From positions 1-61,159 of the forward strand of contig NZ_JAQYWB010000034.1 in assembly GCF_030145185.1 (NCBI RefSeq): DNA of 61,159 nucleotides. The letters run 5' to 3'. Of this stretch, positions 1-61,159 are shown one piece after another. Below the pieces are notes generated by a model. The model was not told where the DNA came from. It saw only the letters and a program-made list of their open reading frames with translations, and did no database searches. This DNA is from Desulfoluna sp. GTDB taxonomy: Bacteria; Desulfobacterota; Desulfobacteria; Desulfobacterales; Desulfolunaceae. The position numbers and the translations under genes were made by a program. How positions within the stretch are numbered: the stretch's first letter is position 1; each line of letters opens with the position of its first letter.

Positions 1-540
1 GTGGTGAGCAATGACTTCCACGGGGGCTTTCTGGCCACCCGGCATCTTTTGGAACAGGGGTACCGGCGCATTGCCTATATCTCCCATCCCCGGTATACCA
101 TCTCCCTGAATCGATACATGGGCTATCTGAGCGCGTTGAACCTGGCCGGTGTCGAGCCTGAGCCCGGGCTGGCCGTGTTTTCCGATTCCTGGGAGTTTGA
201 GGCGCCGGGTTATCAGGAGATGGGGCGGATGCTGGAAGAGCAAAACCCCCCGGACGCGGTGTTTTGCTTTACCGATCTTATCGCCAAAGGCGCGTACGAT
301 GCGGTCATGGATCGGGGGCTTATGCCGGGTCGCGACGTGGGAATCGTGGGGTATGACGACACCTCGGTCTGCCGCACTCTCTCTCCTCAGATCAGCTCCG
401 TAAAAATCCACTCCTTTGAACTCGGACGCCAGGCGGCCGAGCTTCTCTTTGACAGGATCTCCGAACCCCGTGCCAAAGGCACGACCTCCATCATTCTCAC
501 CCCGGACCTCATGGTCCGTGAAAGCAGCTGCCGGGTATAG
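1..540 (+). CDS. LacI-family transcriptional regulator, C-terminal part
   Basis: The reading frame is open at the left edge, so the helix-turn-helix and the first part of the sensor domain lie outside the window; the GTG at position 1 is not a claimed start. The 179 visible residues match the periplasmic-binding-protein-like effector domain of LacI/PurR regulators: NDFHGGFLATRHLLEQGYRR near the start, then PDAVFCFTDLIAKGAYDA, and VGIVGYDDTSVCRTLSPQIS, which is the typical effector-pocket segment followed by the C-terminal GRQAAELLFDRI helix. The ligand is unknown. The ABC importer operon at 1225-5621 points towards it and is separated by repeats, so regulation of that operon is only a guess. 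Confidence 0.85.
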   Translation: MVSNDFHGGFLATRHLLEQGYRRIAYISHPRYTISLNRYMGYLSALNLAGVEPEPGLAVFSDSWEFEAPGYQEMGRMLEEQNPPDAVFCFTDLIAKGAYDAVMDRGLMPGRDVGIVGYDDTSVCRTLSPQISSVKIHSFELGRQAAELLFDRISEPRAKGTTSIILTPDLMVRESSCRV

Positions 541-560
541 CGGATGCCAGTAAAAAGCAT

Positions 561-727
561 GCCTCCGGCGGCAAGGTGAGCCACCTTGAAAGCGGGTGTG
601 CGAATGCTCTACGGCTGGCGGTGCCCTGGGCACTTCGCGTCCGCATTCGCGTGACGGGAGAGGGGTGGCAACGGATGTCGCACGTGCATGAGCTGCCGGT
701 GCTTCCGTGTCAATTCACGGGTTGACA
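561..727 (+). repeat. Family A palindromic repeat, full-length copy (A1)
   Basis: It begins GCCTCCGGCGGCAAGGTG 20 bases after the LacI stop codon. The AAGGTG and CACCTT parts can pair. It continues through a GCGAATGC...GCATTCGC inverted pair to a tail CCGGTGCTTCCGTGTCAATT. The same architecture recurs at 17059-17470 (interrupted), 44444-44690, 55085-55290 and 56508-56690. The position just 3' of a stop codon suggests a transcript-end or REP-like role (inference). Confidence 0.8.
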
Positions 728-1151
728 TTACTCGCTCCCAGGGAACGTAACCAGGCGGAGCCTATGTACAAGAGAAAACAGCCAAAACGTGTCTCGTATC
801 CGTTGTCACATCCCAACAAGCGACTCCCTCCCAACGGTATCGCGTAAATGTCGCGACGGAGCACGGCGCGCCCGAAAAACAGCACTGCAGAGAAGTTGAA
901 GAGAAATGGAGCCCACCGAACGGAAACATTGCCCGGGCTTGGCACTACGGCATCCTCCTGGGCGCGCCGTGCTCCGCCGCGGCTTTTTTACTCGCTCCCA
1001 GGCTCCGCCTGGTAGTGTCTGGTGCAAGGCTCTGCCTTGCCGGTATGGTGAACCCTGGTTTGAAGCTTTAAATTTGCAGGTTGCGATGGGATCAGGCATG
1101 GAGGCGGAGCCTCGGGGGAACGTAACCAGGCGGAGCCTGGGTACGAGATAA
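728..1151 (+). repeat. Family C repeats with a nested family D element; no gene
   Basis: Positions 728-775 and 988-1151 carry family C palindromes of the type CTCCCAGGCTCCGCCTGG, related to the tandem pair at 23043-23301. Between them lies a family D element (about 786-990). Its inverted ends are at 851-873 and 960-983, and a second copy in the opposite orientation lies at 26464-26681. I see no credible gene between 541 and 1224. Confidence 0.7.
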
Positions 1152-1224
1152 AGTTATATTATCGTGTAGGGCCTGAGGCCCCGCCCTTGATTTCTCAGGA
1201 GACGGGGCCTCAGGTGTTTTGCGG

Positions 1225-1881
1225 TTATTTTTCGGCGGGTGCGTCCGGGGTCAGGCCCAGAACGACTCGGGCCACATGATCGGCCGCCTGTTCCGGGGAG
1301 GCGCAGGAAACCACGCCTTTGATATCGGGTGGATCGACCAGGCCAAAGACCTGTTTTTCGAACTGAAGGCCGAAGGCGAGCTCGGGGGGGGTGCCGTGGC
1401 CGCCACCGATGGCGATCAGGCAGAGGGCCGATTGGGCCACCGGGGCGTTGCGGGCCACGCCGATACCCGTGGCGATGGGGACGGTGACGTAGGGATTGGC
1501 CAGGGTCGGGTCGGCATCGGGCAGGATGCCCACGCTGATGCCGCCGGCCATGGCGCTCCCCTTGCAGGCGGCCTCCATGATGCCCTGGCGTCCACCGCAG
1601 ATGAGGGTGAGCCCCATCTGGCCCAGGAGGTTGCCCATGGCCTGGGCTGTGTGAAGCTGAACATCGGTGGCCTCTCGGCCACCGATGACAGCCACGGGAA
1701 TTCTGCAGGGGTGGCCACTTTCGGCCTGGAGCCACCGGACAGCGTCCTTCAGGGAGAGGGGACTACCTGTGGGGGGGCGCTCTTCGGGGGCTCGCTGTAC
1801 CCAGCATCGTTCCCGTGGTGTAAATTGGGTGTTCGTCTCCGGGCAGATCAGCCCGTTTTCTATATCAAGCAACAGGGACAT
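1225..1881 (-). CDS. LOG-like / TIGR00725-type SLOG-fold protein
   Basis: 218 residues. Residues 61-175 form a Rossmann-like SLOG domain: PVAVIGGREATD, then the nucleotide-loop motif LICGGRQGIMEAACKG (93-108) and GGGHGTPPELAFG (159-171), corresponding to the PGGxGTxxE motif of LOG (lonely guy) phosphoribohydrolases. The roughly 60-residue N-terminal extension is longer than usual for TIGR00725 proteins. The start has a good GGAGAG Shine-Dalgarno sequence and overlaps the upstream permease gene by 17 bases, so it is translated as the last gene of the ABC operon. A nucleotide-binding or nucleotide-hydrolysing role is likely; the substrate is unknown, and a cytokinin-type LOG function should not be assumed. 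Confidence 0.75.
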   Translation of the reverse strand: MSLLLDIENGLICPETNTQFTPRERCWVQRAPEERPPTGSPLSLKDAVRWLQAESGHPCRIPVAVIGGREATDVQLHTAQAMGNLLGQMGLTLICGGRQGIMEAACKGSAMAGGISVGILPDADPTLANPYVTVPIATGIGVARNAPVAQSALCLIAIGGGHGTPPELAFGLQFEKQVFGLVDPPDIKGVVSCASPEQAADHVARVVLGLTPDAPAEK

Positions 1882-2713
1882 TGCGGTCTCTCCTGAGGGT
1901 AAAAAGCTCTCCGGCTGCCAGTATCAGTGTGCACAGGGTCAGCAGGATCACGGACAGGGCCGCGGCTGAAGGGAAATCTGTGCCGGTATCGGAGATGCGG
2001 CTGTAAAGGAGAAGAGGTAAAATATTAACCTGGGTGCCCACCAGGGCCAGGGCGGTACCATAGGCGCCGATGGCGACGGCCGAGACCAGGCAGAAGGCAT
2101 TCACGGCGCTGGGCATGATCTGGGGGATCAGGATATCGATCACAGCCCGGGCCGGATGAGATCCCAGAGACTGGGCCGCCCGGATCTGTGCCCGATCAAA
2201 GTTGACCAGGACCGGCAGCAGGATGAGCACCACCCTGGGGATCAGATAGTAGGAGTAGGCAAAGGCCAGGCCCACGGGGCTGTAAAGAAACCCTGAGAAC
2301 CGGGACGGGTCCACACCCACCTCGGCCAAGCCGAGGGTGACAAATCCGGATCGTCCATAGGCCAGAATAAATCCGTAGGCCACGATGAGCCCTGAAAACG
2401 TCAGGGGCAGGGAGATCCAGAATTGAAGGCTGGTGCGCATGCGTTCCGACAGGGTGGAGAGGTGAAGCGCCACCCCGAATCCCACCAGCAGGGAGAACGT
2501 CGGGGCGGTGAGCCCGATGACCAGGCTTCCCCCCAGCCCTTTCCAGAAAATAGGGTCCGTGAGAACCTTCTGAAAGGCCGAGCCGCCGTTTGCAAAGCCT
2601 TCCCCGGTGACCATGGCCAGGGGGATGACAAAGAAAAACAAAATGACCAGGGAGCCGGGGGCGGCCATAAGCAGCAGCCGCCACCGGTCCGATGTGTTGC
2701 GTTTATTTTCCAA
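1865..2713 (-). CDS. ABC transporter permease (iron/phosphonate/polyamine class)
   Basis: 282 residues with six predicted membrane spans, starting with an Arg/Trp-rich N terminus and LVILFFFVIPLAMV. The cytoplasmic coupling loop is recognisable around AAQSLGSHPARAVIDILIPQ, the EAA-type motif of binding-protein-dependent permeases. The apparent start is TTG at 2713, inside the last codons of the upstream binding-protein gene (11-base overlap); an ATG at 2668 is the alternative, but neither has a clear Shine-Dalgarno sequence. It would pair with the second permease of this operon to form the channel. Confidence 0.85.
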   Translation of the reverse strand: MENKRNTSDRWRLLLMAAPGSLVILFFFVIPLAMVTGEGFANGGSAFQKVLTDPIFWKGLGGSLVIGLTAPTFSLLVGFGVALHLSTLSERMRTSLQFWISLPLTFSGLIVAYGFILAYGRSGFVTLGLAEVGVDPSRFSGFLYSPVGLAFAYSYYLIPRVVLILLPVLVNFDRAQIRAAQSLGSHPARAVIDILIPQIMPSAVNAFCLVSAVAIGAYGTALALVGTQVNILPLLLYSRISDTGTDFPSAAALSVILLTLCTLILAAGELFTLRRDRNVPVA

Positions 2714-3773
2714 GGATCAGCTTCGCCCAGGTTGTGTCGATTTCAGATTTAAGCGCGGACGCCTTGACCAGGTCCAGGGGTCGGAGCTGGGGGGTTTCCG
2801 GGAATCGGTCGGCGATGTCCGCGGGCAGCTTGAGGCCGGGAACTGAAGGCCGGACAAAGCCTTCGGCAAAGGTGGTCTGGCCCTGGTCCGTCATGATGAA
2901 GTTGAGCCAGAGTCTTCCGGCGTTGGGGTTGGGTCCGTTTTTTACGAGGCTGATGGCATAGGGGGCGGCCACGGTGGCTTCGCTGGGGATGACCACGGCA
3001 ATGTTATCGCCCATGCGGTCTTTGTACTTGGCCTTGAGGCCGTCGTTTTCATACCCGATCCAGATGGGGATTTCTCCCTTGACGAATTTGGCGTACGGGG
3101 TGGTCCCTTCGACCCGCATGATGTTGCCTGTCTTGTGGAGAGAAGCCAGGTACTCCATGCCCGGGTTGATGTCGGTCATGTCTCCGCCTGCCCCGAAGTT
3201 GGCTGCAAAGCTCAAGACCTGGCCCTGTCCTGTGGAGCGGGGGTCCAGGTAGACAATGCTGTTTTTGTATTCGGGTTTGGTAAGATCGGCCCAGGAGTGG
3301 GGAATGTTTTTGACCAGCTTGGTGTTGACGAGAAAGGCGATGGTCAGCTGGTGGACGACAAACCAGCGGCCCTCTTTTTCCCGGTAGACTTCGGGCAGCT
3401 TTTCGAAGTTGACGGGTTTAAACCCTTCGAGCAGCCCTTTGGCGGCTGCGTCAATGGCCGAACCGCCGAAATAGTAAGCGGAGTCGGCCTGGGGGCGTCT
3501 GCGCGATTTGTCCAGGGCCACCACGGTGGCGCCGGAGCCCAGGTCGTTGTAAGCCATTTCTACCTGAGGGTAACGTTTCTTGAACCGCTTGAACATATTT
3601 TTCCAGTTGGCCCAGGTGGGGCCGGTGTCAAACGAAACCACCATGCCTTCTTCCGTGGCTTTTTCGTAGAGGGCTTTTTCGCCGGGGTAGAGCTCGGGGC
3701 CCTCAAGCGCGTGGGCTGCCTGGCAGATCAGGATCAGGGAGGCGGCACCGATCAGAATGGATTTAAGTTTCAT
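2703..3773 (-). CDS. ABC transporter periplasmic solute-binding protein (AfuA/PotD-like)
   Basis: 356 residues. An N-terminal signal peptide (MKLKSILIGAASLILICQ, cleavage after AHA) precedes a type II periplasmic binding fold of the extracellular solute-binding protein class. Recognisable segments are VVSFDTGPTWANWKNMFKRF, WADLTKPEYKNSIVYLDPRS and the C-terminal hinge region. The ATG at 3773 is chosen because GGAG precedes it with normal spacing and it begins the signal peptide; an upstream in-frame extension to 3860 lacks this. Family members bind ferric iron, phosphonates, polyamines or sugar phosphates. I cannot tell which applies here, since no iron-ligand tyrosine pattern is evident. Confidence 0.85.
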   Translation of the reverse strand: MKLKSILIGAASLILICQAAHALEGPELYPGEKALYEKATEEGMVVSFDTGPTWANWKNMFKRFKKRYPQVEMAYNDLGSGATVVALDKSRRRPQADSAYYFGGSAIDAAAKGLLEGFKPVNFEKLPEVYREKEGRWFVVHQLTIAFLVNTKLVKNIPHSWADLTKPEYKNSIVYLDPRSTGQGQVLSFAANFGAGGDMTDINPGMEYLASLHKTGNIMRVEGTTPYAKFVKGEIPIWIGYENDGLKAKYKDRMGDNIAVVIPSEATVAAPYAISLVKNGPNPNAGRLWLNFIMTDQGQTTFAEGFVRPSVPGLKLPADIADRFPETPQLRPLDLVKASALKSEIDTTWAKLILGK

Positions 3774-3795
3774 CGAAAATCTCCAAGGTTGTGTG

Positions 3796-4827
3796 TTAGG
3801 GCTGAATCGGCAGGAGTCTGACATGCTCCGGCCTGATGTTGATTGAATCGATGGGGCCACGGATGCCCGTCTGGCCCAGGACCAGAGAAGGGCCTACGGA
3901 CAGGTCGAAGCGGCGTATGGCGCCTAAGAAACGATCCCGGACTACCGCGCCGGTCAAGGCGTTGATTCCGTCGGTTGCCTTGCCGATACCGATGTTTTCC
4001 GGTCGAACCAGGACAGTAACGGGTTGGCCGGTGGAAAGGCCATGGGGCTCGGTCGTCAGCCGTCCGAAGGGGAGCTCTACGGTATCGTGGGCCACGGTTT
4101 TTCCGTCCCAGAGGTTGGCTTCGCCGACAAAGGCGGCCACGCTCCGGGTGGCGGGATGGTCGTAGAGTTCTCGGGGGGTGGCGACCTGGACCAGGCGTCC
4201 GGCTTCCATCACTGCCACGCGGTCGGCCATGGAGAGGGCCTCTTCCTGGTCGTGGGTGATATGGACCGTGGAGATGGAGAATTCCCGCTGAAGTCGCTGG
4301 ATCTCATCCCGCATGCTCCCCCGCAGGCTGGCATCCAGGGCGGAGAGGGGCTCGTCCAGGAGCAGGGCCCTGGGAGCAAACACCAAGGCGCGGGCCAGGG
4401 CCACTCGCTGCTGCTGGCCGCCGGACAGGGTCTGGGGCATGCGGTTCTCAAAGCCTTGAAGGCCCACCCGCTCTAAGGCCTCTACGGCTTTTCTCTCACG
4501 GGTCTCAGAGGGGACTTTTCGGATTTTTAACGGGTAGGCCACGTTCTGCCAGGCGGTCATGTGGGGAAACAGGGCGTAGGTCTGAAAGACGACCCCCAGC
4601 TGGCGGTTTCTGACCGGAAGCTGGGTGATGTCATCGCTGCCCAGCAGGATCCGTCCCCGGTCAGCGGTTTCAAACCCGGCGATGAGTTTGAGCAGGGTGG
4701 TTTTCCCGGATCCGCTGGATCCGATAACGGCCAGGAGCTCGCCGTCACCGATGGAGAGGTTGATATCAAAGACACCCGAGGTGGTTCCCGGGTAGGTGAA
4801 GTTTACATTCTCAAGTGTGAGGCTCAT
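3796..4827 (-). CDS. ABC transporter ATP-binding protein (PotA/FbpC/PhnT-like)
   Basis: 343 residues starting MSLTLENVNFTYPG. Walker A is GSSGSGKTT, the Q-loop region is VVFQTYALFPHMTAWQN, the signature is LSGGQQQRVALARAL, Walker B is RALLLDEPLSALDA, and the H-loop is STVHITHDQEEALSMADR. A C-terminal TOBE-type domain (about 240-343, e.g. TVLVRPENIGI) is typical for importers of the spermidine, iron and phosphonate groups. The start ATG overlaps the stop of the upstream permease gene (ATGA). It energises import by the two permeases at 1865-2713 and 4824-5621. Confidence 0.92.
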   Translation of the reverse strand: MSLTLENVNFTYPGTTSGVFDINLSIGDGELLAVIGSSGSGKTTLLKLIAGFETADRGRILLGSDDITQLPVRNRQLGVVFQTYALFPHMTAWQNVAYPLKIRKVPSETRERKAVEALERVGLQGFENRMPQTLSGGQQQRVALARALVFAPRALLLDEPLSALDASLRGSMRDEIQRLQREFSISTVHITHDQEEALSMADRVAVMEAGRLVQVATPRELYDHPATRSVAAFVGEANLWDGKTVAHDTVELPFGRLTTEPHGLSTGQPVTVLVRPENIGIGKATDGINALTGAVVRDRFLGAIRRFDLSVGPSLVLGQTGIRGPIDSINIRPEHVRLLPIQP

Positions 4828-5621
4828 GATCGATGTGTCCGGTATTGACTGGCGGAGCGGGCAGCAAGGGCGCCACCGGCCGAGGCAAGCAGTGCCAGGA
4901 TAAGTAGAATGACGGTGGCGGCACAGGCGAACCCTGTGGAACCGTAAAAAGCCTGGAGCAGCACCACCGGGTAGGGCCTGTATAAAAACCCCGAGATGAG
5001 ATTGGAGAGCTGGAACTCCCCGATGGAGAGGGCCGCCACCATGATGAGGCCTGAGCCCAGGCTGTGGCGCAGCAGGGGGACCACCACATCGAAGAACTGT
5101 CGAAAAAATCCGGCCCCCATGGATTCTGCCGCCTGTTCCAAGGTGTCCAGGTGGAGATGGCGCATGTCCGCCACCAGGGTCTGCAGAAGATAGGGCAGGG
5201 TCAGGACCACGTGACCCGCAATGAGCAGCCAGATGCTGTTCAGCCAGGGCAGGGCATCGCTGGTGAAGACCAGGATAAACCCGAAGGCCAGAACCAGTGG
5301 CGGGGCGGCAATGGGCAAGAGAAAAACAATGCGGGCTGCCGCCATGATTTTTTTGGAGGCGCTCCTGTACAGGGCATAGGCCAGGGGCACCGCAAGAAGG
5401 GTGCAGAAGATACAGGTGGCGGTCACCACCTCCAGGCTCACGATAAAGGCCCTTCGGAAGCTTCCGTCGTCCCATAATTCAAGGAACCACTCCAGGGTAA
5501 AGCCGGTGGGAAGCAGGGTGTTGGTCCAGGTCTCCCCGAAAGCTCCCACAAAGAGCAGGATAATGGGGATACATAGATAAACCAGGTATAAACCTGTGAC
5601 AAAGCGCATGGCGCGAAACAT
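4824..5621 (-). CDS. ABC transporter permease, first gene of operon
   Basis: About 265 residues with six membrane spans and the coupling-loop motif LEQAAESMGAGFFRQFFDVV, followed by VVPLLRHSLGSGL. An extension to a TTG at 5678 is possible but adds an unconvincing Pro/Gly-rich stretch. ATG codons at 5621 (MFRAMRF) and 5609 are better starts, and GGAGGA lies directly before the 5621 ATG, so the exact start is unsettled. It is the promoter-proximal gene of the five-gene importer operon, and its stop overlaps the ATPase start. Confidence 0.85.
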   Translation of the reverse strand: MFRAMRFVTGLYLVYLCIPIILLFVGAFGETWTNTLLPTGFTLEWFLELWDDGSFRRAFIVSLEVVTATCIFCTLLAVPLAYALYRSASKKIMAAARIVFLLPIAAPPLVLAFGFILVFTSDALPWLNSIWLLIAGHVVLTLPYLLQTLVADMRHLHLDTLEQAAESMGAGFFRQFFDVVVPLLRHSLGSGLIMVAALSIGEFQLSNLISGFLYRPYPVVLLQAFYGSTGFACAATVILLILALLASAGGALAARSASQYRTHRS

Positions 5622-5732
5622 TCCTCCATCGTGCCCTGGGTTCCCCCGAGGGTCGGCGGTGAGTATTGGTCTGTCCAATTATAGAAAATGGGCTGGCCAC
5701 AAAATGATTATTAACAGTTTTTACTGGCCGAG

Positions 5733-5761
5733 ACTCTATCGTTTACTTCTCAGGCTGTCAA
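5733..5761 (-). promoter_or_regulatory. Sigma-70-type promoter of the ABC importer operon
   Basis: On the minus strand TTGACA (5756-5761) is followed after exactly 17 bases by TAGAGT (5733-5738), a near-consensus -35/-10 pair. Transcription would begin near 5726, about 100 bases before the ATG at 5621. Confidence 0.6.
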
Positions 5762-6232
5762 TGCTCACCGGGTGCCCTTTGTCGAATTAACACAAATTTA
5801 ACAAATAAGGTAAGACCTTGTGATGTATTTTGGGGGGGATGGGACGGGGTGCGGAACGGTGGCTGGGGATAAATATTTTTAACGGGCCACTTGGCTGTTT
5901 AGCGGGCCACTTTTGGGGGATAGGTTGGCCCGGGAAGGCATGGCTCCGCTCGGGCGTTTATTGAAAGGGCATGAATGAAGCGAAGACATCGAACGAGGAA
6001 CTTTTTTCATGGGGGGATGAATGCCACGGCGCGCTGCCTCACAAAAGGAGGGCAACGCGCAGCGGCAATCAGGTACAGAGGTGGTAACACCTCGCAATGG
6101 TAATTTGTGCACCAAGAACTTTTCTGTGCTTGGTTCAGGTATCGCTCCGCTCCGGCTTTTATCAAAAGGCCATGAGCGAAGCGAATACATCGAACGAAGA
6201 ACGAGGAACCAAGCACCAAGCACTTTTTTTAC
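5762..6232. repeat. Intergenic region with two diverged direct repeats; no gene
   Basis: Two related copies (about 5938-6003 and 6133-6210) share GCTCCGCTC, a TTTAT.AAA.GG.CATGA core, GAAGCGAA.ACATCGAACGA and an AGGAAC end. No credible coding sequence is seen. The region separates the importer operon (leftward from 5621) from the 3' end of the deacylase gene. Confidence 0.55.
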
Positions 6233-7822
6233 TTACATCCGGATCACACGTCCCGGGGCGTTACCGGTGGTTTTGCCATCCGTTACCACGGGGGCGCCGT
6301 TGACCAGCACGTGGGAGATTCCGTCGGGGTGCTGGCAGGGGTCGGTGAAGGTGCCGTTGTCGCAGATGGTGTCGGGGTTGAAGACGGTGACATCGGCGAA
6401 GTACCCTGGTTTCAGGAGGCCTCGGTGTTCGATGGCGAAGACCTCGGCGGGGCGGCCCGTCATTTTACGGACGGCTTCTGTCAGGCTGAGGGCTTTTTTG
6501 TCGCGGGAGTAGCGGCCAAGGACCCGAGCGAAGGATCCGTAAACTCTCGGGTGGGGCTTGCCGCCCAGGAGGCCGTCGGTGCAGACGTTCATTTCGGGGC
6601 GTCTCATAAACCCTTCAACGTGCTCTTCCAGGCCGTAGAAGTCCACCATGCCCACGGCATTTTCTTCCTGCAGGAGGAGGTCGAAGGTGGCCTCGTAGGG
6701 GTTTTTGCCCCGCAGCTCGCCTAATTCTGTCAAGCTTTTGCCGATGGCGTCTTTGTTTTTGTCTGTTTTTACGTCAGTGACGAAGATGCCGTCAAGCCCT
6801 GCGAACTCCACGAAGTTGTCCCACCCATGGATGCCCGTTTCGATGTCTTTGACCATTTTTTTGCGGAGGTCTGCGTCTCCCAGTCTTGCCAGGAGCTTGT
6901 CGGTGCCGCCGTCGTGGACCCAGGGGGGGAGAATGACGCCCAGCATGGTGCTGCCGGCCACGTAAGGGTACTGATCGAAGGAGACTCGGATACCTTCGGC
7001 TTTGCATTTTTCCAGGAGTTCGAGCACTTTTTCATACTTATCGGCGTTGTTTTTGCCGCAGACCTTGAAGTGGGAGAAGTGGATCTTGGCCCCGGATTCC
7101 CGGCCCATGGTGATCACCTCTTCCATGGATTCAAGGATGGCGTCGGCTTCGCTGCGCTGGTGGATGACTAAGGGGCGGTCGAACTCTGCGCAGACCTTGC
7201 AGAGGGCGATCATCTCACGGGTGTCGCTGTAGGCACAAGGCATGTAGATGAGTCCGGTGGACAGGCCCATGCCCCCGGCTTCGAGGTCTCGCCTCAGGAT
7301 ATCCTGCATGCAGGCAAGGTCTTCATCGGTGCCGACCTTGTTGTCGAGACCGATGCCCTCCATGCGGACGTTGCCGTGGGGGATGAGGTACCCTTCGTTG
7401 GGGGCAGAACCGTTTGCTTCCAGGAGTTTCAGGTAGCCGTCGGTGGTCTTGAAGGTCCAGTCGAGGTCTTCCACGTCCCCATCTAAGCCGGCAAGGTTCT
7501 TGCGCCAGGGGCTGATGTATTCAACGGGGAGGGGAGCCGCAGAGATGCCATCCTGGCCCAGGATCTCGGTGGTGATTCCCTGTCGGGTTTTTGCCTCGAC
7601 AAGGCGGTCTTTAAAAAGGAGCAGGTCAGAGTGGCTGTGGGTGTCGATGAACCCGGGGCAGATCACCTGGCCGTTGGCGTCGATCTCTTCGTCAAAGGTT
7701 CCTGCCGGGGCAGGGCCCGCTGTTACGGCCGTAATTCGGTCGTCTTCCATGATCAGGCTGCCGGAAAAGGCTGCGTCGCCTGTTCCGTCGATAATCGTTC
7801 CGTTTTTGATTAGACGTTTCAA
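6233..7822 (-). CDS. N-acyl-D-amino-acid deacylase (D-aminoacylase family amidohydrolase)
   Basis: 529 residues. The protein has the amidohydrolase architecture: a small N-terminal beta domain (LIKNGTIIDGTGDAAFSG), the metal-binding FIDTHSHSD (His62, His64), a TIM barrel with HQRSEAD and HFSHFKVCGKNN histidines, the NVCTDGLLGGKPHPRVYGSF segment holding the catalytic Asp, and a C-terminal beta domain ending FADVTVFNPDTI. It would hydrolyse N-acyl-D-amino acids. The position of the metal-ligand Cys of classical D-aminoacylases (GNCG) reads GQDG (Asp91). The start is a TTG at 7822 with GGGAG seven bases upstream. It follows the symporter gene after a 355-base gap containing a hairpin, so it may be only partly co-transcribed with it. 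Confidence 0.85.
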   Translation of the reverse strand: MKRLIKNGTIIDGTGDAAFSGSLIMEDDRITAVTAGPAPAGTFDEEIDANGQVICPGFIDTHSHSDLLLFKDRLVEAKTRQGITTEILGQDGISAAPLPVEYISPWRKNLAGLDGDVEDLDWTFKTTDGYLKLLEANGSAPNEGYLIPHGNVRMEGIGLDNKVGTDEDLACMQDILRRDLEAGGMGLSTGLIYMPCAYSDTREMIALCKVCAEFDRPLVIHQRSEADAILESMEEVITMGRESGAKIHFSHFKVCGKNNADKYEKVLELLEKCKAEGIRVSFDQYPYVAGSTMLGVILPPWVHDGGTDKLLARLGDADLRKKMVKDIETGIHGWDNFVEFAGLDGIFVTDVKTDKNKDAIGKSLTELGELRGKNPYEATFDLLLQEENAVGMVDFYGLEEHVEGFMRRPEMNVCTDGLLGGKPHPRVYGSFARVLGRYSRDKKALSLTEAVRKMTGRPAEVFAIEHRGLLKPGYFADVTVFNPDTICDNGTFTDPCQHPDGISHVLVNGAPVVTDGKTTGNAPGRVIRM

Positions 7823-8116
7823 TTCAGATCTCCCGTGAATGCGTGTAACTGTTCGGCTTGCCTTTTCTGGTTAACGTGTGGTGAACCACAGAGCCTCAGA
7901 GGTCTTGGATGAAAAACCAAAAGCCTGCCTCCGGCGGTGAGGGATGCCCCTTCGAGTGCCGGTTGCAGATGATGACCCAGGCTATTCCACAGGTTTTGCA
8001 AGTCTGTGGACTCGGTGTCGTGAAATCGCCAAGTCCAGCGTATATCTGAGTGCCCTGTGGCAGGAGGAGGGCGACACCCTCCCCCTGCCACTCGGGACAA
8101 AACATATGGATAGATT

Positions 8117-8163
8117 TAAAAAAACAAGCACAGCCTGCGGCGTCCCGCCATCCGGGACGCCGC
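8117..8163 (-). terminator. Hairpin 3' of the symporter gene, possible attenuating terminator
   Basis: A perfect 11-bp stem (8137-8147 with 8153-8163, GCGGCGTCCCG) with a five-base loop lies 15 bases after the symporter stop. On the minus strand a run of seven T follows, but only after 12 further bases, so termination may be weak. The rest of 7823-8177 holds a partial family A head near 7926 and no gene. Confidence 0.45.
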
Positions 8164-8177
8164 GAACTGTTTTGCGA

Positions 8178-9608
8178 TTATGCTGCGTCTTCCTTGGCCT
8201 GTGCCTCGTGCTCTGCGGTGATGGCCAGGGGGGCGGAGGGTTTGCCCATGGCGATCTCGATTTTAGAGATGGCAAAAAAGACGACGGTGCTGGTGAAAGA
8301 ACCGAAGATGATGGACATGACGCCGTAAGGCTCGCCCATCTGTTTCCAGACGATGGCGGCTACAGAGCCCAGGATGATGGACCAGAGTCCGGCGTTTACC
8401 GTGGCTTTTTTGTAGACCAGGCCGAAGACAAAGGCCGCAAAGGGACCGGCTGCGCGCATGGTAAAGGCGAGGATCAGAAGGGAGATGATGGGGTAATCGT
8501 TCAAGGCGATGACGATGGAGCATGCCCCCACGATGATGATGGCCCCTTTACTCCAAGTCATCAGATCTTTGTCCGCTGCCTTGGGGTTAAGGTAGGTCTG
8601 GTAGACGTCTTTCGTGAACAGGGTGGAGACGGCCAGCATGTTGCCGGAGGCGCTGGACATAGTCGCTGCCACAACCGATGCCAACACCAGCCCTGCGATG
8701 ATTGTGGGCGCGAAATGCTGCGCTGCCGTGGGCAGGGCGCTGTTGGCGGAGATGTTGGGGAAGTGAGCCAGGGCGACCAGGCCGATGATGGCTGGGATAA
8801 ATCCGTAGCAGGCCATGAGCACAGAGCAGAGGAAGGAACCGGTCTTGGCAACCTTGGCGTTTTTTGCCGCAAAGTAGCGCTGAACCGCTTCCTGACCGGT
8901 TGAGAAGGTCATGAAGTACATCAGGATCAGGCCGGCGATGGTTTTCCAGCCCACCTTGGTGAGGCCCAGCTGACCGGGAGGCAGGTTCTCCACAAGGTAG
9001 CTCCAGCCGCCTGCGTTATGTAAAATAATGGGCATGGCGATGGCCATCCCCACGGTAATGAAAAAGATGTGAACGATGTCGGTGTAGGCGACGGAGACCA
9101 GCCCCCCCATGAGGGTGTAGCCCGTGACCACACATCCGACGATCACAACCACGGTTTTTATGTCCGCTCCGGTGACCACGTGAATGACCGACGAGGTGGC
9201 CACCACCTGGGCGGCGGTGGCGAAGAAGAGCGCCGAAATGGAAAGGATGGTGGTGATCATGTGGGACGCCTTGCCGTAGCGTCGGCCGATAATCTCCGGA
9301 ACCGTCGTGGCCATGGATTTACGCAGATAAGGAGCCACAAAGGAGACGAGGAAGATCCCGATTCCTGCGCAGACCACATACCAGCCGGCGGAAAGGCCCC
9401 ATTCTCCGTATGCTTTGGAGGCAACGCCCAAGGTGGAACCGCCGCCAATCTCGGCGGCAGCCAGAGTCCCTGCGACCATCAAGGGGCCAAGCTGGCGGCC
9501 GGCCAGCATAAAGTCGTTTGAACCTTTGATTTTTCGTTTGGCAACCCAGAGGCCGATGCCAATCATGCCTGCCATATATGCGACAATGATGTAAAATGTG
9601 CTTGTCAT
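8178..9608 (-). CDS. Sodium:solute symporter (SSS family)
   Basis: 476 residues with about 13 hydrophobic segments. The N terminus MTSTFYIIVAYMAGMIGIGL is followed by the family motif region FMLAGRQLGPLMVAGTLAAAEIGGGSTLG and a later GLVSVAYTDIVHIFFITVGM, typical of SSS (PutP/PanF-like) Na+-coupled symporters. The start at ATG 9608 is preceded by a good AGGGGAGT sequence. It lies between ygeY and the deacylase gene, so the likely cargo is an amino acid or acylated amino acid used by these enzymes (inference). Confidence 0.9.
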   Translation of the reverse strand: MTSTFYIIVAYMAGMIGIGLWVAKRKIKGSNDFMLAGRQLGPLMVAGTLAAAEIGGGSTLGVASKAYGEWGLSAGWYVVCAGIGIFLVSFVAPYLRKSMATTVPEIIGRRYGKASHMITTILSISALFFATAAQVVATSSVIHVVTGADIKTVVVIVGCVVTGYTLMGGLVSVAYTDIVHIFFITVGMAIAMPIILHNAGGWSYLVENLPPGQLGLTKVGWKTIAGLILMYFMTFSTGQEAVQRYFAAKNAKVAKTGSFLCSVLMACYGFIPAIIGLVALAHFPNISANSALPTAAQHFAPTIIAGLVLASVVAATMSSASGNMLAVSTLFTKDVYQTYLNPKAADKDLMTWSKGAIIIVGACSIVIALNDYPIISLLILAFTMRAAGPFAAFVFGLVYKKATVNAGLWSIILGSVAAIVWKQMGEPYGVMSIIFGSFTSTVVFFAISKIEIAMGKPSAPLAITAEHEAQAKEDAA

Positions 9609-9627
9609 GATACTCCCCTTGTTCGAA

Positions 9628-10812
9628 TCAGTTGTTGAGCAGGCTTTTGATAATCGCTGAATACCCCTCAACCGCTTTTGCAAGCTGGTCGGTGGTGATG
9701 TATTCGTCGTCGGTGTGGGCCAGGGTCTCCAGGGAAGGGCCAAACCCTAAGGTTTTGATGCCCGCTTCTCCGGCATAGTGGCTTCCGTTGGTGCAGAAAG
9801 CATAGTGGGAGATCTTTGAATCGATGCCCACGGCTTTCAGTCCGGCCAGGGACTTCTGAATAAATGCCTCGTCCTCTTTGTAAAGCCATGCGGGGAAGAA
9901 TCGTTCGGCGGAGATGGTTTCGCCGGTGTAGCAGGCCGCCTGGTCGGTGGCCAGGCCAGCGGTGGCAGAAAACTCAGAATCTTCAGCCGTGCAGGCAGCC
10001 ACGGCTTCGTGGATGGGGGCCAGAACGCTTTCGATGGTCTCGCCCACCAGCAGACGTCGGTCGTAGGTGACGCGGCAGGAAGAGGGGACCACAGAGGCAC
10101 CGGGGTAGGGGGCAGACTTGATATCCGTCAGCACGTTGGTCCCTTTGCCGAGGACGGGGTGATCCGGGGGGGTGATGGCTTCCACCTTATTAAGAAGGGC
10201 CATCATCTTGTGAACGGCATTGATGCCTGCTTCAGGCGAGGCGGAGTGAGCGGGTTTTCCTTGGGTTTCCAGGACGATTTCCGCGCGGCCACGCTGGGCG
10301 ATTTTCAGGTTTAACTGGGAGGCTTCGCCGATGATGACGTAGTCCGGCTGAACCCTCTGGCTGATTTCTCGGGAGGCGACGCCTTCAAAGCACTCTTCGT
10401 GCACGGCACCCACCACGTGGATCTCCCCTTCGAAATCTCGACCGGTCTCTTCGGCCACCTGTAAGGCCGCGCAGGCCATGGCGGCCACGGCGCCTTTCAT
10501 GTCGGACGAACCCCTGCCGAAAATTTTGCCATCGATGAGATCGGCACCGAAGGGTTTTTCGGTCCAGCGGGCCGGATCCACGGGGACGGTGTCGATGTGG
10601 CCGTCCAGAAGGACTTTTTTGCCGGGGCGGTTGCCGCGAATGGTGCCGGTGACACTTCCGTATCGGTCCACGAACACCTCGTCGAACCCGTTGGACTCCA
10701 GGAATTCTTTCAGGACCCCGGCAACCCCCGCTTCTTCACCAGAAACGCTGGGTTGCTTGATCATGTCTTGGCACAGTGTGATAACCTGCTCTTTTTTCGC
10801 TTCATTTAGCAT
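9628..10812 (-). CDS. ygeY: YgeY-family M20 metallohydrolase (selenium-metabolism-linked)
   Basis: 394 residues of the M20 dizinc peptidase/deacetylase family. Metal ligands are visible in LLDGHIDTVPVD (His72, Asp74), GRGSSDMKGAV (bridging Asp104) and AVHEECFEG (Glu139/140); the dimerisation lid follows and the last His-containing motif is in ETLAHTDDEYI. Overall it matches YgeY hydrolases, which co-occur with diaminopropionate ammonia-lyase and selenium-dependent genes; their in vivo substrate is not established. The start overlaps the ygeX stop by seven bases and has a strong GAGGAGGAA ribosome-binding site, so the pair is translationally coupled. Confidence 0.88.
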   Translation of the reverse strand: MLNEAKKEQVITLCQDMIKQPSVSGEEAGVAGVLKEFLESNGFDEVFVDRYGSVTGTIRGNRPGKKVLLDGHIDTVPVDPARWTEKPFGADLIDGKIFGRGSSDMKGAVAAMACAALQVAEETGRDFEGEIHVVGAVHEECFEGVASREISQRVQPDYVIIGEASQLNLKIAQRGRAEIVLETQGKPAHSASPEAGINAVHKMMALLNKVEAITPPDHPVLGKGTNVLTDIKSAPYPGASVVPSSCRVTYDRRLLVGETIESVLAPIHEAVAACTAEDSEFSATAGLATDQAACYTGETISAERFFPAWLYKEDEAFIQKSLAGLKAVGIDSKISHYAFCTNGSHYAGEAGIKTLGFGPSLETLAHTDDEYITTDQLAKAVEGYSAIIKSLLNN

Positions 10813-12041
10813 TGTTTTTCCTCCTCATTCTCGGTATGGCGGCCAAACCAGGTGATGTCTCGGTAGATGTCAGGATCCGTATCGCCTTCGGTGCTTATCA
10901 GGAGCACGCGCGAATCGGAATCAATTTTCAATTGTTCCCGGATATATCCCAATTCCGGGCGTGTCATGATCAGGTGGAGCAGGCCGGCGGTGACGGCTCC
11001 GGATTCACCGGAGATCACCTGGGGATCGCCTGCGACCGGGGCGCCCAGGATGCGCATGCCGTTGGCTGCGACCCAGTCCGGGCAGGAGATGAAGCCGTCG
11101 GCGTAGTCGCGGAGAATGTCCCACCCGATGATGTTGGGCTCACCGCAGGCAAGGCCCGCCATCAAGGTATCCATGTCACCGGTGGTGAATCGGGGCTCAC
11201 CGTCGCCGGCTTCGGCAGATTTGTAGATGCAGTTGGCCTTGTGGGGTTCAACCACGGTGGTGATGGGGCGATTTTCTCCGAAGGCGGTGGCCAGAAATCC
11301 CTGGATTCCTCCGGCATAGGAGCCGACCCCTGCTTGGAGGAAGATGTGAGTGGGAGCGCTCGCCTTGATCGCGTCCAGCTGCTCAAGGGCTTCAAAGGCC
11401 ATGGTCATGTAGCCCTGCATAATCCACGCAGGGATGTCTTCATAGCCTTTCCAGGCAGTGTCCTGCACCATGACCCACCCTTTTTCCTGGGACTGTTTCC
11501 AGGCGAGGCGGACGGCGTCGTCATAGTTCATGTCCGTGATGGAGGCTTCGGCCCCTTCGGCCTGGATATTGGCCAGGCGGGTGAGGGACGATCCTTTGGG
11601 CATGTAGATGACAGATTTCTGGCCCATCTGCCGCGCGGCCCAGGCCACACCGCGGCCGTGGTTGCCGTCGGTGGCCGAGACAAAAGTGATCTCTCCCACG
11701 GCTTTTCGAGTGGCGTCGGAACGAATGGCCTCAGCCGTCAGCTCTGAAATGTCCACACCCAGGCGTTCAGCGATGACGCTGGCGATGGCGAACCCGCATC
11801 CGAGAACCTTAAAGGCGTTGAGCCCCATACGTTTGGACTCATCTTTCACGTAAACGCTGGCAACGCCCAACGTCTTGGAGAGCCCAGGCAGCGAGGCCAG
11901 GGGGGTGGGAGCGTATTCGGCAAAACTCTTAAAATAATCGCGAACCACCGCAGCTTTTTCAGCCGAAAGAAAGGCGGTGTCTGCCTTATCTCCCTTTTGC
12001 CGTGCGGAGGGGTTTGCAATAAAGTCGATGTTTGTGGTCAT
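10806..12041 (-). CDS. ygeX: 2,3-Diaminopropionate ammonia-lyase
   Basis: 411 residues of the fold-type II PLP family. The PLP lysine is Lys78 in GLNAFKVLG, and the second catalytic acid/base is Asp125 in SATDGNHGRG, matching the Lys/Asp pair of E. coli YgeX (DpaL). The glycine-rich phosphate-binding loop is QAGVGSYAGG. It converts D- or L-2,3-diaminopropionate to pyruvate and two ammonia. The ATG at 12041 has AAGGA seven bases upstream. It is the first gene of the minus-strand catabolic operon, transcribed from a sigma-54-type promoter and facing a divergent enhancer-binding protein, as ygeX is near ygeV in E. coli. Confidence 0.93.
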   Translation of the reverse strand: MTTNIDFIANPSARQKGDKADTAFLSAEKAAVVRDYFKSFAEYAPTPLASLPGLSKTLGVASVYVKDESKRMGLNAFKVLGCGFAIASVIAERLGVDISELTAEAIRSDATRKAVGEITFVSATDGNHGRGVAWAARQMGQKSVIYMPKGSSLTRLANIQAEGAEASITDMNYDDAVRLAWKQSQEKGWVMVQDTAWKGYEDIPAWIMQGYMTMAFEALEQLDAIKASAPTHIFLQAGVGSYAGGIQGFLATAFGENRPITTVVEPHKANCIYKSAEAGDGEPRFTTGDMDTLMAGLACGEPNIIGWDILRDYADGFISCPDWVAANGMRILGAPVAGDPQVISGESGAVTAGLLHLIMTRPELGYIREQLKIDSDSRVLLISTEGDTDPDIYRDITWFGRHTENEEEKQC

Positions 12042-12214
12042 GAAGTGTCCTTAAATGTCGGCGGTTACTTCTGTTTCAACTTCGGCTCCCATGGGGGAGG
12101 GCGGCGACCTGAACGCAGCAGCAGGCAGGGTCGTCACCGTCGAAGAAGGGGGTGTAAATATCGTTCATGTCATCACATGAGTGCTTGGGTCTGTGTTGCT
12201 ACGGGGGACAGATA

Positions 12215-12231
12215 AAGCAACTCGCGGGCCA
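12215..12231 (-). promoter_or_regulatory. Sigma-54 (-24/-12) promoter of the ygeX operon
   Basis: The minus strand reads TGGCCCGCGAGTTGCTT. GG (12230-12229) and GC (12218-12217) are separated by exactly ten bases, as required for RpoN holoenzyme. Transcription would begin near 12205, giving a leader of about 165 bases before the ATG at 12041. The adjacent divergent gene encodes the expected sigma-54 activator. Confidence 0.8.
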
Positions 12232-12482
12232 AAAATGATAATTTTTTTATAACCTTCGGAGAACAGGGGTGTTTTGCCTTATTCATGCACTGAGTGGGGC
12301 AGCTTTAGGTGAAAAGTTGATTATCGTTTTGATAATAATTACCAAAATGATAATATTGCTTTTTAAGAAAATTTATAGATGGTATGGGCGGTTTCTTTTG
12401 AATATCCCTTCTGATTCGGGATAATTGGTGCTATGTATTTTTGCGCGCTATGGAAAATGGAACGAATATCAAAATGATAATA
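12230..12482. promoter_or_regulatory. Four operator/UAS-like copies of ATTATC-N5-GATAAT
   Basis: A perfect palindrome ATTATC-GTTTT-GATAAT lies at 12320-12336. Three related copies of CAAAATGATAAT occur at 12230-12242, 12343-12354 and 12470-12482. The last retains TATC-N5-GATA and sits about 26 bases before the start of the regulator gene. The first abuts the -24 box of the ygeX promoter. This arrangement suits enhancer sites for the sigma-54 activator plus autoregulation (inference). Confidence 0.65.
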
Positions 12483-12507
12483 GGCGGATTGCAAAGGAAA
12501 GATCAGG

Positions 12508-14253
12508 ATGCTTTATTCAATTGAAGAGTCCATCAGGAAATTTGCCCATGTGATTGCCGTGGTCGTGGGCATGGACGTGGAAGTGGTGGGGGCGGACCTG
12601 AAACGAATCGCCGGAACAGGTCGGTATGCCGAAGGGGATGGCAAAAGCATCGAGGATGAAGGCGAGGTCTATCGGCACGCCTTGAAAACCGGGCGACCGG
12701 TGTGCATCGATAACCCGAAGAATGATCCGATCTGCTTCAACTGCAAGAATCGGGAAGGGTGCGAAGAGAAGCTCACCCTCTGCTCTCCGATTCTCCGTGA
12801 CGGCAAGGCCATCGGGATTATCGGTATCATCTGTTTTACCGAACAGGACAAACGTACCATCTTGAAGAACCGTAATAATTACGGGGCGTTCCTCTCTATG
12901 ATGGCGGACCTGATCGCCGCCAAAGCCGAGGATTATCACCATATCACAGAGACCACCCAGACCCTGGACGTCCTGAGGCAGGTGATGGACGTTCACGCCG
13001 GGGGCATGTTTGTCTTTGGGGCCGATGGGAGCGTGACTTACGCCAACGCCCACGCCAGAAAGGAGCTGGGTATCGAAGACCCCGGAGATACCGTCTCCGT
13101 ACAGCTGATCCCCACCGGCAACACCGTGGGGGATGCCGAAGAGTATGAACTCCATTTCGGGGAACAGCACCTGGTGATCATGGGGCAGATGGTGGACCTG
13201 AAAAAAGACGACCCCCGCTTCTCACGGGTGATGCTTTTTGAGACCCAGACCGACTTCACCCGGAAGGTGTCCAGTCTCACCTCCTCAGCCGGAGGGGAAG
13301 GTCTCGACGCCATCCTTGGAATGTCGCCTGCCATACGCAGGCTCAAAGAACAGGTCATGGCCATCACCACCTCCTCATCCACGGTTCTGATCAGTGGAAA
13401 AAGCGGCACGGGAAAAGAGCTGTTCGCCCGGGCCATCCATCATGAGGGCGATCGCCGGGAGCAGCCCTTTGTGGCCATCAACTGCGGGGCCATCCCCGAT
13501 ACCCTCCTGGAGAGCGAGCTCTTCGGCTACACCTCAGGCGCCTTTACCGGCGCAAACCCCGGGGGTCGCATCGGAAAATTCGAGCTGGCACATAAAGGGG
13601 TCCTCTTTCTCGATGAGATCAGCTCCATGCCTCTTTATCTCCAGGTGAAACTGCTGCGGGTGCTCCAGGAACGCAAGGTCGAACGCCTGGGTGCCAATAA
13701 ACCCATCGACGTCGACATCCGGGTGGTGGCCGCCACCAACGATGACCTGCCGGAACTCATCGCCAAGAATATGTTCCGCAGTGACCTTTATTACCGACTC
13801 AATGTCATTCCCCTGGAAATTCCCCCCCTATGCGAACGCATCGAAGACATTGACCTGCTCGCCGACCATTTTCTCGTCAAGTACAGCCGCCGCTTCAGCA
13901 AACGGTTTAAAAAAATTGAAGGGTCCACCATGGCCCGTCTTCGCAGCTATGCATGGCCCGGTAACGTCCGCGAGTTTGAAAACATCATTGAGTTTATGGT
14001 CAATATGATGCCCGCCGACGGCGTCATCAATGACGCCCTCCTGCCCTCCAGGATTCTTCAAAATCACGACAGCTGTGCCGCCCTCCCCACAGAGAACGCC
14101 GTCCTCCCCCTCAAAGAGGTGGAAAAGCGGGTTATCACAGAAGCCGTGGCCCGCTACGGCAACGATACCAAAGGAAAACGCACCGCCGCCACCGCCCTGG
14201 GGATCGGGGTGGCCACCCTGTATCGGAAAATTCGGGAGTATGGGATTGAGTAG
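12508..14253 (+). CDS. Sigma-54-dependent transcriptional activator (YgeV-like)
   Basis: 581 residues. Residues 1-130 form a GAF-like sensory domain with a cysteine cluster CFNCKNREGC (76-85) plus Cys66 and Cys92. A PAS-like segment follows (about 155-215, GGMFVFGADGSVTYANAHAR). The AAA+ domain runs from about 272 to 505 with Walker A GKSGTGKE, the sigma-54 contact loop GAFTGANPGG, Walker B VLFLDEIS, and RSDLYYRLNVIPLEIPPL. A Fis-type helix-turn-helix closes the protein (GKRTAATALGIGVATLYRKI). It is divergent from the ygeX operon and resembles YgeV by context. The cysteine cluster could bind a metal or Fe-S centre or act as a redox switch. The stop codon lies inside the first unit of a heptanucleotide repeat. 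Confidence 0.92.
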   Translation: MLYSIEESIRKFAHVIAVVVGMDVEVVGADLKRIAGTGRYAEGDGKSIEDEGEVYRHALKTGRPVCIDNPKNDPICFNCKNREGCEEKLTLCSPILRDGKAIGIIGIICFTEQDKRTILKNRNNYGAFLSMMADLIAAKAEDYHHITETTQTLDVLRQVMDVHAGGMFVFGADGSVTYANAHARKELGIEDPGDTVSVQLIPTGNTVGDAEEYELHFGEQHLVIMGQMVDLKKDDPRFSRVMLFETQTDFTRKVSSLTSSAGGEGLDAILGMSPAIRRLKEQVMAITTSSSTVLISGKSGTGKELFARAIHHEGDRREQPFVAINCGAIPDTLLESELFGYTSGAFTGANPGGRIGKFELAHKGVLFLDEISSMPLYLQVKLLRVLQERKVERLGANKPIDVDIRVVAATNDDLPELIAKNMFRSDLYYRLNVIPLEIPPLCERIEDIDLLADHFLVKYSRRFSKRFKKIEGSTMARLRSYAWPGNVREFENIIEFMVNMMPADGVINDALLPSRILQNHDSCAALPTENAVLPLKEVEKRVITEAVARYGNDTKGKRTAATALGIGVATLYRKIREYGIE

Positions 14254-14373
14254 CGAGTAGTGAGTGGTGAGTAGTGAGTAGGGAGTAGTGAGTAGTGAGT
14301 AGTGAGTAGTGAGTAGGGAGTAGGGAGTAGGGAGTAGGGAGTAGGGAGTAGGGAGTAGGGAGTAGGGAGTAGG
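14248..14373 (+). repeat. Heptanucleotide tandem repeat, 18 units of GAGTAGK
   Basis: Eighteen contiguous 7-base units run from 14248 to 14373. The first nine are mostly GAGTAGT with a few variants (GAGTAGC, GAGTGGT, GAGTAGG); the last nine are all GAGTAGG. The Glu codon and TAG stop of the upstream regulator gene form the first unit, so the array starts inside the coding sequence but cannot alter the protein. Confidence 0.95.
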
Positions 14374-14380
14374 GAAAAGA

Positions 14381-14418
14381 GCCTCCGGCGGCAAGGTGTG
14401 CACCTTTCCGCCGGAGGC
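14381..14418. terminator. Bidirectional GC-rich hairpin (family A head as a perfect palindrome)
   Basis: GCCTCCGGCGG plus CAAGGTG pairs with CACCTTTCCGCCGGAGGC, giving an 18-bp nearly perfect stem with a two-base loop, followed on the plus strand by ATCGATTTTTG. It lies between convergent genes (regulator ending 14253, peptidase ending 14454) and is well placed to end both transcripts. Confidence 0.65.
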
Positions 14419-14453
14419 ATCGATTTTTGTATCGTTTATTTTTGTGCTGGCCC

Positions 14454-15158
14454 TTATTTTTTTGTAGCGTTGCTCCGTGGTTTTTCAAAGTGCTGGTAAT
14501 CTTTATAAGAGGTCCAGTTCCCGCCCCAATCCCATCCAAGCCGCAGAAATGTTTTTACAATCGGGCTGTCCGCCGTCAGGGTTCCGGCAACCATTGGGTC
14601 ATAGGTTGATCCTGTGGGCAAAACCGTATCGCCTTTGATGTAAGGGTTCTGAAACGGATTGATATCAATGGCTCTCCCTTGTGCATGTTTGGACAGCCGG
14701 GTCGTGCTTCCTGTGATCATTCTGTAATTGAATGCCGATGTATTATTGGCCTCCATGGAAAGATCATCATCCCAGGAATTGTTTTTGCGAAAGTGCTTAT
14801 CGGAAATGGGAATCACCGAATAAATAACAAAATGCTCGTTGAGTGCCTGTTTGAATACCGTTTTGATATCTTCTTCCAGCTCGCCATCAACCACCACCTG
14901 GCCTTCATGAATGCGATTGTCATATGAGTAATATTTAACCTGCACAATTTTCTGCTTTTTGCGCAGCTCTTCCGGGCATTTTGGATTCAGACCATTAAAC
15001 GCTTCGTTTTCGGTCATCCTGGCATCGATGACGGAAACGTCCGGAGTCACCTGCTTGCTTTCAGCGTAGCTTGGGTTGCTGACAGCCAACAGCATAACGA
15101 ATAAAGGGAAAATATAGAACAAGCGACTGAATTTACTTGTGGTCGTAGTTTTGATCAT
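14454..15158 (-). CDS. M15-family D,D-carboxypeptidase-like protein, exported
   Basis: 234 residues. An N-terminal hydrophobic signal (about residues 10-32, ending SYA) is followed by a mature region with the M15/VanY zinc motifs SKHAQGRAIDI (His158, Asp165) and DYQHFE (His223). The tryptophan-rich segment LGWDWGGNW precedes the last zinc ligand, as in the peptidase_M15_4 subgroup. It probably cleaves the terminal D-Ala of peptidoglycan peptides in the periplasm. It appears monocistronic and is convergent with the sigma-54 regulator. Confidence 0.85.
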   Translation of the reverse strand: MIKTTTTSKFSRLFYIFPLFVMLLAVSNPSYAESKQVTPDVSVIDARMTENEAFNGLNPKCPEELRKKQKIVQVKYYSYDNRIHEGQVVVDGELEEDIKTVFKQALNEHFVIYSVIPISDKHFRKNNSWDDDLSMEANNTSAFNYRMITGSTTRLSKHAQGRAIDINPFQNPYIKGDTVLPTGSTYDPMVAGTLTADSPIVKTFLRLGWDWGGNWTSYKDYQHFEKPRSNATKK

Positions 15159-15328
15159 TTTAAAAAAGTTCCAATCTTTTCATCATTATATTTCCGGTTT
15201 ATGTATTGCGAATATTCTAAATGCTTTATGTTAAGTAAAGTTGCATAACGTAACATGGAATATACTTTTGAACAAGCGGTTACTATAATAAGGAAATATA
15301 CGAAAAGGGTGTGATCCCTCCTCTCTTT

Positions 15329-15526
15329 TCAGCGGTGAATGCGCTTCACCCGCCCTACGAGCCCGCTCTCCAAGCGCACTTTTATCCCATGGGGATGGGT
15401 GGCCGATTTTGTGAGAAGATCCCGGACGATCCCTTTGGTGAGGGTTCCGGTTCTCTGATCTTGTTTCAAGACGATGGAGACAGTCAGTCCCGCTTTGATA
15501 TCTGCCCGTTTCGTGCCCTCATCCAT
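15329..15526 (-). CDS. ywbE: YwbE-family small protein
   Basis: 65 residues, MDEGTKRADIKAGLTVSIVL..., matching the small conserved YwbE family (COG4895), a KOW-like beta-rich protein: LTKGIVRDLLTKSATHPHGI followed by VRLESGLVGRVKRI. The start ATG at 15526 is set by a strong AGGAGG sequence on the minus strand; a longer reading frame upstream has no ribosome-binding site. Function is unknown; an RNA-binding role has been suggested only by fold. Confidence 0.85.
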   Translation of the reverse strand: MDEGTKRADIKAGLTVSIVLKQDQRTGTLTKGIVRDLLTKSATHPHGIKVRLESGLVGRVKRIHR

Positions 15527-15952
15527 GATAAAAACCTCCTGATGACTCTTTTTTGTTGGTTCCCCGGTCAGGAAACCAGCGTGGAATACACCCGTATCTT
15601 TCGGGGTGTTTTTTTGTACCGGAGGCCAGGCCAAGGCGGGCCTCCAGAAGCATCTCGTCATAAATCAACGGTGGGATATGACAAAAAAAGATAGCATATA
15701 TTCATCGTTATTTTAAGCCCTGGAAAGCCCCTTCGCCCCCGAGACAAGGCTTCATCATCCTCTCCTGGATTCTCTCTCGCAGTGTTTTCGGTATTAGCAT
15801 AATCAATGGTTAATAAAGAAAGTATCAATATATAGTATTGGAATATTCACGATCAGCCGGATATGAAGAGACGAAATTTTACTGACACTTTTTTCAATGT
15901 GAACCGTCACACACCATGATAACCAACCATTTCAGGGGTTAAAATACTTACA
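15527..15952. other. Divergent intergenic region, no gene
   Basis: It contains the ywbE leader, with a short hairpin ACACCC...GGGGTGT followed by seven T on the plus strand (about 15589-15613). Then comes an AT-rich stretch before the binding-protein gene at 15953. I see no riboswitch or conserved gene here. Confidence 0.4.
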
Positions 15953-17014
15953 ATGAAGAGACTACTTATTTCTTTAGCCTTACTCTCCCTCATGGGAAGC
16001 CTCCTCTGCACAGGGTGCAGCGCACCGTCAAAGCCCACCGAAGGCGCGGTCCAAAGCACCCAAATGAATATCGGCTACCTGGCCTCACCCGAACACCTCC
16101 TCTATTTTGTGGCCAAAGAGAAGGGCTTTTTTGAAGAGGAGGGCATCGATGCCAAACTGTACCAGTTTACAAACTCTGCCGAAGGGTTAAACGCCACCCT
16201 CTCCGGCAAACTCGACGTGGGGAGCTTCGGCGTCTCTGCTCCCCTGGCTTTTACGGCAAAGGGAGCGGATATCGTCGTCATTGGCGGGCAGAACTCCGGG
16301 GCCTGCGCCCTAGTCTGTAACCCTGGCCGGTATGAGGAGCTGAAGGATATACGCAACTACGCAGGGAAAAAGATCGCCAGTGTTCGTCTCTCCACCGCCG
16401 ATGTTATCTTTCGGGGGGCGCTTATTGATGCGGGCATCGACTGGCGAAAGGGAGAGGCCCAGATTATCGAGATGGAATCGCCGGCGTCTACCATGGAGGC
16501 CCTGAAGAAGGGCCGTGTGGATGCGGCGCTGATCTGGTCCCCCTATGTGGCCATGGCCGAGGACCAGGGGGTGAAAATCGCCATGCACATCACCGATCTT
16601 TTTGACAACAATGTCTGCTGCCGCCAGGCCGTCATGGGCTCTGAGCTGAAAGAAAACCCTGAGCGCTGGCGCCATTTCATGGCCGCCCTCATCAAAGCCT
16701 ACGATTTTTATCAGACCCACCATGAGGAGACCATCGACATCACCGAAAAATATGTGAAAGTCGACAAGAAATACTTGAGAAAAGAGACCTATGCCGATGA
16801 CGCGACCATGATCTGCAGTCCGGATCCTTTGAAAAAGTCCACCCAGCGGTACTGGAATATTATGAAGGATACCGGCTTCATCCATTCAGATATCGCCATC
16901 AAGGATCACATCGATACTTCCATCTACAAGGCCGCCCTGGCCCGGCTCCTCCAAGAGAATCCGGACAATGAGAGCTACAAAAAACTCACGGCGGAATTTG
17001 CCCTCAACAACTAA
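15953..17014 (+). CDS. ABC transporter substrate-binding lipoprotein (NMT1/SsuA/TauA-like)
   Basis: 353 residues. A lipoprotein signal with lipobox LCTGC (Cys22) is followed by a type II periplasmic binding fold: NIGYLASPEHLLYFVAKEKG then FFEEEGID, LSGKLDVGSFGVSAPLAFTA, and the ESPASTMEALKKGRVDAALI segment characteristic of the nitrate/taurine/sulfonate/thiamine-precursor family. It has an unusual CC pair in NNVCCRQAV. The ATPase and permease genes follow at 17541 and 18345, and corrinoid methyltransferase genes after them. The ligand is therefore likely a methylated small molecule or sulfonate (inference). Confidence 0.88.
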   Translation: MKRLLISLALLSLMGSLLCTGCSAPSKPTEGAVQSTQMNIGYLASPEHLLYFVAKEKGFFEEEGIDAKLYQFTNSAEGLNATLSGKLDVGSFGVSAPLAFTAKGADIVVIGGQNSGACALVCNPGRYEELKDIRNYAGKKIASVRLSTADVIFRGALIDAGIDWRKGEAQIIEMESPASTMEALKKGRVDAALIWSPYVAMAEDQGVKIAMHITDLFDNNVCCRQAVMGSELKENPERWRHFMAALIKAYDFYQTHHEETIDITEKYVKVDKKYLRKETYADDATMICSPDPLKKSTQRYWNIMKDTGFIHSDIAIKDHIDTSIYKAALARLLQENPDNESYKKLTAEFALNN

Positions 17015-17058
17015 GCCTTTTTTAGGTTGCGGGAAGAAATAAAAGCACAAACAGCAAT

Positions 17059-17470
17059 GCCTCCGGCGGCAAGGTGAGCCACCTTGAAAGCAGGTTTGCG
17101 AATGCTCTATCCCGGATATTTCACGAGTCGAGTGCACCCATATTCAAGGCATCAGAGCTGCAGATGTAGTGGTTTACCTCAAAGCTCTGATAATGCAGAA
17201 GATGGGTGCACTCGGCTCGCCCGAAGAGTGAGAAAAGCGAGTAGAATACGGTGAATTGCATTTTTGAAATGCCTGTAGCTTACCTTGGTAACGTGCCGTA
17301 ATAATGTATTATTGTTTTGGTATGGTCGTTTTCTCATGAAATATCCGGGCTAAGGCCGTCTGTAATCCGGGCACCCCGCGTCCGCATTCGCGTGAAGGGT
17401 GAGGGGGTGCCTTATACGCCGCAAATGCATGAGCTTCCGGTGCTTCCGTGTCAATTCACAGGTTGGCATG
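17059..17470 (+). repeat. Family A repeat (A2) split by an M element
   Basis: It starts GCCTCCGGCGGCAAGGTGAG at 17059 and follows A1 (561-727) as far as GCGAATGCTCTA. A 239-bp family M element (17111-17349) follows. The A sequence then resumes at CTAAGGCC and runs through CGCATTCGCGTGAAGGGTGA to the CCGGTGCTTCCGTGTCAATT tail at about 17470. The interruption shows that M moved after A was in place. Confidence 0.8.
17111..17349 (+). mobile_element. M element copy 1 (MITE-like, long form)
   Basis: 239 bp with inverted ends CCCGGATATTTCACGAG and CTCATGAAATATCCGGG, flanked by TA on both sides (CTAT left, CTAA right). Inside is a large imperfect hairpin: GTGCACCCAT pairs with ATGGGTGCAC, and GCATCAGAGCT with AGCTCTGATAATGC. 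It has no coding capacity. Other copies are at 29159, 41708, 52875 and 61016. TA-flanked non-autonomous elements are typical of IS630/mariner-type mobilisation (inference). Confidence 0.75.
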
Positions 17471-17540
17471 AACCGGAACAACTCAGGCGGCCAGGGGAGC
17501 CACCCTCCTCTGGCTTTCTGGAGAGAAAAGGGAAAAACAG

Positions 17541-18332
17541 ATGGAAAAGATCCGACTGGACAATGTCTCCTTTGCCTATTCGCAGCAAAAATCGATGATC
17601 CCGGTGATTAGCGGAGTCGATCTTTCTGTGGCGGCAGGGGAGTTTGTCACCATTATCGGCCCCAGCGGCTGCGGGAAGAGCACCATCCTCAGCCTTTTGT
17701 CCGGGCTGAACAGTCCCTCTGAAGGGGATATTCTCATCGATGGAGAGGCGATCCGGGGGACCGGTACCGAGCGCGGGGTCGTTTTTCAGCACTACTCTCT
17801 TTTTCCCTGGATGAGTGCCCGCAAAAACATCATTTTTGGTCTCCGGCAGTTAAAGCCGCGCCGATCCCATAAAGAGCTGGCCGAGATCACAGACCGCTAC
17901 CTCTCCCTGGTGGGCTTGGACGATGTAGGGGATAAGTATCCCAACCAGTTGTCTGGTGGGATGCAGCAGAGGGTGGCCATTGCCCGGGCCTTTGCCATGG
18001 ACTCGGACATTCTTCTGATGGACGAGCCTTTCAGCGCCGTGGATGCCAAAAACAAAATGGGGCTCCAGGGCTTGCTCCTCGATTTATGGAACAGCGGTCC
18101 CCGGAAAAAGACCGTGGTATTCATTACCCATGATGTGGATGAAGCCATCCTCTTATCAGACCGAATCGTTGTCATGTCGGCCTGCACCAAGGGAATCAAA
18201 GAGATCATTCGGGTTAATTTTAATCGCCCCCGAAACCGATCCGCCCTTATTAAAACACCCGAGTATGCGGCGATGCGTCATATGCTGATCAATTTACTCT
18301 TCGACGATCTCATCGAAGAGGTGGCCGTTTAG
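17541..18332 (+). CDS. ABC transporter ATP-binding protein (SsuB/TauB-like)
   Basis: 263 residues. Walker A is GPSGCGKST, the Q-loop region is VVFQHYSLFPWMSARKN, the signature is LSGGMQQRVAIARAFA, Walker B is ILLMDEPFSAVDA, and the H-loop is VVFITHDVDEAILLSDR. No C-terminal regulatory domain follows, as is usual for nitrate/sulfonate/taurine-type importers. It is separated from its binding-protein gene by 526 bases of repeats and is 12 bases upstream of the permease gene. Confidence 0.92.
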   Translation: MEKIRLDNVSFAYSQQKSMIPVISGVDLSVAAGEFVTIIGPSGCGKSTILSLLSGLNSPSEGDILIDGEAIRGTGTERGVVFQHYSLFPWMSARKNIIFGLRQLKPRRSHKELAEITDRYLSLVGLDDVGDKYPNQLSGGMQQRVAIARAFAMDSDILLMDEPFSAVDAKNKMGLQGLLLDLWNSGPRKKTVVFITHDVDEAILLSDRIVVMSACTKGIKEIIRVNFNRPRNRSALIKTPEYAAMRHMLINLLFDDLIEEVAV

Positions 18333-18344
18333 GAGAAAAGACCC

Positions 18345-19325
18345 ATGAATACTTTATGCCGGGCCGAAAAGGCCACCGACACTCCCCAAAAAGGGTTCCA
18401 CACCATCGCTCTCCGGCTGCCGCTCCGTCTGGCAGATATCCTTTTTATCTCAGCCATGGTTTTGGCCGCCCTGCCGGGTAAAAGGACCATGGCCTTTGAG
18501 TACCGAGGTTACCTCATGGGCCTTCTCGGTCTCATTGAACTCCTCTACTGGCTTCACCAAACCATGCACAAAGAGCCCGTAAGGAAAAAATCCTCCGGAG
18601 ATATCGCGGCCGTTATGTTTACAGGCATCATCGTCTGGGAACTCATGACGAGTCACCTGGATCTCCTTCAGCATCTTCTTTTTCCGGTGCCGGGCAAGGT
18701 GGTGGCCGTCTTTATAAGCGAGCTCCCCGTCTTTGCCCGCTGCCTGGTAAGTTCACTGGGGCTCCTCGGGGCCGGATACCTCCTGGCCCTGATCACGGCC
18801 ATCCCCCTGGCCCTGATCATCGGATGGCGCAAACGCCTCTTTGCCGCCGTTAACCCCTTGACCAAGGTGCTGGGACCCATTCCGCCCATTGTCTATATCC
18901 CCTACGCCATCGTCATCTTGCCCACCTTTAAATGTGCCTCTATTTTTATTATCTTCATTGGGGCCTTCTGGCCCATCTTTATCGGCACACTCAACGCCAC
19001 CTTCAATGTGGACAGGCACCTCATCGACTCGGCCCGGGTTCTCAATGTTTCGGAGAAAACCATGCTCTTTGAGATCATCCTCCCCGGCATCATGCCCGCC
19101 ATCATCAGCGGGGCCACCCTGGGCCTGGTCTTCTCATTTATCCTCTTAACCGCCGCCGAGATGATCGGCGCCTCCTCGGGGCTGGGATGGTACGTCAAAT
19201 ACTTCTCCGATTTTGCCGATTACCCCCGGGTTGTGGCGGGTATTCTCTTCATCGGGTGTGTGGTCACAGCCATTACCGGATGCTTCGAAAGGGTCGAACG
19301 CCGCCTTTTGAGCTGGAAAAATTAG
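18345..19325 (+). CDS. ABC transporter permease (SsuC/TauC-like)
   Basis: 326 residues with at least six membrane spans. The N-terminal third adds two spans and a loop not usual in short SsuC proteins. The core holds the coupling-loop region LIDSARVLNVSEKTMLFEII then LPGIMPAIISGATLG, and a final GWYVKYFSDFADYPRVVAGI segment typical of this permease group. It completes the importer begun at 15953. Confidence 0.9.
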   Translation: MNTLCRAEKATDTPQKGFHTIALRLPLRLADILFISAMVLAALPGKRTMAFEYRGYLMGLLGLIELLYWLHQTMHKEPVRKKSSGDIAAVMFTGIIVWELMTSHLDLLQHLLFPVPGKVVAVFISELPVFARCLVSSLGLLGAGYLLALITAIPLALIIGWRKRLFAAVNPLTKVLGPIPPIVYIPYAIVILPTFKCASIFIIFIGAFWPIFIGTLNATFNVDRHLIDSARVLNVSEKTMLFEIILPGIMPAIISGATLGLVFSFILLTAAEMIGASSGLGWYVKYFSDFADYPRVVAGILFIGCVVTAITGCFERVERRLLSWKN

Positions 19326-19337
19326 AGAAAAAGCGAT

Positions 19338-19938
19338 GCCTCCGGCGGCAAGGTGAGCCACCTTGAAAGCGGGTTGCCGCAGCGCTTTAACCCTCGTTCC
19401 TCGGGTCAAATCACAGCGGCATCTTTCATGAAAATTGTGCATTTATTTTTTGCGTGAGCCTTTAATGATAAAGGGTCGCCATTTCTTTGTAACTGTTCAG
19501 CGATGCCTCCGGCATGGGGAGTTTCCTGGATAAAAAATACATGATTGCCACTTATTCCCATCCCTCATTAGGAAGGTTGGGAAGGGGTGCCAATCAAGAC
19601 CAATAATGGTGTTTAAACACACGATTTGTCGTGGCATAAGCCGGTTGGCATGGAGCGCCGCACTCCTGTGCGGCACGAACGATGACGCATCCACAAAAAA
19701 AGCCGCACCGGAGTGCGGCGCTCCAGAGCCGGTTGGCTCAGCCATGGTCGCGAATTAACTTCGTGGTGAATCACATATGGCTGAAAAAGAATGGTAATCA
19801 GAAAAAAATAAGACCTGTTTATCAAACCCAGCCCATAAAAATTGGCAAAAGTTTGGCTCCCGGCAGGGCCGCCGGAGGCATTTTTCTTACCATAAGATCC
19901 CAGCTGGGGTTTTAATCATATCGATAAGGGGAAAACGC
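19338..19938. repeat. Intergenic repeats before the corrinoid gene; no gene
   Basis: A family A head lies 12 bases after the permease stop (19338-19372), with the CTCGTTCCTCGGGTCAAATC tail variant also seen in reverse near 26757-26790. At 19640-19739 two copies of a GGAGCGCCGCACTCC.GTGCGGC palindrome face each other and could form one long hairpin. A reverse family B copy lies at 19813-19879. No gene is credible here; the ribosome-binding site AAGGGG of the next gene is at its end. Confidence 0.65.
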
Positions 19939-20595
19939 GTGATGGAGTCACAAGAGAGTTTGCTCAAAGAGTTGTCGAACCATGTGGTGGACATGGCCGA
20001 GGAAGAGGCTGTGGAGACGGCAAAGCGCTACATCGACGGGGGTTTCGATGCCTACGAGGGCATTGACCAGGGGCTGGCAGTCGGCATGGAGAGGGCAGGG
20101 CAGCTCTACGAGGAGGAGGAGTATTATATCCCTGAGCTGCTGATGTGTTCCGATGCCATGTATGCCGGCATGGATATTTTAACCCCCCATTTAAAGGCAG
20201 ATGAGAGCAAGGACCGGCACAAGGTGGTCATGGGTGTGGTGGAGGGGGACACCCACGACATCGGTAAGAACCTGGTCAAGATCATGCTTGAGACCGCCGG
20301 CTTTGAGGTGGTGGACCTGGGACGGGACGTCCCCCCGGAGGACTTTGTCAGCAAAGCCATGGAGATCGGCGCTGAGATCATCGGCCTGTCGACGTTGATG
20401 ACCACAACCATGGAGAACATGGAGCGCGTGGTGCAGCTCCTTGCGGAAAAAGGTCAGTCGCAGATTCGGGTGATGGTGGGCGGTGGCCCCATCTCCTCGG
20501 GATTTGCCCGGAAAATTGGGGCTCATTACTCTCGAAATGCTTCTCGGGCCGTGGAGCTGGCCAAGAGCCTGGTCGGGGAGGTCATCCCATGCTAA
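19939..20595 (+). CDS. Corrinoid (B12-binding) protein, MtaC/MttC-like
   Basis: 218 residues. A helical B12-cap domain (1-90) precedes a Rossmann-like B12-binding domain with the signature VEGDTHDIGKNLV (lower Co ligand His106), the second motif GLSTLMTTTMENM and the third VGGGPISSGFA. It carries the methyl group between a substrate:corrinoid and a corrinoid:acceptor methyltransferase. The start is GTG at 19939 (an ATG is the next codon), preceded by AAGGGG. The downstream UroD-type gene begins inside its last codons (seven-base overlap), so the two are translationally coupled. Confidence 0.95.
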   Translation: MMESQESLLKELSNHVVDMAEEEAVETAKRYIDGGFDAYEGIDQGLAVGMERAGQLYEEEEYYIPELLMCSDAMYAGMDILTPHLKADESKDRHKVVMGVVEGDTHDIGKNLVKIMLETAGFEVVDLGRDVPPEDFVSKAMEIGAEIIGLSTLMTTTMENMERVVQLLAEKGQSQIRVMVGGGPISSGFARKIGAHYSRNASRAVELAKSLVGEVIPC

Positions 20596-21731
20596 CCGAT
20601 CAGATGACCCCCATGGAACGGGGCAAGGCCCTGGCCAAGGGCGAAAGCGTCGACCGCCTCCCCTGCAATCCCAACGTCGCCAACGGCGTGGCCCGTATCT
20701 ACGGGTGCAAAATCTCGGAGTTCAACACCAGCGCCAAGGCCATTGCCAATGCCCAGATCGCCTCCTATCGCCGCTTTGGATACGATGGCGTTCGGGTCTT
20801 CACCGATCTCTTCCCCTGGGCCGAGGCCATGGGAGCGACGGTGAGTTTCCCCGATGACAACACGGCCGACCTGGCAGAGCCCGCCGTCAAGGAGATCTCC
20901 GAGATTTATAACCTGGAGCCGGCAGATCCGTACAAAGATGGCCGCCTGCCTGTCCATATCGATGCGATGAAATACCTTGTTGACGAGCTTGGTGATGAGG
21001 TGGGATGTGCCGGAGGCCTTGTGGGGCCTTTCTCCAACGCCTTCTTCCTCTTCGGTATCGAGACCTTTACCAAACTTATCTTTAAAAACCCGGAGGCGGT
21101 GCACAGGGCCTGTGAAGTTTCCCTTGAGACCTGCATCCGATACGCCCAGGCCATCATCGACCAGGGGCTGACCCCCACCATCTCCGAACCTCTCTCCTCG
21201 TGCACCGTGGTGAGCCCCAAGCATTTCCGGGAGTTCGGAGCCCCTTACATCAAAAGGCTCGTGGCGTATATCAACACCCATGGCAAGCCTGTTACCATGC
21301 ATATCTGCGGAAAAACAGACAAAATCTGGGAAGACATCGTCGATATGGGGGTTGCCGGATTCAGCGTCGATAATGTCGTCAATCTGAAACAGTGCAAGGA
21401 GCAGATCGGGGATCGCGTGAAGATTCTCGGCCACGTGGACCCGTCGGCCATTATCTATGCCGGCCCCCCCGCCGAAGTCCGCCGGGCCGTGGCCGACTGC
21501 GTGCAGCAGGCCTGGGACAGCCCCAAGGGGTATGTCATCATGTCCGGTTGCAGCCTGCCCGTGGAGACCCCTTCTGCGCACATCGATGCCATGATGAATG
21601 CGGCACGGGAGATCGGCTATCCCGTGGTACCTGAAAAGCTGGATCGCATGATTGCAGAGACCCCTGAGGCCTCCACCCAGCCGGAGATCATCACCCCAAC
21701 CGCCTCAGGGATATGCACATGCCCACATTGA
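20589..21731 (+). CDS. UroD-fold cobalamin-dependent methyltransferase 1
   Basis: 380 residues of the uroporphyrinogen decarboxylase-like superfamily used by MtaA, CmuA and related corrinoid methyltransferases. The zinc site is visible as His238-x-Cys240 in VTMHICGKTDK and Cys321 in IMSGCSLPVETP. It ends in an unusual Cys-containing tail GICTCPH. It is translationally coupled to the corrinoid gene. Because no MtaB- or MttB-type partner is present, this more divergent paralogue may be the substrate-side methyltransferase (inference); the other two resemble MtaA more closely. Confidence 0.88.
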   Translation: MLTDQMTPMERGKALAKGESVDRLPCNPNVANGVARIYGCKISEFNTSAKAIANAQIASYRRFGYDGVRVFTDLFPWAEAMGATVSFPDDNTADLAEPAVKEISEIYNLEPADPYKDGRLPVHIDAMKYLVDELGDEVGCAGGLVGPFSNAFFLFGIETFTKLIFKNPEAVHRACEVSLETCIRYAQAIIDQGLTPTISEPLSSCTVVSPKHFREFGAPYIKRLVAYINTHGKPVTMHICGKTDKIWEDIVDMGVAGFSVDNVVNLKQCKEQIGDRVKILGHVDPSAIIYAGPPAEVRRAVADCVQQAWDSPKGYVIMSGCSLPVETPSAHIDAMMNAAREIGYPVVPEKLDRMIAETPEASTQPEIITPTASGICTCPH

Positions 21732-22795
21732 TACCCACAAAGGAGAGGCTGACTCCCAAGGATAGGCTGACCCTGGCCCTGCAGGGAAAAACCGTGGATC
21801 GTCCGCCCTGTATCTGCCCCGGCGGCATGATGAATATGATCGTGGAATCGGTCATGGACAGGACAAAGAGTCCATGGCCCGAGGCCCACAGCGATTCTCG
21901 GCTCATGGCCGATCTGGCGGCGGGCATGTACGAAGGGGGAGGTTTTGAAAATTACGGGGTCCCTTTTTGCATGACCGTGGAGGCCGAAAGCATGGGGGCA
22001 CCGGTCTCCATGGGGTCACGCACCCATGAACCCCGGGTGACGGATTACCCCATAGACGCAGTCTCCCGGTGGATAGAACTAAGGGATATCGATGTAACAA
22101 CGGGCCGGGCAAAGGTGGTGATCGAGGCGATCCGGCACTTAGGGAAAAAGAACCCGGAGGTCCCCATCATCGCCAACCTCACCGGCCCCATCAGCCTGGC
22201 CACCTCCCTGATCGAACCGGTGCTCTTCTTCAAGGCGCTGCACAAAAAGCCCGAAGAGGCCCATGAACTCCTGGAGCATGTCACAAAAAATCTCATCGCC
22301 TTTGGCAAGGCCCAGCTGGAGGCAGGGGCCCAACTCCTCACTATCTCCGATCCCAGTGGTACCGGAGAGATCCTGGGACCCAGGATGTTCGCACGGTTTG
22401 CGCTTCCCTATCTCAACGCCATCGTCCGGGAGCTCAATGATTTCGCCAAGGCAGGCACTATCATCCATATCTGCGGACGGCTGAAAGGCATCTACCAGGA
22501 GCTGAATCTCCTGGGCTGCGATGCCCTCAGCTTCGACGCCATCACAGATGTCCGGCAGGTGGCAGAACATGTCACCGGCAAGGTCCTCATGGGCAATGTC
22601 AGCACCTTTGCCTTAGAGAACAGCGGCCCCGAAAAGATCACCGCCCTCTGTAAAAGTTGCCTCGCCCATGGGGTCGATATCCTGTCCCCGGCGTGCGGCA
22701 TCGGCCCCCGCACCCCCTTTGAAAACATCCAGGCCATGGTCAACGCGGCAAAAAAGGGAGAGAAGAAAGAAGGGGCAAACAAAGAAGGGACGTAA
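21713..22795 (+). CDS. UroD-fold methyltransferase 2 (MtaA-like)
   Basis: 360 residues. MtaA-type hallmarks are LTPKDRLTLALQGKTVDRPP at the N terminus, ENYGVPFCMTVEAESMGAPV, ISDPSGTGEILGP, and a zinc site His252-x-Cys254 (IHICGR) with Cys328 (SPACGIGP). It is probably the methyl-corrinoid:acceptor methyltransferase of this island; whether the acceptor is tetrahydrofolate, CoM or another thiol cannot be read from the sequence. Its start lies 19 bases inside the previous gene. An internal ATG at 21719 is an alternative. Confidence 0.88.
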   Translation: MHMPTLIPTKERLTPKDRLTLALQGKTVDRPPCICPGGMMNMIVESVMDRTKSPWPEAHSDSRLMADLAAGMYEGGGFENYGVPFCMTVEAESMGAPVSMGSRTHEPRVTDYPIDAVSRWIELRDIDVTTGRAKVVIEAIRHLGKKNPEVPIIANLTGPISLATSLIEPVLFFKALHKKPEEAHELLEHVTKNLIAFGKAQLEAGAQLLTISDPSGTGEILGPRMFARFALPYLNAIVRELNDFAKAGTIIHICGRLKGIYQELNLLGCDALSFDAITDVRQVAEHVTGKVLMGNVSTFALENSGPEKITALCKSCLAHGVDILSPACGIGPRTPFENIQAMVNAAKKGEKKEGANKEGT

Positions 22796-22808
22796 CGGTT
22801 TAGTTTAT

Positions 22809-22882
22809 GCCTCCGGCGGCCCTGCCGGGGGCTAAACTTTTGCCTGATTTTATAAAGGCGGGTTTAACAAACAGGTTTTAAA
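22809..22882 (+). repeat. Family B repeat
   Basis: It begins GCCTCCGGCGGCCCTGCCGG 13 bases after the methyltransferase stop and continues with an AT-rich tail including TTTAACAAACAGGTTTTAAA. Other copies are at 53245-53318, 54693-54757, and in reverse at 59884-59957, 39658-39715 and 19813-19879, with remnants at 26680-26709 and 29370-29401. Members are generally near gene 3' ends. Confidence 0.75.
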
Positions 22883-23024
22883 TATGTATTTCGTATTTAC
22901 GTCGCCGGAGGCTTTTTTTGAGCTGAATAGTCACAAAGGGAAAAACAGGGGTCGTCTCTCTTAACGATCGATTCAGAAGTGCCCCCCCCTCGCGTTTTCT
23001 AGGGGGAAGCCCCTTCTGCTCTCT

Positions 23025-23512
23025 CGTTCCCAGGCTCCGCCTGGGAATGCTCCCCGGAGGCTCTGCCTCCATGTTTGAAACCCAGCAACCTGTAAGTTTC
23101 CCCCTGCGTTACGGCTTTCCGTACCGGCAAGGCGGAGCCTTGCACCCGACACTCCCAGGCGGAGCCTGGGAATGCTCCCCGGAGGCTCTGCCTCCATGTT
23201 TGAAGCCCAGCAACCTGTGAGTTTCCCCCCTGTGTTACGGCTTTCCGTACCGGCAAGGCGGAGCCTTGCACCCGATACTCCCAGGCAGAGCCTGGGAGTG
23301 AGAAAAATAATAATACAATGGGCGGCTAAAATACCGATGGGCTTTGACCCGAGGAATCCGCCTACACCCATGTCTAAGCGTCATCATTTGACGCACGTCA
23401 GTGGGCTACGGCGCGACAAGCGATCCGTCTTCGCCTGCGGCTACGCCGTGACATGGGGGCAAAGCCCAGCGGTAACCTGCTTTCAAGGTGGCACACCTTG
23501 CCGCCGGAGGCT
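23025..23512. repeat. Tandem family C repeat (2 x 125 bp) and reverse family A copy
   Basis: Two nearly identical 125-base units start at 23043 and 23168, each with CCTCCATGTTTGAA, CCCAGCAACCTGT, and palindromes of the CCAGGCGGAGCCTGG type; the array ends near 23301. A reverse family A element follows and ends GCCGCCGGAGGC at 23512, just before the activator gene. No gene was found between 22796 and 23549. Confidence 0.75.
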
Positions 23513-23549
23513 TTTTTTTTAAGCTGAATAGTTACGAAGGAAAAAACAG

Positions 23550-25397
23550 ATGTCACATCTTTTAACGATCGATTCAGAAACGCCCCCCCTGGCGTTTTCC
23601 AAGGGGAAGACCCTCCTTGAAATCCTTCAGGACCATGGCCGGGCTCCGGAGAGCCCCTGTGCCGGTAAGGGGACCTGCGGCAAGTGCCGGGTGAAGATTC
23701 TCGCCGGAGAGCTCTCTTCCCCCACCGAGGAGGAGACGGCGCACCTGACCCGGGAGGAGCTCGGCCAGGGGCTTCGGTTAAGCTGCCAGGTGATCCCGTC
23801 CGGGGATGTCCACCTGTCGCTGATGGCGGAGAAGAGCCAGGTTCACGAGATTTTAACCGACGGGGAGATGCCGGAGATCTCCGTGGCGCCCTGGATGGCC
23901 AAGCGGGTGATCCCCCTTACCCCGGACGCCTTAAAAAGCGGGCTCTCCCATGAGGCTCTGATTGAAAAGGCCTTAAACGCCCCCTTGGCCCCCGGCGAGC
24001 CTTCCCTGCTGGCGAGTCTGGCCATGAGTCTTCCAGCCGAACAGGTCACCGCCATCTGTGCGGGAGATCGCCCCGTGGGGATAGAGCCCGGCGATACCCG
24101 TGATCAGATGTACGGTATCGCCGTGGATATCGGCACCACCACCGTGGTGGCCGCCCTCATCGACCTGAACTCGGGACGGGAACTGGGCTGTGAGTCGGCG
24201 ATCTCTCCCCAGAAAGAGTACGGTCTCGATGTCTTGTCCCGGATCGATTTTGTTCGGCGGGAAGAGAGGGGACTCCGCACCCTGCAGGAGGCCATGGTCA
24301 CCTGTTTGAATGAGCTTGCCTTCACCCTTGCTCGCCATGCACGTATCTCCATAGAGCAGATCTACGAGATGAGCGTGGCGGCCAACGCCACGATGATGCA
24401 CCTGCTCCTGGGCGTTGACACCCACTCCATCGGTCGGGCACCCTTTGCCACCGTCTTTTCCAGGAGCCAGTCCCTTCCGGCCACCGCCATTGGGTTGCGA
24501 CTCGCCCCCTTTGCACGGCTCTACTGCCTGCCAGGGGTCTCCAGCTATATTGGTGCCGATATCGTTGCCGGGGTGGGGGTCTCCCGACTCGCACAAGGGA
24601 AGAAAAATCGCCTCCTCATCGACATGGGCACCAATTGTGAGCTGGTCCTGGCCAAGGCCGGCACCCTGACCTCCTGCTCCTGTGCCGCCGGTCCGGCCCT
24701 GGAGGGGATGAACATCAGCTGTGGCATGCGGGCCGCCGAAGGGGCTATTCAGGACGTGACGATCCAGGACGGCGCCATCACTTTGGACGTCATCGGCGGG
24801 AAAGCCCCCACAGGCATCTGTGGCAGCGGTATTCTATCCGCCATTTCCGAGATATCCCGCGTCGGCCTCATGGCAAAGACCGGGCGCTTAAAGAAGGGGG
24901 CCGATCTTGGGTTTGATGCGGCCTCCCTGGCCCCCTTTCTGATAGAGGCAGAGGGCAAAAGAGCGGTCACCCTCTCGTCCGGCCCCCAGAAAATCATCAT
25001 CACCCAGGACGATATCCGCCAGGTGCAGCTGGCCAAAGGCGCTATTCTCTCGGGCATCCATGCCCTCCTGGAGTCCATGGAGATCCCCATGGAGGCCCTC
25101 GATGAGGTGATTATCGCCGGTCAGTTTGGTGCCCACCTCAGCGTGGAGAGTCTCATGGGCATAGGCATTCTGCCCCGGAGCCTGGCTGGAAAGATACGCT
25201 ATATCGGTAACGCTTCAAAAACAGGGGCACGGATGTGCCTGCTCTCTAAGGAAGTCCGCACGGAGATGGAAGAGATCGCCACAGACGTCCACTACCTCGA
25301 ACTGGCCACAAAAAAAGGGTACGAGCGGCTCTTCACCCGGTGCCTGAGTTTCAGCGAAACCCTGGAGGCCCCCCGGCCGAGGAGCAGATGCGCATGA
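23550..25397 (+). CDS. RACo-like corrinoid activation protein (2Fe-2S + ASKHA domain)
   Basis: 615 residues. An N-terminal plant-type [2Fe-2S] ferredoxin domain carries Cys37-x5-Cys43-x2-Cys46 and Cys79. A linker (about 90-185) and a large ASKHA-fold ATPase domain follow, with the phosphate loops AVDIGTTTVVAALIDLNSG, LLIDMGTNCELVLA and GICGSGILSAISEI. This is the architecture of reductive activators of corrinoid proteins, which use ATP to reduce inactive Co(II) to Co(I). Its place in the methyltransferase island supports re-activation of the corrinoid protein at 19939. The next gene overlaps its stop by four bases (ATGA). Confidence 0.93.
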   Translation: MSHLLTIDSETPPLAFSKGKTLLEILQDHGRAPESPCAGKGTCGKCRVKILAGELSSPTEEETAHLTREELGQGLRLSCQVIPSGDVHLSLMAEKSQVHEILTDGEMPEISVAPWMAKRVIPLTPDALKSGLSHEALIEKALNAPLAPGEPSLLASLAMSLPAEQVTAICAGDRPVGIEPGDTRDQMYGIAVDIGTTTVVAALIDLNSGRELGCESAISPQKEYGLDVLSRIDFVRREERGLRTLQEAMVTCLNELAFTLARHARISIEQIYEMSVAANATMMHLLLGVDTHSIGRAPFATVFSRSQSLPATAIGLRLAPFARLYCLPGVSSYIGADIVAGVGVSRLAQGKKNRLLIDMGTNCELVLAKAGTLTSCSCAAGPALEGMNISCGMRAAEGAIQDVTIQDGAITLDVIGGKAPTGICGSGILSAISEISRVGLMAKTGRLKKGADLGFDAASLAPFLIEAEGKRAVTLSSGPQKIIITQDDIRQVQLAKGAILSGIHALLESMEIPMEALDEVIIAGQFGAHLSVESLMGIGILPRSLAGKIRYIGNASKTGARMCLLSKEVRTEMEEIATDVHYLELATKKGYERLFTRCLSFSETLEAPRPRSRCA

Positions 25398-26272
25398 ACC
25401 CAGGACCCGAATTCAGATGCACCCACCCCGGCACCGAAGAGATCCCCGAAGCGCTTATCGATGAGCTGGGATTCAAAGTCCCAGAAATTCACACCGACAC
25501 CCGGGAGATGGCACGCCTGGCCCTCGCCCTGAAAAAAGATCGCGGCGACGGCCTCTGCCGCCTCCCCTTCTGCATGACCGTGGAGGCCGAAGCCATGGGG
25601 GCCCAGATCACCCTCGGCAACAAGAGAAACGGCCCCCGGGTGGCGGGTTATTGCCTTCCGGATATCGATGCCGCCATGGGGATACAGAGGATCGACCTCT
25701 CCCAGGGAAGAGCGTTGGCGGTTCTGGATTGCGTAGCCGATCTAAGCACCCAGGGTGAGGCCGTGGGGCTAAATATCCACGGCCCCTTTACCCTGGCCTC
25801 ATCCCTTATCGACCCCCGGCACCTCTACAAGGGGATGAGACAAAAAAGCGAGGCCGTGGATCATCTCATGCGGGTGATCGAGGCCAGCATCGTGGCCTAC
25901 GCCCTGGAAGGGATAAAAAGGGGGGCTCAGCTCCTCTCCTACGCCGATCCCGCCGGAGCCATGGATCTCATCGGCCCCAAGCTCTACAAGGAGGTTAGCG
26001 GAAAAATCACCGCCCGGATCTTACAAAAAATAGAGGCGTCTAATGAAAATACCCTCCTGCACCTCTGCGGTAAGACCTCCACGGCCCTGGAAAAATGCGG
26101 TCTAAGCAGCTCCGAGCCCGTCCCATACGACCCGGAGCTCACCTACGGAGAAGCACTTACGGCGTTTTTAAAGCAGCAGCCCGGGGTCAGTATTGTGGGC
26201 CACAGCTGCATGAAACAAACGCCAAAGCACAATCGGCACCCAAGGTTGTGGGCGATCCATCTCGGCTCATAA
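25394..26272 (+). CDS. UroD-fold methyltransferase 3 (short MtaA-like)
   Basis: 292 residues. The ATG at 25394 is preferred over 25388 because GAGGAG lies about ten bases upstream and the ATG forms an ATGA overlap with the activator stop. It shares LPFCMTVEAEAMGA with methyltransferase 2 and keeps the zinc site His223-x-Cys225 (LHLCGKTS) and Cys272 (GHSCMKQ). It lacks the first roughly 30 residues of the N-terminal MtaA helix region, and its C terminus is short and basic (TPKHNRHPRLWAIHLGS). It may be a specialised or decaying copy. Confidence 0.82.
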   Translation: MNPGPEFRCTHPGTEEIPEALIDELGFKVPEIHTDTREMARLALALKKDRGDGLCRLPFCMTVEAEAMGAQITLGNKRNGPRVAGYCLPDIDAAMGIQRIDLSQGRALAVLDCVADLSTQGEAVGLNIHGPFTLASSLIDPRHLYKGMRQKSEAVDHLMRVIEASIVAYALEGIKRGAQLLSYADPAGAMDLIGPKLYKEVSGKITARILQKIEASNENTLLHLCGKTSTALEKCGLSSSEPVPYDPELTYGEALTAFLKQQPGVSIVGHSCMKQTPKHNRHPRLWAIHLGS

Positions 26273-26274
26273 AA

Positions 26275-26709
26275 AAAGCCTCCGGCGGCAAGGTGGGGGC
26301 ACCTTGAAACCCTATAGCGAATGCGTGGAGATTGTCGTGATGCCCTTGTTTTCTGGGCATTCGCGCCAAGGGTGATACTCGGCAACCGGCACTGCTGAAG
26401 ACGCCGATATCATGATTCCGAAAAACAGGGTGAGGGGCCTCCTGGCGAAAAACGCTTAGCCCCCAGCTAAAAAAGCCGCGACGGAGCACGGCGCGCCCAG
26501 GAGGGTGTCGTCTCTCCGCTCGTTGTCAAAGCCATGGCCGTGTTCCCCTTCGGTGGGGGCCATCTTTCTTCAATCTCTCAACAGCGCTGTTTTTCGGGCG
26601 CGCCGTGCTCCGTCGCGGCATTTACGCGATATCGATGGAAGGGAGTCGCTCGTTGGGATGTGATAACGGATGCGAGATAAGTTTAGCTACCGGCAGGGCC
26701 GCCGAAGGC
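26275..26709. repeat. Family A variant, family D element and family B remnant; no gene
   Basis: A family A variant (about 26275-26445) starts three bases after the methyltransferase stop. It shares its whole length, including GGGCATTCGCGCCAAGGGTG, with 58515-58680. A reverse family D element (26464-26681) follows. Its 24-bp terminal inverted repeats (26475-26498 and 26596-26619) read GCCGCGACGGAGCACGGC and onward. A family B remnant (26680-26709) ends the block. Confidence 0.75.
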
Positions 26710-26886
26710 ATAATTTTCACAGAGAAATGCATGCGGTTTCTCAAAAGGCCGCTGTGATTTGACCACGAGGAACGAGGGGGCAAAGCGCAGCGCAAACCCG
26801 CTTTCAAGGTGGCTCACCTTGCCGCCGGAGGCTTGCTTTTTGCTTTTTGCGTATTCCTAACGAACGACCCAGGAGAGATCAGCAGT

Positions 26887-27744
26887 ATGAAATGGGAAGA
26901 ACTTCGGAGGCGTCTCCTTCCGTGGGGCGTATTGGCCCTTGTGTTGATGGCTGTAAGAGGGGTGGCGTCCCATGGCATCCATGACCCCCTGATGCAGGAC
27001 AAGGTTCCTCTGCTCTATTTGACCCTCATCTTTTTGGGGGGATTGATCATCATCGGCGGGGTCAAGGGGATAAAATCCATCTTCACACTGATCTTCACCA
27101 TCTGGGTTATCCTGAAGGTTCTCCTTCCCCTTATTCTGAAAGGGTACAACCCGGTTTGGGTCACCATGGCCCTTTGTGCCCTGGTGATTGCCGTCACCTT
27201 AAGTGTCATCGGCGGGGTTAATCGAAAAACCCTGGCAGCCACCATCGGAACCTTCGGCGGGGTCACCATCGCCGGGCTTTCGGCCCTTATTATTGGTCAT
27301 ATGGCCCAGCTTACCGGCCTTGGGAACGAAGAATCCATCCACCTCATTCTCTACTCCCGTCACATCGATTTCAGGGGGCTTCTCTTGGCAGGCATTATCA
27401 TCGGCGCTTTAGGGGCTGTGATGGATGTGGGCATCTCCATTGCTTCTGCCATGCATGAGATCCGAGTTGCAGATCCCGGGATCGGGGAAAAAGAGTGGAT
27501 CGCAGCCGGCATGAAGGTGGGCCGTGATATCATGGGCACCATGTCCAATACCTTAATTCTTGCCTATGCAGGCAGCAGCCTGAACCTCCTGCTCCTTTTA
27601 ACGACCTACGATCTTCCTTTGAATGAAATCATCGGACGAGACACCCTGGCCGCAGAGGTCCTGCGAGCCCTGGCCGGCAGCGTGGGGCTTCTCTTTACCA
27701 TCCCGGCCACCGCCATCGCCGCGGGGAAACTTGAAAAGGGTTGA
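26887..27744 (+). CDS. YibE/F-like membrane protein, lacking the usual N-terminal domain
   Basis: 285 residues with about eight membrane spans. Conserved YibE/F segments include YLTLIFLGGLIIIGGVKGIK, SRHIDFRGLLLAGIIIGALG, then AVMDVGISIASAMHEI, and MGTMSNTLILAYAGSSLNLL. The start ATG at 26887 is supported by AGGAGAG upstream. Family members often carry an extracytoplasmic N-terminal domain before the first conserved helix; it is missing here, and family A/B repeats lie directly upstream. Function is unknown. Confidence 0.8.
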   Translation: MKWEELRRRLLPWGVLALVLMAVRGVASHGIHDPLMQDKVPLLYLTLIFLGGLIIIGGVKGIKSIFTLIFTIWVILKVLLPLILKGYNPVWVTMALCALVIAVTLSVIGGVNRKTLAATIGTFGGVTIAGLSALIIGHMAQLTGLGNEESIHLILYSRHIDFRGLLLAGIIIGALGAVMDVGISIASAMHEIRVADPGIGEKEWIAAGMKVGRDIMGTMSNTLILAYAGSSLNLLLLLTTYDLPLNEIIGRDTLAAEVLRALAGSVGLLFTIPATAIAAGKLEKG

Positions 27745-27751
27745 AAAGGGG

Positions 27752-28999
27752 TTATCCCGCATCGTTGGCGCATATATGTATTTTGCTTTCTGTGGTCAGG
27801 TAAAATTGATATGGCAGGCCATGGCTTGAAAACAACAGGGGTGATAACGAGTAGGCATAACTGCCTGCCTTTGACACGATAACAAGATCACCGATGGTGG
27901 CTTTTGGAAGCATGGCATCCTTGACAAGGACATCCGTTGCTGTGCATAAGCTGCCAACAACCGTTACTTTTTCAAGACACGATTTGTCTCCATCTGGAAT
28001 CATAACTTCAAAGGCATCGGTTGCCGTAAATAAGGGCTCTGAAGCTTTTAATGTGGCATTTTCAGGTGAATAATCCATTAAAAGCTCAGCAATAGAGGGC
28101 CTTAAAAAACCATTGAGCCCTTTTTGCACAATCAGGTATTTGGTTCCGTGAGATTCTTTAATATCGACGATACGGGTCACATACTGGCCCGCTTCGCACG
28201 TGATAAACCGGCCGGTTTCAATGATGAGTCGAGCGTTGAGTTTACTCTTAAATCGTTGAACCAACCCTTGGCTGTCACGGCTGAGTTTTTCCATGTCAAG
28301 GGGTGTGTCATGGGCAAGAGAGTAAACAATGCCAATCCCTCCGCCCAGGTTGATGAATTCCATCTCCCATCCCAGGGTTTCTTGACAAAACAGACCCAGC
28401 TCAACAATTTTTTCATAATATCGATAGAGCTTACTGTGATCAAGAATCTGACAGCGCAGATGAACATGTATTCCAACGATTTTTATGTGTGAAAAACTGT
28501 TAAGAAATGCTTTCTGCTTTATCAAGGTGTGTTCATCAACGCCAAATTTACTGCTCGATCCTTTTCCTCCATCCATAGAAAAGTCAATGTTGACTCGGAG
28601 CCCAACTTTTGTATGCATGTTTTTTTGTTTTGAGATGTCATTGATCAGCACCAATTCGTTGTAGCTGTCCGCAATAATGATGGCCTTGTCTATTGTTTTT
28701 TCGATATCCTTGCGAGTTTTACCGGGGGCTGAATATAGAATTTTTTCATAAGGAACGCCGGCTTTTTGGCCTATCACCACTTCTTCTGCTGAAGCGGCAT
28801 CTGCGCCAAAGCCCTTGGATGCGACAAATTTGACGATAGGATCCAGTGGGTTGGTTTTTATTGAATACAAAAATTCATAGTGCGAAAAATTTTCTAACAA
28901 TATGTTAATCTGCCCGGATATTTTTTTTTCGTCATAGATGTAAAAAGAGTCATCGTATTGTGCCATTAATTCTTTGATTACATTGAACGTTTCTTCCAT
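27752..28999 (-). CDS. Diaminopimelate-decarboxylase-like PLP enzyme (fold type III)
   Basis: 415 residues. The PLP lysine is Lys48 in FLYSIKTNPL. The barrel shows the HVHL histidine, the glycine-rich loop FINLGGGIGI and LIIETGRFI, the phosphate-binding ETGR that is EPGR in LysA. The C-terminal beta domain contributes the catalytic Cys in VGSLCTATDVL and a Tyr in AGSYAYSL. This pattern fits LysA-like decarboxylases acting on D-stereocentre amino acids, including those of siderophore and polyamine routes. It stands alone, convergent with the YibE/F gene, so its substrate is uncertain. Confidence 0.8.
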   Translation of the reverse strand: MEETFNVIKELMAQYDDSFYIYDEKKISGQINILLENFSHYEFLYSIKTNPLDPIVKFVASKGFGADAASAEEVVIGQKAGVPYEKILYSAPGKTRKDIEKTIDKAIIIADSYNELVLINDISKQKNMHTKVGLRVNIDFSMDGGKGSSSKFGVDEHTLIKQKAFLNSFSHIKIVGIHVHLRCQILDHSKLYRYYEKIVELGLFCQETLGWEMEFINLGGGIGIVYSLAHDTPLDMEKLSRDSQGLVQRFKSKLNARLIIETGRFITCEAGQYVTRIVDIKESHGTKYLIVQKGLNGFLRPSIAELLMDYSPENATLKASEPLFTATDAFEVMIPDGDKSCLEKVTVVGSLCTATDVLVKDAMLPKATIGDLVIVSKAGSYAYSLSPLLFSSHGLPYQFYLTTESKIHICANDAG

Positions 29000-29158
29000 T
29001 AACTTTCCCTTCGGACGGCTCTGACCTTGTTAATTTAGGCTATCGAGGTGACACTTATAGAACGGTTTCGCGGCGTTTCCGTCAAAAAGCGATGCCTTCT
29101 ATGCTCTTGTGCCTGGAAAACAGGCTCCAGCTGACAGGGGATGATCCCTGAACCTTAG

Positions 29159-29303
29159 CCCGGATATTCCATGAGAAAACAATCGAAAGTAAGGAATAAC
29201 ATATAATTATAGCTTTTTACGGCAATATTTTCAGTCGTTTCAAAAATGCAAAATGTAATCCACGGTATTCTGTCTGATTTTCTCACCCTTCGGGCGAGCC
29301 GGG
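29159..29303 (-). mobile_element. M element copy 2 (short, inverted form)
   Basis: 145 bp. It matches the right-hand part of the long M element in reverse: CCCGGATATTCCATGAGAAAA, then TTTCAAAAATGCAAAATGTA, ending CTCACCCTTCGGGCGAGCCG. It is flanked by TTAG on both sides, a perfect four-base match centred on TA. The hairpin half of the long form is missing. Nothing else coding is seen between 29000 and 29451; a family B remnant lies at 29370-29401. Confidence 0.7.
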
Positions 29304-29451
29304 TTAGGAGGCGAATTATCTCACCCTTTGTTCCTCGGGTCAATTCACATCCAGCGCATATATATTAGAAAACGTTTGGCTCCAGAAGGGCCGCCAGAGC
29401 CGTAATCGGACTCATTATTCGCGGTGCAATGAAAAGGGGTTGTGTCGCATG

Positions 29452-30582
29452 TTAAGACGCGACCCCTTCTCTTGGTGGGGCCGATGTGCAGAGCCTGTTT
29501 CTTCCAGATTGTTTGGCCCGATACAGGGCGTTATCTGCCAGGTGTATGAGCTCATGGATTTCCTTGATCCCAGGATGGTACTGGACTTGGCCAAGGCTTA
29601 TGGAAAGGCGGATCTCGGTATCTCCGTCTATCAGAAAGGTCATGGATGAGATGGCTTGGCGAATGTGCTCTAAGATACACTGGGCTTGGGAGATCGTGGT
29701 ATTGGGGAGGATGATGCAGAATTCTTCTCCTCCGTAACGCCCCACACTGTCGGTTCTTCGGACTTTCTTCCTGATGGTATCTGCGAGGCGTTTCAGCACG
29801 ATATCTCCGGCATTGTGACCATGGGTATCGTTCACTTTTTTGAAGTGGTCGATATCCACAATGCAAAGGGTAAAGGGGTTGTTATAGCGCGCTGCACGAT
29901 CCATTTCGCTTGTTAAGATCTCAAGTATTTTTCGGCGGTTGATGAGTCCGGTCAACTCGTCTCGGGTCGCAATCTCTGTGAGCTGCTGTTCTGCTTTTTT
30001 GCGTTGGGTGACATCTATTCCGATACCCCAGGTGTACCAGCCAGGAATAGGGGCCTTGACGCTGGTGTTAGACCAGGACAGAGTACGTATGTCCCCGTTT
30101 TTGCATAAAAGGTCGACTTCCCAGTCACGGTAACTGCCGTTAAATTCAAGAAACTCTTTAATGTTTTTGGCGCGCTGGACCGGGTCAGGGTAGAAAAGTT
30201 CCAATGCATTGGGATTGCCAACAATTTCGGCACTGGTGTAGCCGGTGATCCGTTCGCACTCCTTGTTCCAGAAAAGAACCACCCCGTTCTCATCCACGGC
30301 ATCAAACATGACGGGCATGTTTTCAACCACCTTTTTAAATACCGGCCATAGGTCTGATGCCTCTTTCAGGGTGTCCCGGTTGGCATTGCCGGGTTTACGG
30401 CTCTCCAGTTTGTCATGGTTGAAATAGAGATAAAGAAGTCCGGTGAGGAGGAAGGTGAGACCGATGGTCGTAAGGCTGAGGAGAGCGATACCGCTATCAT
30501 CAGGTGAATACAGCTGGAGGCACTGGCATCCCAGGATTAAAAAAATGAGACCACCAATAAAGAGCTTCAACCTTTTGAACAT
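29452..30582 (-). CDS. PAS-GGDEF diguanylate cyclase, membrane-anchored
   Basis: 376 residues. Two N-terminal membrane spans (about 8-25 and 35-55) are followed by a PAS domain (about 80-200: MFDAVDENGVVLFWNKECER, then ITGYTSAEIVG) and a GGDEF domain (about 210-365) with active-site RYGGEEF and upstream FKKVNDTHGHNAGD. It should make cyclic di-GMP. No clear RxxD inhibitory site was identified. The start at ATG 30582 is chosen because the membrane segment follows directly. Confidence 0.9.
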   Translation of the reverse strand: MFKRLKLFIGGLIFLILGCQCLQLYSPDDSGIALLSLTTIGLTFLLTGLLYLYFNHDKLESRKPGNANRDTLKEASDLWPVFKKVVENMPVMFDAVDENGVVLFWNKECERITGYTSAEIVGNPNALELFYPDPVQRAKNIKEFLEFNGSYRDWEVDLLCKNGDIRTLSWSNTSVKAPIPGWYTWGIGIDVTQRKKAEQQLTEIATRDELTGLINRRKILEILTSEMDRAARYNNPFTLCIVDIDHFKKVNDTHGHNAGDIVLKRLADTIRKKVRRTDSVGRYGGEEFCIILPNTTISQAQCILEHIRQAISSMTFLIDGDTEIRLSISLGQVQYHPGIKEIHELIHLADNALYRAKQSGRNRLCTSAPPREGVAS

Positions 30583-30924
30583 GGATAACCAACCCCTTTT
30601 TAAACAGATCTGTGTATGCCGTGTCTGGAAATATAGTAAACAGGCAATACAGTAAAAAGCTGGCAACTGGCAACAATAAAGGTGATAGTTTATTCATGTC
30701 TTGGGCGTGATGCTTTTCAAAAGGAGGCCTCTATCCCTTGGAACTTCTTCTTAAACCAGAATCATATGGTTTATTAACTATCGTTAGAGTCACTTGAGGC
30801 ACGGTTAAGCTGAAAAGGTGCAGTGGGAAAGGGGCGCGTCTCTCTCCTTTTCCCCTTTTTTCAATGGTTAAAACGTGGTAGTGCGGGGGCTTCGCTAATT
30901 CTTAAGACTCACTTCCACGCGATC

Positions 30925-31077
30925 CTGGAAATGAGTCCGGGTTTTATGCTCTCAGAAGACGATTTTCTCTCTTTTGACTTCGGACAGATGGCATTTGGTG
31001 TGGAAAATTCAGAGCGATTGAAAAAATATCGTGAATATCTTTACCATGCCGGTGCCATTGGCAAGCGTGGATTCTAA
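30925..31077 (+). pseudogene. Possible fragment of a REP-associated tyrosine transposase
   Basis: The last 50 or so codons read HFHAILEMSPGFMLSEDDFL and then RLKKYREYLYHAGAIGKRGF, resembling an internal segment of REP-associated (Y1) transposases. Neither the catalytic HUH motif nor the Tyr helix is present. If correct, this is a decayed remnant, and notable because the window is rich in palindromic repeats. The remaining sequence of 30583-31115 shows nothing else. Confidence 0.3.
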
Positions 31078-31115
31078 TCCACAAGCCGGCCGCGATCGTT
31101 ACCTTTCCGTATTTT

Positions 31116-31718
31116 TCAGTCAGCCGTTGGTGTCATATAGTTGGGATTGCGGGGTTCCACCAGACGTTTGAGATCAAGCCAGAACTGAGTTCGCGGTTCC
31201 GAATCCGGTGGCTGTTGAATCGGCAATTCAAGGAAAGGGACCGTCATGTTCAAGGCGTGAAATTTCTCCGATAGAATTTCAGCCATAATGCCCATGAGCA
31301 AGGGCTCTTCAGGCTCAGGTTTCTCAACAGGTATGGGCGATTCCGTGTTGTACCTGTTGACCTTGTGCTTGCCCCAGTGGATGCCGCAGGTCGGGCTGTT
31401 GCGCAGTCCGATATAGCCGACCAGGCGAAAGCCATTTTTCAGAAATTCTTCAACCATCAGTAAGGGGGTCTGCAGAAGTTCTTTGCAATGATTCCGGAAA
31501 AAAATATTGTCATATTGCTGCCTTCCCTGGGGATTGCGCTGCAATCCCATGGCGGTGGTCTCCGGGCAAGGGTATTGAATGATACCGACCCGTAATTTCA
31601 TAAAATAATCCACCAGCTCATGGGACAGGGGGAAATTCTGCCCCAGCACGTGAACGCGGCAGTATGGGTTGATTAAACACTGGGCAACCAGAATGATTTT
31701 TTTGTCTTTTTTTCCCAT
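31116..31718 (-). CDS. TudS-related (DUF523-like) putative desulfidase
   Basis: 200 residues. Three conserved cysteines in the family pattern are Cys14 (VAQCLINPYCR), Cys51 (IIQYPCPETTAMGLQRNPQG) and Cys111 (LRNSPTCGIHWG). In thiouracil desulfidase TudS, three cysteines hold a [4Fe-4S] cluster with a free iron that binds sulfide. This longer relative resembles the CD3072-type subgroup, of unknown substrate. The start ATG is followed by a basic stretch MGKKDKK. No operon partner was found. Confidence 0.75.
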   Translation of the reverse strand: MGKKDKKIILVAQCLINPYCRVHVLGQNFPLSHELVDYFMKLRVGIIQYPCPETTAMGLQRNPQGRQQYDNIFFRNHCKELLQTPLLMVEEFLKNGFRLVGYIGLRNSPTCGIHWGKHKVNRYNTESPIPVEKPEPEEPLLMGIMAEILSEKFHALNMTVPFLELPIQQPPDSEPRTQFWLDLKRLVEPRNPNYMTPTAD

Positions 31719-32189
31719 GATGGGGCTCCTTATTTGCGGAGGAGGTGGGTGGAGAGCTCTGAGTGTGGGTGATGTCAGGACGCATTTTCCCGGGTATTAC
31801 GTGGGGAAACAGACAGCCTAAAATAATAAATTGTTATTACAGCCTGTTGTCGTGAAATATCCGGCAAAGGGTTTTCATTTCAAGATGACAATCTCGTTAC
31901 CTGGGGTCGCTCGGGAGCCTTGTTTACACATGGCAAGGAAGGGGGCATGTGGGGGGTGTTACGTTTTACATGGGCGCATTAAACATTTGAATCAGTCTTA
32001 TCTTACAATGGTTTAGCATAGGCTGGTTCCCAGGGCAAGTGCGGCTGTAAATGACAACGTCCCCATTGTATACCTTGTTGGGTTTGGCTTGAAGATCGGG
32101 AGCGTGCCCAAATGACAAGGTCGGCAACATCTGGGATGTTCAGATCTTTTATTTCGTAACAATCCAGTGAGGGCCAATCGGCCAACATC
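31719..32189. other. Intergenic region, no gene recognised
   Basis: No convincing coding sequence, promoter or repeat family member is seen. A frame on the minus strand at 32003-32272 may contain decayed codons following the truncated DUF6880 gene, but shows no recognisable motif. Confidence 0.3.
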
Positions 32190-32837
32190 TCATGCTGTTT
32201 TGGAAAGGTGCTCCCTCTGCTCTTCAAGGCTGTCGATGCATCGCTGCCAATGCCTTTGGCAATTTTTGCCACCTGTGTGCAGCAGCTCGCGGAACCGGTT
32301 GATCAGCCGCTTCATGTCGGCCGGGGACAGGTAGTCCTCGGCGCAATCGATCAGGGCGATCCGCACGCCGTAGTCATCGGTGCGGGTTAATGCAAAGACC
32401 CGGTCTGCAAGGTCCTTTTTTTCCGGGTGATGGGGTGCATAAGACAAAAAGAGGTCCCTGGCCTCATAGGTGTAGACGTCTCCGACGGTTCCGCCAGAAT
32501 CATCGCATATCTCAAGGACCACCTCATCGGTCTCAAAAAAGTCCAGCACCAGCTCCGCGCCCAGGCAAGGGTCCTCAGCTGAGCCTGCGTAAATATCATC
32601 TAGGATCCCGCCCAATCGGTAGATCAGGGCCGAGGTTTCATCCCATGCGAAATACTCGGTGCTGTGTTTTAGCTCGGAAAGCTTGGCCCTGACTCGCTCC
32701 ACGTTACCTTCGGCTGTGGACAGCATGCGCGAGATTACATCAAAGACCTCAGGGTGTGTCTCTCCCAATTCCAGGAGGGTGTCTGCTAAAACCTCTTCGC
32801 CTAAAGCCATCAATCGCTGTTTTTTGTCGTCACTCAT
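32190..32837 (-). CDS. DUF6880-like protein, apparently truncated
   Basis: 215 residues. The middle resembles the DUF6880 family: LVLDFFETDEVVLEICDDSG then GTVGDVYTYEARDLF, and KDLADRVFALTRTDDYGVRI. Family members are normally about twice as long; here the homologous region ends near residue 185 and a short unrelated tail follows (NCQRHWQRCIDSLEE). A frameshift near 32270 is likely, so this may be a pseudogene. Function is unknown. Confidence 0.55.
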   Translation of the reverse strand: MSDDKKQRLMALGEEVLADTLLELGETHPEVFDVISRMLSTAEGNVERVRAKLSELKHSTEYFAWDETSALIYRLGGILDDIYAGSAEDPCLGAELVLDFFETDEVVLEICDDSGGTVGDVYTYEARDLFLSYAPHHPEKKDLADRVFALTRTDDYGVRIALIDCAEDYLSPADMKRLINRFRELLHTGGKNCQRHWQRCIDSLEEQREHLSKTA

Positions 32838-32974
32838 CGCTTGAATCCCTCGAGAAATTTATATAAATACATCAAATCTTACATGAACAACGCATGGATG
32901 ACAGCAAAAAACCATTCGAGATTTAGCCGTATGAGAACTCGAGGTACTCGGCGTATCGACAGCCGAAGAGCATT

Positions 32975-33018
32975 CGTAACCCCGCTTTCAAGGTGGCCCA
33001 CCTTGCCGCCGGAGGCAT
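32975..33018 (-). repeat. Family A head directly 3' of the large protease gene
   Basis: Reverse copy, CCGCTTTCAAGGTGGCCCACC followed by TTGCCGCCGGAGGC, ending three bases from the protease stop codon at 33022. It could form a hairpin at the transcript end. Confidence 0.7.
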
Positions 33019-33021
33019 TTT

Positions 33022-36000
33022 TTACTTCAGGGTTTCAATAAAACATCCTCCCGATCCCCCCGAGTCCTCTTTTTCAGCCTCCACCCATGCCGCTTGAACC
33101 GCCGAGAAATGATAGACCTTGATTTCGATGGAGGTGGGATGATTCATCCTTGATCCGGGTACGACAAAGCCCTGGCCTTCGGGCGTCACATTGCCTTGCC
33201 TGTCGCAGACCTGTTCCCATGTCTGGCCGTCGTATAAAAAGACGCTGAGGGTGCTCGCGTCCCTGTCCCCGCAGGGGATAATAAGCTTGACCGGCACGTT
33301 GAACACGGCTGGCGGCCTGAGGTTCATGGGCAGGTTCACCGCGGTGACGCCCTCGACGTTTAGCTGCGGGATCTCTTCTGACGGGCCGAAACCGGGTGTC
33401 ACAGGGCCGGTGCTGTCATAGACGATGGTGGCCCCTTTGAGTCCGGCGCTTAGTGCTTTCACCCCGGCATCGTACTCGCCGACCAACGCAGGATCTTCCG
33501 AGGTCAGCCTTTCCACCTTCGGCCCGGCAGCCGCTGCATACGTGTGCGCCTGTTCTGTTTCCACGTTAAAGGCGAATACAGCGGGTGTCATCGTCCCTCC
33601 TCGCCGATCCGTTGCCTCCATCGTGACATTGACCGTGGTATCAAAGGCATAGGTCGGATCCAGGGCGTCTTCTTCGGATCTGTCGTAGGCCACCCACACC
33701 TCTTTGACCCTGTCTTCCGGGTCGTCGGTCAGCCGGACGATGCGGACCACGTTCGTATCATAAAGGTTCCGATCATAGGCGGGCGCCTGGCCATCGTTGA
33801 TATGAAACACAATGCTTTGCCCGTCTCTGAGGTCTATGCCGTCCGCGTCCCTGATGCAGGCGGCAAAACAGGTATTGTTCGGTATGCGGGTATTATCGCT
33901 GATACCCGCTTTGTCATGGGGGATGGTCTCGGGAATGATCGGGGGCGTGGGCACAGGCCGCACCGGATCGTGGGGGCTTGATTCTCCGTCATCCACCTGG
34001 CCGTTGGCGTTGGCATCTTCTTCGCCGTCCATCCACCCATCTCCATCGGTATCCGGTTTCCACGGGATGGTTTGGGTGGTGGGGTCCGAATCCGGGATAA
34101 ACACCGCCGTATCGGTATCCGGGCCGATGGCACCGGCGGTCAGGCCGGTTTCAGTTCCATCCTGGATGCCGTCGCCATCGGAATCCGCGCGGGTCGGATC
34201 TGTTTCTCCAGGGTCCACCATCCCGTCCCCGTCCAGATCCTCTAAGGAGTCGGGAATGCCGTCATCATCGGTGTCCTCGTCGACATTTTCAACTGTAATG
34301 AGAAACGATTTTTCAAAACTACTGGTGGACCCGTCATTGACCCGGACTCGAATCGTGTAGTGATTCCGGGCCTCAAAATCAAAGACAGCGGAGGTTTGCA
34401 GCGCCTCACCATTTATAGCAAAAAAGCCGTTGTCTTCATCCCCGGTTCCTGACACCAACTCGAAGGTATGCGTGCCGGCCGGATCAGAGGTGAACAAGTT
34501 GCCCACACGGGTGCCGACGGGTTGGTTTTCAGACACAAGATGGCTGTCAAGGGTAAGCTCCATGCCAGCGGTCTGAACATCTAAGGTCGCCGAGTTGTTC
34601 CGGGGACTGTTGCCCCCTTCGGCACTGACCCGGTAGTGATACTGTGAGCCACTGGTCAAGCCGGTGATGTCGACCTGGGTCACATCCCCCACATCAAGGC
34701 GATAATAACCGGGCACATACCGACCCCCGACCATGATGGCCGGATCGCCCATCAGGTTGAGGCCGAATTGGAGCCAGCGGGCCACGGTCCCGCCTAAGCT
34801 CAGGGCAATCAAGTCAGCCTTGTGCAGGGCAAAGGTTTCTCCTGAGGAGATGAAATCCGTTTCAAACAGGCGGGTGTAATACCTAATGGCATAATGCATT
34901 GAATCCCCGTAGCTGGAAAGGAAGGTATCGCTTGCGGGAGCTGAGTCCTGGCAAAACCAGCCATAATTGCTGGAACCTATATAAGTGAGGGCGCCACCCT
35001 TCGGGTTGCGGATAAACGCCTCGCTCAGGCAAGGATCCCGGTCACTATTATTAAACGCATTGCTCAAACAGGCGGTGGTGTAAACAAACGGCGTGAGCCC
35101 GGTCAGGGTTTCGATGTCGCCGCTGAAAATAGCGGAAGTCGCTCCTTCGAGTCCCCACGCTACTTGGTTTCCATGGGTGCTGCAGAACAGATGAGTCCAC
35201 CCCTGGTTGTAGATGGCCTTGGCTGTCGCCGCGGAGAGGTCGTAATCGCCTGGCCACTGGGCGTCCCAGGAGGTCAGGGTGTCAAACAGAAGACCCAGGG
35301 TGTCCGGTTTGTGCAGGGGTTGGATGTGGTCGCGATAAAGCCTTCTGACCCACATCTCGGCATCGCTGACAGTTCTGTCGCTCGGCTCTCGGAATTGTAG
35401 GAGTCCGTCTGTCATGAGGTCCGTGGGCCGGTCCTCGCCAGAGTAAACATCATTAAGTTTCGAACCTGTCAACAGCATGGTGGATCTGGACAGAGCCTGT
35501 GGGTCGGTTTCAAAGGCGGTGAGTTTATCGACATAAGCCTTAACGTGGGCCACGGTTCTCACCGGGATCCGCCCCACGAGGACGTCCGGGGCCAGGTCCA
35601 CATGGTCCGCCTCCTCTCCGTATATCTGGTTGCCGTTACCGTCCCAGTCGCCATCCAAGGCCGCGTAATAGAGGTCTGTGGGCATGTCCTCATTATAAGA
35701 GTCAACATGAACCGGACAGATTCTTGCCGGGACCACGGTGTCATCTCCGCCCAGGACGACATAGAGGAGGCCTTTTTGCTCAACATACTCTTGGATGCAG
35801 TGACGAATCTTGTCCTGCTTGTCTAAGCCCGTATACTCGGCGTCGATCTCTTCCAGGATTTTGATTTCACATCTCAGGCCTCCGGCGTCCTGTCGGTGTT
35901 GGGTGAGCGCACCAAAAGCCCCTGCCAGCTCTTGGCTGGTAATGATCAGGTAGTCTACCCCGTCTGTGCCCCTGCGTTTTGGAGTCTCAAGGACCGTACG

Positions 36001-39000
36001 TGGGTTAACGACCATGCTGTTGAGCGCATCTTGGAACAAGGGTTCTGCGGGCAAGCCCTGGCGGCGAGTTTCCTGGTAATGGACCGTGACCACCAGGCGC
36101 GTGGCCAGAAAGAGCTCTTGGGCCGCTGGGGCGTAGCGTACCGGGTTGAGTCTGAGGGAGACAAACGATTGCCCTCGCATGGTGGCATCCCCTTGCAGAA
36201 CCGCCAGAGTTTCTGGGGTTTTTCCTGGTGCGGCATAGGCCGCCGGATCCGGTTCAACAAATCCGCTGGCAGGCAGACTGGGCGACTGAGCAGGTTGCAC
36301 GGGGTAGAGGCGTGCGCCCGTTTTCAGGCTGACCTCTTCACCGCTGACGTCGATGCCGGTGACCTGGGCCCCGGATGGAATCATCAGGTTGATGTACCGG
36401 GCCGGCAGCCACGGGGTCCCCGGCGCATCCTGGGGCATCACACCGTCTTTCAAGTCGACGGTCATAAATCCTGATTCCTCGGTAAAATTCACATCACCGG
36501 GTACAAAGGAACATTCCACCGTTGTCATGCCCGGTTCGGTGCGGGTGACGGGCGAGCCGGATTGTTTCGTGTTTGGGCGAGAGCGCCTGGTCAAGGGGGC
36601 CCCCGATTCCCAGACGTCAATATAATAACCGGTGGCTCCGTCCACCGGAAGCCAGCTGGCGGTGAACTGGTTGGCGGTGACGGATGTGGCCTTAAGATCA
36701 GTGGGTGGGGAAAGATTTTCCGTTTTGAATGTATTTGTTTCACCGTAGGTGGTCTGGTCACCATGGGTGGCATAAGCCCGCGCATAATACTCAGTGGTGG
36801 CCGAAAGCCCCGTGATCAGACTGGAAAAAGAGCCGGCCTGACCCGTTTCAACGGTATGCTTGTCGGAGGTGGTGGGAATGGCCGCGGGGCTCCAGCACAC
36901 GCCCCGGCTCGTGATGGGGGAGCCGTTGTCGGAAATCACGTTTCCTGTACAAAGGGCCGTGGTGGGGGTTACCTGGGACATTACCCCAGTCTTTACAATC
37001 GGTCCTCCGGAAGTCACGGAATCCATAGAGATTGTCACGTTGTATATAGCGATACAGTCGTCTGGTTCAGCCGTGCCGCTAAAGGCCAGGTAAATCTGGT
37101 CCAGATCGGACGGCAGGGCAATCGTGCAGGCCTTCAAATCCGATGGCAGCTTAAAAGAATCATCGGTCTGCCACGTCTCTTCGGAATTTTCTCTGTAATA
37201 AACCTGAATGTTGCCAACATCCTCACTGTCGTATTCAACGGACAATACCGGGCTTGCCACCCCGGCCAGGTCGATCTTGGGAGTGATCAGCCGGGCCTGA
37301 TCACCCTCTGTCCTTGAACAAAAAATGGCCTCTATATCATCGGGATGATTTATGCTGCTTATTGAGTAACTCCATGGGGTGTTTCCGGAAACAATCTCCT
37401 GGGTCCAGCCTGGTGGGGCCTGAGTCTCATGGTCAAATCCTTCATAAAACAGGGATTGGAGGGTGGTAAACATCCTGTCCACCCCATAGCGCGTCCCCGC
37501 TGAGTTTCTTGCCACGGCACGAAAATGATACGTCGTCATTGGCTCGAGCCCGGCGATGGTTGTATTAAACTCAAGGTCATCAAGACTGGCACCTGCAAAC
37601 TGTTCCGGGGTGGTGCTGCCGTAATCCTCCGTTAATCCGAACTCAAAATAATAATAGACGGGAACGGTTGTTTCACTGTTGTTTGGGTTGACCGTGCCAT
37701 GTAGAACGGCCAGGGAAGAACTGACATCTGTGGCCGGTTTTGTGGTGGATAGCGGCATGTTTGCCGCTGCTTTTGAGTCAAAGGTGCCATCGAGGCCATA
37801 GGCTGTTATGTCGTTATCGTATTTTGCAACAAGGCGGTAATGATAGGTGGTCAAAGGAGACAAGTCTGTCAGTACAGTGGATACGGCCAGGTCCTGGGTG
37901 CCATCAAGCGAGCCCTCAATCTTTGTTGACGCGCCATAGTCTGTGTCCGGTCCGTATTCCACATAAGAGGTCGTGGCTGTACCATGGGGGTTGATCCATC
38001 CCGTTATTGTGGTTTGATCAAGACTCACCACAGCGTTTCCGGTACGTGCGTCAGGGGCGCCGGCGGACCCGGCTGTGGTGACATAATTTAAAGTGGAGTA
38101 GACGGATCCCCGGGCATTGGAGGCCACCACCCGATAATGGTAGGTGGTCTGGGGAGTCAACCCCGGCAGGACGATGGAGACATCTTCAAACGTGGTGCCA
38201 GAACCGGACGAAGCGGTGGCCGTGTCGGTCAGGCACTCAATCGTGGTCCCATATTCAACATGGACCTCGGTATTCTCTCCTTCCGGGTTGACCATGGCAT
38301 TGAGGGTGGCCTGTGTGTCTGACGTATCGGTGGCTTCTGAGACACGAACAGACGGACCCTCACCTTCGTAAACCAGGTAGGTGCCTTCGCATGCCGCGTG
38401 GGCGGAGTTGTAACGGATGCGCATGTATCCGTTCTCCCCCCAGGTGTCCCCCCATGAGTTGCGTAATATCCAGCATCCGCCGCCGCCTTCGGGGGGTGTG
38501 TCGTCCCAGCCCACCAGGGAAATGACATGGTTGGTCGCGGCATAATAACAAATCCCGTTCGGGTCATCGTCGCAGGTTGTGTTTTGGTCTTCGTAGACAC
38601 CGCTTGAATACGCCTGGAAGGCGTCGGTGACAAGAACAGAGACGTCAATGACACCAAAGGCCATGATGGCCCGTTTCATGGCGTCTATGTCTCCGCAGGA
38701 AATCCGATGCCAGGATTTGAATTGGGTGAGTGTTGGATACGAATCCGGGCATGCTTGATTGCCAAGGTCGTACGGGTGGTCCGTTTCATTGGCAATGCCG
38801 AAATCCACCAGGCCGTCTAACTCTTCGTAGTCGTAATCGGATCCATCGCAGCCGTCAAAACCTGTGTAGTGATCGGTAAGGCAAAACGCGATGAACGCCT
38901 CGGAAAAATCGGCGACATCGTTGTTGAATTTATTCGTGACAAAATTATAGGCGCCTTCAGCCGACGCGCTGGCCCCAAAGGCATAGCAGGATCCACAATT

Positions 39001-39366
39001 GCCCTGGTCTCGGACGGGTCCGATATATGAATGGCCTTCAACTCCCCGCCAGTCGAAGACATCCGGCAAGGCAAGGTGCTGCATGTCCTGGAGGGGGCCT
39101 TGGCTTATTGATCTGCGAAGGGCCTTGGATGCGCCGGGTGAACGACGGGAAAAAAATCGGCTCTTTTCACCCGGTGCCATAGTGAAAATAGGGGTGGCTT
39201 CTACGGTAAAGCTGTAGCCGTTGTGCTGGATTTTATCTTGAATGTCAGCCAGGGTATCACCGGGTTCAAAGCGAAGAGGACCGTCGGCGGGTGCTGCGGA
39301 AGCGATAGAAGCAAAAGCGAATAAAAAGTAGAGAAGTATGAATGCCGACTTGCTGAAATTTTTCAC
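33022..39366 (-). CDS. Secreted two-protease protein: papain-like C1A + gingipain-like C25 + FN3/TSP3 repeats
   Basis: About 2114 residues. The GTG at 39366 is chosen because AAAGGAGC precedes it and it starts the signal peptide (cleavage after ASA, residue 24). Residues about 95-330 are a papain-like domain: Cys127 (QGNCGSCYAFG), His280 (TNHVISLVGW) and Asn303 (RNSWGDTWG). Several fibronectin-III-like units (about 335-930) follow. A propeptide-like region and a C25 caspase-like domain carry His1398 (STHGNQVAWG) and Cys1433 (TTACLSNAF). After a further FN3 unit and a cadherin-like unit, Asp-rich thrombospondin type 3 calcium repeats (about 1690-1745) lead to a C-terminal domain ending in a Gly-rich CFIETLK tail. 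It is probably exported and acts on proteins outside the cell. Confidence 0.88.
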   Translation of the reverse strand: MKNFSKSAFILLYFLFAFASIASAAPADGPLRFEPGDTLADIQDKIQHNGYSFTVEATPIFTMAPGEKSRFFSRRSPGASKALRRSISQGPLQDMQHLALPDVFDWRGVEGHSYIGPVRDQGNCGSCYAFGASASAEGAYNFVTNKFNNDVADFSEAFIAFCLTDHYTGFDGCDGSDYDYEELDGLVDFGIANETDHPYDLGNQACPDSYPTLTQFKSWHRISCGDIDAMKRAIMAFGVIDVSVLVTDAFQAYSSGVYEDQNTTCDDDPNGICYYAATNHVISLVGWDDTPPEGGGGCWILRNSWGDTWGENGYMRIRYNSAHAACEGTYLVYEGEGPSVRVSEATDTSDTQATLNAMVNPEGENTEVHVEYGTTIECLTDTATASSGSGTTFEDVSIVLPGLTPQTTYHYRVVASNARGSVYSTLNYVTTAGSAGAPDARTGNAVVSLDQTTITGWINPHGTATTSYVEYGPDTDYGASTKIEGSLDGTQDLAVSTVLTDLSPLTTYHYRLVAKYDNDITAYGLDGTFDSKAAANMPLSTTKPATDVSSSLAVLHGTVNPNNSETTVPVYYYFEFGLTEDYGSTTPEQFAGASLDDLEFNTTIAGLEPMTTYHFRAVARNSAGTRYGVDRMFTTLQSLFYEGFDHETQAPPGWTQEIVSGNTPWSYSISSINHPDDIEAIFCSRTEGDQARLITPKIDLAGVASPVLSVEYDSEDVGNIQVYYRENSEETWQTDDSFKLPSDLKACTIALPSDLDQIYLAFSGTAEPDDCIAIYNVTISMDSVTSGGPIVKTGVMSQVTPTTALCTGNVISDNGSPITSRGVCWSPAAIPTTSDKHTVETGQAGSFSSLITGLSATTEYYARAYATHGDQTTYGETNTFKTENLSPPTDLKATSVTANQFTASWLPVDGATGYYIDVWESGAPLTRRSRPNTKQSGSPVTRTEPGMTTVECSFVPGDVNFTEESGFMTVDLKDGVMPQDAPGTPWLPARYINLMIPSGAQVTGIDVSGEEVSLKTGARLYPVQPAQSPSLPASGFVEPDPAAYAAPGKTPETLAVLQGDATMRGQSFVSLRLNPVRYAPAAQELFLATRLVVTVHYQETRRQGLPAEPLFQDALNSMVVNPRTVLETPKRRGTDGVDYLIITSQELAGAFGALTQHRQDAGGLRCEIKILEEIDAEYTGLDKQDKIRHCIQEYVEQKGLLYVVLGGDDTVVPARICPVHVDSYNEDMPTDLYYAALDGDWDGNGNQIYGEEADHVDLAPDVLVGRIPVRTVAHVKAYVDKLTAFETDPQALSRSTMLLTGSKLNDVYSGEDRPTDLMTDGLLQFREPSDRTVSDAEMWVRRLYRDHIQPLHKPDTLGLLFDTLTSWDAQWPGDYDLSAATAKAIYNQGWTHLFCSTHGNQVAWGLEGATSAIFSGDIETLTGLTPFVYTTACLSNAFNNSDRDPCLSEAFIRNPKGGALTYIGSSNYGWFCQDSAPASDTFLSSYGDSMHYAIRYYTRLFETDFISSGETFALHKADLIALSLGGTVARWLQFGLNLMGDPAIMVGGRYVPGYYRLDVGDVTQVDITGLTSGSQYHYRVSAEGGNSPRNNSATLDVQTAGMELTLDSHLVSENQPVGTRVGNLFTSDPAGTHTFELVSGTGDEDNGFFAINGEALQTSAVFDFEARNHYTIRVRVNDGSTSSFEKSFLITVENVDEDTDDDGIPDSLEDLDGDGMVDPGETDPTRADSDGDGIQDGTETGLTAGAIGPDTDTAVFIPDSDPTTQTIPWKPDTDGDGWMDGEEDANANGQVDDGESSPHDPVRPVPTPPIIPETIPHDKAGISDNTRIPNNTCFAACIRDADGIDLRDGQSIVFHINDGQAPAYDRNLYDTNVVRIVRLTDDPEDRVKEVWVAYDRSEEDALDPTYAFDTTVNVTMEATDRRGGTMTPAVFAFNVETEQAHTYAAAAGPKVERLTSEDPALVGEYDAGVKALSAGLKGATIVYDSTGPVTPGFGPSEEIPQLNVEGVTAVNLPMNLRPPAVFNVPVKLIIPCGDRDASTLSVFLYDGQTWEQVCDRQGNVTPEGQGFVVPGSRMNHPTSIEIKVYHFSAVQAAWVEAEKEDSGGSGGCFIETLK

Positions 39367-39429
39367 AAGGTTGCTCCTTTTACCACTGTGCTGAGCACAA
39401 CGAACGTCATATCTGAAAAAGACCATCAA

Positions 39430-39753
39430 AAAAAATAATTAAGCAATAAAAATATCGGTAATTTTGAGAGAATCTTTAGCTTAATTTTTTAACCGGTAAA
39501 ATGAGGGCGATTCGTGTGTGGAGATTCAAGCCTTGCCGCCGTGAAAGGAGATTGCGAATGCGCTTTCCCCCCTTGTCACGCCGGAGGCTTTTGCGTAGGC
39601 GGATGCCTCGGGGCAAATCACATTCGCCTTTGATTTAGATTGGTTTGAATCAATTTTTTAAAACCTGTTTATCAAACTTTTTAAAAGTTTAGCCCCCGGC
39701 AGGGTCGCCGGAGGCAATTTCAGTTCAGATTTCGCCTGTGTCTTCATCCCTTT
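39430..39753. repeat. Intergenic region with decayed family A and reverse family B (39658-39715)
   Basis: The leader of the large protease gene occupies the left part. Fragments of family A (about 39530-39592) and a reverse family B copy (39658-39715) end 39 bases from the 3' end of the AIR-synthase-like gene. No gene is seen. Confidence 0.55.
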
Positions 39754-40785
39754 TTATTTCAGTCCTTCAAAAAACAGGTCCCAAAAGGGATCGGCGTTCG
39801 GTTCCAGAAGGGGCTGCACGATTTTGTCTTTGAGGACGGTGTTTTCCTTTAATTTGGCGTCGAATCTGCCCAGGACGAAATGTTCGATTCCGAGCTCGTC
39901 CCAGACGTTCTGCACGTCTTGCACATGGCGGGGGTCGACAGCGGCCAGGAGGGTTCCTTCACTGATGGCCTGCCAGGGGTTAAAGCCCAATTCTCTGGCA
40001 AGGGTGGCAATATCCTCGGGTATTTCCACCTGATCGAAATCAACCATGACCGGGACACCCGACGCTTCGGACATCTCCCAGAGTCCTCCCTGAACTCCCC
40101 CTTCGGTGGCATCATGCATGGCATGCACACCGCCCGCTTTGAACGCGTGCAGGGCCTCCTGGACAACGCTGATCTGATTCGCCCGGTCACGCAGCGTATC
40201 GAGCATCTCCCCGGACATATTTTTTTCAAGTCGTTGTCGATGCACGATGGAGAGCAGGGCCGCGGCTTCGATGCACGGTCCCTTGGTCATTAATATCGTA
40301 TCACCGTCTTTGGCTCCGCCGGGTGAGATCCATGCGTCCTTGTCCGCGGTGCCCCAAACGGTGACACCTCCCACGGTCGGCACGGTCACGGCCCCGTACC
40401 ATCCGGTATGACCGCCTACAATGGAAATCCCCAGTTCTTCGGCTGCACGGGAAATGGCGGTAATGATCGTGCGGGCGTCCTCTTCGGGGGAGCCCAGGGG
40501 AAGCAGGAGGGTGTAAGTCATGAACTGCGGATTGACTCCGGTGACGGCGATATCACTGGCACCGATATGCACCGTGAACCATCCCATGAGATCCAGGGGG
40601 AGTCCGGGAGCGGGAAAAATGGGGTCTTCGGCAATGGCCATGACCCGTCCATCCTGGGTCTCTATGATCGCCGCATCCAACCCCGGGCCAGGGCCCACCA
40701 GCAGGCTGTCGCACGGTTTTCCCAAGGCTCCCTGTACCAGCCCCTGCAATCGCGAGGGGCTCGGTTTACCCACCAAATTACTCAT
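39754..40785 (-). CDS. AIR-synthase-related protein (PurM/HypE/SelD fold)
   Basis: 343 residues of the PurM-like ATP-binding superfamily. Visible signatures are the N-terminal DSLLVGPGPGLDAAIIET, the Asp-containing IGASDIAVTGVNPQFMTYTL, GGHTGWYG, and HAMHDATEGGVQGGLWEM, the C-terminal domain hallmark of HypE/SelD-like proteins. The reaction is unknown; it is not a canonical PurM, HypE or SelD. Its ATG at 40785 overlaps the thiamine-binding gene by eight bases, and GGAAGG lies upstream. The coupling suggests a role near thiamine or HMP metabolism, since AIR is the HMP precursor (inference). Confidence 0.8.
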   Translation of the reverse strand: MSNLVGKPSPSRLQGLVQGALGKPCDSLLVGPGPGLDAAIIETQDGRVMAIAEDPIFPAPGLPLDLMGWFTVHIGASDIAVTGVNPQFMTYTLLLPLGSPEEDARTIITAISRAAEELGISIVGGHTGWYGAVTVPTVGGVTVWGTADKDAWISPGGAKDGDTILMTKGPCIEAAALLSIVHRQRLEKNMSGEMLDTLRDRANQISVVQEALHAFKAGGVHAMHDATEGGVQGGLWEMSEASGVPVMVDFDQVEIPEDIATLARELGFNPWQAISEGTLLAAVDPRHVQDVQNVWDELGIEHFVLGRFDAKLKENTVLKDKIVQPLLEPNADPFWDLFFEGLK

Positions 40786-41086
40786 GATCGACCTTCCTTC
40801 CTAAAACATCTTCCACATCTGTTATTTTTCCCTGCAGGCGCCCCGTGGCTCCTTTGCGATCATCCAGGGTGATGGAGGTGAGCACCCGGGGTGCCCGCTT
40901 CATCATCAGGTTATGGCAGCCCATGATCAGCGCCATGACCTCGGCCTGATCTCCCTCAATGGTTGTCTGCATGGCCCCAAGCCTGTAGTCCAGGCCGGAG
41001 GCAGCGATCAGTTCCACCACAGCGGCGATATGTTCCTTCAGCTCTTCTCCCACCCCAAAGGGTAGAATGGTAAAACTTGCCAGCAT
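40778..41086 (-). CDS. MTH1187-family thiamine-binding protein
   Basis: 102 residues, MLASFTILPFGVGEELKEHI..., with the ferredoxin-like fold motif LDYRLGAMQTTIEGDQAEVM and MKRAPRVLTSITLDDRKG of the thiamine-binding protein family (COG0011). The ATG at 41086 is preferred to an upstream TTG because GAGG lies a few bases before it. It probably binds thiamine or a pyrimidine precursor in the cytoplasm. It is the first gene of a two-gene unit with the AIR-synthase-like gene. Confidence 0.85.
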   Translation of the reverse strand: MLASFTILPFGVGEELKEHIAAVVELIAASGLDYRLGAMQTTIEGDQAEVMALIMGCHNLMMKRAPRVLTSITLDDRKGATGRLQGKITDVEDVLGRKVDHE

Positions 41087-44348
<3,262 letters not shown>

Positions 44349-44443
44349 TGGCAGCTCCAACGTCTTTTGGCGCTGCTTGCAAAGAGGTAAGAAAGTGCAC
44401 AGCTAAAAACCGGTTCCAGTCGATGGCATCACGCTGCCGCTGG

Positions 44444-44690
44444 AACCGGAATTCAATTTGTAAACTGGCTTTCAAGGTGGCTCACCTATTCGCCAGAGTT
44501 ATCCCGGTTAAAGTCAACCCGTGAATTGACACGCAAACACCGACAGCTCATGTGCTTGAGACATCCGTTGTCACCCCTCACCCGTCGCGCGAATGCGGAC
44601 GCGAGGTGCCCAGGGTAGCGCCAGCCGTAGAGCATTCGCAAACCCGCTTTCAAGGTGGCGCCACCTTGCCGCTGGCGGCTTGCTTTTTGA
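44444..44690 (-). repeat. Two reverse family A heads with connecting full-length element
   Basis: One reverse family A head (44470-44505) and another (about 44640-44690, ending CCTTGCCGCTGGCGGC) flank a sequence that is the reverse of the A1 body, including CACGCGAATGC-like and CATGTGC segments. It lies 3' of katG. The remainder up to 44931 is AT-rich with no gene. Confidence 0.65.
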
Positions 44691-44931
44691 CTTATTTTAT
44701 GGGGGTGGGTATGTTTCGTGACGGCAAGTAGCAGATGTCCTCAAATCCTCTCTTGCGGAGGGGAGGCATACGCTTGTCAATACATTGAGCTGGACCGGGA
44801 TGTCACGGCCCGTTTTTCCGAAGTTCTGGATCCCAGACGCTTTTTTTGACCGGTTCTTTTTTTTATCTTTCGGACGGGCCGATTGAGCGTCGGGCTTTTG
44901 GCGTGACGACAACAAAATCTGATCAAGGCAC

Positions 44932-45624
44932 ATGAAACGAATTATTACTTTTATCACCGGGCAATGGTTTTTACTCTGGGTACTCTCGTTTACGGTCTTT
45001 TTAACCTCGGGTAACGGAGAAAATTGGGCAAGATGGCAATGGGGAATAAAGTATGACGCCAATGAATGGGGCGGAATGCTGGTCTCAATTTTGCTGGTGA
45101 TGCTTCTTTCTGGGGCCGCATTGGTGTGGCTTTATTATTATTTCATCAAACATTGGGCTCATTGGCGGGAGCAGGGCGTTGTTTCTGTAGAAAAGACGAC
45201 GATGATCGCTACCATTCCCCCGGGGTTTCTCTTTTTTGTTCTGAACGGATTCGATCCTTTTTTCCCGGTCTTCCGGTTTATCGCTCACCTGTTTACAGCT
45301 GGGTACGGTATGCCCCGGTTGATGACCTATCTTGCCCTTCCTCTTTTGGGCGTCGCGCTTCTGGGATGGGTTTTCCCGATCGTCATGGAAGGCTCCAGAA
45401 AAATCGCCCTTTCAATCGTGGCTTCCTGGATGACGATTCCTGTCATCACGTTTACCGATGGGGTGGTTGGCGGGACAAGGTCCGGTTGGACGGGGTATCT
45501 TAATCTGGCGGACACCGCCCTTCCTGTTTATGTGGCCGCCTCGGTGCCTCTTGCATATATTGGCAGCGTTGTGATGTTGACGGCCCTTGGCAAACGTCGT
45601 GAAAAACAGGTCACTGCGGCATGA
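44932..45624 (+). CDS. Membrane protein of unknown function
   Basis: 230 residues with six hydrophobic segments: residues 8-26, 48-68, 92-108 (PPGFLFFVLNGFDPFFPVF), 118-146, 155-172 and 198-218. It starts MKRIITFITGQWFLLWVLS and ends in a basic cytoplasmic tail (GKRREKQ). I recognise no family. It stands alone and is followed by a strong terminator. Confidence 0.65.
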   Translation: MKRIITFITGQWFLLWVLSFTVFLTSGNGENWARWQWGIKYDANEWGGMLVSILLVMLLSGAALVWLYYYFIKHWAHWREQGVVSVEKTTMIATIPPGFLFFVLNGFDPFFPVFRFIAHLFTAGYGMPRLMTYLALPLLGVALLGWVFPIVMEGSRKIALSIVASWMTIPVITFTDGVVGGTRSGWTGYLNLADTALPVYVAASVPLAYIGSVVMLTALGKRREKQVTAA

Positions 45625-45652
45625 TTTAAAAAGGCAGGAAAGAGGGATGGAA

Positions 45653-45686
45653 ACAGAAAAGCCGCATTTAGGTGCGGCTTTTCTGT
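45653..45686 (+). terminator. Rho-independent terminator after the membrane protein gene
   Basis: A perfect 14-bp stem (ACAGAAAAGCCGCA, 45653-45666, with 45673-45686) and a six-base loop. The descending arm contains TTTTCTG. It ends 29 bases after the stop codon. The AT-rich outer stem makes it plausible in both directions. Confidence 0.75.
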
Positions 45687-45759
45687 TTATCGCTTTTCAT
45701 GCCACACACGGAGTGTGGCGTTCCAGCGGCAGGGTGCCGCTGAGGGGACCTTTTAGATC

Positions 45760-46581
45760 CTATTTGTGCATGGCGGTTCGGGTCAACAGGTTGGATTTGA
45801 CATCAAAGTAGATCTCTATGGGGCCCTGGATGCCCGCGATGAGGGTGCGGATCTCCTCTTTTGCTTTCTCTACATGGGCCACGGGCTCAGGCAGTCTGAT
45901 GGTGACCCTTCTTGCCTGGGAGGTGATTTCGGCGCTGTGGTATCTGTTGACGATGGCGGCCTTGAGGGTAGCGCAAAGGGCCATATCTTCGAGCTGGGCT
46001 TTGGCTTGTCGGGTCTCGGTGAAGTAATCCAGCTCCAGCGTCTTTAGGATGATAGTGACGCATTCGTCTATGGAAATATGGCGAAGGTTGATGACCAGGT
46101 CGTAGAGTTCACAACTGCGTGTGTCTGTTTTATAGAAGTACGTGCTCCAGTTGCAGCGCTCTTTATCGTCTTTTTCGAGGCGTTTTCTGGCCTCATCCTC
46201 GGAGATGTTTTCTCGCTCCATCTCTTCTGCGACCCGAGCCTCCATATCGGCCACGAGCCTGACCTTTAAAATGTGGGGGACATCCTGGACGAAAAAATGC
46301 CCGGCCAAACCATGGTACACCACATTGTCTTTTTTCAAGTGGGTCAGAAGAGCAGATTTGACAAAGGCGGTGTAGCTCTCTTTTGCGTGGGAAAAATGAT
46401 CATAGCCGGTTGGGCCGTCGTGGATGGCTTTGGCGAGCATGGGTTCCGGGACGTTGAATTGTTCAGAGGCTTCCAGGAGAACTTCCCGGGAGAGGCACTC
46501 ATATCCCAGGGTTTCCGCGACTTTTTCCGCGACGATCTTTCCTTTGCTGCAGGATGGGCGAGAGATGGTGATGATCGACAT
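45760..46581 (-). CDS. Cytidylate-kinase-like family protein
   Basis: 273 residues. The N terminus MSIITISRPSCSKGKIVAEK is a modified P-loop of the AAA/cytidylate-kinase-like family (COG1102 type), followed by a NMP-kinase-like LRHISIDECVTIILKTLEL region and ADMEARVAEEMERENISEDE then ARKRLEKDDKERCNW. A C-terminal domain of about 70 residues (VTIRLPEPVAHVEKAKEEIR) resembles a BON/ferredoxin-like fold and is extra to the kinase. The ATG at 46581 follows AGGAGGCACC. The substrate is unknown. Confidence 0.75.
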   Translation of the reverse strand: MSIITISRPSCSKGKIVAEKVAETLGYECLSREVLLEASEQFNVPEPMLAKAIHDGPTGYDHFSHAKESYTAFVKSALLTHLKKDNVVYHGLAGHFFVQDVPHILKVRLVADMEARVAEEMERENISEDEARKRLEKDDKERCNWSTYFYKTDTRSCELYDLVINLRHISIDECVTIILKTLELDYFTETRQAKAQLEDMALCATLKAAIVNRYHSAEITSQARRVTIRLPEPVAHVEKAKEEIRTLIAGIQGPIEIYFDVKSNLLTRTAMHK

Positions 46582-46843
46582 GGTGCCTCCTTTGTGGGGT
46601 ATGGATCCGGGGGTTTGCGTCTTGTATCGGGGCAGGCCCGGGAGGAGACTCGGCAAGCTGTCGGGCAGTCCTCTGTACCTGAGTGGTACGGACCTTGTTG
46701 AGGTTTAGCATAAGTCCTATTCCAAGACAAGGACACCACCGTGGGGTTGCGTGCAAGAGGCTATTCAATCACAAAACACACGAAAAATGCGAAAAGGGCC
46801 AGCATCCGAAGCCCCCACATGAGATTTTGTTGTTTCGCGTTTT

Positions 46844-47062
46844 TTACGCGTCCTGTTCGGGGTCTATGTACTCGAGGATGTCGCCGGGCTGGCATTTGAG
46901 GTGCCGGCATATGGCGTCCAGGGTTGACAGTCGAACGGCTTTGGCCTTGCCGGTTTTGAGGATGGATAAATTTTGTTCGGTAATTCCGATCAGTTTGGCC
47001 AGCTGAACCGACTTCATCTTCCGTTTGGCCAGAACCACGTCTAAATTCACAATAATAGGCAT
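46844..47062 (-). CDS. Small XRE-family (HTH_26, YozG-like) transcriptional regulator
   Basis: 72 residues, almost entirely a helix-turn-helix domain: KMKSVQLAKLIGITEQNLSI then LKTGKAKAVRLSTLDAICRHL. It ends shortly after CQPGDILEYI. It lies 11 bases downstream of a DUF2975 membrane protein gene. Such XRE/DUF2975 pairs are common in bacteria, the regulator probably controlling its partner. Confidence 0.9.
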   Translation of the reverse strand: MPIIVNLDVVLAKRKMKSVQLAKLIGITEQNLSILKTGKAKAVRLSTLDAICRHLKCQPGDILEYIDPEQDA

Positions 47063-47073
47063 CGTCGCTCCGT

Positions 47074-47616
47074 CTATACGGTTAATTCATTCTCTTCGTT
47101 CAAGACCCTGCCTTCATCCATCACCCATGCAATGAAAAAGACGACCCCTCCGATCACCAGGGTGGTGAGCTCCGGTGAGCCGAATGAGACGCCGATGACT
47201 CTGCTTCCCGGAGGGTTGCCCAAAGAGAAGATAACGCTCTTGGCCGATTCGTAGACGATGGATGCGAGAACCCAGAGCACAAGGCCCTTTGCGGTTTTTT
47301 TAAAAAGGATGACATGTTCGAAGGAGAAGATGACGCCTTGTCTGTAATACGAAAAGAGCTGCCGGATATTGATGAGGCCATAGCCCAGAGCCGACATGGG
47401 AAGCAGGCTGAAGGCAAAGCCAAGGACCTGAAGCGTCACGGGCAGGTGGTTCGGGCTCAGGCCGGGGGCGTTGATATTTACGGAGATCAGGGTGTCGGGC
47501 AGTTGATTGATCAGGATCCAGTACAAAAGATAATAGAAGGGGATGATGGCAAGGAATCCGGAGAGAAGAAGGTAAAAGTTCCGGCTGTGTTTTTTGATTT
47601 TCGACACGTTATCCAT
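47074..47616 (-). CDS. DUF2975 membrane protein
   Basis: 180 residues with four membrane spans (about 14-36, 62-84, 105-125, 145-168). It carries the DUF2975 signature NIRQLFSYYRQGVIFSFEHV then ILFKKTAKGLVLWV. The ATG at 47616 is preceded by AGGAGACC. Function is unknown; the partner is the XRE regulator at 46844. Confidence 0.88.
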   Translation of the reverse strand: MDNVSKIKKHSRNFYLLLSGFLAIIPFYYLLYWILINQLPDTLISVNINAPGLSPNHLPVTLQVLGFAFSLLPMSALGYGLINIRQLFSYYRQGVIFSFEHVILFKKTAKGLVLWVLASIVYESAKSVIFSLGNPPGSRVIGVSFGSPELTTLVIGGVVFFIAWVMDEGRVLNEENELTV

Positions 47617-47739
47617 GGGGGTCTCCTGTGTTGTTTTTTCGTAGATCGTACCATGGCGTTCTCTTTTGTCAATCATTCATTATTGTTTTACGATAATGAA
47701 TGGGTCTTATTCTTCTAAGCTTTGTTCCTGTTTCAGGCC

Positions 47740-47768
47740 CCCGGCGCGATTGCCGGGGGCTTTTTTTA
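47740..47768 (+). terminator. GC-rich hairpin with T-tract on the plus strand
   Basis: GCCCCCGGC pairs with GCCGGGGGC across a six-base loop, followed by seven T. No plus-strand gene precedes it directly. On the minus strand it lies 3' of the gene at 47776 but lacks a T-tract after the stem. Confidence 0.5.
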
Positions 47769-47775
47769 TGGGGGA

Positions 47776-48240
47776 TTATTCAGAGTCCAGGGCCAGGGCG
47801 ATGGCCTCACCGCAGCTGAAAGCTTCGGCTCCCTCCGTTGCAGGGATCAGAGTGTACTCACCGACCTTTTCGCCCTGTTGTGCCAGCTCATGGAGGCGGC
47901 TGCAGGTGGCTTCTATGGCCAGGGTTCCGTCAAGGCTTCCGGCGACATAGTTTTTGGGGATAAAGACACGCTGAACGGAAGCCCGGACGCGTCCGTCGGT
48001 GCATTTTTTTGCCTGGACATCCAGAATGCGTCCTTCACCATTGGTGAAATAAGTGGTTTCCCCTCCGTTTTGATTCAGAGACACCATCGCCAGATCGTAA
48101 AGTTCGCTTCCTTCGTGGGCAACCCGTCCGAACATGAAATCCATCATGCCGGCTGACGCCTGGGTGCTGCATAAGGTAATGGCGCAAAGCACCAGCAGGG
48201 TAGAGACGATACGTGAATGGGCGGCAGTTGTTTTTTTCAT
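47776..48240 (-). CDS. Secreted protein of unknown function
   Basis: 154 residues. A signal peptide (about 1-30, ITLCSTQASA) precedes a mature domain with Cys pairs (KKCTDGR, EATCSR, FSCGE) and segments VAHEGSELYDLAMVSLNQNG and VFIPKNYVAGSLDGTLAIEA. I recognise no family. It is divergent from the LysR gene at 48441. Confidence 0.65.
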   Translation of the reverse strand: MKKTTAAHSRIVSTLLVLCAITLCSTQASAGMMDFMFGRVAHEGSELYDLAMVSLNQNGGETTYFTNGEGRILDVQAKKCTDGRVRASVQRVFIPKNYVAGSLDGTLAIEATCSRLHELAQQGEKVGEYTLIPATEGAEAFSCGEAIALALDSE

Positions 48241-48440
48241 GGTTCCAATACTCCTGGTTCTATATGTGATTTAAAGGCCGATCGCTGTGGGTGGTTGACG
48301 CGCTGGACACGTGCCCGGCGGTCTCTGTTTTCCGGCGACTCGCCATCCGTGAAGAGGTTATACAAGCTTGATTAAAAATCATGTAGGGGGTAACAAAACA
48401 TTTGATAGATGTATTTTATGCAATAAGTGGGAGGGCACGG

Positions 48441-49334
48441 ATGATAGAAACCAATGAACAGCTTTTTTTGCGGGTGGTGGAAGCTGGAAGCCTGAAAGCT
48501 GCCGCGGAGCAGGTGGGGACTGATCCCTCTTCGGTGAGTCGTAAAATTGCCGGCTTAGAGGCGCGTCTCGGGGTGAAGCTGCTTCAGCGCTCCACCCGTC
48601 GTTCTGAGCCCACGGAGGCGGGATTTCTTTATTACGAAGGCATGCGCAAGTTGTTGGATGAGCAGGCAGCCCTTGAGGCCAATGTGGCCCGGGAGACAGA
48701 GACTCCCAGGGGATTGCTTCGCGTCAGCGCACCCAATAATGTGGGGGAGGCGCATGTCGCCCCGGTACTCACCTCCATGGTGACGATGTACCCGGACCTG
48801 AAGGTGGAGCTTATTCTCATGGGAGAGGCACCGGATCTAAACGAAAAGGGAATCGATGTGTCTATTCGTGTCGGACCTCTTCCCGATTCCACCCTGATCT
48901 GTCGTAAACTGGCGGAGGTTCCCATGGTGCTGGTCGCTTCACCGGGGTATCTCAAAGGGAGGCCTTTTCCGAATGAGCCCAGGGACTTGTTAGATCATGA
49001 TTTTCTCTTGTTTTCGAGAAAGCTTCAGGCAGAACCCTTAGCGTTCATCGGCCCGGATGGACTCCAGACGGTGAAGGTCACCGGCAAATTTATTATCAAC
49101 AGTGTTTCGATATTGCACAGGCTCACTGAGGAGGGCCTGGGGATCAGCATCGGGAGCCGGCTGGTGTTGAGGGATCGACTTGACAGCGGTGAGCTGGTGC
49201 AGCTGTTGCCCGGGTATCAGATGACCCCGTATCCTCTCTATGCCACCTATGCCTCCACGGCCTTTGTTCCGGCAAAAATTCGCTGCTTTGTGGATCTCAT
49301 GGTCCGGTATTCGTCCGGTGTGTTCAGAGACTGA
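48441..49334 (+). CDS. LysR-family transcriptional regulator
   Basis: 297 residues. A winged helix-turn-helix N terminus (ETNEQLFLRVVEAGSLKAAA then EQVGTDPSSVSRKIAGLE) is followed by an effector domain (about 90-290; LLRVSAPNNVGEAHVAPVL, DVSIRVGPLPDSTLICRKLA). The ATG at 48441 is chosen because GGGAGGG precedes it. It is close to DsdC/YafC-type LTTRs. It is convergent with fumC and divergent from the secreted-protein gene; the target is unknown. Confidence 0.93.
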   Translation: MIETNEQLFLRVVEAGSLKAAAEQVGTDPSSVSRKIAGLEARLGVKLLQRSTRRSEPTEAGFLYYEGMRKLLDEQAALEANVARETETPRGLLRVSAPNNVGEAHVAPVLTSMVTMYPDLKVELILMGEAPDLNEKGIDVSIRVGPLPDSTLICRKLAEVPMVLVASPGYLKGRPFPNEPRDLLDHDFLLFSRKLQAEPLAFIGPDGLQTVKVTGKFIINSVSILHRLTEEGLGISIGSRLVLRDRLDSGELVQLLPGYQMTPYPLYATYASTAFVPAKIRCFVDLMVRYSSGVFRD

Positions 49335-49388
49335 GGCTTCTCGCTCTGAGAACGCAGGGGCTTGTGTACCAAGGGCGGCGCGTTCTGC

Positions 49389-50783
49389 TTACTCACCGGG
49401 GGCAATCATTGTCTCCGGGCGCACCAGGGCATCGAACTCCTCTTCGGTGACGAAGCCGCTGGAAAGAGCGGCGTCGCGAAGGGTGCAGCCTTTGGTCAGG
49501 GCCTCTCTGGCGAGTCGGGCCGCCTTGTCGTAGCCGATGAGAGGGACCAGGGCGGTGACCAGCATAAGGGATTGGTCCCGCAGCTCGGTGATGCGGACAG
49601 TGTTGGGCTGGAGTCCTTGAATGCAGTGCTCGGTGAGGCTCATGACAGCATCGGAGAGGAGTCGAATCGATTGGAGAACGTTGAAGATGATGACTGGTTT
49701 GAAGGCGTTGAGTTCCAGGTGCCCTTGCGCTCCGGCGATGGTAACGGTGGTGTGATTGCCCATGACCTGGGCGCACACCATGGTCATGGCCTCGCACTGG
49801 GTGGGGTTGATTTTTCCGGGCATGATGGAAGAACCGGGCTCGTTTTCCGGCAGGGCAAGTTCACCGAGCCCGCAACGGGGCCCGGAGCCGAGAAGCCGGA
49901 TGTCGTTGGCGATCTTGTTGAGGCTGATGGCCAGGGTGTTTAAGACCCCGGAGATCTCTACCATGGCGTCATGGGTGGCCAGGGCTTCAAACTTGTTCTC
50001 CGCTGAGACAAAGGGCCACCCCGTATAGGTCGCCACTTCGGCGGCGAACGCCTCGGCAAACCCGCTCTTTGAATTTAACCCGGTGCCCACGGCCGTTCCG
50101 CCCTGGGCCAGGGGGTAGAGGCGTTTGAGGCTGTCCTGAACTCGGTCTATGCCCAGCCCCACCTGGGCGGCATAGCCGGAGAACTCCTGGCCCAGGGAGA
50201 GGGGGGTGGCATCCTGAAGGTGGGTTCGCCCGATTTTGATGATGTCCTTCCAGGCCCCGGCCTTGTCGTCAAGGGCGGCGTGAAGGCCTTCCATGGCAGG
50301 GAAGAGACGGTGGTGCAGCGCTTCCACGGTGGCGATGTGCATGGCCGTGGGGAAGGTGTCGTTGGAGGACTGGCTTAAGTTGCAGTGGTCGTTGGGATGG
50401 ACGGGGCTTTTGGAACCCATGGCGCTGCCCAGGCGCTGGTTGGCCCGGTTGGCGATGACCTCGTTTACGTTCATGTTGGACTGGGTGCCGGAGCCGGTTT
50501 GCCAGACCACCAGGGGGAAATGGTCATCGAGGGTGCCGTCGATGACCTCCCGGGTGGCATCGGCAATGGCTGCGCCCAGGGTTTTATGGAGGGTGTTTTG
50601 TTTGAGATTGGCAAGGGCCGCACACAATTTAACGATTCCCAAGGCCCGGATCAGGGGGGGCGGCAGGCGCTCATCTCCGACGTTGAAATGCTGGAGGGCT
50701 CGCTGGGTCTGGGCGCCCCAGAAAGCATTCGCCGGGACGGCAATGGGACCCATCGAATCGGTTTCATTGCGGGTATCGTGCAT
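49389..50783 (-). CDS. fumC: Class II fumarate hydratase
   Basis: 464 residues. The family signature [17 protein letters not shown] is present, with the catalytic loop serine in it, and the substrate-site motifs [39 protein letters not shown] and [16 protein letters not shown]. It converts fumarate to malate as a homotetramer without an Fe-S cluster. The ATG at 50783 has AAAGGAGC upstream. Sulfate reducers use fumarase in propionate and acetate oxidation routes. Confidence 0.97.
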
Positions 50784-51018
50784 CGTATGCGCTCCTTTAT
50801 GGGGGTGGGAAGAGAGGCTTGAAATGAGGCCTGCGTGGGGTAAGACGTATCAGGTGTTCCGGGACTGTGGTGGCAGCACAAGGGGCAGGTGCGGGAGAGG
50901 GCTTTTCTGTTAATGTACCGTGGTTTGTCTTCTTTTGTAAAGTTTTGGGGAGATGCCCGGAAAAACAGGGGGTGAAGGGTTCGTTCTAAAACAGGGGCAG
51001 GACCCTGGGGGTGGCCGA

Positions 51019-51885
51019 TTAGGCCAGCCAAGAGCCATTTAACTCCCAGGGGCACAGGCAGGACGTGGCAAAAGAGAGGGGGCAGGATGAAAGATCGCGG
51101 GTGTTTTGGGTTTTCCGTTGCGGCGCTATGATGCGTGGGTTGCAAAGACAGATGAGATAACAGACGGAGGCGAGGGTGACCCAGCCGGTGAGCATCATTT
51201 TCTGAATGAGGCCGCCCCCCTGTAGCAGGGTGTCTTGATTTACGAGGAAAAACCAGCCGATGATTCCCAGGAGAGTGATGAGACAGAACCCCCATCGTCG
51301 AGGCCCTTGGAAATTTGTGACCTCTTTTGGGCGGGTGGTGGCGAGGATGTCCCGGGCCATGTCCAGAAAGGTGAGGGGGGCGGAAATATCTTCGATGTGG
51401 ATTTTAAGGGAGGTTTTTTCCCCTTCGAGCATGAGGATATCTCCCCTTTCATCCTGAAGGATCTCCCGGATGACGAGGGGGGCCTGGCCTTGTTGTGGGT
51501 TTCTGACGAGGACCCTGTCCTCTTTCAGGATCAGGAAAAACGATTTTCGGGTGGGGAAGCGGAGGCTCTTTTTTTCAGCAAACTGCATGCGCATCTTGAC
51601 GCCTATATGCACACTGAGGGCTTCAAACAATCGGTGAAGGGTGCAGCAGGAGGCCGGAGTATTGCTGGTTGCCTTCAGGGTGAGTTCCGGAGAGGCACCT
51701 GTGAGGATGAGCGTTAAAGCATAGTGGTTGATTTCATACCCCCCTCGTGTGACCTGATGGCTTGAGGAGAGATAGAAGGTGGTGATCTCATCAAAGTGAA
51801 TTCGGCCCTTATTCCATGAGAAGAAGGCGGTGCCCTCTTTGTAGACCAGCTGTAAATTTTTGATGTCGTGAGCGTCTGATTCCAT
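51019..51885 (-). CDS. Membrane protein of unknown function
   Basis: About 288 residues from ATG 51885; an upstream ATG at 51936 would add 17 residues, and no strong ribosome-binding site decides. The N-terminal 190 residues look cytosolic and beta-rich, with a possible PH-like character (LVYKEGTAFFSWNKGRIHFD). Two membrane spans follow (WGFCLITLLGIIGWFFLV; GWVTLASVCYLICL). The C terminus is Cys-rich (DLSSCPLSFATSCLCPWELN). No family is recognised. Confidence 0.55.
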   Translation of the reverse strand: MESDAHDIKNLQLVYKEGTAFFSWNKGRIHFDEITTFYLSSSHQVTRGGYEINHYALTLILTGASPELTLKATSNTPASCCTLHRLFEALSVHIGVKMRMQFAEKKSLRFPTRKSFFLILKEDRVLVRNPQQGQAPLVIREILQDERGDILMLEGEKTSLKIHIEDISAPLTFLDMARDILATTRPKEVTNFQGPRRWGFCLITLLGIIGWFFLVNQDTLLQGGGLIQKMMLTGWVTLASVCYLICLCNPRIIAPQRKTQNTRDLSSCPLSFATSCLCPWELNGSWLA

Positions 51886-52070
51886 GTTGTTGCACCCATT
51901 CCTGCTGATATTTTTGAGGCCATATTTTGAACCCATATTTTAGAAACGGGCTCTTTGTTTCTTCTTTTAAGTATCACAGGAAACGATGGGGGGCGTGTAA
52001 CACAGCTCACACAGGACACCCCGGGGGGGCTGTTTTGAGATTTTCGAAGGGGGTTGTCCTCGCGGTCGGG

Positions 52071-52721
52071 TCAGCTTTTGCCGCCGACAATGAACGCTTT
52101 GATTTTTTTCAGGTACGGGATCACGACGGCTACGGCAATGGCGGCAAATATGTACTGGATGACGTGGAACCGGTGCTCTAAAAAATCAAAGCAGTAAAAC
52201 CAGGCCATGATGGCTGTGAGGGTGCCAAGAAAGGTGGCGGATAAATTTCTGACGAGGTCCAGCCGCAGCATGTAACCGATGATGGACCCAATGACAGGGC
52301 CTGTCACCGGCAGGGGGGCCATGACAAAGAGAAAAATACCGATCCATCCATAGGGTTGTATTTTGTCTTTCTGCCCCAGGGCTTTTGCGTTGAGTCGGTC
52401 CATAAAGGTGATGATCCACGGGACCCTTAAGTAGCGTTGAGTGCTGAGGACAAAGCCGGCATAGGTGAAGCAGACGATGAGCACTTCGATATAAAAATTA
52501 TAGCCAATGGTCAGGAGGGCTCCCATTCCGTTATAAATGCACAGTCCCACGCCTGCGGCCCGGCCGCCGACGGCATGGGCACCAAACACAAGGACGAGAG
52601 TTTCGGCTTTTTTAAGGTCGGTGACGCCGTAAAATCCGATAAATACCATGAGCAGAACACTTAAAAAGACGCCCACGAGCAGGATTTTGAATTCAAAGGA
52701 GTTGAAAAGGGTTTGTTTCAT
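52071..52721 (-). CDS. Small multidrug export protein (PF06695-like)
   Basis: 216 residues with about five membrane spans. The conserved SMR-export family segment GWIGIFLFVMAPLPVTGPVI then GSIIGYMLRLDL is clear (COG2426). The N terminus MKQTLFNSFEFKILLVGVFL precedes the first span. Function in the family is inferred rather than shown. It stands alone upstream of the gene at 51019. Confidence 0.8.
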   Translation of the reverse strand: MKQTLFNSFEFKILLVGVFLSVLLMVFIGFYGVTDLKKAETLVLVFGAHAVGGRAAGVGLCIYNGMGALLTIGYNFYIEVLIVCFTYAGFVLSTQRYLRVPWIITFMDRLNAKALGQKDKIQPYGWIGIFLFVMAPLPVTGPVIGSIIGYMLRLDLVRNLSATFLGTLTAIMAWFYCFDFLEHRFHVIQYIFAAIAVAVVIPYLKKIKAFIVGGKS

Positions 52722-52874
52722 GGTGGCATCGGTACCATCAAGGATCGGTTAAGGTCAGTGGCGTGTGTCGGGTTCATGAAAGGATAGGCAGGTTTAAATC
52801 TGATTTTTATCACACTGCCCGTTTCTTTACCAAGGGATAATCGCTGTCACGAGGGGGGGGATCCATATCCATAG

Positions 52875-53119
52875 CCCGGATATTTCACGAGTCGGGTGCG
52901 CTTATCTGCAAGGCATCAGAGCTGCAGATGTAGTGGTTTACCTCAAAGTTCTGATAACGCAGCAGATGAGTGCACCCGGCTCGCCCGAAGGGTGAGAAAA
53001 GCGAACAGATAACCGTGAATTACATTTTGTATTTTTGAAATAACTGAATTTTCCGCAATAACCTATTTAAATAACAGCTTATTGTTTTGGGTTAATCGTT
53101 TTCTCGTGAAATATCCGGG
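52875..53119 (+). mobile_element. M element copy 4 (long form)
   Basis: 245 bp with ends CCCGGATATTTCACGAG and CTCGTGAAATATCCGGG, perfect inverted repeats over 17 bases. The flanks are ATAG on both sides, a perfect four-base duplication centred on TA. The internal hairpin (GCATCAGAGCT with AGTTCTGATAACGC) is kept. It is about 85% similar by eye to 17111-17349. Confidence 0.8.
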
Positions 53120-53153
53120 ATAGGTTCGTTGGTGCGTCTCTTACCTGTTGGGA

Positions 53154-53204
53154 ACACAAGAACGCCCGTGTTCATGAAGCTCATGGATAAGGGCGTTCTT
53201 GTGT
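53154..53204. terminator. 14-bp perfect inverted repeat
   Basis: ACACAAGAACGCCC (53154-53167) pairs with 53191-53204 around a 23-base loop containing TTCATGAAGCTCATGGA. It lies 130 bases 3' of the reductase stop (53337, minus strand), beyond a family B copy (53245-53318). It could end that transcript or be a binding site; no T-tract is present. Confidence 0.35.
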
Positions 53205-53336
53205 CCTGTCTTTTGGCGGTATTCAGCTCTTGATGCGGGAAAGAGCCTCTGGCGGCCCTGCCGGGGGCTAAACTTTTGCCGGATTTTATAAAGACGGGTT
53301 TAACAAACAGGCTTTAAAAATGGCTTTTATCAAATT

Positions 53337-54614
53337 TTATTTTAGCAACTCCACAAAGGCTTCCACGCGGGTCTGGAGCTGGCCCATGTCTTCCTGGCTG
53401 TAGTCGGTTTCGATGCGCAGGGTGGGGAGGCCGCCTTCTTCGAGTTCTTTTTCGATGGGCATGGCCTCCAGGGCGTAGGGCTGGCAGAAATTTAAGGTGT
53501 ATTGGATGACGCCGTCGGCCTTGGACGCTTTTGCTAATTCTTTGATGTGGTCGGTGCGCTCGGTGTTGGGGGTGAAGATGGCGCAGTCGATGGCGAGGTA
53601 GCGGTCCACGAGGGCGTCGATGAGGCCGTCCAAATCGTCTGAGGAATCATCCGTGAGGTTGCGGCAGCCGCGTTCGCCCACGCAGGACTCTTCGGCGACG
53701 ATGACGGCCCCGGAGGTCTCGATGATGGCGGGGAGCTTCCAGTTGGGCACGGCCATGGGACAGCCGGAGACGAGGATGCGGGGGGTGCCTTCGGGGATGA
53801 CCGAGATCTTTTCTGCGATGCGTTTTTCAAGCTCATCACAGAGGGCGTTGACCGAGGCCGTGAAGCGGACGGGGTCGTCGTAGAAGAAGACCTGATTGGC
53901 GATGAGGGCGTCCAGCCCCGAGATGGGCAGGACGGTGCCTTGCCGCAGGGCGGCCAGCCGGGCCATGGCTTTTCGTTTGTCATTGACGATGGCGATCCCT
54001 TTTTTCAAGGCGGCCACGTCGATGGTTTTTCCGGTTAAGGCCTCCACAGCCTCTTTGTAGCGGATGAACTCCGCCTTTAAAAGGGCCTTGCCTTCAGCCG
54101 ATTTAACCTGGGGCAGGTCCATGACGTAGAGGTTGTCCATCATGGTGCTTAAGGTCTCGTAGGCTTTCTTTTTGCCGTCACAGGTGTTTTCTCCCACCAC
54201 CAGGTCCGAGCACTCGAGGTAGGGACAGACCTTGGCAAGCTTAAAGCCCATGGAGGACTTGATGAGGGCGCAGGTGTTTCTGGGGAGGTATTTCTCCACC
54301 TCGTCCATGGCAAAATCGGCCCCGGAGCAGAGACCGACGTGGACGGCCTCGGCCGCCAGGGTGATCTCTTCGGGCACGAAGACGCAGTAACAGCCAATCA
54401 CCTTTCGGCCTTCGGCCCGTGCGTCCACCAGCTCCTGGATGCGCTGCCCGTGGACCTCGCTCATCACAAAATCAAAATACCCCATGTTTTCGGGGCGCTT
54501 CTTCTGGGCCAGATAGATGTCGCCGTAAGCCTGACCCAGCACGCTGAGCAGGGCGTCATGGGCCTCGATGTTGAGGCCGAGGTCTTTCCACATCGGGGTG
54601 TGATCGGTGGTCAT
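53337..54614 (-). CDS. Double-cubane-cluster reductase paralogue 1 (HgdB/DCCP family)
   Basis: 425 residues, ATG chosen for its AAAGGAG site. It belongs to the 2-hydroxyacyl-CoA dehydratase/BcrBC superfamily and matches double-cubane-cluster proteins most closely: Cys77 (GCYCVFVPEE), Cys96, Cys115 (NTCALIKSS), Cys130 (KVCPYLEC), Cys145 (GENTCDGKKK), Cys285 (VSGCPM), Cys311 (EESCVGERGC). Compared with paralogue 2 it has extra cysteines at 75, 135 and 317 and a different region after GCPM. Family members reduce small substrates at an Fe8S9 cluster fed by an ATP-driven activase. It is the last gene of the block begun at 60710. Confidence 0.85.
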   Translation of the reverse strand: MTTDHTPMWKDLGLNIEAHDALLSVLGQAYGDIYLAQKKRPENMGYFDFVMSEVHGQRIQELVDARAEGRKVIGCYCVFVPEEITLAAEAVHVGLCSGADFAMDEVEKYLPRNTCALIKSSMGFKLAKVCPYLECSDLVVGENTCDGKKKAYETLSTMMDNLYVMDLPQVKSAEGKALLKAEFIRYKEAVEALTGKTIDVAALKKGIAIVNDKRKAMARLAALRQGTVLPISGLDALIANQVFFYDDPVRFTASVNALCDELEKRIAEKISVIPEGTPRILVSGCPMAVPNWKLPAIIETSGAVIVAEESCVGERGCRNLTDDSSDDLDGLIDALVDRYLAIDCAIFTPNTERTDHIKELAKASKADGVIQYTLNFCQPYALEAMPIEKELEEGGLPTLRIETDYSQEDMGQLQTRVEAFVELLK

Positions 54615-54692
54615 GGGGTCTCCTTTGGGTGTGCTTATTAGGTTGTCGTGTAGAGATAAGGGGGCAGAAAAAAACAAAAGCATAAAAAGCAA

Positions 54693-55044
54693 GGCCCTGC
54701 CGGGGGGCTAAATTTTTGCCTGATTTTATGAAGACAGGTTTAACAAACAGGTTTTACAAAATAATATTGATTAAATTTCATCTTAAAAGCGGATGTGATT
54801 ATCTCTTATTCACAGCCATGGGTTCCCTGTCCATTTCAGGCTTCAATGTCACCCACACCGGTGAGATTACGGCGGCGTCGTAGGATGGGCACCCATTTAA
54901 TATCAAAGGGCGAAGCGTGCCCATCTGGCAGTCGGGAAACCCACAACGCTGAAAATTGCATAAATTTTGACGACGCAGCATCTCTCCCCGGTGATCGGTT
55001 GTACCCGCGCCAGATGGGCACGGCACACCCTTTGCCCATCCTAC
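54693..55044. repeat. Family B copy and an inverted-repeat element between the two reductases
   Basis: A family B copy lies at 54693-54757. From 54880 to 55044 an element has inverted ends GTAGGATGGGCA and TGCCCATCCTAC with internal CGTGCCCATCTGGC copies facing each other, as in small palindromic elements. A reverse family A element (55085-55290) follows up to the paralogue 2 stop. No gene lies between 54615 and 55313. Confidence 0.65.
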
Positions 55045-55084
55045 AGGTTGCCAGCAATACCCAGTGTACAGAGTTTATACTGCA

Positions 55085-55290
55085 CCAAAACCTGCTTTCA
55101 AGGTGTCACACCTTGCCGCCGGAGTTATTCCGGTCAACGGCTGAGTTGGATTCTGCCCACCTACCGCTCATGTACTTGCGACGCACTGTGCGATTCCTTG
55201 CACTTCACGCGAATGCGGACGCATTTCAGCCCGAAGTGGCGACTCCCGATGGGCATTCGCAAACCCGCTTTCGAGGTGGCACACCTCGCC
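55085..55290 (-). repeat. Family A, full-length reverse copy
   Basis: Two heads (CTGCTTTCAAGGTG near 55085 and CCGCTTTCGAGGTGGCACAC near 55265) flank the usual GCGAATGCGGACGC body. It ends 23 bases from the stop codon of paralogue 2 (minus strand). Confidence 0.7.
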
Positions 55291-55313
55291 GCCCGGCTTT
55301 TCTCTTTTTCTCT

Positions 55314-56471
55314 TTAAATCATCTCCAGAAACGCCTCCACGCGGATTCGGATCTGTTCGGTATCTGACGGCGAGTAGCCGGTGTTGACGTGGAGGACGGG
55401 GATGCCGCATTGCCCTTCCAGGGTTTCGGCCAGGCGTGTGTGTTCCACGGTGTAGGGATGGCAGTTCTGGAGGGTGGCGTCGATGACTGCGTCCACGTGG
55501 AATTGGTCCACCAGGGAGACAAGAAATTCCAGGCGTTTTGTGTTGGGGCTCATGCAGGCGCAAGGGGTGCCGAGGTAGTGATCCGCCAGGGCGGTGATCA
55601 TGTCCCTTTCTTTCGTGACGGGGCGGAAGATACTTTTGAGGCCACCGCAGTGTTCCTGGGCCACCACCTGTCCGCCCAGCTCCTCCACGAGTCTCAACAC
55701 CTTGTCCGATCCGCTTCCCATGGGGCAGCCGGTGATGAGGACCCGGGGGCCGTTGGCTTTCCCGGTCTCGCCGGAGGCGACTTTCTCAATGGTCTGGAGG
55801 AGATCATCCAGCATGGCGTTGTAAGCGGGGAGGTCTACGGCCACGTTGCGTGACTCCATGACCGCAAGCATCTCTTTGCCGGACAGGGGCGGCACGGGGC
55901 GTGCCATGAGGTTTGAGAGGGCCATAAGTTTTTCATTGCGGGCGTTGATGAGGGTTGTCTCCCGGGTAAGGGCTTCATCGGTGATGGTGACCCCGGTCTG
56001 TTCTTCAATGAACGTTTTCAGCCGGGCCACTTCCGCGCGCCAGAAGGCTTTGGCAGAGGTGTTCTCCGCCGCATAGGGCAGCTGCATCACATGGACCGGT
56101 TTGAGTTTTGCCATGCGCTCGAACATCTTCTTTTTGCCGTCGCAGGTGGTCTCGCCGATGATGAGGTCGGCGGCCGTAAAGTAGGGGCAGGTTCCAGAGA
56201 GGGCAAACCCGTAGCTGGATTTGATTAAGGGGCAAAGGGCCGCCGGGAGTTCGGTTTCCGCTGTGGCAATGGGCTTTTCGCTCTTGCCGCAGAGGCTGAC
56301 GGGGATCATGCCGGCGGCCCGCACGAGCTCTTCCGGGGCAAAGACGCAGTAGATGCCCGCCACCTTGATGCCGTTTTCCGGGGCCTCGGCAAGATCGCCC
56401 TGGCAGAGTTCGGATAAAAGGGAAAAGGGCTTCAGGGCTGCCAGGATATCGGGGTGTGTGGTTCGTTTCAT
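55314..56471 (-). CDS. Double-cubane-cluster reductase paralogue 2 (canonical DCCP type)
   Basis: 385 residues. It matches the DCCP cysteine set closely: Cys42 (GIYCVFAPEEL), Cys61 (SLCGKSE), Cys80 (ALCPLIKSSYGFAL), Cys95 (GTCPYFTAADL), Cys110 (GETTCDGKKKMFE), Cys249 (ITGCPMGSGSDK), Cys275 (EHCGG) and CACMSPNTKRLEFL (304/306). The C-terminal VNTGYSPSDTEQIRIRVEAF motif is also typical. Characterised relatives reduce acetylene, azide and hydrazine at an [Fe8S9] cluster, with ATP hydrolysed by an HgdC-like activase; their natural substrate is unknown. Here the activase is at 59970 and an importer lies between. Confidence 0.9.
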   Translation of the reverse strand: MKRTTHPDILAALKPFSLLSELCQGDLAEAPENGIKVAGIYCVFAPEELVRAAGMIPVSLCGKSEKPIATAETELPAALCPLIKSSYGFALSGTCPYFTAADLIIGETTCDGKKKMFERMAKLKPVHVMQLPYAAENTSAKAFWRAEVARLKTFIEEQTGVTITDEALTRETTLINARNEKLMALSNLMARPVPPLSGKEMLAVMESRNVAVDLPAYNAMLDDLLQTIEKVASGETGKANGPRVLITGCPMGSGSDKVLRLVEELGGQVVAQEHCGGLKSIFRPVTKERDMITALADHYLGTPCACMSPNTKRLEFLVSLVDQFHVDAVIDATLQNCHPYTVEHTRLAETLEGQCGIPVLHVNTGYSPSDTEQIRIRVEAFLEMI

Positions 56472-56507
56472 AACTGCCTTCTATGGTTAAAGAACGGGAA
56501 AAACAGC

Positions 56508-56682
56508 CTCCGGCGGCAAGGTGGCGCCACCTTGAAAGCGGGTTTGCGAATGCGCATCGGGAAGCGTTTTTTGACGCTGTAATGCGTCCGCATTCGCGTG
56601 AAGGGTGTGGGGGGTACCTTGTACGTCGCACGTACATGAGCTACCGGTGTTTCAGTGTTCATTCATGCGTTACCATGCCCAT
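56508..56682 (+). repeat. Family A, full-length copy 3' of the permease gene
   Basis: It begins GCCTCCGGCGGCAAGGTGGC and continues through the GCGAATGCGCATC and CGCATTCGCGTGAAGGGTG pair to a CCGGTGTTTCAGTGTTCATT tail, ending at the permease stop. It separates the permease gene (ending 56683) from paralogue 2 (starting 56471). Confidence 0.7.
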
Positions 56683-57735
56683 TCACAACCTGGGATTCAG
56701 GAATGGCGAAGCCCCTGTGGCTGAAAATCTTCCGGTCACCGCAGGGTTGTCTGGTTTTATACGTTTGGAACGGCTGCCGGGGTTGATGAGCAGGGCGTGG
56801 ATGGAGACCGCCCCCATGATGACGACGCCGTAGACCATTCGGGTCCACAGGCCGGACAGACCGATGCTGATAATGCCCGCCTCGATCATGCCGATGATGA
56901 TGGATCCCACGAGGGTGCCGTAGAGGGTCCCTTTGCCCCCGAAGACCGAGGTGCCACCCACAAAGACGGCGGCAAAGACGAGGAGCATGTAGCCTTCCCC
57001 CTGGGTGGGCCACCAGCTGGCCATCTCCATGCAGACCATGGCGCCTGAAAGGCCTGTGACCATACCCATGAGCACAAAAACACCGGTTCGCACCCCTGCC
57101 ACAGGGATTCCCATCATGCGGGCGGCGTCTGCGTTGTCCCCGCAGAATCTGAGGTGATCTCCAAAGATGTGCCGGTTTAACATCAGCCAGAGGAGCACCA
57201 TGAGCAGGGCAAACCAGACCGCCTGGGCCGGGAGGACGCCAAACCAGCGGCCCACCATGACATGGTGAAAGGCGGTCTCGCGAATTTCAGCCATATTCAC
57301 GGCCAGGCCGTCAGCCAGGAGCACGGTGGCCCCGCGCCAGAAGAATTGGGTGCCGATGGTGGCGATGATGGCCGGGACGCCGAACCCTACCACCAGGAGG
57401 CTGTTGAGACCGCCGGCAAGGGCACCGGTGAGAATCGCCGCGCCCATCCCCAGGGCCGGGCTTCCGGTCATGATAAAGACCTTGGAGAAGGCAAACCCGC
57501 AGGCCGCCATCACGGCGGGAAAAGAGAGGTCCATCTCTCCGGTGATGATGACCAGGGTCATGGCCAGGGCGATCATCCCGGCAAAGGGAATGGTGGAGAG
57601 ATAGGCGATGTAGATCCTGGAATGGAGAAAGGTACGGGGCGCCAGGGCCATGAACCCCAGGATCAAGACAAGAAAGATGAGGGAAATGGCCCACTGAACC
57701 GCGTGAAATCGTATGTGTTCGGAAAGTTTGAGCAT
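56683..57735 (-). CDS. ABC transporter permease (ribose/RbsC class)
   Basis: 350 residues with eight to ten membrane spans. The class motif LGMGAAILTGALAGGLNSLL then VVGFGVPAIIATIGT and the late LVFAAVFVGGTSVFGGKGTL then YGTLVGSIIIGMIE are diagnostic of BPD_transp_2 permeases for sugars and related solutes. The ATG (57735) overlaps the flank of the ATPase stop (TGATATG), so translation is coupled. Confidence 0.92.
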   Translation of the reverse strand: MLKLSEHIRFHAVQWAISLIFLVLILGFMALAPRTFLHSRIYIAYLSTIPFAGMIALAMTLVIITGEMDLSFPAVMAACGFAFSKVFIMTGSPALGMGAAILTGALAGGLNSLLVVGFGVPAIIATIGTQFFWRGATVLLADGLAVNMAEIRETAFHHVMVGRWFGVLPAQAVWFALLMVLLWLMLNRHIFGDHLRFCGDNADAARMMGIPVAGVRTGVFVLMGMVTGLSGAMVCMEMASWWPTQGEGYMLLVFAAVFVGGTSVFGGKGTLYGTLVGSIIIGMIEAGIISIGLSGLWTRMVYGVVIMGAVSIHALLINPGSRSKRIKPDNPAVTGRFSATGASPFLNPRL

Positions 57736-57736
57736 A

Positions 57737-58480
57737 TCAGGACCATTTCATGAGGGTTGCGATGAGGGATTCGGGGGTCTCTTCGGCCTTATGGGCCTCA
57801 TGCACCACCCGGCCATGCTGGATAAAGAGGAAGCGGTCTGCAACCTGATAGACGTGGTGCAGGTTATGGGAGATGAATATTCCAGACTTTCCGTTTTGTT
57901 TGAGGGCTTTGGCAAACCCCAGCACCTTATCCACCTCTTTGACGGCAAGGGCCGTGGTGGGTTCGTCTAAGATAACGACTCGGGCGTTGAAATACATGGC
58001 CCGTCCGATGGCAAGCCCCTGGCGCTCGCCCCCGGAGAGCACCGACACCGGCGCACCCGCCGAGAGCCCGGCTCCCCGTAAACCCAGGGTTTCGGTTAAG
58101 ACCCGCATGGCCTCTTTTTTTTCATGGCGTTTTCGGATCAGCCCGAAGGCGTTGGTGCGGTGACGCCCCATGAAGAAGTTTCGCCAGATAGACTGGGATT
58201 CTCCCAGGGATTTGTCTTGAAAAACAGTCTCGATTCCCAGTTTTCGGGCAGACTTTACGGTGTGCCTGACCGGGTCAATGGCGTTTCCGCAGAAACGCAG
58301 GGCCCCGGTGTCAAAGGATTCCACCCCGGAGAGGATTTTGATCAGCGTCGATTTTCCGGCGCCGTTGTCTCCGATCAGGCCGAGAATCTCATTTTCATGC
58401 AAGGTTAGGTCAATTCCGTTTAACGCATCCACCTGGCCGTAAGACTTGGTGATGCCGGACAGTTCAATCAGGGGCGTCAT
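57737..58480 (-). CDS. ABC transporter ATP-binding protein, single domain (sugar class)
   Basis: 247 residues, one nucleotide-binding domain rather than the duplicated RbsA form: Walker A GDNGAGKST, Q-loop VFQDKSLGESQSIWRNFFMG, signature LSGGERQGLAIGRAM, Walker B VVILDEPTTALAV, H-loop FISHNLHHVYQVADR. Single-domain members pair as homodimers. It follows the binding-protein gene after 401 bases of repeats and precedes the permease. Confidence 0.93.
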   Translation of the reverse strand: MTPLIELSGITKSYGQVDALNGIDLTLHENEILGLIGDNGAGKSTLIKILSGVESFDTGALRFCGNAIDPVRHTVKSARKLGIETVFQDKSLGESQSIWRNFFMGRHRTNAFGLIRKRHEKKEAMRVLTETLGLRGAGLSAGAPVSVLSGGERQGLAIGRAMYFNARVVILDEPTTALAVKEVDKVLGFAKALKQNGKSGIFISHNLHHVYQVADRFLFIQHGRVVHEAHKAEETPESLIATLMKWS

Positions 58481-58514
58481 GGGTGATCTCTTAATAAATA
58501 AAAAGAAAAAAAAG

Positions 58515-58680
58515 CAGCCTCCGGCGGCAAGGTGGAGGCACCTTGAAACCTGGTGGCGAATGCATGGAGGCCGTTATTATGCCTTTACTTTCGGGGCATT
58601 CGCGCCAAGGGTGAAATCCGGCAACCGTTCTCTAAGGAGACGCCGATTTCATTATTCCGAAAAACGGGGTGTGGGGCTCT
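58515..58680 (+). repeat. Family A variant shared with 26275-26445
   Basis: Starts GCCTCCGGCGGCAAGGTGGA and shares with the 26275 copy the GGGCATTCGCGCCAAGGGTG core and the ATTCCGAAAAAC.GGGTG tail. It lies in the 401-base gap between the binding-protein gene and the ATPase gene. The rest of the gap (58681-58881) holds no gene. Confidence 0.7.
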
Positions 58681-58881
58681 CCGATCAACTTGCTGTTTAC
58701 CGGTATCACGCCCGCGGCCTGGAAATTTTTTACCAAGGGGGCTTCACCATCTATAGACCCCAGGTGGGCCTCCGCCTCGCTGGGGCTCACCGTGTCCTAA
58801 TGTATAGGAGCGCGGTGAGTTGTCAGTGACTTCGTGTATCACAATCGCATCGAACCTGGGGTACAGGGGATTTATCCCCTG

Positions 58882-59868
58882 TTATCTGAGGCCTTTTTTG
58901 GCGAGGGGGGCGATGAGCTTCAGGTTGTCGGCACCGATGAAGCCGCCGCCGGTGTCGATGTTGAGGCCGGAGAATCCGTATTTTTCAGTCAGGGCGATCT
59001 GAAGCACAGAAAAATAGCCCAGGAGGAAGGGCTGGGCGTCGCCGATGAGGTCCACGTAGCCGTTTTGGATGGCGGTGGCGGTTGCAGGCGACAGGGAGAA
59101 ACCGGCGACATCAATGTCTGAAGGCCTCACGGCGGCGGTCCTGAGAAAATTTTCCATCTGGGCGGTCAAGGCACCGTGGTCCACCACCATGAGCTTGCAG
59201 TCGGGGTGGGAGGCCAGGTAACCGGTGACCACCGGGGTGCCCAATGAGGGGTCTTTGTCGATCTCAGGGGAGATCTCGAGGTAGTCCACGACAACGCCGG
59301 CTCCTTCCAGGATTTCGAGGATCCCGAGGGCTCGTCGGCCGCGGGTGGGGAGGCGTTTAAGCCCCCAGACAAAGGCCCGGTCGCCCTTTTTAAGGCCGAA
59401 CCGCTGGAGGCACTCCGCGGCCATGCTTTTGCCCTGGGTGTAGTTGTCGGGGCCGATGAAACCGAAGCCCTCGGCCTGATATTTCCCTTGGGTTTTAGGA
59501 AGCGGGGTGTCCACGGTGGTCACGAGGATGCCGCTCTGACGCGCTTCGTTAATAAAGGGGGAAAAGGCCGCATCTCCGGGCAGGCCCATGATCACGATGC
59601 CGGTGGGTTTTTCGGCCAGGGCTTTTTTGAAGTTTTCGATCATCTTTTCCGGGCTCCAGTCGGAGTAGACAAAGGTGATCCTGGCACCGATATCACTGGC
59701 CGCGGCTTTGGCACCGTTATACACCACCGTGTTGTAGGTGCCGCCCACAGGGCCGCCGGTGTCGAACCAGATGTGCATGCCTTTTCCGGTTTCAGGCATG
59801 TTTGCCGCAGAGGCCATGGGCGAGGCGATGAAGAGGAACAGAACAAATGTCAGAAGTCGTTTCAGCAT
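58882..59868 (-). CDS. ABC transporter periplasmic binding protein (RbsB-like)
   Basis: 328 residues. The signal peptide ends ASA (about residue 21). The mature type I periplasmic binding fold (Peripla_BP_4 like) shows YNGAKAAASDIGARITFVYS, ALAEKPTGIVIMGLPGDAAF and LVTTVDTPLPKTQGKYQAEG, with TSS-type DLIGDAQPFLLGYFSVLQIA at the end. The protein is the first structural part of the importer for the reductase block. The ligand is probably a small hydrophilic molecule; sugars are the usual ligand of the class, but this is not shown here. Confidence 0.9.
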   Translation of the reverse strand: MLKRLLTFVLFLFIASPMASAANMPETGKGMHIWFDTGGPVGGTYNTVVYNGAKAAASDIGARITFVYSDWSPEKMIENFKKALAEKPTGIVIMGLPGDAAFSPFINEARQSGILVTTVDTPLPKTQGKYQAEGFGFIGPDNYTQGKSMAAECLQRFGLKKGDRAFVWGLKRLPTRGRRALGILEILEGAGVVVDYLEISPEIDKDPSLGTPVVTGYLASHPDCKLMVVDHGALTAQMENFLRTAAVRPSDIDVAGFSLSPATATAIQNGYVDLIGDAQPFLLGYFSVLQIALTEKYGFSGLNIDTGGGFIGADNLKLIAPLAKKGLR

Positions 59869-59883
59869 GTCGAGTGTCCTTGG

Positions 59884-59957
59884 TTTAAAACCTGTTTGTT
59901 AAACCCGTTTTTATAAAATCAGGCAAAAGTTTAGTCCCCGGCAGGGCCGCCGGAGGC
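59884..59957 (-). repeat. Family B, reverse copy 3' of the activase gene
   Basis: TTTAAAACCTGTTTGTTAAAC through to GGCAGGGCCGCCGGAGGC, ending 12 bases from the activase stop codon at 59970. It occupies most of the gap to the binding-protein gene. Confidence 0.75.
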
Positions 59958-59969
59958 TTTTTTGCTCTT

Positions 59970-60710
59970 TTAATTCGCCAGGAGTGCAGCGCCCAGGGCC
60001 ACCACGGTCTGGGGCGATTCCGGGATCACCACCTCGGTTTGGAGGGCTTCGGCCAGCAGGTCCTGGATGCAGGGGTTTTTGGCGACGCCGCCCACAAAGC
60101 ATAAGGGGCCGGTGAGGCCCACGCGGCGGATCATGGTGGCAGCGCGTTTGACCACGGAGTCGTGGAGTCCTCTGGCGATGTTGATGGGTTTTTCCCCCTT
60201 GGCCAGGAGTGAGGTGACCTCGGATTCGGCAAAGACGGTGCACATGCTGCTTACGGGGACCGTTTTTTCGGCGGCAAGGGCCGCATCGCCGAAGCACGAG
60301 AGATCAAATCCCAGGTTGTCGGACATGATCTCCAGAAATTTGCCGGTTCCGGCGGCACATCGGTCGTTCATCTCAAATTTCACCACCCGCCCGTTGGGCC
60401 CCACGCGGATGACTTTCACATCCTGTCCACCGATATCAAGGATGGTGGAGACCTCAGGGTAGAGATGAGCAGCACCGGCGGCACAGGCCTTGATCTCTGT
60501 GACGGTCTTTGCCTCCATTTGCTGCTCGAAGAGGTTCCTGCCGTAGCCGGTGGCCATCATAATATCCGGGGTCATGCCGTTAAGGATCTCTCTGGCCCGA
60601 GTCATGGGCTGGAACCCTGTACTGGTGGTGTCGGAGTGGGTGATTTCTCCGTTTTTCATCACCACCAGCTTGATGGTTCTTGAGCCGATATCTATACCTG
60701 CCGAAATCAT
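59970..60710 (-). CDS. Acyl-CoA dehydratase activase / DCCP activase (HgdC-like)
   Basis: 246 residues of the ASKHA ATPase family (BcrAD/BadFG/HgdC). The phosphate-loop regions are GIDIGSRTIKLVVM, ILDIGGQDVKVI and GLTGPLCFVGGVAKNP. The [4Fe-4S]-bridging cysteines of the homodimer are Cys118 (NDRCAAGTGKFLE) and Cys157 (VSSMCTVFAESEV), 39 residues apart as in HgdC. It is the ATP-driven electron donor to the double-cubane reductases. It is the first gene of the minus-strand block, with the importer between it and its probable partners. Confidence 0.95.
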   Translation of the reverse strand: MISAGIDIGSRTIKLVVMKNGEITHSDTTSTGFQPMTRAREILNGMTPDIMMATGYGRNLFEQQMEAKTVTEIKACAAGAAHLYPEVSTILDIGGQDVKVIRVGPNGRVVKFEMNDRCAAGTGKFLEIMSDNLGFDLSCFGDAALAAEKTVPVSSMCTVFAESEVTSLLAKGEKPINIARGLHDSVVKRAATMIRRVGLTGPLCFVGGVAKNPCIQDLLAEALQTEVVIPESPQTVVALGAALLAN

Positions 60711-61015
60711 GGAATAATATCCTGTGAGGTTTAAGGTGATCCGAAAACGATTTAATTTGCGGGTATTCCAACATAACGCGTTGCAAACGGGGGGATGGAT
60801 TGTGACCCGCTGTGGCTTCGTTCTTTTATGTGGAGCGGGCCTCAGGCGTCAAAGAGATAATATTGATAGGGAGAGGGGGATACTATTCGAATGGTCTATG
60901 GCCGGGCGGGTTAAGGAAGGCGTACAGGGGCCCAGGGGATGGAGGAGGGCTTTTCAGGCTGAGTCGATTAACGGATAGGGGGCAGGAGAAGCACATCATC
61001 TCTTTGCAGCTCTAA
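60711..61015. other. Leader region of the reductase/importer block, no gene
   Basis: The minus strand would carry the promoter of the activase gene; no clear -24/-12 or sigma-70 pair was found. No credible coding sequence. Confidence 0.4.
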
Positions 61016-61159
61016 CCCGGATATTTCACGAGTTGGGTGCGCTCATATGCAAGGCATCAGAGCTGAAGATGTAGTGGTTTACCTCAAAGCTCTGATAACG
61101 CGGCAGATGAGTGCACCCGGCGCGCCCGAAGGGTGAGAAAATCAGACAGAATACCGTGG
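61016..61159 (+). mobile_element. M element copy 5 (long form, cut by the window edge)
   Basis: Starts CCCGGATATTTCACGAG after CTAA and continues through the hairpin (GCATCAGAGCT with AGCTCTGATAACGC) to GGGTGAGAAAA. The right end is outside the window. Confidence 0.75.

Follow-up and report, generated by a model that had tools for sequence, protein, structure and literature searches.

The closest described relatives of the locus analyzed here are the mlp gene clusters (MGCs) of Kountz and Balskus, 2023 (PMC10418091), which hold a corrinoid protein, a Ram/RACo activase, Mlp1, an Mlp2-lineage protein, and Mlp3 on one strand. In this family the UroD proteins are themselves the proposed (de)methylating enzymes, and type 1 clusters have been proposed to serve methyl-selenide/methyl-sulfur metabolism. 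The Mlp assayed in that work, C. ljungdahlii Mlp2 (ClMlp2), methylates selenide from methylcobalamin as a recombinant enzyme, with sulfide 4.3-fold slower; the selenide activity is slow, and the assay ran the reaction in reverse from free methylcobalamin. Mlp2 of M. voltae (sdmC) was reported in the same paper to be necessary for dimethylselenide use. The SdmABC system of Methanococcus voltae and Methanococcus maripaludis resembles our locus, by description only, in combining a corrinoid protein with UroD-type methyltransferases for methyl-selenides (PMC10418091 and the available part of PMC11097638), and these sources name no importer as a component of it. The main text of PMC10418091 uses "transporter" once, in "methionine transporters", and PMC11097638, in its available part, leaves uptake open, dimethylselenide being volatile such that an importer should be unnecessary.

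Gene content and cluster type

The window, the whole 61,159-nucleotide stretch of a Desulfobacteraceae-group genome analyzed here, carries an island that matches the type 1 MGC as judged by sequence. Its gene content, homology, zinc-site conservation, clade membership, selenium genes, and CCR motif were established directly in the analysis. Pfam matches place an importer, a corrinoid protein, three UroD proteins, and an activase on the + strand, which bears out the first-pass annotation in its description of a corrinoid methyl-transfer set that is self-contained and comes with an importer. The corrinoid protein (19939..20595; MtbC/MtgC/MtaC-type, PF02310, B12-binding, and PF02607, B12-binding_2) has His106 within DTHDIG, numbered from the GTG start, and scores 191.4 bits against TIGR02370 (cut-off 215.3). 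UroD1 (20589..21731; PF01208), assigned by trees to the Mlp2-lineage methyltransferases, shares its first 7 nt with the corrinoid gene; the tight coupling proposed earlier for these two genes is thus real. UroD2 (21713..22795) is an MtaA-like Mlp3 methyltransferase (NF004889, 436.8 bits, cut-off 244); the RACo/Ram-type corrinoid reductive activase with an N-terminal 2Fe-2S domain follows (23550..25397; PF14574, PF17651, PF00111); and UroD3 (25388..26272), a shortened UroD-fold protein, clusters in the tree with Mlp1 of the C. ljungdahlii MGC. For UroD3, the more likely start is the ATG at 25388, giving 294 aa and agreeing with the orthologue in the same genus (L086), rather than the GTG at 25340.

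Compared gene for gene with the C. ljungdahlii cluster, identities are 34% for Mlp1, 32% for Mlp2, 56% for the corrinoid protein, 50% for Mlp3, and 47% for Ram, although the gene order differs. From the corrinoid gene to UroD3 all genes run on the + strand with no intervening divergent gene (antisense open frames in this stretch were excluded from the gene count), and the largest gap is 754 bp (22796-23549), against an MGC limit of 2 kb. MGCs have no tetrahydrofolate methylase within 20 kb; here PF00809 (Pterin_bind) has no match on the contig, whose ends lie 19.9 kb before and about 35 kb after the corrinoid gene, and PF02007 has no match anywhere in the genome. Of the Mlp2 and Mlp3 expected of an MGC, Mlp3 is represented by UroD2, in the C. 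ljungdahlii MGC Mlp3 clade (support 90); the candidate Mlp2 is UroD1, which falls in the group sister to ClMlp2 (support 90; 44-row set). The window also shares with MGCs the selenium-type surroundings seen in relatives.

The His-Cys-Cys zinc ligands of the MGC family, from which several Mlp1 proteins are excepted, are H238, C240, and C321 in UroD1 (kept in 113/113 rows) and H252, C254, and C328 in UroD2 (61 of 62 rows, the remaining one being unreadable there). UroD3 has its own H-x-C and C, and both Cys are kept in 25/25 rows of its family but the His in 16/25, so that an earlier account of three equal H-x-C...C sites stands for UroD1 and UroD2 and is too strong for UroD3. The AlphaFold2 model of UroD3 (pLDDT 91.8) has MtaA 4ay7 as its best match (TMq 0.66). 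As a separate observation, Mlp3 of Clostridium muellerianum (L109) has an apparent Sec codon in its zinc site; the gene carries an internal deletion, so we took the codon as decay and rejected a Sec-containing site.

MtaA (4ay7), the methylcobamide:CoM methyltransferase, matches the zinc-site motifs in a profile alignment and lies on the side of UroD2 and UroD3 in a combined UroD tree, whereas UroD1 and CmuA lie across a branch with SH-aLRT 100. Proteins above 430 aa were left out of the UroD1 tree, and the combined tree also omits roughly two-thirds of the rows close to UroD1, one-half of those for Mlp3, two long-branched rows, and O-demethylase sequences; apart from the binding-protein tree behind the AU test below, all trees are quick searches. 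The first-pass annotation had named placement of all three UroD proteins in the MtaA clade as grounds for abandoning its reading; this describes UroD2 and UroD3 as far as the side of the tree goes, and it does not hold for UroD1. CmuA of strain CM4 is a single protein matching UroD and corrinoid domains, unlike UroD1 and the corrinoid protein, which are separate genes. UroD2 passes the NF004889 subfamily cut-off yet reaches 257.6 of the 400 bits set for the MtaA equivalog NF040654, and, with a Desulfobacteraceae-group bacterium as host, we do not assume coenzyme M as acceptor.

UroD1 remains the strongest candidate for the enzyme on the substrate side, in support of the role suggested for it before. 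Given the MGC family of PMC10418091, we dropped the label of an unknown methyltransferase island; the claim that no known substrate methyltransferase is present is superseded by membership in this family and gives way to an assignment open to experiment. The reported absence of MttB is correct for this contig, on which ground we rejected a methylamine/betaine system for the island, but the genome has three MttB-family genes, all on other contigs; MtaB, MtmB, and MtbB families were not found among the window proteins scanned.

The importer and its CCR motif

Relative to MGCs as described in PMC10418091, the window adds a YibE/F protein and an SsuA/NMT1-type importer. The latter comprises a substrate-binding lipoprotein (15953..17014, +; Pfam NMT1_2/NMT1, lipobox read in the sequence), an ABC transporter ATPase (17541..18332, +; PF00005, with ntrCD and SaoA as top NCBIfam models, each under its cut-off), and a permease (18345..19325, +; PF00528, lineage by tree). 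The binding protein scores 155.9 bits against TIGR01728 (SsuA_fam), slightly below the cut-off of 163.5, and the best Foldseek match of its AlphaFold2 model (pLDDT 92.8) is SsuA 2x26 (TMq 0.70). It has its fold and related sequence in common with the SsuA/TauA sulfonate/taurine binding proteins; however, 2x26 lacks cysteine in the aligned stretch where our protein has a CCR motif (residues 222-224, nt 16616-16624).

A recount using a profile built from binding proteins at the cluster loci gave 72 segments in 86 cluster loci, 9 of them not covering the site. At this hinge position 54 of the 63 others have CCR and two have CCL, with seven other cases, one each at L095 (A. noterae), L153, L156, L158, L163, L169, and L171. 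Within 8 kb of UroD1 on the same strand, for the best 80 of 263 loci, 53 of 57 segments cover the site and 48 have CCR, leaving L153, L158, L163, L169, and L171 without the motif. Control binding proteins have CC in 1 of 22 cases (CCV, G013), 30 loci having been queried and 24 having yielded a protein, from which the window's own and its sister's were dropped. The 29 binding proteins of alignment A4, all CCR, were hand-chosen. A full importer lies within 8 kb of UroD1 on the same strand at no fewer than 39 of the best 80 of 263 relatives' loci, and at 23 of the 45 loci whose flanks reach 8 kb or more on each side. Selenoprotein versions of the motif can be eliminated because no TGA occurs at the site in 104 segments examined. 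The sequence coding for CCR shows no unusual RNA folding (z 1.25), and plasmid searches with two binding proteins returned only matches below 60% identity.

The Sao importers of Haft and Gwadz (SaoX, SaoB) likewise have thiol/selenol-motif binding proteins with a proposed soft-element ligand (PMC13188914, available part). The window importer differs in its motif, which is without TGA, and in scores far under cut-off (SaoX 62.7/300, SaoA 233.2/360, SaoP 80.6/295 bits); the SaoB model is not among the matches listed for window proteins.

A binding-protein tree of 53 of 61 proteins (one over-long and seven long-branched or partial proteins left out) places the window's importer in the lineage of sulfur-type clusters, and the AU test rejects one clade with selenium-type importers (p 0.000125) for an importer group that was named after a first tree had been seen. 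On sequence grounds, the importer and the methyl-transfer core of this genome have different histories, and with this importer lineage a sulfur ligand is possible. In Treponema, one region combines a CCR-type importer with MetY, CysK, and nitrogenase-like genes; it has no match to the corrinoid, UroD, or activase families. The cluster type was already known; what appears new is the importer near UroD1, the CCR motif, and the combination in the window of a selenium-type core and an importer of the sulfur lineage.

It is possible, though doubtful, that the CCR-type binding protein and its transporter are a dedicated uptake system for organic selenium/sulfur in anaerobes, with the ligand held by vicinal cysteines in the cleft and feeding the demethylation system of the window. 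On this reading the importer would be common to selenium-type and sulfur-type mlp clusters and to the corrinoid-free Treponema sulfur region. Given its repeated association with methyl-selenium/sulfur clusters, the cysteine-pair importer makes a concrete candidate; if the reading is true, organoselenium supply would for the first time have an importer assigned to it.

Selenium, sulfur, and the rival substrates

The UroD1 tree puts the window in the double-cubane/Mlp1-linked branch (selenium type), outside the nitrogenase-like/CysK-linked branch (sulfur type). Since the loci are the best 80 of 263 relatives, many with short flanks, neighbor counts are lower bounds; since the loci are akin to one another, we rely on counts and not on p values. 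Double-cubane genes were found at 13 or more of 41 selenium-branch loci vs 0 of 39 in the sulfur branch, and Mlp1 at least at 22/41 vs 0/39. Conversely, nitrogenase-like (MarH/MarD-like) neighbors occur at 0/41 vs at least 20/39 and CysK/MetC-like neighbors at a minimum of 1/41 vs at least 20/39. UroD2 is likewise in the selenium-type group. Genome-wide, selB and selD both pass their cut-offs, selD carrying an in-frame TGA, and there is a single, partial nitrogenase-component match.

The cluster is predicted to strip methyl groups, probably from methylated selenium or sulfur compounds. We favor, as reasonably likely, a selenium-type type 1 MGC for corrinoid-dependent salvage, demethylating methylated selenium (perhaps also sulfur) compounds. 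The importer would take up a small organic compound of selenium or sulfur, methylated or not, which would sit in the binding protein's cleft close to the CC pair, and the activase, as in its family, would reduce the corrinoid protein to Co(I). By analogy with the sister enzyme ClMlp2, UroD1 would bind the chalcogen on its His-Cys-Cys zinc and move the methyl group to the corrinoid protein, releasing selenide/sulfide or selenol/thiol. UroD2 would then pass the methyl group to an acceptor, taken to be a thiol because the contig has no folate methylase. In the weakest step, UroD3 might serve a second methylated compound or hand on the freed chalcogen. Several points count against this reading: UroD1 is only 32% identical to ClMlp2 and in its sister group, the ClMlp2 activity is slow, reverse, and with free methylcobalamin (PMC10418091), volatile dimethylselenide should need no importer (PMC11097638, available part), the importer lineage is that of sulfur-type clusters, and the activase tree splits selenium and sulfur less cleanly. 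In addition, the double-cubane-cluster reductase (DCCP; 55314..56471, -; NF040772, 455.6 bits, cut-off 350) and its activator ATPase (59970..60710, -; TIGR00241, 217.2 bits, cut-off 125.4) lie about 29 kb away on the opposite strand, and their link to the cluster can only be inferred.

That the importer instead brings in methylated organosulfur, which UroD1 would demethylate, yielding sulfide or a thiol as a source of sulfur or carbon, is rather unlikely. The importer lineage shared with sulfur-type clusters, where nitrogenase-like and CysK/MetC-like genes are frequent neighbors, and the CCR-type importer of the corrinoid-free Treponema region agree with it, but UroD1 and UroD2 sit in the selenium-type clade, the whole genome has one partial nitrogenase-component match, and the host, if a sulfate reducer as its kinship suggests, would be rich in sulfide.

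Corrinoid, activase, and UroD sets act as O-demethylases in other systems. Such a set would suit ordinary catabolism in which an O-methyl aromatic, a methylamine, or a sulfonate is demethylated to feed tetrahydrofolate, as would an importer fold nearest sulfonate-binding SsuA and the MttB-family and Pterin_bind (PF00809) proteins on other contigs. We consider this route improbable given the His-Cys-Cys sites, which PMC10418091 sets against carboxylate-containing O-demethylase sites, the contig without a folate methylase, and the selenium/sulfur neighbor genes in relatives. Among the substrates suggested earlier, methylated amines are disfavored by the zinc sites and these neighbors; thio compounds are favored and, with greater likelihood here, their seleno counterparts.

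Vicinal cysteines bind arsenic- and mercury-type ions well, which would suit a CC pair binding methylated arsenic or mercury for demethylation by the zinc/corrinoid enzymes. A related idea exists for Sec-containing SaoB/SaoX importers (PMC13188914, available part), but such an organometal/metalloid system is very improbable, as the window proteins scanned include no arsenic or mercury family, the SaoX score is far under its cut-off, and the CysK, MetC/MetY, and nitrogenase-like neighbors of the importer family point to sulfur/selenium.

Flanking genes

A regulator at 12508-14253 was excluded from the cluster because its matches among 100 loci are distant (at most 44%), with none in the sub-lineage of the window. 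The YibE/F-like membrane protein (26887..27744, +; PF07907, start by orthologue comparison) is a partner in this sub-lineage, with matches of 56-91% in L086, L100, L102, and L106 among the 100 loci searched, as well as a 32% match in L092 of the same genome.

The methyl-transfer core and its published counterpart

On the best reading, this island is an mlp cluster of the selenium type that carries a sulfur-lineage, cysteine-pair importer; its methyl-transfer core is already known, and the importer is the component to test. The host genome (5.8 Mb, 152 contigs) holds it on contig C89, the window, as eight + strand genes from 15953 to 26272. By family scans, the importer consists of a binding protein of the NMT1/SsuA type, an ATPase and a permease (15953-19325, +); the other genes encode a two-domain corrinoid protein (19939-20595, +), three UroD proteins (UroD1, 20589-21731; UroD2, 21713-22795; UroD3, 25388-26272; all +) and an activase of the RACo type that has a 2Fe-2S domain (23550-25397, +). 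With the UroD3 start moved to 25388 by comparison with the orthologue, overlaps join the corrinoid gene to UroD1, UroD1 to UroD2, and the activase gene to UroD3. The same gene set is spread across two contigs of a same-genus genome (G004) at 80-93% identity, and the closest UroD1 relative in our named collection, among the best 80 of 263, belongs to 'Desulfobacteraceae bacterium isolate GLD-1' (L099, 89%).

Kountz and Balskus proposed methyl-selenide or methyl-sulfur metabolism for mlp clusters and reported methyl transfer from methylcobalamin to selenide by C. ljungdahlii Mlp2 (PMC10418091). We took C. ljungdahlii locus L204 as the published cluster on its gene order (Mlp1, Mlp2, corrinoid, Mlp3, Ram); identities to the window are 34% for UroD3/Mlp1, 32% for UroD1/Mlp2, 56% for the corrinoid protein, 50% for UroD2/Mlp3 and 47% for RACo/Ram. 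In a quick-search UroD tree of 118 proteins, UroD2 shares a clade with C. ljungdahlii Mlp3 (support 90) and UroD3 one with its Mlp1 (support 100). UroD1 lies inside a 29-row group (support 99) whose sister is a 15-row group holding C. ljungdahlii Mlp2 (94), the two being joined at support 90. A branch of support 100 parts UroD1 and CmuA from UroD2, UroD3 and MtaA (4ay7); an earlier 201-row tree gave the same Mlp1 and Mlp3 clades, with MtaA placed on their side. His-Cys-Cys zinc sites are conserved in 113/113 Mlp2-type rows and in 61/62 Mlp3 rows, the remaining row being unreadable at the site, while Mlp1 rows keep both cysteines (25/25) and the His in just 16/25. The confident predicted structure of UroD3 (pLDDT 91.8) matches MtaA best.

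A family search of contig C89 found neither an MttB-family nor a Pterin_bind protein, and MtrH has no match in the whole host genome. Genome-wide there are eight UroD matches (three inside the window), three MttB-family proteins, all on contigs other than C89, and eight B12-binding_2 domains; the matches elsewhere in the genome indicate that the host has further corrinoid systems.

Selenium-type and sulfur-type relatives

One scan of genome contigs, its query an alignment built from eight UroD1-like proteins, gathered the relatives; the best 80 of 263 were used. The UroD1 tree groups the window with 41 of these 80 loci (support 99), and its halves agree with the selenium and non-selenium groups of PMC10418091. 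Within this set, 13/41 loci of the window's group carry a double-cubane reductase or activator gene, versus 0/39 others, and 22/41 versus 0/39 carry Mlp1; nitrogenase-like MarH/MarD-type genes occur in 0/41 versus 20/39, and CysK/MetC-like genes in 1/41 versus 20/39. These neighbour-gene families were checked by family scans on representatives; the nitrogenase-like genes, named MarHDK after PMC10418091, fail the NCBIfam cut-offs for nitrogenase proper in the representatives. The UroD2 tree repeats the two-way division (support 80), which is less clean in the activase tree. The host genome has selB and selD above cut-off, selD with one in-frame TGA, and a search for nitrogenase components there gave one partial match only.

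A double-cubane reductase and its activator also lie within the window, on the strand opposite to the island (region 55314-60710, -), flanking another ABC importer. This importer is of the sugar type, with Peripla_BP_4, ATPase and BPD_transp_2 components, and these genes are possibly a second small-molecule reduction system.

The cysteine-pair importer

A full importer lies on the UroD1 strand within 8 kb of UroD1 in 39 of the best 80 of 263 relatives, and in 23/45 loci whose flanks each reach 8 kb or more. The main text of PMC10418091 mentions transporters once, as methionine transporters, and among open-licence papers, by title and the start of the abstract, we found none on this importer. 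According to PMC11097638, no organism is known to have a dedicated selenium transporter; deletion of five candidate transporters in M. maripaludis showed none to be required for any selenium species tested.

Sixteen binding proteins from selenium-type loci make one clade, but three others, from the window, from L099 and from Peptoclostridium litorale (L102), sit among sulfur-type proteins. A single clade for all 19 is rejected (p-AU 0.000125, on 53 of 61 rows, with the tested group picked after seeing the first tree), and the permease tree splits as the binding protein does.

Cys222-Cys223-Arg224 (CCR) of the binding protein (15953-17014) is common to 29/29 proteins in an alignment hand-picked to cover both types. 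A recount over 86 cluster loci gave 72 family segments, 63 covering the motif position: 54 have CCR, 2 CCL and 7 neither, the A. noterae importer among the latter. Near UroD1, CCR is present in 48/53 (80 loci); among control NMT1-family proteins of related genomes, CC occurs in 1/22. In the binding-protein model (pLDDT 92.8) CCR ends loop 213-223 and starts strand 224-228, and in a profile alignment it coincides with the CCCFC motif of fungal THI5, which, according to PMC10512395, binds iron and is essential for activity. From the model and the THI5 profile alignment we infer that CCR would be located in the ligand cleft.

On a Treponema saccharophilum replicon (L242; NZ_AP025290.1 325000-362000) nitrogenase-like genes flank a CCR importer, and MetY and CysK are encoded in the same region; the 37 kb read gave no match to the corrinoid protein, the UroD proteins or the activase of the cluster. 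The region, likely one of anaerobic sulfur salvage, also encodes a radical SAM protein, and its nitrogenase-like genes are NifH/NifDK-like. The importer family is thus tied to the supply of sulfur or selenium rather than to corrinoid chemistry itself.

Neighbouring genes, repeats and other mlp-type loci

A YibE/F-like gene adjoins the cluster after UroD3 in the window, the same-genus locus (L086, G004), L100 and L106, and follows UroD1 in L102. The sole further match among the 100 loci searched (32%) is on another contig of the host genome.

The activase gene start and leader are doubled (22913-23012 versus 23514-23613, 77% identity), with tandem repeat units in between. A GC-rich interspersed repeat with core GCCTCCGGCGGCAAGGTG recurs in both orientations in several island gaps (14375-26844), and an array of 7-bp repeats (GGGAGTA/TGAGTAG) occupies 14233-14386, where the upstream regulator gene ends.

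Outside its mlp cluster, C. ljungdahlii carries a corrinoid gene together with a UroD1 relative at 63% (L206, 6202-10674); a divergent double-cubane gene lies beside them, as does a second gene of the UroD1-like kind. One of its UroD-family genes (L200) reads through an in-frame TGA (CPA-TGA-GIS) away from the zinc site, possibly selenocysteine or an error. Next to the mlp cluster, Sporomusa-type loci L139, L142 and L143 have a second corrinoid/UroD/nitrogenase-like set that is divergent and encoded on the other strand. The Acetoanaerobium noterae cluster (L095, NZ_CP154629.1) combines a CobW-like GTPase, two Mlp2-like genes and the importer without CCR; its 2.63 Mb record, labelled a plasmid, is probably a chromosome.
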